A DNA stretch of 31,803 nucleotides from contig VCMS01000435.1 in NCBI GenBank assembly GCA_022539475.1, positions 78,381 through 110,183 of the forward strand, read 5' to 3'. Numbering within the stretch: the first letter of the stretch is position 1; each line of letters begins with the position of its first letter. This document shows positions 1 through 31,803 of the stretch, piece by piece. A model generated the notes under the pieces. It worked only from the letters and a program-made list of their open reading frames with translations, made no database searches and was not told the origin of the DNA. The position numbers were made by a program, and so were the translations under genes. Source of the stretch: Gracilaria domingensis (lineage: Eukaryota; Rhodophyta; Florideophyceae; Gracilariales; Gracilariaceae).

Positions 1-2
1 GT

Positions 3-2366
3 GGTGAGTACTTGTCCAATCGGTTCTCCGAAAAGCTTGAGCAGTACGGTATTGAGCATCAGCGAACTGTGCCTTATAATCCACAGCAGAACGGGCTTGC
101 CGAGAGGTTCAATCGCACACTCATGGACTTGGTCAGGTCAATATTGCATCACAAGAATGTGCCAAAAAGCTTTTGGGCTGAGGCTCTGAATGTTTCTGTG
201 TATGTGCGCAACAGAGTGACCTGCAAAGCGCTTCCGAGTGACGTGACTCCGTTTGAGCTGTGGCATGGACAGAAGCCTGATCTGAGCAATCTGCGTGTGT
301 TTGGTAGCCGTTGCTGGTACAAGGTGGTTGATCACAAGTTGAAGAAGCTGGAAGAGCGTGCAGTGGAAGCCATCTTCATTGGGTACACTTCAGGCTCCCA
401 CGGGTACAAGTTGTGGGACAGCCAGAAGAAGAAGGTGATTGTGTCACGAGATGTGAGGTTTGACGAGTGCTCTGCAACTGAAAGTGACGAGCACTCTGAA
501 CACGAGGACTATGCGGATATCGACTTGGTCGACAAGTCGGTATCTGCTGAAGCCCCAACCTCCGACACATCCGCCGATCATTCTGAAGATGATCCTTCTG
601 CACCAGCTTCTCATGAGAGTACCACGAATGCCAGTACGGATGAAGACACCACACCAGTTCCACAAGATGAGCCGGAAGGGACAGAGACGCAGCCCCTTCG
701 TAGATCCACACGTCAGAGAAAGACGCCATCCTCGTGGTGGCGTGGTGCCAGTGCTTTCCTTACAGCCAGTGATGATACTCCTTCGTCGTACGGTGACGCA
801 GTGTCACGTCCTGATTCCGAAGCTTGGAAGAAGGCGATGAAGAGTGAGTACGAGTCATTGATGGAGCATGACACATGGGATCTAGTGCCAAGGCCAGCAG
901 ACAGCAACGTGATTTCGTCCAAGTGGGTGTATGTACAGAAGTATGAGGCTTCGTCATCTGGTGAACCGACAGTGCGTTACAAGGCTCGTGTAGTTGCAAG
1001 AGGCTTCCTGCAGATCGAGGGTGTGGACTTCTCAGAGACATTTGCACCTGTGGTGAAGTTCACATCCATCAGAATGATCCTGTCAGTGACTGCCGTACGA
1101 GACTTCCACTTGCACCAGATGGATGTGAAGACTGCCTTTCTGAACGGTGACCTTGACGAGACAGTGTACATGGAGCAGCCAATGGGATTCACACAGCAGG
1201 GAAAGGAGGACTTGGTGTGCCGACTGAAGAAAGCGATCTATGGGCTTAGACAAGCACCAAGACAGTGGCACGCCAAGATATACGCCTTCCTTGTTGGTGA
1301 AATGCACCTCAAGCCGAATGACGCAGACGAGTGTGTCTACACCGGGATCATACTGGGTTTCTTGGTTATCATTGCTCTGTATGTTGACGACTTGCTGATT
1401 GCGAGTCCGAGCATGAAAACCGTGGAACGTGTGAAGGCAGAGCTGTCAAGTCGTTTCCGCATGAAGGACCTCAAAGAAGCTCGCATGGTTCTTGGATTTG
1501 AAATCCATCGAGACAGAACCAAGCGAGAGCTGTACTTGACTCAGTCAGCGTACACCAACAAGGTCCTGGAGCGATTTGGCATGCAGCTGTCGAAACCCGT
1601 TGACACTCCTATGGAGTGCGGTGTGGACTTGTCTGTTGAGGAGGAAGTGCTCACGCATGTACCGTATCGTCAGGCGATTGGCTGCCTCATGTATCTGTCT
1701 GTGGGAACTCGTCCAGACATCTCATATGCTGTGGCTAAGCTGGCCAAGTATGTTGAGAAGCCGGGAAACACTCACTGGAAGGCGGTCAAGCGTGTTCTTC
1801 GCTACCTCAATGGCACTACCACGTTCGGGTTGACGTATGGCTCCAGCACCGATTTGCAACTGCACGGCTATGTGGACTCTGACTGGGCTGGCGATGTTGC
1901 CAACCGCAAGTCCACTAGTGGATACTTGTTCATGATGTGCGGTGGTGCTGTGTCGTGGTCTTCTCGTCAACAGGAGGTAGTTGCTCTGTCGAGTGCAGAG
2001 GCTGAGTACGTGAGCTTGTGCTCTGGCACCAAGGAGGCGATCTGGCTTAGGCGACTTTGGAACGGCATTGGCAGTGTGATTGGTATGGAAGCAGACGGGT
2101 CTGTGAAGCTGCTGGTTGAACCCACTCCCATGTATGTTGACAACCAGGGCAGCATTGACCTTGCTCGAAATGGAGTGGTGAACAGGCGAACCAAGCACAT
2201 TGACATTCGGTTCCACTTCACTCGAGAAGCTCTGCAGGCCAAGTCGATTGTGCTGTTCTACTGCCCGACGGATTCCATGGTTGCCGACATGCTGAATAAG
2301 CCACTTGCGCGAGTGAAGCACGAGAAGTTCCGCGAAGCCGGTGGTGTGATCCACATAGAAGTTTGA
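3..2366 (+). CDS. Copia element A1 pol, 5'-truncated by window edge (integrase end, RT, RNase H)
   Basis: This is the C-terminal two thirds of a Ty1/copia polyprotein; the frame is open at the left edge, so the ATG at 12 is internal. It starts at the GEYLSNRF stretch just after the second integrase catalytic Asp. The catalytic Glu follows in NGLAERFNR, and the intact copy A3 shows the exact 35-residue spacing between Asp and Glu. Next come the GYKLWD-type integrase tail, an acidic Ser/Thr/Glu-rich linker (about codons 150-230), and a reverse transcriptase with the copia signature DVKTAFLNGDL and the catalytic YVDD at 1380-1391. RNase H follows (DSDWAGD, SSAEAEY, RRTKHIDIRFHF). The frame has no internal stop and ends 10 bases before the polypurine tract. 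The visible part looks capable of coding for active enzymes; gag, protease and the 5' LTR lie outside the window. Confidence 0.95.
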   Translation, partial: GEYLSNRFSEKLEQYGIEHQRTVPYNPQQNGLAERFNRTLMDLVRSILHHKNVPKSFWAEALNVSVYVRNRVTCKALPSDVTPFELWHGQKPDLSNLRVFGSRCWYKVVDHKLKKLEERAVEAIFIGYTSGSHGYKLWDSQKKKVIVSRDVRFDECSATESDEHSEHEDYADIDLVDKSVSAEAPTSDTSADHSEDDPSAPASHESTTNASTDEDTTPVPQDEPEGTETQPLRRSTRQRKTPSSWWRGASAFLTASDDTPSSYGDAVSRPDSEAWKKAMKSEYESLMEHDTWDLVPRPADSNVISSKWVYVQKYEASSSGEPTVRYKARVVARGFLQIEGVDFSETFAPVVKFTSIRMILSVTAVRDFHLHQMDVKTAFLNGDLDETVYMEQPMGFTQQGKEDLVCRLKKAIYGLRQAPRQWHAKIYAFLVGEMHLKPNDADECVYTGIILGFLVIIALYVDDLLIASPSMKTVERVKAELSSRFRMKDLKEARMVLGFEIHRDRTKRELYLTQSAYTNKVLERFGMQLSKPVDTPMECGVDLSVEEEVLTHVPYRQAIGCLMYLSVGTRPDISYAVAKLAKYVEKPGNTHWKAVKRVLRYLNGTTTFGLTYGSSTDLQLHGYVDSDWAGDVANRKSTSGYLFMMCGGAVSWSSRQQEVVALSSAEAEYVSLCSGTKEAIWLRRLWNGIGSVIGMEADGSVKLLVEPTPMYVDNQGSIDLARNGVVNRRTKHIDIRFHFTREALQAKSIVLFYCPTDSMVADMLNKPLARVKHEKFREAGGVIHIEV

Positions 2367-2376
2367 AGTCAGTGAC

Positions 2377-2386
2377 AGAGGGGGGG
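2377..2386 (+). promoter_or_regulatory. Polypurine tract of element A1
   Basis: An AGAG plus six-G run lies immediately before the 3' LTR (TGTTGG...). In LTR retroelements this purine run survives RNase H and primes plus-strand DNA. The same tract, with the same upstream CAGTGAC, precedes the LTR of A2, and a close variant precedes the LTRs of C1, C2 and C3. Confidence 0.85.
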
Positions 2387-3172
2387 TGTTGGATGTTGAC
2401 CCTGCGCTGTCACTGAAAACCAAAAGTGCTGGGGAGCATGGGCTGTTTTGGAGGGTGCCGTTGGAAAAGCGCATATGCGCCTCTGCGCAAACTCAACGTG
2501 AAACGGGCTTGTGATTGGCTACTGCAAATGGTCATATGCATTGTGGTTGGTACAAGTGTTGTGGCGCTAATGGGTTGTTTCCGGGGTACACGTGTGTAGC
2601 TAGTACACTGGGCATACTGTACATGATGCACAGGGTACACACGTATGTACGTGGACATGTAGGACAGCTTCATGTGACTTTGGCACTATGGTGAAGAGTA
2701 GATGCGCTGTCAAGAGGTTTACACTGTGGTATTGTTGGTGACGTAGGACTTGGAGTGAGTTTGTGGTGACGTGTTAGTTGGTGAGCTTGTACGTAACTGT
2801 TATGGTGGCGTGTACGGATTACAGTGTGTTGGCACTATGTGAATCTGTGCATGGTCATGGTTATGTGTAGGCACGTAACTTGATGTGCACGGTTGTGCAC
2901 TGTTGTGCGTTGTTGTGCTTTGTTGTTGTAAGCTGTCATGATAGTGTGGCAGTGTTACCATGTTATGTTAGAAGATGATTGGTAGTATTGGGTGTCTCTA
3001 GCTAGTGGTTTAGGTATTGCTTGGAGTTGGAGTTGTGCGATGGTTGCGCAAAGTAGTTCTATATAAGCGGTGACTCGAGCACCTCCAAGTAAAATCCGTG
3101 CCAGAGCTGGCGAACTTCCCTTCATTCCCCTATCCCTTCTTCAACCTTCCCTTTCAGCTTCAACCTCTATCA
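2387..3172 (+). repeat. 3' LTR of copia element A1 (786 bp)
   Basis: It starts TGTTGGATG right after the polypurine tract and ends ...CTCTATCA. It is nearly the same as the A2 LTR at 12778-13565. U3 holds the palindrome GCGCATATGCGC (2469-2480) and an ATTGGCTACTGCAAAT block, both shared with the element B LTR. Further on are GTTGTGC-type short repeats (about 2890-2930) and a TATATAA box at 3060-3066. The last ~90 bases (CCAGAGCTGGCGAACTTCCC...) are shared with the C-type LTRs. Sequence after 3172 is interrupted gag of element B, so A1 inserted into B. Confidence 0.9.
3060..3066 (+). promoter_or_regulatory. TATA box in A1 LTR
   Basis: TATATAA followed within ~25 bases by CACCTCCAAGTAAA. The same arrangement is found in every A- and C-type LTR here (13451-13457, 6484-6490, 9848-9854, 20649-20655, 24173-24179, and 15247-15253 on the minus strand). 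The conservation and position suggest the LTR core promoter and define the U3/R border region; the start site itself cannot be seen. Confidence 0.7.
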
Positions 3173-5599
3173 CAGGGATCCTCTGTTGATGCCATTCGCA
3201 CGTTATCCAAACGCGAGAAGGCTTGCAGAATCATCATCTGTGCACTTGGTGATGCTCCTTTACGTGTGGTTATGGACGTGGATGACGATCCGGCAAAGAT
3301 GATCAAGTTGCTGGATGCACGCTATGCTTCGAATCGCACGGTGTCTAGGATTGCTGTTCAGACCCAACTATTCCGTATGACATACAATGGGCAGAACATG
3401 TCCGAATACGTTGACCAATTCACGGCTCTGTTCTCGCAGTTGGATCGTATGGGCAAGGATGCTGCCATTCCTGAGTCTCACAAAGCTCCAATGTTGTTGG
3501 CTTCAATTGATCCGCAGAGCTCACTGGAGTCCACGGCTGCAGCATTACGTACCAAGGAGATCTCTGAGTTAACGTGGGACTATGTTGCTACCACCCTCAT
3601 TGATGAATACAATGCACGTCACATGACTACTGGTCGCAGTCGCAGCCGAAAGAAAGGAAAGGGAAGAGGTTCCAACAAGTCTCATGGTACCTCCTCTATC
3701 ACACATCATCGAGATGGTAATGATTCGGATGATGTTTCTGGCACACATGCACTTGCAGCAGCCAGTGGCAGCGGGTATCACTGTGACTTTTGTGGTCGAG
3801 ATGGACATACCAAAGATCGTTGCTTTGTAAACCCGGACAATCCTGACAACCATCTGCCTCAGAGCATACTCGACAAGTTGGCTTTGAAGGCGAAGGACAA
3901 GTCTGGAGGATCTAAAGCGTCAGCAAAGTCGTCTAGTAAGTCCTCCAAGATAGAGATTGCAGGCATGTCATTTGAGAAAGCGACAGTCCTGCCACCTGCG
4001 CAACGAGAAATGGACACCTATGCAGACAGTGGAGCAACTTCTCATTACTTCCACTCTGCAGCTGCCTTCGTTCCAAGCTCATTGCACGATGTGGAGGAGC
4101 GACACATACGGCTGGCCGACAAGAGTACTGTGTCTGCGACGAAATGTGGAGATGTTATTCTGCCTTTTGACAATGTGAATCTAAGGTTGACTGATGCCCT
4201 ACTCGTGCCTGACATGGAGTACAACCTAGTTTCCGTTGGGAGCCTTGCCGACAAGTCTATTGAGTCTCGGTTCCGTGCACGTGAAGTTCGCTTGATTCAT
4301 GAAAATGGCTTGGTCATCGGGAGCGGTCAGCGCGATAAACGTTCTGGCTTGTATACTTTGCCCGAACCTGTCATGCATTTCGGCGCGGAGCACGCATTAC
4401 TCGCTGGTAAAGCCGATTTGCAGTGCATGTTGAAGGCATCATTACCGGAGTTGACTCAACTATGGCACCGCCGATTGGCTCATATCAACCCGAGAGACCT
4501 TCAAATGGTGCACAAGCATGCCAGTGGTGTCCCACAGCTCACAGAAATGAGGGAGGTGTGTCACCCTTGTCGTCTTGGGAAAGCACACAAACTTCCATTT
4601 CCTGGAGTATTTACTCGTGAATCCGAGGTTGGTGACACTGTGCACTCCGACATAATAGGTCCACTCACCCTGTCCTTCCCTGACCGATTCAAGTACGCAT
4701 CAGCATTTGTGGATGATCACTCGCGTTATGTCATGGTAGGGTTCATGAAACACCGCAGTGAAATCAATGATGTGTATGATGGAGTGGCGCAGAAGCTCAA
4801 GCAGCTTGGAGGAGCTGTGGTGAAGAAGGTACACTCTGATGATGCAAAGGAGTACATAGCTCTGCAGGAGAATCCGGAGAACTCCTTCGACGATACATCT
4901 TTCTCTGCCCCATACACTCCGGAACATAACGCCATTGCCGAGCGCATCAACCGTACCATGGAAGAAGCTGCTCGAGCTTTGCTCATTCAAGCAAATCTAC
5001 CAGAGTGCTTGTGGCCTTTCGCACTCAAACATGTTCTACATGTGCGTAACCGTGTACCCCACTCTACAACTGGGAGTACGCCGTTCTTGTTGTTGACTGG
5101 AAACAAACCAACGTTGAAGCACACTCGCGTGTTCGGTTGTTCCGCATTCGTTTTGAAGATGACTGGTGGAACCAAGTTCGAGTCTCGTGCACTTGAGGGG
5201 GTGTACTTGGAGACTCTTGAGCATGGTGTCTACGACATTCTTGTTGCTGGCGATGATGGACTGCCGTGCATCATGCGTTCCCGTCATGTGACATTTGACG
5301 AAGATTCATTCCCCGGTGCAGAGTACTTGGAGGAGTACATGGAGGATGAAAGCGCATCTGATACCGACTTCACCGATTCAGAGTCTCACAGCACCGAAGA
5401 TGTCTCCAGTACAGATCGGAATGTACTTGATGAGGTCTCTATTGATGATATAACTGATGCTGACGATCATTCTCCAGAAGAAAGTGCACCTGATGCAGAA
5501 GTCGTTGAAGCTGCACCAAGTGTCCAGTCAAATGATAATGACTCTGGTGCTGACGAGAGTGAAGATGATGGCTCCAGCGACTCCGATATGGACGATGAC
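3173..5599 (+). pseudogene. Element B gag-pol, 5' portion (gag, protease, integrase), split by C1
   Basis: The open frame actually runs from 3098 inside the A1 LTR to 5623 inside C1, but only 3173-5599 belongs to B. Gag is UBN2-like and lacks an estimated 50-60 N-terminal residues. A CCHC zinc knuckle (CDFCGRDGHTKDRC, Cys codon at 3782) follows a basic stretch. The aspartic protease active site is DSGAT (Asp codon at 4025). The integrase zinc finger is HRRLAH...CHPC. The integrase core has D in HSDIIGP, D in HSDDAKEY and E in AIAERINR. The end is an acidic Ser/Asp linker. Removing C1 and one ATGAC copy leaves the frame continuous with 9949 onward, so B was open here when C1 inserted. The missing gag start and the later frameshift make B non-functional. 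Confidence 0.9.
5595..5599. repeat. Target-site duplication of C1, left copy
   Basis: ATGAC directly before the TGTTGG start of the C1 5' LTR. The same five bases follow the 3' LTR at 9944-9948. Five base pairs is the usual copia integrase stagger. Confidence 0.93.
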
Positions 5600-6579
5600 T
5601 GTTGGAAGTCATGCTGTCACTGACATCAAGCAGCTGAGATGTGTGAAGTCTAGAATGGTACTTTGCTATGTGAAAGCGAGATTGATGTTGTTCTGTTTGG
5701 TATACTATGTTGCTGTGTGGTGTACTCAGTATGGGTTGAACGTTTACGGCTACATTGGAATGCTGTCGTTCAGCTGGAATGACCACAAAATACAACGATG
5801 ACAGGTGGTACAGTGGTCATGGAATACAGGTTGCAAGGCTATGTATATGAACACATGGTACAGGTTGCAGCACTGTCAGTGTTGTGAAGTTTACACCATG
5901 TTTGAGTTGTGCTACATGCAAATGTGTGTGTATGGATGAATGGAACATGTTGCAGCTGAGTGACTGACGTCATCTGGTTTACAGGTACTTGTTGGTGATG
6001 TGGGACTTGGGTGTCTGGCACGTATACATTACGGTGTCGTGTACATCCGTACAGGATTACAGCGTGCAAGCAACACGTGAAGTGTTGTGTCATGTTCCGT
6101 AAGCATGTCTGGTCATAATGGTGAGGTGTTGCATTGTGTGTATGCATGGTCGCGTTGCTATGGTCTGCTGTCATATTGTTGACTGCATTGATGTGTGGTG
6201 CTTGTGGTCTGCTGTCGAAATGTGTCGGTACACTGTCAGGGACGTGCATGGCTACTACATTGGTGTGCATTGTTGTGCATTGTTGTGCACTGCTGTGCAG
6301 TGGTGTACGGAATTGTTGTGCACTGTTGTGCACTGTTGTGCGTTGTTGTGCACTGCTGTTGTAAGCAGTTTGGCACTGTTACCATGTTATATCCGTACAT
6401 GATTGGTAGTATTGAGTGTCTCTGGTAAGTGAGTTGCATGTTGGTCAGAGTTAGAGTCGCATGATGGAGTAGCGAAGAAGTGCTATATAAGTTGTGACTC
6501 AAGCACCTCCAAGTAAATCTGAGCCAGAGCTGGCGAACTTCCCTTCATTCCCCCATCCTTTCAGCTTCAACCTCTATCA
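5600..6579 (+). repeat. C1 5' LTR (980 bp)
   Basis: It runs from TGTTGGAAGTC to ...CTCTATCA. A tract of GTTGTGCA/GTTGTGCACT repeats lies at about 6265-6365, a TATATAA box at 6484-6490, and then a terminal region shared with element A LTRs. Antisense frames of up to 164 codons in the LTR are low-complexity His/Thr/Gln-rich and have no coding signal. Confidence 0.93.
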
Positions 6580-6596
6580 GGTTATGGGCCCAGCCC
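6580..6596 (+). promoter_or_regulatory. Primer-binding site of C1, complementary to the initiator tRNA-Met anticodon arm
   Basis: GGTTATGGGCCCAGCCC directly abuts the LTR end. GGTTATGGGCCCAGC is the complement of the eukaryotic initiator tRNA-Met anticodon stem-loop, including the CAU anticodon; the usual tRNA 3'-end complement (TGGTATCAGAGC-like) is absent. Drosophila copia is known to prime from a tRNA-iMet fragment cut in this arm, so the same mechanism is inferred here. The identical site occurs in C2 at 20767-20783. Confidence 0.88.
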
Positions 6597-7717
6597 CTCT
6601 GACCTCTGCCGTTTGTCGTTCGTCATGAGGTTTCCCTTTCCGCCGCTCTCCCTCACCGCCGTCCGTGTTGTTGAACGCCGTTGTTGATGTTTTCGATGTT
6701 TTTTTCTCCGTCGTGTTTCTTGTCATTGACCGGTTTGGTGGTGTTGTATTTCCCTTTTGGTTTGCGTTCCTCCTTGAGGGCGTTGTGGTGGTAGTGGTTC
6801 GACGCTGTTCTACTTTCGTGATTCTGTTTGGTTTCTAGTTCATTTTCGTTTTCGTCGATCGCTATCCGCTTTGTTGGTTTCTCGCCTCTGTTTTCGTTGT
6901 TGTGATCCCCGTGTCGTGTTTGCGGGTTCTGATCCGAGGGGTTGAGTACCGTTGTCGTTGAAGTCTGTGCACTTGTGTGTTGTGCTCAGCATTCGTTTTT
7001 TCGTTGAAGTCCGGGCACTGCCTGTGTGCTCGGCATTTGTGGTGATCACTTGGGTTTCGGTGCGACGAGTGGTTGATCCGAGCAATCGGGGACGTTAGTC
7101 TGGCGGCTTGAACCAATGCGGAAGCGCTGTCGAGCGGGCTCCCATCGGTCCTTCGGGGCAGATAACGGTGTCGGTCGGAAGACCTGGTAGTACCGCGAGT
7201 GCTGAAGTTGACGGGGTGCCGTGACGTACTGCATCGAACAGGGGTGGTTCACCTTTGTTGTGTGTGACCTGACTGTGTGTTGGGTTCTTGATCTGTTGGG
7301 AAGACAAACTGAAACGAGCTTTTGATCCGTACTGCTGCGGTGGTGCGGGGAGGCGACGTGTCGTAGGCTGACCTCCTTTTCAGGATCAGGCCGCTTGTGA
7401 ACTTTATTGTTTGCTTGCTGGAAGCGTACCTCGGTTTGTCATAGTACCTGCAGTATCAGGGTCGCGCAAGTTCTTGCAAGAGACCAGAGAGGGTTTAACT
7501 TGGTGAAGGCATATCTTTGGTCACTAACCATCCTCTGGACGTCTCGTAGAGAGCGACGCGCCTTCTCCTGGAACGCAGGAGGAGGTAGACAGAAGAAAGT
7601 CGTTTCCTACCCGGAGGGTCTCCGGGGGTCAGGGGTCCGACTCCCTAGGGTACCAGGAATCTTAGTTCCTTATGCACCCGATCGCTTGCAGTTCGTTGTT
7701 GTTATTCTCGCTACAGT
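6597..7717 (+). other. C1 5' leader, non-coding, with hairpins
   Basis: No credible gene. Simple hairpins can be seen: CTCCTG/CAGGAG (7565-7570 with 7576-7581) and CCCGGAG/CTCCGGG around a GGT loop (7610-7626). A 132-codon frame at 7407-7805 is also open in C2, but it lacks an ATG and matches no family. The leader is nearly identical in C2 (20784-21904). Confidence 0.6.
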
Positions 7718-8499
7718 TCAGGAGGTGGAGTGTTTCCTGCCTGAGACTGTGTGTGTGAGATTCGTTTATGACACTTCCTGGGTGTTTGTTGTTGAACATG
7801 TCTGAGCTCTTCTTTGTATCAACTTTGGAAAGTTGCGATGTTACTTGTCCGTTGTTATCGTGACTTCCTTACGCAGGCTCAGAAGGTTGTCGTTATGTAT
7901 GCCCGGGATGTGTGCTGTGCTCTTCGCTTTACTTATGTTGTACCGGAAGGTTGCTATTTGTTTGCATGTCCGGTGTGTATTGAAGAGCTGTTTGCCTCAG
8001 GAGGTTGAGTGTTTCATGCCTGAGTGTTTGTTTCATTGCTTGTGATGTTTGTTTTGCTCTTTGTTTCAGTTTGTTGTCACTGGAAGTTTGCTATGTGTTT
8101 GCATGTCCGGTGTAAATGAAAGAGCTAATTGACTCAGGAGGTTGAGTGTTTCACGCCTGAGTGTGTAGTACATCACTTTGTAGGAACGGAGCCTGGAAGG
8201 TTGTCATTTGGCAAGTCCAGGATGCCTGTGTTGCAATTCTCTTTGTGTGTTATTCGCGGAAGGTCGCTGTGATTTTGCATGTCCGCTGTTTGAAGAGATT
8301 CTTGAGCTGGAAGGTTGCTCTCTTTTGCATGTCCAGCTGTTACGAAGGTGATGTTGAGCTGGAAGGTTGCTACTTGTTGCATGTCCGGTGTTCAGAAAAT
8401 CGGTCTTGAACCAGAAGGTTGCGTGTGTTTGCATGTCTGGTTGAAGTACTGTGATTAGTGGTGCTCCGAGAGCTTGTTATGTGTTACATGCTCGGAGCA
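7718..8499 (+). ncRNA. Array of 11 covarying stem-loops in the C1 interior
   Basis: Each unit reads: outer stem (5-9 bp), AGGT, inner 3-bp stem, 5-9-nt loop, inner stem return, TG, outer stem return. Unit starts: 7718, 7942, 7996, 8078, 8132, 8192, 8256, 8305, 8358, 8409 and 8462. Outer stems vary but still pair: ACCGGA/TCCGGT, ACTCAGG/CCTGAGT, CCTGGA/TCCAGG, AGCTGGA/TCCAGCT, AACCAGA/TCTGGTT, TGCTCCGAG/CTCGGAGCA. Inner stems also covary: TGC/GCA, TGA/TCA, GGA/TCC, TGT/ACA. The units at 8256 and 8358 are weaker (one inner mismatch; wobble pairs). A borderline further hairpin (TCTAGA/TCTAGA) lies at 8516-8546. I know of no named RNA family with this shape. A role in packaging, dimerisation or protein binding of the element RNA is inference. 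Confidence 0.75.
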
Positions 8500-8953
8500 A
8501 CATTTGTTTTCGGTGTCTAGAATGTGGTCACTTGTGGACGTCTAGATCCCTTTTGTGAAGGACTCTGAGGTGCATTTTGGTTCCGAGAGAAGTTCAAAGT
8601 CAGTGAGAGAGGAAGGATGTCAGAGTAACATCATCAGACTTCGGCTCTCACTGTCTGTTGTTGATATCTGTTTGAACCGGAAGCTGTTGCCTTCGTTGCC
8701 ATACGAAGGATGAGTAAGAAGTTCAGAGTGTGTGACAAAAGGAGGGTGTTTCCAGAACATCCGAATCGTACAGAACAGAACTATGATCTTGGTATACTGG
8801 TAGAACGGTACACCCGTGGACTTGGACACACACTAACTGCACTTGATGGTTGACATTGTCAGGTTTCAGTGCAGTACCGATGTGTTCCTCACCACCCATC
8901 GTGTTACTTTGCATGTGCTTGGCCTGCAGCGCTGGTTGCTTGAAGTCAGTAAC
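8500..8953 (+). other. C1 3' interior, non-coding
   Basis: No gene recognised. It contains AGTCAGTGAGAGAGGAAGGA-type purine stretches near 8600, resembling the element's own polypurine region (AGTCAGTAACAGAGGGAGGG), so it may be an internal decoy or a relic of an earlier LTR junction. Its last ~80 bases differ from C2 more than the LTRs do. Confidence 0.5.
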
Positions 8954-8963
8954 AGAGGGAGGG
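8954..8963 (+). promoter_or_regulatory. Polypurine tract of C1
   Basis: AGAGGGAGGG directly precedes the 3' LTR. With its upstream context (GAAGTCAGTAAC) it closely resembles the A1/A2 tracts, as expected if the same RT/RNase H recognises both. Confidence 0.88.
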
Positions 8964-9943
8964 TGTTGGAAGTCATGCTGTCACTGACATCAAGCAGCTG
9001 AGATGTGTGAAGTCTAGAATGGTACTTTGCTATGTGAAAGCGAGATTGATGTTGTTCTGTTTGGTATACTATGTTGCTGTGTGGTGTACTCAGTATGGGT
9101 TGAACGTTTACGGCTACATTGGAATGCTGTCGTTCAGCTGGAATGACCACAAAATACAACGATGACAGGTGGTACAGTGGTCATGGAATACAGGTTGCAA
9201 GGCTATGTATATGAACACATGGTACAGGTTGCAGCACTGTCAGTGTTGTGAAGTTTACACCATGTTTGAGTTGTGCTACATGCAAATGTGTGTGTATGGA
9301 TGAATGGAACATGTTGCAGCTGAGTGACTGACGTCATCTGGTTTACAGGTACTTGTTGGTGATGTGGGACTTGGGTGTCTGGCACGTATACATTACGGTG
9401 TCGTGTACATCCGTACAGGATTACAGCGTGCAAGCAACACGTGAAGTGTTGTGTCATGTTCCGTAAGCATGTCTGGTCATAATGGTGAGGTGTTGCATTG
9501 TGTGTATGCATGGTCGCGTTGCTATGGTCTGCTGTCATATTGTTGACTGCATTGATGTGTGGTGCTTGTGGTCTGCTGTCGAAATGTGTCGGTACACTGT
9601 CAGGGACGTGCATGGCTACTACATTGGTGTGCATTGTTGTGCATTGTTGTGCACTGCTGTGCAGTGGTGTACGGAATTGTTGTGCACTGTTGTGCACTGT
9701 TGTGCGTTGTTGTGCACTGCTGTTGTAAGCAGTTTGGCACTGTTACCATGTTATATCCGTACATGATTGGTAGTATTGAGTGTCTCTGGTAAGTGAGTTG
9801 CATGTTGGTCAGAGTTAGAGTCGCATGATGGAGTAGCGAAGAAGTGCTATATAAGTTGTGACTCAAGCACCTCCAAGTAAATCTGAGCCAGAGCTGGCGA
9901 ACTTCCCTTCATTCCCCCATCCTTTCAGCTTCAACCTCTATCA
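8964..9943 (+). repeat. C1 3' LTR (980 bp)
   Basis: Same length and same sequence as 5600-6579 (offset 3364) wherever compared, ending ...CTCTATCA. It is followed by the ATGAC duplication at 9944-9948 and then by element B pol in frame. Confidence 0.93.
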
Positions 9944-9948
9944 ATGAC
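9944..9948. repeat. Target-site duplication of C1, right copy
   Basis: ATGAC, identical to 5595-5599. Confidence 0.93.
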
Positions 9949-11665
9949 ACCGATCAAGCCACTACTGTGCAGCAAGATGAGTCTGTACAGCAGGAGTCAC
10001 GCAACCCACAGCGCACTCGTCGTGCACCTCGCAGGTGGTTCATGGCTGGTTCCGCAACCCCAGCTGGAGTCCAGGTCACCACGAGTGATGAACCAACACT
10101 CAAGGAAGCAAGGTCCGCAACGCCTACGGAACAGAGCTTGTGGCGTGCTGCTATTGAGGAAGAGCTGGCATCTCTTGAGTCGAAGAAAACCTGGAAGGTT
10201 GACCAGTCCCCAGCTCAGCAACCACTTCCCACACATATCATTCTCAAAGTTAAACGTAATGCGGATGGGTCTGTGGATCGCTTCAAGGCTCGAGTTGTCG
10301 CTGGTGGTAATCACCAAACCTTCGGGGAGAACTACATGGACACATATGCTCCAGTGGTTTCATTTAGTTTGGTGCGGTTCTTCCTCTACCTGACGCTGTG
10401 CTTGCAGATGTTTGTGGCACAAGTCGATGTGAAGACTGCCTTCCTCAATGGCGACCTCGAGGAGGATGTGTGGGTCATGTCACCGCGTGGTGTTCCTGGT
10501 CTTGGTTCACGCTGCTACAAGCTTCAGAAAGCCATGTATGGAATTGAAGCAAGCCCATCTAGCATGGCATACCAAGTTCACACGTGATCTACACTCCATT
10601 GGTTTCCAAGAACTACCGAGTGCCCCATGCGTGTTTCGGAGGGCTAGCGAGCATAATGGATACTGCTATATCCTTGTGTACGTCGATGACTTGCTCATCT
10701 TCACGCCCTCTGCCAAGGAACGATCTGGGATCTTGGAGGAGCTCAAGCGATTGTACGAGATTCGCGTTGAGAACAAAGTGACCCTCTACCTCGGTGTAGA
10801 GTTGACATGGAGCATTAATGACGATGGTCGTGTCACTGGAGTGCACCTTGGTCAGACACTCTACATCGAAGGAATTCTGCGACGTTTCGGTCTGGACAAC
10901 TCTAAGCCGGCTCGTAGTCCAATGGTGGAGTCATTCTTCTCGGGTCTCGCGGCCGAGGAAGACAAGTCACCCCAGGATGTGCAGCGGTACCAGCAGATGA
11001 TCGGGTCTCTGCTGTACTTGGCACTGCGCACGCGCGTGGACATTCTGGCTCCGGTGCTCATCCCCGCTCGTTTCCAGAGCAACCCCACGGCATACTGTCA
11101 CAGGGCCGCCAAACGAGTGTTGCGTTACCTGCAAGGAACTCGCAGACATGGCTTGAACTACAAGGCTGGATCCCTGGACATGCAAGCGTATGTGGACTCG
11201 GACTTCGCCGGTGACACCTGCGATCGCAAGTCCATGTCTGGTTACATGATCAAGTTCGGATCTGCGGTGGTGTTCTTCGGTGCCAAGAAGCAGTCGTCTG
11301 TTGCTTTGTCTACTGCTGAGGCTGAGTACTACGCGTTAACCATGGCTGCTCAGGAGGTTGTGTGGATGAGGCGTGTACTCTCTGAGATTGGTCTGGATAG
11401 TTCCGGGGCTGTTCCTATGCACTCTGACAATCAGATTGCCATTGGCTGGAGTGCAGGTGAGCGGTGCCCATCTGGTCGTGCGAAGCATATTGATGTCAAG
11501 ATGCACTTCATTAGGGAACTGGTAAAGGAGTCTGTCATTGTGGTGCTGTATGTCCCAAGTAAGTTGAATGACTCGGACATACTCACAAAGCCTCTAGGTC
11601 CTCTCGACGCCCAGGCCATTATGAAAAGGATTGGTCTTGGACAGGAACTCGAGGAGGAGTGTTGA
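9949..11665 (+). pseudogene. Element B pol, 3' portion (RT and RNase H) with a frameshift
   Basis: This continues the B polyprotein after the C1 insertion. The first frame (to 10587) has the copia RT start, with RAPRRW, FKARVVAGG and DVKTAFLNGDL. At about 10543 one extra base appears in the conserved MYGLKQA-type motif: the first frame then reads MYGIEAS and soon stops, while the next frame resumes with LKQAHLAWHTKF and runs to 11665. The second frame has the catalytic YVDD (10679-10690), RNase H motifs DSDFAGD and STAEAEYYAL, and a KHIDVKMHFIREL tail. The frameshift is inside the RT domain, where copia elements are not known to shift, so it is an inactivating mutation. The C-terminal codons overlap the start of the LTR at 11660. 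Confidence 0.9.
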
Positions 11666-12351
11666 TGTTTGGATGGTATCGAGTGCCTGGCAGTCCTTGA
11701 ATTTGTCTCCAAGTACCTGGAACACAAAGTTGCAGGGGAGCATGGGCACTTTTGGGCACCCTCGCGCGAAAAGCGCATATGCGCCTCTCCGTAAACCCAA
11801 CGTGATACTGCAATATGATTGGCTACTGCAAATGCGTATATGCAACGTAGTGTGGACAAGTGGACCTGGCTGTATGGGGCAGGAGTGGCGGATGGCACAA
11901 GTGGTGCGCTGTGATTGGCTGAAGTGTGCTAGTGCTGGCCAGTTATGCAGTAGCTGAGAATGTGCGAATACAGGCTGTTCTGGGCGGGTTTTGCTTTATG
12001 TGCGATTCTGAGCTGCGCGAGGGGGTTTGTTGCGCCAGATGGAAAATGTTGATTTTTTAGAGCGATTTTGGATCATGGAGTTGGCATTGGATTTGGCGCG
12101 GTTTGATTTAGTTGTTTCGAATTCGTATTGTGATTTGCGCGCGCTTTCGTTGTCAAGGTGTACACTTTGACAGCGTGTGCTGTTATGTCTCATGCAGCGA
12201 CGGCGGCGGTGCGCGGTTAGTACTAGTAGGTTGCGATCGTCCCCGTTCACTAAACTCGGTCGAAGGTGGCCTACCCCCTTTGCTTGTCTTACCTATCTTG
12301 TTCACATCTTTTTTCTTTCTACTTGTCTAACCTGCGTTCGTTACGTTAGTC
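11660..12351 (+). repeat. Probable 3' LTR of element B (right end unresolved)
   Basis: It starts TGTTGATG after the purine run GAGGAGGAG (11651-11659). It contains the GCGCATATGCGC palindrome (11773-11784), a GGGGAGCATGGGC box and GATTGGCTACTGCAAATGC, all shared with the A LTR U3, which supports LTR identity. No clear TATA box or CA terminus is visible. The stretch from about 11990 to 12351 is A/T- then pyrimidine-rich and unexplained. At 12352 the sequence becomes A2 pol; the TCAACA at 12357-12362 belongs to A2. Confidence 0.65.
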
Positions 12352-12757
12352 GTCTCGTCAACAGGAGGTAGTTGCTGTGTCGAGTGCAGAGGCTGAGTAC
12401 GTGAGCTTGTGCTCTGGCACCAAGGAGGCGATCTGGCTTAAGCGACTTTGGAACGGCATTGGCAGTGTGATTGGCATGGAAGCAGACGGGTCTGTAAAGC
12501 TGCTGGTTGAACCAACTCCCATGTATGTTGACAACCAGGGCAGCATTGACCTTGCTCGAAATGGAGTGGTGAACAGGCGAACCAAGCATATTGAAATTCG
12601 GTTCCACTTCACTCGAGAAGCTCTGCAGGCCAAGTCGATTGTGCTGTTCTACTGCCCGACGGATTCCATGGTTGCCGACATGCTGAATAAGCCGCTTGCG
12701 CGAGTGAAGCACGAGAGGTTCCGCGAAGCCGGTGGTGTGAACCACATAGAAGTTTGA
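12352..12757 (+). pseudogene. Copia element A2, RNase H remnant
   Basis: Codes for the last ~134 residues of an A-type polyprotein: RQQEVVAVSSAEAEY, then the NQGSIDLARNGVVNRRTKHIEIRFHF tail. It differs from A1 at only a few residues (for example HIEI for HIDI, VNHIEV for VIHIEV). Everything upstream is missing at the junction with element B. The frame ends just before the polypurine tract, as in A1. Confidence 0.9.
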
Positions 12758-12767
12758 AGTCAGTGAC

Positions 12768-12777
12768 AGAGGGGGGG
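12768..12777 (+). promoter_or_regulatory. Polypurine tract of A2
   Basis: AGAG plus six G directly before TGTTGGATG, identical to the tract in A1. Confidence 0.85.
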
Positions 12778-13565
12778 TGTTGGATGTTGACCCTGTGCTG
12801 TCACTGAAAACCAAAAGTGCTGGGGAGCATGGGCTGTTTTGGAGGGTGCCGTTGGAAAAGCGCATATGCGCCTCTGCGCAAACTCAACGTGAAACGGGCT
12901 TCTGATTGGCTACTGCAAATGGTCATATGCATTGTGGTTCGTACAAGTGTTGTGACGCTAATGGGTTGTTTCCAGGGTACACGTGTGTAGCTAATACATT
13001 GGGCATGCTGTACATGATGCACAGGGTACACACGTATGTACGTGGACATGTAGGACAGCTTGATGTGACTTCGGCACTATGGTGAAGAGTAGATGCGCTG
13101 TCAAGAGGTTTACACTGTGGTATTGTTGGTGACGTAGGACTTGGAGTGAGTTTGTGGTGAAGTGTTGTTGGTGAGCTTGTACGTAACTGTTATGGTGTCG
13201 TGTAGGGATTACAGTGTGTTGTCACTATGTGAATCTGTGCATGGTCATGATTATGTGTAGGCACGTAACTTGATGTGCACGGTTGTGCACTGTTGTGCGT
13301 TGTTGTGCTTTGTTGTTGTAAGCTGCCATGATAGTGTGGGAGTGTTACCATGTTATGTTAGAAGATGATTGGTAGTATTGAGTGTCTCTAGCTAGTGGTT
13401 TAGGTATTGCTTGGAGTTGGAGTTGTGCGATGGTTGCGCAAAGTAGTTCTATATAAGCGGTGACTCGAGCGCCTCCAAGTAAATTCCGAGCCAGAGCTGG
13501 CGAACTTCCCTTCATTTCCCCCATCCTTTCTCTCAACCTTCCCTTTCCAGCTATAACCTCCATCA
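12778..13565 (+). repeat. 3' LTR of copia element A2 (788 bp)
   Basis: Nearly identical to the A1 LTR over most of its length (GCGCATATGCGC at 12860-12871; TATATAA at 13451-13457). Its final ~85 bases (CTCTCAACCTTCC, CCAGCTATAACCTCCATCA) match the end of the inverted C3 LTR better than the end of the A1 LTR. The next bases (CACCAGATGACG) are inverted A3 pol. Confidence 0.88.
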
Positions 13566-15137
13566 CACCAGATGACGAAGCCTCATACTTCTGCACATAC
13601 ACCCACTTGGACGAAATCACGTTGCTGTCTGCTGGCCTTGGCACTAGATCCCACGTGTCGTGCTCCATCAACGATTGATACTCACTCTTCATCGCCTTCT
13701 TCCAAGCTTCGGAATCAGGACGTGACACTGCGTCACCGTACAACGAAGGAGTATCATCACTGGCTGTAAGGAAAGCACTGGCACCACGCCACCATGAGGA
13801 TGTCGTCTTTCTCTGACGTGTGGATCTACGAAGAAGATGCGTCTCTGTCACTCCCGGCTCATCATGTGTGTCTGGTGTGGTGTTCTCATCCGTACTGGCA
13901 TTCGTGGTTCTCTCGTGAGAAGCTGGCGCAGAAGGGTCATCTTCAGAATCATCGGTGGATGTGTCAGAGGTTGAGGCTTCAGCAGCTCCCGACTTGTCGA
14001 CCAAATCGATATCCGCGTAGTCCTCGTGTTCAGAGTGCTCGTCACTTTCAGTTGCAGAGCACTCGTCAAACCTCACATCTCGTGACACAATCACCTTCTT
14101 CTTCTGGCTGTCCCACAACTTGTATCCGTGGGAGCCTGAAGTGTACCCAATGAAGATGGCTTCCACTGCACGCTCTTCCAGCTTCTTCAAATTCAAATCA
14201 ACCACCTTGTACCAGCAACGGCTACCAAACACACGCAGATTGCTCAGATCAGGCTTCTGTCCATGCCACAGCTCAAACGGAGTCACGTCACTCGGAAGCG
14301 CTTTGCAGGTCACTGTGTTGCGCACATACACAGAAACATTCAGAGCCTCAGCCCAAAAGCTTTTTGGCACATTCTTGTGATGCAACATCGACCTGACCAA
14401 GTCCATGAGTGTGCGATTGAACCTCTCGGCAAGCCCGTTTCGCTGTGGATTGTAAGGCACAGTTCGCTGATGCTCAATACCGTACTGCTGCAGTTTCTCG
14501 GAGAATCGATTGGACAGGTACTCACCACCGTTGTCTGTGCGCAAAGCACGCAGCACACTTTTACGAGCGGTGATGGTAAGCACCTTCCTGCCCATCTGGT
14601 TCTCCACAAACCTAAGCCACTTGATGAACATCCGGAACACCTCATCCTTCGTCTTGAGCATGTACAGAAAGCAATAACGGCTGTGGTCATCGATGAATGT
14701 GACAAAGTAGTGCGAGCCTCCCAAGGACTTCACGTTCACTGGACCCGAAATATCAGAGTGTACCAGGTCCAGTACGTGTTCAGCTCGTTCCCCCCCTTGC
14801 TTGGGAGTCGGAGCACGGGTTGCTTTGCCCACTACACATGAGCCACACACATCCACCTTCTGAGCCACATCCACATTCAGACCTGACACAACGCCATTTC
14901 GAGCCATCTGCTTGATGCCTTCCACATTCACATGAGCCATTCGACATGCCAAAGAGACAAGTCTGACACAAGCGCACTGTCCGTGTCCGTGAGCTGTTCT
15001 GCAGCAGTGCAAAGGTAGTACAGGTCTTTGACGCGTCGCCCGACGGCAACTACTTTTGACCCCTTGTACACACATACCTTTTCTTTGTCAAACACTACCG
15101 TGCAGCCCAGATCACATATCTGCGACCCAGACAACAA
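13566..15137 (-). pseudogene. Copia element A3 pol fragment, inverted (protease-integrase spacer, integrase, RT start)
   Basis: An internal piece of an A-type polyprotein on the minus strand, cut at both ends by LTRs. From 15137 leftward it holds the post-protease region (SGSQICDLGCTVVFDKEK), the integrase zinc finger (CGSC, with its His part damaged) and the full integrase core: D in HSDISGP, D in RTDNGGEY and E in NGLAERFNR, with 35 residues between the last two. Then come the acidic linker and the RT start up to KYEASSSG. One base is missing near 14945 inside LWHV(R)MAHVN, so the region before it (frame 14928-15137) and after it (frame to 13566) are in different frames. Very close to A1 where they overlap. 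Confidence 0.9.
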
Positions 15138-16128
15138 TGATGGAGGTTATAGCTGGAAAGGGAAGGTTGAGAGAAAGGACGGGGGGAATGAAGGGAAGTT
15201 CGCCAGCTCTGGCTCGGAATTGACTTGGCGGTGCTTGAGTCACAACTTATATAGCACTTCTTCGCTACTCCATCATGCGACTCCAACTCTGACCAACATG
15301 CAACTCACTAACCAGAGACACTCAATACTACCAATCATCTACGGACATAACATGGTAACAGTGCCAAACTGCTTACAACAGCAGCGCACAACAACGCACA
15401 ACAGTGTACAACAGTGCACAACAATTCCGTACACCACTGCACAGCAGTGCACAACAATGCACAACAATGCACACCAATGTAGTAGCCATGCACGTCCCTG
15501 ACAGTGTACCGACACATTTCGACAGCAGACCACAAACACCACACATCAATGCAGTCAACAATATGAAAGTACACCATAGTAACACGACCATGCATACACA
15601 TAATGCAACACCTCACCATCATGACCAGCCGTGCTTACGGAACATGACACCACACTTCACGTGTTGCTTGCACGCTGTAATCCGTACACGACACCGTAAT
15701 GTGTACGTGCCAGGTACCCAAGTCCCACATCATCAACAAGTACCTGTAAACGAGATGACGTCAGTCACTCAGCTGCAACATGCTCCATTCATCCATACAA
15801 ACACATGTGCATGTAGCACAACCCAAACATGATGTAGACTTCACAACACTGACAGTGCTGCAACCTGTACCATGTGTTCACATACATAGCCTTGCAACCT
15901 GTACTCCATGACCACTGTACAACCTGTCATCGATGTACCTTGTGGTCATCCCAGCTGAACGAAAGCATTCCAATGTAGCCGTAAACGTTCAACCCATACT
16001 GAGTATACCACACAGAAACATAGTATAGCAAACAGAACAACATCAATCTCGCTTTCACATAGCAAGTTACCATTCTAGAATTCACACATCCCAGCTGCTT
16101 GATGTCAGTGACAGCATGACTTCCAACA
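15138..16128 (-). repeat. C3: inverted 3' LTR of a C-type element (991 bp)
   Basis: Read on the minus strand it starts TGTTGGAAGTCATGC (16128 leftward), holds the GTTGTGC repeats and TATATAA (15247-15253), and ends CCAGCTATAACCTCCATCA at 15138. It is related to the C1 and C2 LTRs but carries many substitutions, so it is an older copy. No primer-binding site follows its inner end, which identifies it as a 3' LTR flanked by A3. Confidence 0.88.
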
Positions 16129-16200
16129 CCCTCCCTCTGTTACTGACTTCAAGCAACCAGCGCTCCTGGCCAAGTACATGCTGAGTCACAGGTCGGGCAG
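16129..16200 (-). mobile_element. Remnant of C3 interior with polypurine tract
   Basis: Minus-strand AGAGGGAGGG (16129-16138) is preceded by CTTGAAGTCAGTAAC and then by the last ~50 interior bases (GCATGTACTTGGCCAGGAGCGCTGG), matching C2 near 23240-23290. The rest of C3 is gone at the junction with the transposase relic. Confidence 0.8.
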
Positions 16201-17536
16201 TTCGACAACTCGTTCGGCAAGAAATTGGGACACATTTAGCATCGGACCATTTTCTTTTAGTATTTCAGGGAGATGTGGAAACGCATGAGACGTTGGTTTG
16301 AAGACAAAAGAATGGTCTTCATCGACAAAAAATACCTTCGTGTACATGGCATGAAGTTGTTGAACAAGAATAGAGAGTATGTCTGGAGAGTTCCATTTCG
16401 GCGTTGGATCCAAAACAATGAAAAGAACTTTGCGCAAAGTGATCCATAGATCGAACATGTCTCGACTGTAGTTCGCTTGTGACAGAATTAGAACAGCGTG
16501 AAACATGGCAAAATTCTTCAAAGGTCAGCTTTGTACGGAGGAAACTGACCCAAGGAGAGAGGGAATCGGCCCCAGTCGACAGGGAATCGAGGTGCAAAGT
16601 TGCCCAGGGAACGATTTGCTTGCTGCAGATGAGCATCATTTATCGCAAAGTAGGAACCTTCGCGTAGCTTTTCATGAATTTTGAATGTCAGATGCGTTGT
16701 CATTGACACCAAGCCATTGAAAAATAGATGCATGGTGTCATATAGAAAGGAATTCACGAAGTCGAAAAGAATACCCGATAGTAAAGGCTTTCGCGCTATT
16801 TCCGCGTCCTTCGAAACTAACCAACGAGATCGATTGGTCTTAGAGTTCTTGATCCTTTCCCATGCTTGCACGATTGTCAAATTTGATCGAGAGCGAGAGC
16901 ATTCTGCATTAATCCAGCCAAAGTAACTTTCTTCTCTCAAAGCACTTATGCATTGCGAGAGCTCCTAGAAGGAAGAAGGACACTAGCTGTGGTTTTCTTC
17001 TCGCATTAACAACTGCATAGTTTTCCCTCGTGTCCGACGAAATCTCCAAGCTTTGAGGCAGCTGGTCAATGTGCAGTGACGAATACGACGAAAGCATAGA
17101 TTCTCCTTTTCACTCCATCCTAGCATGTCACATTCACACCATCTCTTAGGTCTTCCCAATCTTTGTAGGTCGCGAAGAAGAAGGTTTCAAAAAGGCCACT
17201 ATGATGTGTTCCTGGTACCATACATCGCACGAGAACGTTACAGGCTCGGAATCGGTAGCAAACTTTACAGTTAAAGACAGTTATAATGAACGACCAGCAA
17301 GAACGCAAGAGAGGTGGGTGACGCTTTCCTATCTCCACCCCATCCATGCTCAGTGAGAGGAAGATGAAAATTTCTTCGTTTGAATTCCCGATTGAAGCGA
17401 TTTTCTTATGCTGACGAACAAACGAACACCCTTGAAAGTAGTCGAGAAAGTACTCACTTCGCTCCGCATTTTTTGCCTTTTGCGCTCTGCCACAGCCTTC
17501 AATGAGCTGAAAGAACGACGTCTTTTCTATACACAT
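16186..17536 (-). pseudogene. Degraded tnp2/Plavaka-like DDE transposase
   Basis: Minus-strand frames at 17536-17120, 16940-16518 and 16521-16186 line up in order with the tnp2/Plavaka transposase layout, as I recognise it by eye. The first has FLSLSMDGVEIGK followed by a CWSFIITVFN strand and a VPGTHHSGLFETFFF block. The second has KPLLSGILFDFV and YDTMHLFFNGLV, the family's D-x-MH signature. The third has SHAFPHLPEILKENGP and FLAER, the C-terminal H-x-L-x-H...NGP...ER pattern. Frameshifts separate the pieces, notably around 16940-17120, and the C-terminus is cut at the C3 junction. It is a different family member from the transposase at 25122. Confidence 0.7.
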
Positions 17537-17604
17537 TTCCAGGAGAAGATGTGATGGTTTAAGATAGGCGAATCTTCCGGTACTATTGATAGGTTTCTTG
17601 CATT
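17537..17604. other. Spacer between transposase relic and repeat unit
   Basis: No gene seen. It leads into a TTTCTTGCATTCGTCTGTCTCTTGCAG stretch, pyrimidine-rich ending in CAG, that resembles a splice acceptor. Confidence 0.4.
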
Positions 17605-17614
17605 CGTCTGTCTC

Positions 17615-17899
17615 TTGCAGATGCTAGTTTTTGGCGAGGGTCGTCCAGAAAGTGGCAAGGGTCGTCCAGTAAATTTTTTGAAAAAATATCGAGATCAATT
17701 ATTTCAAAATTTGAAGATAATTGCTTGGGTCGTCCAGAATCGCTGTGCAGTAAATACTGGTGGGTTTTCCACTCGTGCTAGTTCTTTAGTCGAGGGCTAC
17801 CTGAACCGTATTTCGCGAAGTCTAGGTTCAGTTTCCATTAAGGTGCATATTACACGATACCTTCTGCGGAATGATACCCTGCAACGCATGGAATACTAG
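17615..17899 (+). CDS. Small ORF in repeat unit 1, unrecognised
   Basis: 94 codons, sharing all but three residues with 18611-18895 in unit 2. The N-terminus has two GRP cores (GEGRPESGKGRPV), loosely like AT-hooks. The rest (FLKKYRDQLFQNL, HITRYLLRNDTLQ) matches nothing I know. The TCTTGCAG before the start could be an acceptor, making this an exon. Equally it may be open by chance and shared only because the repeat is young. Confidence 0.3.
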   Translation: MQMLVFGEGRPESGKGRPVNFLKKYRDQLFQNLKIIAWVVQNRCAVNTGGFSTRASSLVEGYLNRISRSLGSVSIKVHITRYLLRNDTLQRMEY

Positions 17900-18035
17900 T
17901 GCTAGTACAGATGATGCCCATTATGAAATCATACCGTTTTATTCGTATCTATTCTTCTATCGACCGCTTTTGCTAACCACTACTTCGCTATATTACATGT
18001 ACCATTTCCCCATGATGGATCGGGTGTAGGCGCAA

Positions 18036-18188
18036 TCTGCGGCAGATGCCGCAGAGGGCACCTGCACTAAATTGCGGTATCGGTAGAACACATACGCACC
18101 CCGAGAGGATGAGGCGCGAAGCGCCTCATTCTCTCCGTTCCTCATGTAGGGAACCATGCCCAGATGCATGGTTCCCTACTTGAGGAAC
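18036..18188. other. Cluster of three adjacent perfect or near-perfect hairpins (unit 1)
   Basis: Hairpin 1: TCTGCGGC/GCCGCAGA (18036-18055). Hairpin 2: a 15-bp stem around GAA built on GATGAGGCGC/GCGCCTCAT (18103-18135) with one G-T pair. Hairpin 3: ~23-bp stem GTTCCTCA..GTAGGGAACCATGC paired with its return across a CCAGAT loop (18137-18188). All three recur at 19032-19051, 19099-19131 and 19133-19184; in unit 2 the second stem is perfect. Confidence 0.85.
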
Positions 18189-18600
18189 CTGCACCTGCAA
18201 CTCGTGAGCTACGTACGCATCAAAAGTCATTTACCTGTATACGCAAGCAGAAAGTATCCATAAGTTAGTCAATGCTCCGTTGGATACATTTGAAATGCGA
18301 TGGAACGTACCATTGATAAACCAAAACAGAAACGTTGCGCTAGAAAATTCGAGGGACCTAGTAAGCCGCAAAAGGAAGAAGAAGAAGGAAAGGGATCGGT
18401 TAGATTACCAGCAATCCATTCATCGTAAAACGCGAAAGGTGTCGAAGCGAGAACTCACAAGCAAGGATGCCAAGAATGCCCATGCAGCAAACATACCGCA
18501 ATTCCCCCTAAAAACGTGCACCTGCAACTCGTGAGCAACGTCCGCATCAAAAGTCATTTACCTGTATACCTAAGCAGAAAGTATCCATAAGTTAGTCAAT

Positions 18601-19500
18601 CGTCTTTCTCTTGCAGATGCTAGTTTTTGGCGAGGGTCGTCCAGAAATTGGCAAGGGTCGTCCAGTAAATTTTTTGAAAAAATATCGAGATCAATTATTT
18701 CAAAATTTGCAGATAATTGCTTGGGTCGTCCAGAATCTCTGTGCAGTAAATACTGGGGGGTTTTCCACTCGTGCTAGTTCTTTAGTCGAGGGCTACCTGA
18801 ACCGTATTTCGCGAAGTCTAGGTTCAGTTTCCATTAAGGTGCACATTACACGATACCTTCTGCGGAATGATACCCTGCAACGCATGGAATACTAGTGCTA
18901 GTACAGATGATGCCCATTATGAAATCATACCGTTTTATTCGTATCTATTCTTCTATCGACCGCTTTTGCTAACCACTACTTCGCTATATTACATGTACCA
19001 TTTCCCCATGATGAAGCGGGTGTAGGCGCAATCTGCGGCAGATGCCGCAGAGGGCACCTGCACTAAATTGCGGTATCGGTAGAACACATACGCACTCCGA
19101 GAGGATGAGGCGCGAAGCGCCTCATCCTCTCCGTTCCTCATGTAGGGAACCATGCCCAGATGCATGGTTCCCTACTTGAGGAACCTGCACCTGCAACTCG
19201 TGAGCTACGTACGCATCAAAAGTCATTTACCTGTATACGCAAGCAGAAATTATCCATAAGTTAGTCAATGATCCGTTAGATACATTTGAAATGCGATGGA
19301 ACGTACCATTGATAAAACGAAACAGAAACGTTGCGCTAGAAAAGTCGAGGGACCTGGTAACTCGCAAACGGAAGAAGAAGCAGGAAAGGGATCGGTTAGA
19401 TTACCAGCCCACCATATCATCGTAAACCGCGAAAGGTGTCGAAGCGAGAACTCACAAGCAAGGACACCGAGAATGCCCATGCAGCAAACATACCGCAAGA
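18601..19500 (+). repeat. Repeat unit 2
   Basis: A close copy of 17605-18500, containing the 94-codon frame (18611-18895), the hairpin trio and the basic-peptide segment (from about 19270). In this copy the basic frame is broken by a small change at CCAGCCCACC and stops at TAA shortly after. The right limit is approximate. Confidence 0.8.
18611..18895 (+). CDS. Small ORF in repeat unit 2, unrecognised
   Basis: Second copy of the 94-codon frame at 17615-17899, with about three residue changes (ES to EI, LK to LQ, NR to NL). No known domain. Few changes between copies are also expected from recent duplication, so coding is unproven. Confidence 0.3.
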   Translation: MQMLVFGEGRPEIGKGRPVNFLKKYRDQLFQNLQIIAWVVQNLCAVNTGGFSTRASSLVEGYLNRISRSLGSVSIKVHITRYLLRNDTLQRMEY

Positions 19501-19572
19501 CGCGATAAACGAGAATCTAGCCTATATCCTAAACAAGTACCAGAATCGCCTATCCCGAACAGTCAGACAGTA

Positions 19573-19643
19573 AAACGACCAATTTCATTTTGTCTCTCAA
19601 GATCGATGATGGATCTGGAGAGATGAAATAAAATTGGCCGTTT
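19573..19643. repeat. Fold-back repeat between repeat units
   Basis: Arms of ~30 bases (AAACGACCAATTTCATTTTG... and its imperfect reverse complement ending AAATTGGCCGTTT) flank a GATGAT centre. It sits exactly where copy 3 of the basic ORF joins its upstream sequence. Possibly a small inverted-repeat element. Confidence 0.65.
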
Positions 19644-19776
19644 ACCTGTATACGCAAGCCGAAAGTATCCATAAGTTAGTCAATGCTCCGTTGGAAACAT
19701 TTGAATTGCGATGGAACGTACCATTGATAAAGCAAAACAGAAACGTTGCGCTAGAAAAGTCGAGGGACCTAGTAAC
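19634..19776 (+). pseudogene. Basic ORF, copy 3, left half (split by C2)
   Basis: The frame reads YLYTQAESIHKLVNAPLETF and ELRWNVPLIKQNRNVALE and is cut by C2 after SRDLV. Removing C2 and one GTAAC restores a frame to the stop at 24525, about 124 codons from a TTG at 19634; no ATG is visible at the start, so it may be an exon. The same peptide is open in unit 1 (18240-18534) and broken in unit 2. Rich in Lys/Arg; function unknown. Confidence 0.45.
19772..19776. repeat. Target-site duplication of C2, left copy
   Basis: GTAAC immediately before TGTTGGAAGTC; repeated at 24291-24295 after the 3' LTR. Confidence 0.93.
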
Positions 19777-20766
19777 TGTTGGAAGTCATGCTGTCACTGA
19801 CATCAAGCAGTTGAGATGTGTGGAGTGTAGAATGGCACCTTGATATATGAAACCGAGATTGATATTGTTCTGTTTGGTATACTACGTTGCTATGTGGTAT
19901 ACTCAGTATGGGTTGAACCTTTATGTCTACAATGGAATGCTGTCGTTCAGCTAGGATGACCACAAGGTACAACGATGACAGGTTGCACAGTGGTCATGGA
20001 GTACAGGTTGCAAGGCCATGTATGTGAACGCATGGTACAGGTTGCAGCACTGTCAGTGTTGTGAAGTGTACATCATGTCTGGGTTGTGCTACATGCACAT
20101 GTGTGTGTATGGATGAATGGAACATGTTGCAGCTGAGTGACTGGTCATCTGGTTTACAGGTACTTGTTGATGATGTGGGACTTGGGTGTCTGGCACGTAT
20201 ACATTACGGTGTCGTGTACATCCGTACAGGATTACAGCGTGCAAGCAACACGTGAAGTGTTGTGTCATGTTCCGTAAGCATGTCTGGTCATAATGGTGAG
20301 GTGTTGCATTGTGTGTATGCATGGTCGCGTTGCTATGGTCTGCTGTCATATTGTTGACTGCATTGATGTGTGGTGCTCGCGGTGTGCTGTCGAAATGTGT
20401 CGGTACACTGTCAGGGACGTGTATGGCTACTACATTGTTGTGCATTGTTGTGCACTGCTGTGCAGTAGTGTACGGAATTGTTGTGCACTCTTGTACACTG
20501 TTGTGCGTTGTTGTGCACTGCTGTTGTAAGCAGTTTGACACTGTTACCATGTTATGTCGGTAGATGATTGGTAGTATTGAGTGTCTCTGGTTAGTGAGTT
20601 GCATGTTGGTCAGAGTTGGAATCGCATGATGGAGTAGCGAAGAAGTGCTATATAAGTTGTGACTCAAGCACCTCCAAATAAATCTGAGCTAGAGCTGGCG
20701 AACTTCCCTTGCATCCCCCCATCCTTCCTCATGTCAACTTTCCGATCCCAGCTATAACCTCTAACA
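19777..20766 (+). repeat. C2 5' LTR (990 bp)
   Basis: It runs from TGTTGGAAGTC to ...CTCTAACA, with GTTGTGC repeats at about 20435-20525 and TATATAA at 20649-20655. Unlike the other LTRs it has a canonical AATAAA at 20677-20682 where they have AAGTAAA. Its last ~40 bases differ from C1 (CTCATGTCAACTTTCCGATCC). Confidence 0.92.
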
Positions 20767-20783
20767 GGTTATGGGCCCAGCCC
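20767..20783 (+). promoter_or_regulatory. Primer-binding site of C2 (initiator tRNA-Met anticodon arm)
   Basis: GGTTATGGGCCCAGCCC, identical to the C1 site and again directly after the LTR. Conservation next to a diverged LTR end supports function. Confidence 0.88.
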
Positions 20784-21904
20784 TGCTGACCTCTGCCGTT
20801 TGTCGTTCGTCTTGAGGTTTCCCTTTCCGCCGCTCTCCCTCACCGCCGACCGTGTTGTTGAACGCCGTTGTTGATGTTTTCGATGGTTGTTTGCCGTCGT
20901 GTTTCTTTTCGTTGACTGGTTTGGTGGTGTTGTATTTCCCTTTTGGTTTGCGTTCCTCCCTGAGGGCGTTGTGGTGGTAGTGGTTCGACGTTGTTCTACT
21001 TTCGTGATTCTGCTTGGTTTCTCGTTCATTTTCGTTTTCGTCGATCGCTATCCGCTGTTGTTGGTTTCTCGCCTCTGTTTTCGTTGTTGTGATCCCCGTG
21101 TCGTGTTTGCGGGTTCTGATCCGAGGGGTTGAGTACCGTTGTCGTTGAAGTCTGTGCACTTGTGTGTTGTGCTCAGCATTCGTTTTTTCGTTGAAGTCCG
21201 GGAACTGCCTGTGTGCTCGGCATTTGTGGTGATCACTTGAGTTTCGGTGCGACGAGCGGTTGATCCGAGCAATCGGGGACGTTAGTCTGGCGGCTTGAAC
21301 CAATGCGGAAGCGCTGTCGAGCGGGCTCCCATCGGTCCTTCGGGGCAGATAACGGTGTCGGTCGGAAGACCTGGTAGTACCGCGAGTGCTGAAGTTGACG
21401 GGGTGCCGTGACGTACTGCATCGAACAGGGGTGGTTCACCTTTTTTGTGTATGACCTGACTGTGTGTTGGGTTCTTGATCTGTTGGGAAGACAAACTGAA
21501 ACGAGCTTTTGATCCGTAATGCTGCGGTGGTGCGGGGAGGCGACGTGTCGTAGGCTGACCTCCTTTTCAGGATCAGGCCGCTTGTGAACTTGATTGTTTG
21601 CTTGCTGGAAGCGTACCTCGGTTTGTCATAGTACCTGCAGTATCAGGGTCGCGCAGGTTCTTGCAAGAGACCAGAGAGGGTTTAACTTGGTGAAGGCATA
21701 TCTTTGGTCACTAACCATCCTCTGGACGTCTCGTAGAGAGCGACGCGCCTTCTCCTGGAACGCAGGAGGAGGTAGACAGAAGAAAGTCGTTTCCTACCCG
21801 GAGGGTCTCCGGGGGTCAGGGGTCCGACTCCCTAGGGTACCAGGAATCTTAGTTCCTTATGCACCCGATCGCTTGCAGTTCGTTGTTGTTATGCTCGCTA
21901 CAGT
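20784..21904 (+). other. C2 5' leader, non-coding
   Basis: Nearly identical to C1 6597-7717, including the CCCGGAG/CTCCGGG hairpin. Minus-strand frames here (up to 180 codons) are Arg/Thr/Gln-rich, start in noncoding context and include the primer-binding-site complement, so they are not genes. Confidence 0.6.
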
Positions 21905-22822
21905 TCAGGAGGTGGAGTGTTTCCTGCCTGAGACTGTGTGTGTGAGATTCGTTTATGCCACTTCCTGGGTGTTTGTTGTTGAACATGTCTGAGCTCTTCT
22001 TTGTATCAACTTTGGAAAGTTGCGATGTTACTTGTCCGTTGTTATCGTGACTTCCTTACGCAGGCTCAGAAGGTTGTCGTTATGTATGCCCGGGATGTGT
22101 GCTGTGCTCTTCGCTTTACTTATGTTGTACCGGAAGGTTGCTATTTGGTTGCATGTCCGGTGTGTATGGAAGAGCTGTTTGACTCAGGAGGCTGAGTGTT
22201 TCATGCCTGAGTGTATTATTGATCACTTGTGATGTGTGTTTTGCTCTCCATGTTGTTCTCATGTTTCCAGAAGGTTGTTACATGTATGCATGTCTGGGTT
22301 ATGGAAGAGCTGTTCGATTCAGGAGGTTGAGTGTTTCATGCCTGAGTGTTTGTTTCATTGCTTGTGATGTTTGTTTTGCTCTTTGTTTCAGTTTGTTGTC
22401 ACTGGAAGTTTGCTATGTGTTTGCATGTCCGGTGTGAATGAAAGAGCTAATTGACTCAGGAGGTTGAGTGTTTCATGCCTGAGTGTGTAGGACATCACTT
22501 TGTAGGGACGGGGCCTGGAAGGTTGTCATTTTGAAAGTCCAGGATGCCTGTGTTGCAATTCTCTTTGTGTGTTATTCGCGGAAGGTTGCTGTGATTTTGT
22601 ATGTCCGCTCTTTGAAGAGATTTGTTGAGCTGGAAGGTTGCTCTCTTTTGCATGTCCAGCTGTTACGAAGGTGATGTTGAATTGGAAGGTTGCTACTTGT
22701 TGCATGCCCGGTGTTAAGAAAATCGGTCTTGAACCAGAAGGTTGCGTGTGTTTGCATGTCTGGTTGAAGTAATGTGATTAGTGGTGCTCCGAGAGGTTGT
22801 TATGTGTTACATGCTCGAAGCA
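21905..22822 (+). ncRNA. Array of 12-13 covarying stem-loops in the C2 interior
   Basis: Same unit design as in C1. Unit starts: 21905, 22129, 22182, 22267, 22319, 22400, 22454, 22514, 22578, 22628, 22732 and 22785, with a decayed unit near 22681. Units 22267 (CCAGA/TCTGG) and 22319 (TCAGG/CCTGA) have no counterpart in C1, so the array changes copy number. Some differences from C1 keep pairing (inner TGC/GTA at 22578); others weaken it (inner TGT/AAA at 22514; one mismatch in the outer stem at 22785). Confidence 0.72.
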
Positions 22823-23290
22823 ACATTTGTTTTCGGTGTCTAAAATGTGGTCACTTGTGAACGTCTAGATCCCTTTTGTGAAGGACTCTGAGGTGCATTT
22901 TGGTTCCGAGAGAAGTTCAAAGCCAGTGAGAGAGGGAGGGTGTCAGAGTAACATACTCAGACTTAGGCTCTCACTGTCTGTTGTTGATATCTGTTTGAAC
23001 CAGAAGCTGTTGCCTTCGTTGCCATACGAAGGATGAGTGAGAAGTTCAGAGTGTGTGACGAAAGGAGGGTGTTTGCAGAACATCCGAATCGTACAGAACA
23101 GAACTATGATCTTGGTATACTGGTAGAACGGTACAGCCGTGGACTTGGACACACGCTAACTGCACTTGATGTTTGATTGTCACCGCTGGCCATCGTAAGT
23201 TTTAAGTGCAGTAACGTTGGTTTCTTGACTGCCCGACTTGTTACTTAGCATGTACTTGGCCAGGAGCGCTGGTCGCTTGAAGTCAGTAAC
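22823..23290 (+). other. C2 3' interior, non-coding
   Basis: Parallels C1 8500-8953, with a purine-rich AGTGAGAGAGGGAGGG at about 22925 that mimics the polypurine tract. Sequence from about 23165 to 23260 diverges from C1 and instead resembles the C3 remnant. No gene seen. Confidence 0.5.
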
Positions 23291-23300
23291 AGAGAGAGGG
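23291..23300 (+). promoter_or_regulatory. Polypurine tract of C2
   Basis: AGAGAGAGGG directly before the 3' LTR. Confidence 0.85.
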
Positions 23301-24290
23301 TGTTGGAAGTCATGCTGTCACTGACATCAAGCAGTTGAGATGTGTGGAGTGTAGAATGGCACCTTGATATATGAAACCGAGATTGATATTGTTCTGTTTG
23401 GTATACTACGTTGCTATGTGGTATACTCAGTATGGGTTGAACCTTTATGTCTACAATGGAATGCTGTCGTTCAGCTAGGATGACCACAAGGTACAACGAT
23501 GACAGGTTGCACAGTGGTCATGGAGTACAGGTTGCAAGGCCATGTATGTGAACGCATGGTACAGGTTGCAGCACTGTCAGTGTTGTGAAGTGTACATCAT
23601 GTCTGGGTTGTGCTACATGCACATGTGTGTGTATGGATGAATGGAACATGTTGCAGCTGAGTGACTGGTCATCTGGTTTACAGGTACTTGTTGATGATGT
23701 GGGACTTGGGTGTCTGGCACGTATACATTACGGTGTCGTGTACATCCGTACAGGATTACAGCGTGCAAGCAACACGTGAAGTGTTGTGTCATGTTCCGTA
23801 AGCATGTCTGGTCATAATGGTGAGGTGTTGCATTGTGTGTATGCATGGTCGCGTTGCTATGGTCTGCTGTCATATTGTTGACTGCATTGATGTGTGGTGC
23901 TCGCGGTGTGCTGTCGAAATGTGTCGGTACACTGTCAGGGACGTGTATGGCTACTACATTGTTGTGCATTGTTGTGCACTGCTGTGCAGTAGTGTACGGA
24001 ATTGTTGTGCACTCTTGTACACTGTTGTGCGTTGTTGTGCACTGCTGTTGTAAGCAGTTTGACACTGTTACCATGTTATGTCGGTAGATGATTGGTAGTA
24101 TTGAGTGTCTCTGGTTAGTGAGTTGCATGTTGGTCAGAGTTGGAATCGCATGATGGAGTAGCGAAGAAGTGCTATATAAGTTGTGACTCAAGCACCTCCA
24201 AATAAATCTGAGCTAGAGCTGGCGAACTTCCCTTGCATCCCCCCATCCTTCCTCATGTCAACTTTCCGATCCCAGCTATAACCTCTAACA
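23301..24290 (+). repeat. C2 3' LTR (990 bp)
   Basis: Same length and sequence as 19777-20766 wherever compared, ending ...CTCTAACA, followed by the GTAAC duplication. Confidence 0.92.
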
Positions 24291-24295
24291 GTAAC
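24291..24295. repeat. Target-site duplication of C2, right copy
   Basis: GTAAC, identical to 19772-19776. Confidence 0.93.
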
Positions 24296-24527
24296 TCGCA
24301 AAAGGAAGAAGAAGAAGGAAAGTGATCGGTTAGATTACCAGCAATCCATTCATCGTAAAACGCGAAAGGTCTCGAAGCAAGAACTCACAAGCAACGACAC
24401 CGAGAATGCCCATGCAGCAAACATACCGCAAGATGCGATAAACGAGACAGAAACCTATGTCTCAACCAAGTACCAGAATCGCCTATCCCGAACAGGCAGA
24501 GCTAGAGCCTATGGCGCAACGAAATGA
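24296..24527 (+). pseudogene. Basic ORF, copy 3, right half
   Basis: Continues from 19776 without a frame break: RKRKKKKES, then RLDYQQSIHRKTRKVSKQEL, then NAHAANIPQDAINE, to a TGA at 24525-24527. A run of seven Lys/Arg residues could be a nuclear-localisation signal. This copy extends further than the copies in units 1 and 2. Confidence 0.45.
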
Positions 24528-24577
24528 ACTATTGGTCGCGTACTTACAGTCGTCGGTTTGGGTTACCGGGTTCCCGT

Positions 24578-24631
24578 TTTCACCCTTCAACTCGTTCTAT
24601 ATCTTGAACAAATAGAAGAAGTTGAGGGTGA
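24578..24631. repeat. Inverted repeat TCACCCTTCAACT / AGTTGAGGGTGA
   Basis: Two ~20-base arms, imperfectly complementary, around a short A/T-rich centre. Possible hairpin or decayed element end. Confidence 0.6.
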
Positions 24632-24773
24632 TTAGCTTATTTCCTGCCGTTTCCATGTCGCAGAGCGCGAAGAAACGCGGTGAGGATTGGTTAGTTTAGA
24701 GCAAAGATACGTGGAAGGATATGGAAGAACGTACGAAAAGACTGCACGGAATACATCCCTGAGATACGGATGA

Positions 24774-24848
24774 CTCCGTCCTACTTTCTTCCGCCCTCTA
24801 CTTTATGGAGCCTCCATAAAGTGGAGGGCGGGAAAAAGTACGACGGAG
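24774..24848. repeat. Fold-back with two 37-base arms
   Basis: The arms 24774-24810 and 24812-24848 match at 33 of 37 positions by hand count, with a single base between them. The innermost 10 bp (CTTTATGGAG/CTCCATAAAG) are perfect. It lies ~270 bases upstream of the transposase ATG, so it may be a transposon subterminal structure or a small inverted-repeat element. Confidence 0.75.
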
Positions 24849-25121
24849 CGGAGTATGACGCGATGATATCGATGGCATGGCTCACGACGGGAACGGAAGT
24901 TCGGACGTCGGAGGCGCGGCGGCGGCGGCGAAGGGAAGAGATTTATTTTTCTGTGCGAGATTGGACAAGTGTACAGCGTACAACGTTGGGAAACCACAGG
25001 TTTATAACCAGTGGTAGATAATACGAGAAGTACACCCTTGTGTTGAGGTCGACGTGTACCTACGTTCCTTTTTGAACGAAAGCACGTGATTTAAACTCGA
25101 AATATATTCTCCGTTCTCAGC

Positions 25122-28100
25122 ATGACGTCGATCTTGACTGTCGCTCGACCTCCTTCTCCCTTCGGACGCCCTTCCCTTGCAGTCTTTGTCGTCGTTTCTC
25201 GTTCAGTTCTTCTTCCCATGGTCTACTACTGTACACATAAGAAGCGTGGGTGCCCCTTCGTTACTCGCCGAGGAGTCTTATCCCTTCAACAGCATGTCAA
25301 TCATTGCCCGTTTCGTCTGAAAGCAGCGCTGGAAGACGACAATAGCCGGCCCATTCGGAGAAGCAAGCGTCTCAAGCTTTCCGCACCCGCGCCCGCATCT
25401 TCCGAAACGGTCACTGGCCCTTGTCGCCTTCCCGAGCCTCCAGTGTCCGAGGACATCGTCGACCCCACTCCGTGCGCCCCTCCCATTCCGGACACTTCGC
25501 ATTGTGTTTCTGCTTCCCCGGGTCCCGCGTCATTAGAGCGAGAACACGGAAGCAGTTCCCGCCCAGTGCCTTCTGAGGAGGCCCTCGGTGATTTGCATAT
25601 GGATTATCTCACGGTTTGTCTGGCTTCAGTAGCTTCCAACCTTGGTCATCGTTAGGCGGACGAGCTAATTGGGCTACTTCGGGACCCGCGATTCTCGCAA
25701 AAGCGATTCAACGAGACCATAACAAGTTCCAAGCGCTGTACAGAACTGAAGAACGCCATTTTCGAACGATACGCCTCAAAGGACGGTTTCAATCGCAGAA
25801 CTGTCTCGCCAGAAGGATGTAAGTTCAGCGCCACCCTCTACACGAGAGACCCCGTTCAGACACTTGTGAAACAGCTCCAGTTGGCTAACAACGAAAACAC
25901 ATTCTTCCACCCTATACCTCAGACCCACTCCACGAAAATATCTCACCCCATGTCCGGCTCTCTCGCAAGAGACGCCACCTCAAAACTTAAGGAAATGGTC
26001 ATGGGCTCTTTGGATAGTAGAATAGTGTGGTACTCCCAAGAAATAAGTTACAGTGAATCTTTCGTAGGTCTTCTGCAGGTATACACCGATAAGTCTTCAA
26101 CAACTCTAAAGCAAACATCGGTTACCGCCTATCCTCTTCACCTCATATTTCTCAACTTCTCCGACCAGCTTCGCCGTAAGTGTATCCGTGATGACCTCAC
26201 AGTAGTGGCATACTTCCCTACCACACTGATCGAGGTTTCCGCATCTGAAGCAGACGCAATGCCATTTGTTTCTAGCAAGTCTCTACGCGAGTCCAGGATG
26301 CAAATCCTTCAAGAATCTCTTCGTCAAGTCCTGGAGCCCATTCTAAATCTCACGCAGAAAGGTTTTCAGTTCATCGGCGAAGACAAACTAAGTCGAGTGT
26401 GCCATCCTCTGCTTGCAAGTTATTGTGCCGATATTCCTGAGGCTAAGGACATTCTGTCCATTCTTCATGGGACCAAAACGGAAAGCCCGTGTCATAGATG
26501 CAAAGCCCCTCGCTCATCTTTATGCAGTCCTATTCCCACCTCATTCAACGGAAGTTCTCAAAAGCACACGAAAAGCATCCGAAAGACATACACAGCTATC
26601 TTGCAACATGCACAAAAAGACGAGGCGGAAAGACGTCCACGTCGTGCGAGGGAGAGGAGATCTCAAGCGGATACTCTGATGCGTTCAAATTCCATATCTC
26701 TCATTCCTTCGTTCCTCGAAACTTCCGTAAGCCTTGGAATGATCCCGGGATTGTCTCCATACAGTCTGTTATCATTCGAACCATTACACAACTTGCATCT
26801 CGGCATCTCAAAGTTGATAAAAACGGCCACAATCGAGAGACTGCAGTCAGACACCCTGTGCACTACAATAGGAACATCTGCATCGCGTTCATTTCGAACG
26901 ATACGCACCCAACTCCTCAACCATGCAAACGCAATTATAGCTGCCATAGAACGCGATTCTCCTGCCAAAGGTTTACATATCGATTTCTCCACGCAGGAGA
27001 AAGGCAAATCTTTGAATGGTATCTTCACGAAAGACGGTCTCCGTGGAATGCTGGAGGCCAAAAACTACAAAGCACTTGACATGGTCTTTCCCTTCATAGG
27101 AGCATTCTTTGACATATGCTGCGGAGAACAGGACGTTGCCCCAATCACAACCGTTTTCTCTCAGTACTCGGACTTGCTCTCGACCTTATTCAGATACAAT
27201 CGTGACCCGTATTGGACTGAAAGCTCTCTCCTGTGTCTTAGTTCGGAGATTGAAGCCTTCAAGCGTTCCGCAACAAAGACTCTGGCGGATTTTCATCCCT
27301 CCAGACTGGGAACTCTGAAGTTTCATCTTCTCGATCATCTCGTGGACGATATTCGCCGTCTGGGAAGTATCAAGTATTACGACGCAGGCATATACGAACA
27401 TGCACACCTGCTATTTAAAAGACACTACAAAAAGACGTCCAGAAGAACAGCAACGGCTGTGGAGGAGACTATTCGCTCCATTGAGCACGGACATGGTAGA
27501 AAGCAATGGAATGGCAATACTCCTTACCAGCGTAATCCAGGTTTACCAGGAACTTCCACACAGCTTCCTCGGTTTGCAATGAGAGGGCGTTCTTTCACTT
27601 TACGAGCTCTTCAACATTGTGTTTCAAGTATGTCCAGTTCAAAAACATGGACTGCTGTTAGAGAAATGTTCTCAAGTACGGACACAAGGTCGATTCTTGA
27701 TCAAATTGGTGAACAGGCCCTTCCTCCTTTCCTCAGTCTCGTGAAAGAAACACTGGATGAGCACTCTATTACATACTTCCCAGAAAAGACAAGGATAACT
27801 CTGGTGAATTCGGCCGTCGTGAAAGGCGGTTTCGTTCCGACTCTTGAACACTTCGATTCGTCTTCTAAGGCACTTAAGCTGGGACGACCCAAATACCCCA
27901 TCACCCAACGTGTCTTCGCTTCTCCAGCATTTGGTCCCAGTAGAAAGCCAAAGTTTTCCACTGTATTGGTAAGCGGAGAAGATTCAGAGACTTGGGTTGC
28001 CCAGGTAGTCGCTCTGATTCGAATATCTCTCCTTGATTCTGCACTTACCGCACCAGAGGTGGCATTCGTCCGGTATTTCGAGGTTTTACCCCCCGCAACA

Positions 28101-28397
28101 AACATCGACCACATATTGAAATGCATATCTTTACGGTGGCCTACAAACGATGAAAAGAACCACACTCTTCCGTTCCCTCGTCATTCCAAAGCGGAGACTA
28201 TCGTAGAGTTAACTCCTTGGTACGGGATGGTTCCGGCTTCTGCACTACAGGGAACTGTCCATGTTGTTCGATCAAACTACCCTGCTCCACCTTTTTGTCC
28301 TCCACTTCAATGGTTCCAACACCGATTCTACATCAATCGATTCTATCATGATTCAGATGAAGGACCAACTGAGCACGTTGATCTTGTACAGCCTTAA
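25122..28397 (+). CDS. tnp2/Plavaka-like (CACTA-superfamily) DDE transposase, one in-frame TAG
   Basis: One reading frame spans 1091 codons before the final TAA, interrupted only by TAG at 25653-25655. The N-terminal part has a zinc-finger-like CTHKKRGC...QQHVNHC segment; the better start may be the ATG at 25218 (CCCATGG context), just before it. A Pro/Ser-rich linker follows. After the TAG the frame reads ADELIGLLRDPRFSQ and then the catalytic region: LLQVYTDKSS, AYPLHLIFLNFSDQLRRK, VVAYFPTT, a CHRCKAP zinc pair and FEPLHNLHLGISKLIK. Near the C-terminus is EHAHLLFKRHYKKTSRRTA. These follow the order of tnp2/Plavaka transposases by eye; no search was run. The TAG is either a recent nonsense change or lies in a short intron (GT at 25614, AG at 25654-25655, 42 bp, frame-preserving). 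Terminal inverted repeats were not found. Confidence 0.75.
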
Positions 28398-30862
28398 ACA
28401 TTAAGGGCTCCATCTTCTACATGTTCACCTTGTGGTGCCTTTTCTTGTGATCCTGTGTTAATTCCGAAATCGTTCATGTCCATTTCCTTGAACTCCATAT
28501 CCCCTTCCTCGCATTCACCAACGAAGCAATCGCTAATAGACCCCAATCTTCGGCTCACACTGTCAATAAAAAATTGTTCTTTCACAGTGAGGTAAAGTCT
28601 TCCGTTCGACGGCATTCGATATCCAAATGTAGCCTCTCTCATGTCATTACCAAGAACCTTAGTCCAATCTTCCGTTGTCGTTCCAAAATTATGAAACTCG
28701 CTGGAATTGGTCCTCAAGACATGTTGCCTAACATCCCCCAGAACATTCTTTAAACACAGAGGTAGCAGTTCAGCAAACTTCTTTGTAAACAGTTTCTGTC
28801 TCTGGCCACCCCTTGACACATCCGTACTTAGAAGGCTCACAACCGTCAACACCCAAGCGTCCAAACGTGCGAGCAACAGTATTGTGCCATCTAAAAAGGT
28901 GCCCGTATCCTTGTCTTCCACATCATACCCAATAAACTCCTTCAGCACTTGTACCCCGACACGGTTTCGGAAGAAGAAGTCTTGATCTTCCGTCGGCATA
29001 TCCTCGACATTGTCCGCATTGGAGTACTTTAGACGAACAAATGGGGCTTTTCTCCACCATGAAGTGTTCGGTACACCATTTTCGTCAAGACGCAGTATGT
29101 TCTCCTGCGCTTCCTTCAACTGCATTGTGAGTTCGTCAGCATTCTCTTCTACCAGCTTTGTTCTTCTCCAAATCAGATCGTACCCCAGGAGCAGAAATAG
29201 TTTATCCCTCGTATTTCTCTTACGAACGCCCACGACGTCACTCATGGTCTGCCGCATTCTCTGCCTAAGGCACCTATCTGCACAAAGTTCCAGTATACAC
29301 CTGTCGGTAAGAGATGCTTTTCTAATACCTTCCCAGCTCAACTCCTTCAACTCGCTTTCAACCATTTTCTTCAGCAAAGCATCTGGCCCCCCCTCTACCG
29401 ACGGTGTGAACATGCCAAAACTGCCCAAGAGCTCCACGGGGTTTTTAGGAACCATGTATGAACCACCTTCCTCCGGCTCAATAAGCCCTTCCCCACTCTC
29501 AGTTGCGTCTTCCACCTTCTCGGCACGGTTACCCCAATTTCGGGTGAGCGACTCACCTTCGAGCCATAGCTCACTTGGTTCTCTCCTTGCCCACGTCAGC
29601 ATGTTGTGATACACTGCTCGAGCAACCCCTCGAAACTCGTCGCACACCTCAATTTTATGCTTCTTTCGACCTGTCTGCCCAGGTTCACCAGCACGTGTAC
29701 TCCTATCTCCCTCCTGTTTCAGTGCCCCTCTTAGCCCTTCAATGACTAGATCCTTCTCTTCAAGCCTCTTTTTCAAAGCCGTACTCTGCTCTTGGGCGAC
29801 CTTCACTAGAATTCTCCGAACCATCAAGTCCTCTTGTAGCGTCTTAACCTTTTCTTTCAAGCAATTCAGTTCATTTAAAAGATCAGGTCTGTTCATAGAG
29901 CTTGAATTCACACCAGTTTGGATATCTTCCGTTATTTCCCTAGCTTCTTCGGCGATAGGCCCCGGTAATGCCGCAGGATTCGGTGTTATTTCGTTATCGG
30001 AACTATCCTCATGTGCCATAGCCTTAGCCACGAGAGGCTGCAGGCGTTCTGTGTCCACCCTTGGCACGGCTCCGAGCTCCAACTCCCGTGTATGTCCTCC
30101 TCCATGGCATGGTATATCAGATGAATTGGGCCTCGTACGAGCTGCAACGGCCCCCGTTCTGGAAAGAGGGGAAGGTCGAAAAGTAACTCGTCTATCAGTT
30201 GTATCTCGATTTCTTATTGTGTTTCTCCCTTGTCCGGACCCATTGCGAGGCATGATACGATTGATAGCGGCCCCAGTTCTAGAAGAGAGGGATGGACGTG
30301 ACGATCTTAATATACTAGGACTCTCACGACTTCTCGTCATTGTCCCTTGTTGTCCAGATCCACTGGGCGGCGTAACCCGCGCCCCAGTAGCTCCGGTCCT
30401 CGATATCGGCCGGGGACATGAAGGTTTTGGTGTCATACGAACCTCTTCGGTTCCAGTTGTCATGCCCTCCTGTCCTGACCCGCTGGGCCGAGTTACCTCA
30501 TCTTCTTGAGGAGCAGAGACAGATGCACGATTTGCATTACCGGCAGTTGACGGCACGACATCGTTCGCTGATCCACGAATTCTTGACGCAATCCCGGAAG
30601 ACGCTCCGCTGCGAGATGGGCGAGAGAGTCCTGTAGAAGGACGCCCACTGACTCTCTCCTTCGTCGAGGACGACTTCCGTTTAGGAAGTGCGGTGCTTGT
30701 AGCCTGATTCGTATCATCCGATGCTCTTCTCTTCTTCTGTCTACTCTTGTTCCGCTGCGTACTATTTCGCTTTCTCGGCGTTATACCCATGCTGTGGAGA
30801 TAAACAGGGTAATGAAACGAAATTGTTGGGGAGGGGGGGAGGGGGTGGGGGGGGGGGTGCAT
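28394..30862 (-). CDS. Unrecognised coiled-coil protein, tail-to-tail with the transposase
   Basis: The 822-codon frame probably starts at the second Met (ATG at 30790-30788, MGITPRKR), because the first 24 codons read through a poly-G/C tract as Pro/His. Giving 822-numbering: residues 25-110 are Lys/Arg/Ser-rich, likely nuclear; 126-248 hold three degenerate ~39-residue repeats (SGSGQ...SRTGA); 327-385 form a predicted coiled coil; 400-790 are a globular region of no family I recognise (SELKELSWEGIRKASLTDRC, YDLIWRRTKLVEEN). Its TAA overlaps the transposase TAA by three bases, so the pair is packed end to end. It may be a transposon accessory protein or a host gene. Confidence 0.7.
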   Translation of the reverse strand: MHPPPHPLPPSPTISFHYPVYLHSMGITPRKRNSTQRNKSRQKKRRASDDTNQATSTALPKRKSSSTKERVSGRPSTGLSRPSRSGASSGIASRIRGSANDVVPSTAGNANRASVSAPQEDEVTRPSGSGQEGMTTGTEEVRMTPKPSCPRPISRTGATGARVTPPSGSGQQGTMTRSRESPSILRSSRPSLSSRTGAAINRIMPRNGSGQGRNTIRNRDTTDRRVTFRPSPLSRTGAVAARTRPNSSDIPCHGGGHTRELELGAVPRVDTERLQPLVAKAMAHEDSSDNEITPNPAALPGPIAEEAREITEDIQTGVNSSSMNRPDLLNELNCLKEKVKTLQEDLMVRRILVKVAQEQSTALKKRLEEKDLVIEGLRGALKQEGDRSTRAGEPGQTGRKKHKIEVCDEFRGVARAVYHNMLTWARREPSELWLEGESLTRNWGNRAEKVEDATESGEGLIEPEEGGSYMVPKNPVELLGSFGMFTPSVEGGPDALLKKMVESELKELSWEGIRKASLTDRCILELCADRCLRQRMRQTMSDVVGVRKRNTRDKLFLLLGYDLIWRRTKLVEENADELTMQLKEAQENILRLDENGVPNTSWWRKAPFVRLKYSNADNVEDMPTEDQDFFFRNRVGVQVLKEFIGYDVEDKDTGTFLDGTILLLARLDAWVLTVVSLLSTDVSRGGQRQKLFTKKFAELLPLCLKNVLGDVRQHVLRTNSSEFHNFGTTTEDWTKVLGNDMREATFGYRMPSNGRLYLTVKEQFFIDSVSRRLGSISDCFVGECEEGDMEFKEMDMNDFGINTGSQEKAPQGEHVEDGALNV
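30828..30857 (+). other. G-rich tract, G-quadruplex-capable
   Basis: 30 bases with only A or T single interruptions between runs of 4-11 G. It lies ~40-70 bases upstream (on the minus strand) of the likely ATG of the coiled-coil protein, so the transcript leader there would be C-rich and the coding-strand complement G-rich. Confidence 0.7.
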
Positions 30863-31040
30863 GGTTCAGATATTCCTGGAGACTCCGCAGTTCCTGCTTT
30901 TTAGGAATTTGAGGTGCCCAATGGGTCGCAAATATCGCCGTTACAGATGAAGAGCTCCAGTGTACATGTACAACAACGCGTATTGCAGGCAGCTGCAACA
31001 CTCACAAGCATATTTACTTTCTATTCGCTACTGAACTCAT
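30863..31040. other. Spacer between SET gene and coiled-coil gene
   Basis: Short intergenic stretch separating the SET stop from the next ATG on the minus strand (about 250 bases counting to 30790). I see no motif I can name. Confidence 0.4.
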
Positions 31041-31803
31041 CTATTGCTCCAATGTCAGAGCCCAGTCCCAGGCGTACTGCTCTCCGTAGTCGAAATACAA
31101 CTCTTCGCCCCTCTCAATATCTCTTACTGCTCTACAACGAAGTAGAGCATAGTTAGAAAGGTTTGACTTGAACTGTATCACGGACTTCGCCTCCACCACC
31201 TGCACATTGGCACTTCGAGTCCTGTTTGACCGGGGCTCCGATAAATCGGGATCCCCGGCATGATATCCGGCGTCGTTAATGTAGCCCCCGATACAAAAAG
31301 GCGCCGGGACAATGTAGACTTCGCTCTCCTTTCTATCCTGAGCCTGTCCTGGTCTGTTCCTCAGGTGCAGAAACTCCGTACCAGTCACAGTGACCATCAT
31401 AGAAAACAACTTGTACCGCACTGGAGTTGCTCCGAGACAGCCACTTCCATACGTTAAGTGTCTTTCCTTCCGGTTCGTCAGATCCGTGTATACCAAAGTT
31501 CCATAGAAATGACAGATAGTTTCCCCAGCCAATATCTTATGTTCCGTGAACACCCCCATACCAGCACGGGGATGTCGAATCTTAGAAGATGCTACATGTA
31601 AGCGATAGCGATTGGCTTCAACAGTCAACAGCATATGCATATCCATAAGATTCAGAGCTCCTCGGTACTTCCCCTCCCAAAGATCTACAGTACGCTCTCC
31701 ACACTTGTCGACAAAGTCCCAGTCCTTCCAGTATCTTCCTAGGAACTGAGTAATATGTCCAGGCATCACTTGGTACTGGGGTAACCAAATGGAGCCTTCC
31801 ATT
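31041..31803 (-). CDS. SET-domain protein (probable lysine methyltransferase), N-terminus beyond window
   Basis: 253 codons are visible; the frame is open to the window edge, so the Met at the edge may be internal. SET signatures numbered from that Met: GMGVF at 81-85 (cofactor loop, after RHPRA), FYGTLVY at 99-105, GYINDAGYHAGDP at 173-185 in the place of the usual NHS/C motif, and GEELYFDYGEQY at 232-243 with the catalytic-type Tyr at 239. No post-SET Cys cluster follows; the protein ends 14 residues later. The NHS/C motif is atypical, so activity is not certain. SET proteins methylate histone or other lysines from S-adenosylmethionine. It is on the same strand as the coiled-coil gene and upstream of it. 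Confidence 0.85.
   Translation of the reverse strand, partial: MEGSIWLPQYQVMPGHITQFLGRYWKDWDFVDKCGERTVDLWEGKYRGALNLMDMHMLLTVEANRYRLHVASSKIRHPRAGMGVFTEHKILAGETICHFYGTLVYTDLTNRKERHLTYGSGCLGATPVRYKLFSMMVTVTGTEFLHLRNRPGQAQDRKESEVYIVPAPFCIGGYINDAGYHAGDPDLSEPRSNRTRSANVQVVEAKSVIQFKSNLSNYALLRCRAVRDIERGEELYFDYGEQYAWDWALTLEQ

Follow-up and report, generated by a model that had tools for sequence, protein, structure and literature searches.

The window, by which we mean the whole 31,803-bp stretch of Gracilaria domingensis DNA that was analysed, consists of nested mobile elements over positions 1-16200. It contains two copies, C1 and C2, of an element designated C, and also sequences of an autonomous copia element designated A. 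The features of C1 and the position of C2 are as follows.

5600-6579 (+): C1 5' LTR, 980 bp, identical at 980/980 positions to 8964-9943
8964-9943 (+): C1 3' LTR, differing from the 5' LTR at 0/980 sites
5595-5599 and 9944-9948 (+): the two copies of the C1 target-site duplication ATGAC, read at the element ends
6580-6594 (+): C1 primer binding site GGTTATGGGCCCAGC, immediately 3' of the LTR
6580-7681 (+): C1 leader, common to autonomous copia A, 78-84% identical to loci L054, L056 and L057
8940-8963 (+): C1 purine-rich tract 5' of the 3' LTR, matching 2363-2386 over 24 bp at 92%, common to copia A
19777-24290 (+): C2, the second element copy in the window, with LTRs at 19777-20766 and 23301-24290 and the duplication GTAAC

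C1 has a total length of 4,344 bp (5600-9943), and C elements have LTRs of 980-990 bp around an interior of about 2.4-2.5 kb. The LTR pair of C2 differs at 0/990 sites, and since the paired LTRs of both copies are identical, C1 and C2 were taken as recent insertions. Paired LTRs, 5-bp duplications, a primer site and a polypurine tract are all present, which identifies C1 and C2 as LTR retrotransposons; both are young and non-autonomous. The primer-site pattern AGGTTATGGGCCCAGC was found at 184 places genome-wide and at none in the reversed control; we take the primer binding site of C to resemble the anticodon region of tRNA-iMet. When ORFs of at least 120 aa were examined, a single plus-strand ORF was found to touch the C1 interior (132 aa, 7407-7805), which gave no Pfam match at E<=0.1, and a blastn comparison of the coding parts of A with the C1 interior returned no match except the leader and the purine tract. 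The interior of the element looks non-coding, as the original prediction had held.

C1 sits in the coding region of a further copia element, the gag and integrase domains of which are in ORF 3098-5623 and the reverse transcriptase in ORF 10448-11665. An LTR of A ends at 3172, before the gag of this host element, and a reversed C-type LTR, joined to some 60 bp of C interior, is found at about 15173-16128.

A and C have in common, besides the leader, about 260 bp near the 3' end of the LTR (79%), the last 23 bp of the LTR, the purine tract and the primer site. In A (L054, L056 and L057) the leader is followed by a gag ORF, and the hairpin array of C stands where A has gag-pol. Two copies of this gag were scanned: Retrotran_gag_2, Pol_BBD and gag-pre-integrase matched each of them, and zf-CCHC exceeded its curated cut-off in one. 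Copies of A gag are abundant, with at least 152 matches (150 scored of 347 candidates), several of them in long open frames; among 120 listed relatives of the A pol protein, the first with a named organism was from Chondrus crispus, at 45% identity. C looks like a derivative that would move with the A machinery and that carries a hairpin domain in the gag-pol position, and the shared cis-sequences are circumstantial evidence that A may mobilise C.

The leader of C (window 6585-7700) is better conserved than either the array or the start of the LTR. It was 96-100% identical over 40 scored matches, the copy of C1 itself included, as against 91-98% for the array in the 39 leading rows besides C1 and 91-98% for the first 361 LTR bases, again besides C1. 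The leader may hold a packaging or translation signal common to the two elements.

Leader matches ending at the window equivalent of 7642, on contigs C10 and C447, were considered as a partner element and rejected, being in fact an antisense copia A insertion: in L052 and L053, A lies antisense in the C leader with the same junction at 7642 on two contigs, reflecting either one insertion that was later duplicated or a preferred site. L055, the fourth primer-site locus sampled, contained neither a match to the window nor an A or C leader and appeared copia-like by eye only. On contig C117, five primer sites and four gag matches recur between about 182155 and 198205 every 4,009 bases or so, a regularity which suggests a head-to-tail array of units derived from copia A.

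The hairpin arrays of the two copies, and the units of the C1 array, were located as listed here.

7717-8496 (+): C1 hairpin array, 11 clear units (motif scan, covariation, covariance model)
7717-7745 (+): unit a, inner pair type GGA/TCC (motif scan, covariance model)
7777-7806 (+): degenerate unit b, with TGTT replacing AGGT, mapped in 17/21 copies
7876-7909 (+): weak unit d, covariance model 19.2 bits, E 0.0036
7942-7974 (+): unit e, TGC type, with an enclosing helix of 7919-7925 with 7982-7988
7996-8024 (+): TGA-type unit, best match being class h of C2 (covariance model, class mapping)
8079-8111 (+): unit i, TGC type, with an enclosing helix of 8056-8062 with 8119-8125
8133-8161 (+): unit j, TGA type (covariance model, class mapping)
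8192-8221 (+): unit k, TGT/GCA (covariance model, class mapping)
8255-8287 (+): unit l, with an enclosing helix of 8238-8244 with 8292-8298
8306-8337 (+): unit m, TGC type (covariance model, class mapping)
8358-8389 (+): unit n, TGC type (covariance model, class mapping)
8410-8441 (+): unit o, TGC type (covariance model, class mapping)
8465-8496 (+): unit p, TGT/ACA (covariance model, class mapping)
8516-8546 (+): possible degenerate unit with TCTAGA arms, seen by eye, its inner stem poor in C1 and better paired in other copies
21904-22819 (+): C2 hairpin array, 13 clear units (motif scan, covariance model)

The original prediction had described eleven stem-loops of one layout in C1, and all eleven were recovered, the first beginning one base earlier than proposed, at 7717. 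In the layout (outer stem, AGGT, three-pair inner stem, loop, inner return, TG, outer return), AGGT is present in 9 of the 11 units, with AGTT at 8079 and AGCT at 8465, and TG likewise in 9 of 11, with CG at 8133 and AG at 8192. The four inner-stem types that had been named (TGC/GCA, TGA/TCA, GGA/TCC and TGT/ACA) all occur in C1, together with TGT/GCA and CGC/GCA. C1 seems to hold two or three extra degenerate units, at 7777, at 7876-7909 and perhaps at 8516-8546. The array as a whole is a mixture of TGC/TGT-type hairpins, some of them within a larger stem, with shorter TGA-type hairpins, and part of it grew as a unit of roughly 137 bp was duplicated.

Detection of the units was compared with 100 dinucleotide shuffles of 7718-8499. 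Motif scoring gave 9 units at a cut of 9.5 (shuffle mean 0.77, maximum 3) and 11 at a cut of 8.5 (mean 3.12, maximum 7), while a score based on pairing only gave 8 units at a cut of 8.0 (mean 0.25, maximum 2) and, at a loose cut of 6.5, a weak excess of 9 over a mean of 4.17 (maximum 9). A covariance model recovered its 24 training units and one weak unit per copy (7876 and 22063), and at E<=1 it found nothing outside these C1 and C2 units in the 31.8-kb window. Among the 59 distinct rows selected by this model, an inner pair was G-C in 58. Folding of 7700-8560 was better than in 20/20 shuffles (z -3.07).

The 24 units of the window, of which 20 are distinct, were aligned by sequence and provided 200 stem cells. 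Nearly all stems pair, as had been predicted, with 93.0% of these cells paired. Changes on both sides of a pair were seen in 53 cells of the window units, as against 2-7 with slid partners, and in 9 of 10 pairs over both helices; the covariation score was 0.721, compared with 0.294 for shuffled and at most 0.141 for slid pairings. Further pair types among the same units were not above the shuffles (20 vs 18.9, with 171/500 as high). In a larger set of 59 distinct rows, obtained from the best 150 of 226 covariance-model hits at 18 loci, 95.4% of 590 cells pair, a figure that is weaker evidence because it was the model that selected and aligned these rows, and because the locus pairs L015/L043 and L018/L046 overlap.

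Copies of the array elsewhere in the genome were collected by several searches, one of which scored 40 of 61 candidates, and 21 copies, two from the window and 19 from elsewhere, were analysed as 274 unit rows assigned by sequence to 15 classes. The 135 class-majority pairs comprised 118 Watson-Crick, 12 G-U, 3 A-C and 2 other pairs, and this excess of G-U over A-C (12 to 3, p 0.035) is as expected for a sense-strand RNA. Within-class shared variants were balanced, with 5 G-U and 2 compensated against 5 A-C and 2 other, and changes seen once comprised 17 G-U, 19 A-C, 29 other, 4 gaps and 2 non-pairing doubles. Variability across copies was 4.3% in the spacer, 4.6% in the flank, 3.7% in the loop, 3.6% in the outer stem, 3.3% in AGGT/TG and 2.5% in the inner stem. 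At least 8 of 9 pairs were retained in 227/274 unit rows.

The phylogenetic background was then taken into account using 134 distinct units from 257 rows (class b excluded). A per-pair test modelled on R-scape, with 40 simulated alignments and no rows removed for gaps, found no pair significant alone, the best stem pair having an E of 3.8; stem pairs made up 8 of the 18 top-scoring among 595 column pairs. An aggregate, pairing-aware test of the 134 units against a tree-based null (500 simulations) gave 0.891 paired against a null of 0.582 (maximum 0.754) and 8 compensatory branch changes against 1.07 (maximum 4), each with 0/500 as high. When the stem columns were left out in building the tree, 42 compensatory changes were counted against 4.1 (maximum 11), again with 0/500. 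Neither a deficit of stem-breaking changes over the whole tree (66 vs 54.7) nor an excess of Watson-Crick types (14 vs 11.1, 60/500 as high) was found relative to the null.

These mixed results were explained by splitting the branches (9 pairs, mean of 50 reconstructions), inserted copies having decayed while moving lineages kept the fold. On internal, shared branches 28.1 changes keep pairing (20.9 single, 7.2 double), 14.0 break it and 6.5 restore it, whereas at tips, where changes are seen once, 15.5 keep, 41.1 break and 4.3 restore, compensatory doubles being absent (Fisher test on rounded counts, p about 0.0001-0.0002). Since the shared-branch changes keep pairing, we read the failure of the per-pair test and the near-neutral single changes as low power and decay after insertion. 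The pattern fits selection on the fold while the element moved, followed by decay once it had inserted, and the RNA fold seems to have been maintained by selection.

The original prediction had held that compensation at two helices shows the fold to be selected, had looked to R-scape for significant covarying pairs and had counted stem decay in wider copies against itself. Its central claim stands in the both-side changes and in the tree-based null (0/500). It does not stand at the level of single pairs, none of which passes (E 3.8 or more); decay is indeed seen in the once-seen changes, which break pairs near-neutrally, and is set against the shared branches, where 28.1 changes keep pairing and 14.0 break it.

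A further helix, absent from the original prediction, encloses units e, g, i and l, no unit of C1 having been mapped to class g. Over 9 distinct arm sets, 62/63 of its cells pair, the remaining cell being a gap. It has 5 both-side cells against 0.97 when shuffled, with 1/1000 as high, in a test that is not independent because the helix was picked after the sequences had been viewed.

Searches with DNA patterns over the 77.9-Mb assembly placed the two main unit types at 192 and 203 places, compared with 1 and 0 for the reversed control. A looser hairpin pattern gave 200 matches in the whole genome against 4 in the reversed control, and among the 100 of these that were listed at least four were isolated places outside element C (contigs C2, C41, C115 at 125208, and C162). 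Such places are close to chance, and with so few near-identical hairpins beyond C the genome shows no evident host target that has this sequence. Rfam gave 0 matches at the gathering threshold over the whole window and 0 at E<=1 over 6580-8963, in keeping with the original prediction, which knew of no described RNA family with this shape. Viral contigs of a public collection contained no array; eight had a single pattern match each, and one viral contig, L062, had one weak partial match to the model (E 0.02). The exact TGA-type unit had 0 matches in public genome contigs of bacteria and archaea.

We consider it probable that C elements are helper-dependent, non-autonomous copia-type elements in which a putative multivalent protein-docking RNA domain replaces gag-pol. 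The array itself is most likely such a docking domain. In place of the gag-pol of A, the element carries a sense-strand RNA domain made up of a dozen or so hairpins. In each of them the outer stem varies, an asymmetric internal loop (AGGU opposite UG) is constant, and a short inner stem ends in a loop. The constancy of the internal loop and of the nearly fixed first two inner pairs, on stems that are interchangeable, suggests that each hairpin presents a single binding surface and that the array would act by multivalency, docking several copies of an RNA-binding protein. We infer both that a protein binds the array and which protein this may be. The docked protein would help C RNA into helper particles, or into export or stability. 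The leader that C has in common with A is the better candidate for a common packaging signal, and the array is an addition by C. The fuller proposal, that C evolved the array in the gag-pol position and that by recruiting Gag or a host factor it lets a non-coding RNA out-compete its helper, is put forward tentatively, as somewhat less than an even chance.

As the ligand of the docking domain, the zinc-knuckle Gag of the helper and a host factor appear about equally likely, although each of the two specific proposals, taken by itself, is rather unlikely. In the first, each hairpin binds the Gag of copia A, and C competes with A RNA for particles. In favour of this, the elements have the leader, primer site and purine tract in common; the A Gag has a zf-CCHC match, several A copies have long open frames, and an unpaired G in an internal loop suits zinc knuckles. 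Packaging signals of retroviruses and LTR elements contain hairpins with exposed G residues possibly read by Gag and usually lie in the leader, whereas the array of C is 1.1 kb further downstream than the primer site and no counterpart was found in the likely helper. If Gag had evolved to read such a site, A should carry it too, yet the hairpin model had no match in L054, L056 and L057 at E<=5, or in L052, L053 and the A parts of the window at E<=1, these being pieces of different A copies scanned with a sequence-level model that a diverged form would escape. Because the A sequences scanned show no such hairpin, it is unlikely that A and C share the array as a packaging signal, and the original suggestion of a packaging signal for helper Gag is to that extent unsupported. 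It is possible that the Gag of A is recruited by a putative site that A itself lacks.

In the second proposal, a host RNA-binding protein reads the array as an element for export, stability or localisation, which replaces the help that an ordinary mRNA receives from translation. Its absence from A would be unsurprising for a site serving a non-coding RNA, and it repeats a constant internal loop on variable stems. Retroviral transport elements of the CTE/RTE type work likewise, their repeated internal loops on stems being read by protein in support of non-coding or unspliced RNA; the array of C resembles them in this repetition, its putative function follows by analogy only, and it differs in having no Rfam match. 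Against this proposal, the genome showed no clear excess of near-identical hairpins outside C.

It is improbable that the structure acts as RNA alone, through compaction, dimerisation or escape from silencing or decay and with no specific protein, since the local folding that beats 20/20 shuffles would serve such a role but a physical role needs neither the constant AGGU/UG loop nor the nearly fixed inner pair. Least probable is that the array is filler whose matched stem changes arose without selection, by quasipalindrome correction or template switching, to which reverse transcription is prone, for although the once-seen changes look neutral, copying of arms should heal the internal loop too, yet AGGT/TG remains unpaired, G-U is preferred over A-C among the class majorities, shared branches keep pairing through single as well as double changes, and the enclosing helix shows the same pattern. 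A palindrome at the DNA level was judged less likely, since G-U pairs are in excess and the internal loop is constant and stays unpaired.

The docking-domain reading can be set beside known non-coding elements. Non-coding LTR elements are common, and to our knowledge what keeps their interiors is mostly unknown; one class of them, the LARDs, are probably larger than the 4.3-kb C1. Passages of PMC7215508 describe LARDs (e.g. Sukkula of grasses) as having LTRs and an internal domain without protein, with assumed trans-complementation, and as specifying well-conserved RNA secondary structures. As far as these passages go, C is alike in its LTRs, non-coding interior (for ORFs of at least 120 aa) and conserved RNA structure, the last seen in aggregate and not significant per pair. 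C differs in that its structure repeats a single hairpin type in tandem, the internal loop being constant and the compensation having been measured, and in that a likely helper with a common leader is present in the genome. TRIMs, according to the same passages (PMC7215508), are likewise non-coding, non-autonomous LTR elements, but their LTRs are short and their internal domain is all but missing, unlike the LTRs and interior of C. No description of such a hairpin array was found in the open-access papers searched.

Were the docking-domain reading true, the array would represent a new RNA family, and C a genomic parasite that has gained an RNA-encoded rather than a protein-encoded advantage. 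The array offers a repeated unit that is discrete and shows compensatory change. The question of what gives a non-coding element its mobility is directly testable here, because the likely helper and the parasite are in one genome and the part belonging to the parasite only is clearly bounded.

Beyond the C elements, an 843-aa ORF at 25866-28397 matches the Plavaka transposase family, and an 822-aa ORF at 28394-30862 (-), with no Pfam match, adjoins a SET-domain ORF at 31041-31802 (-).
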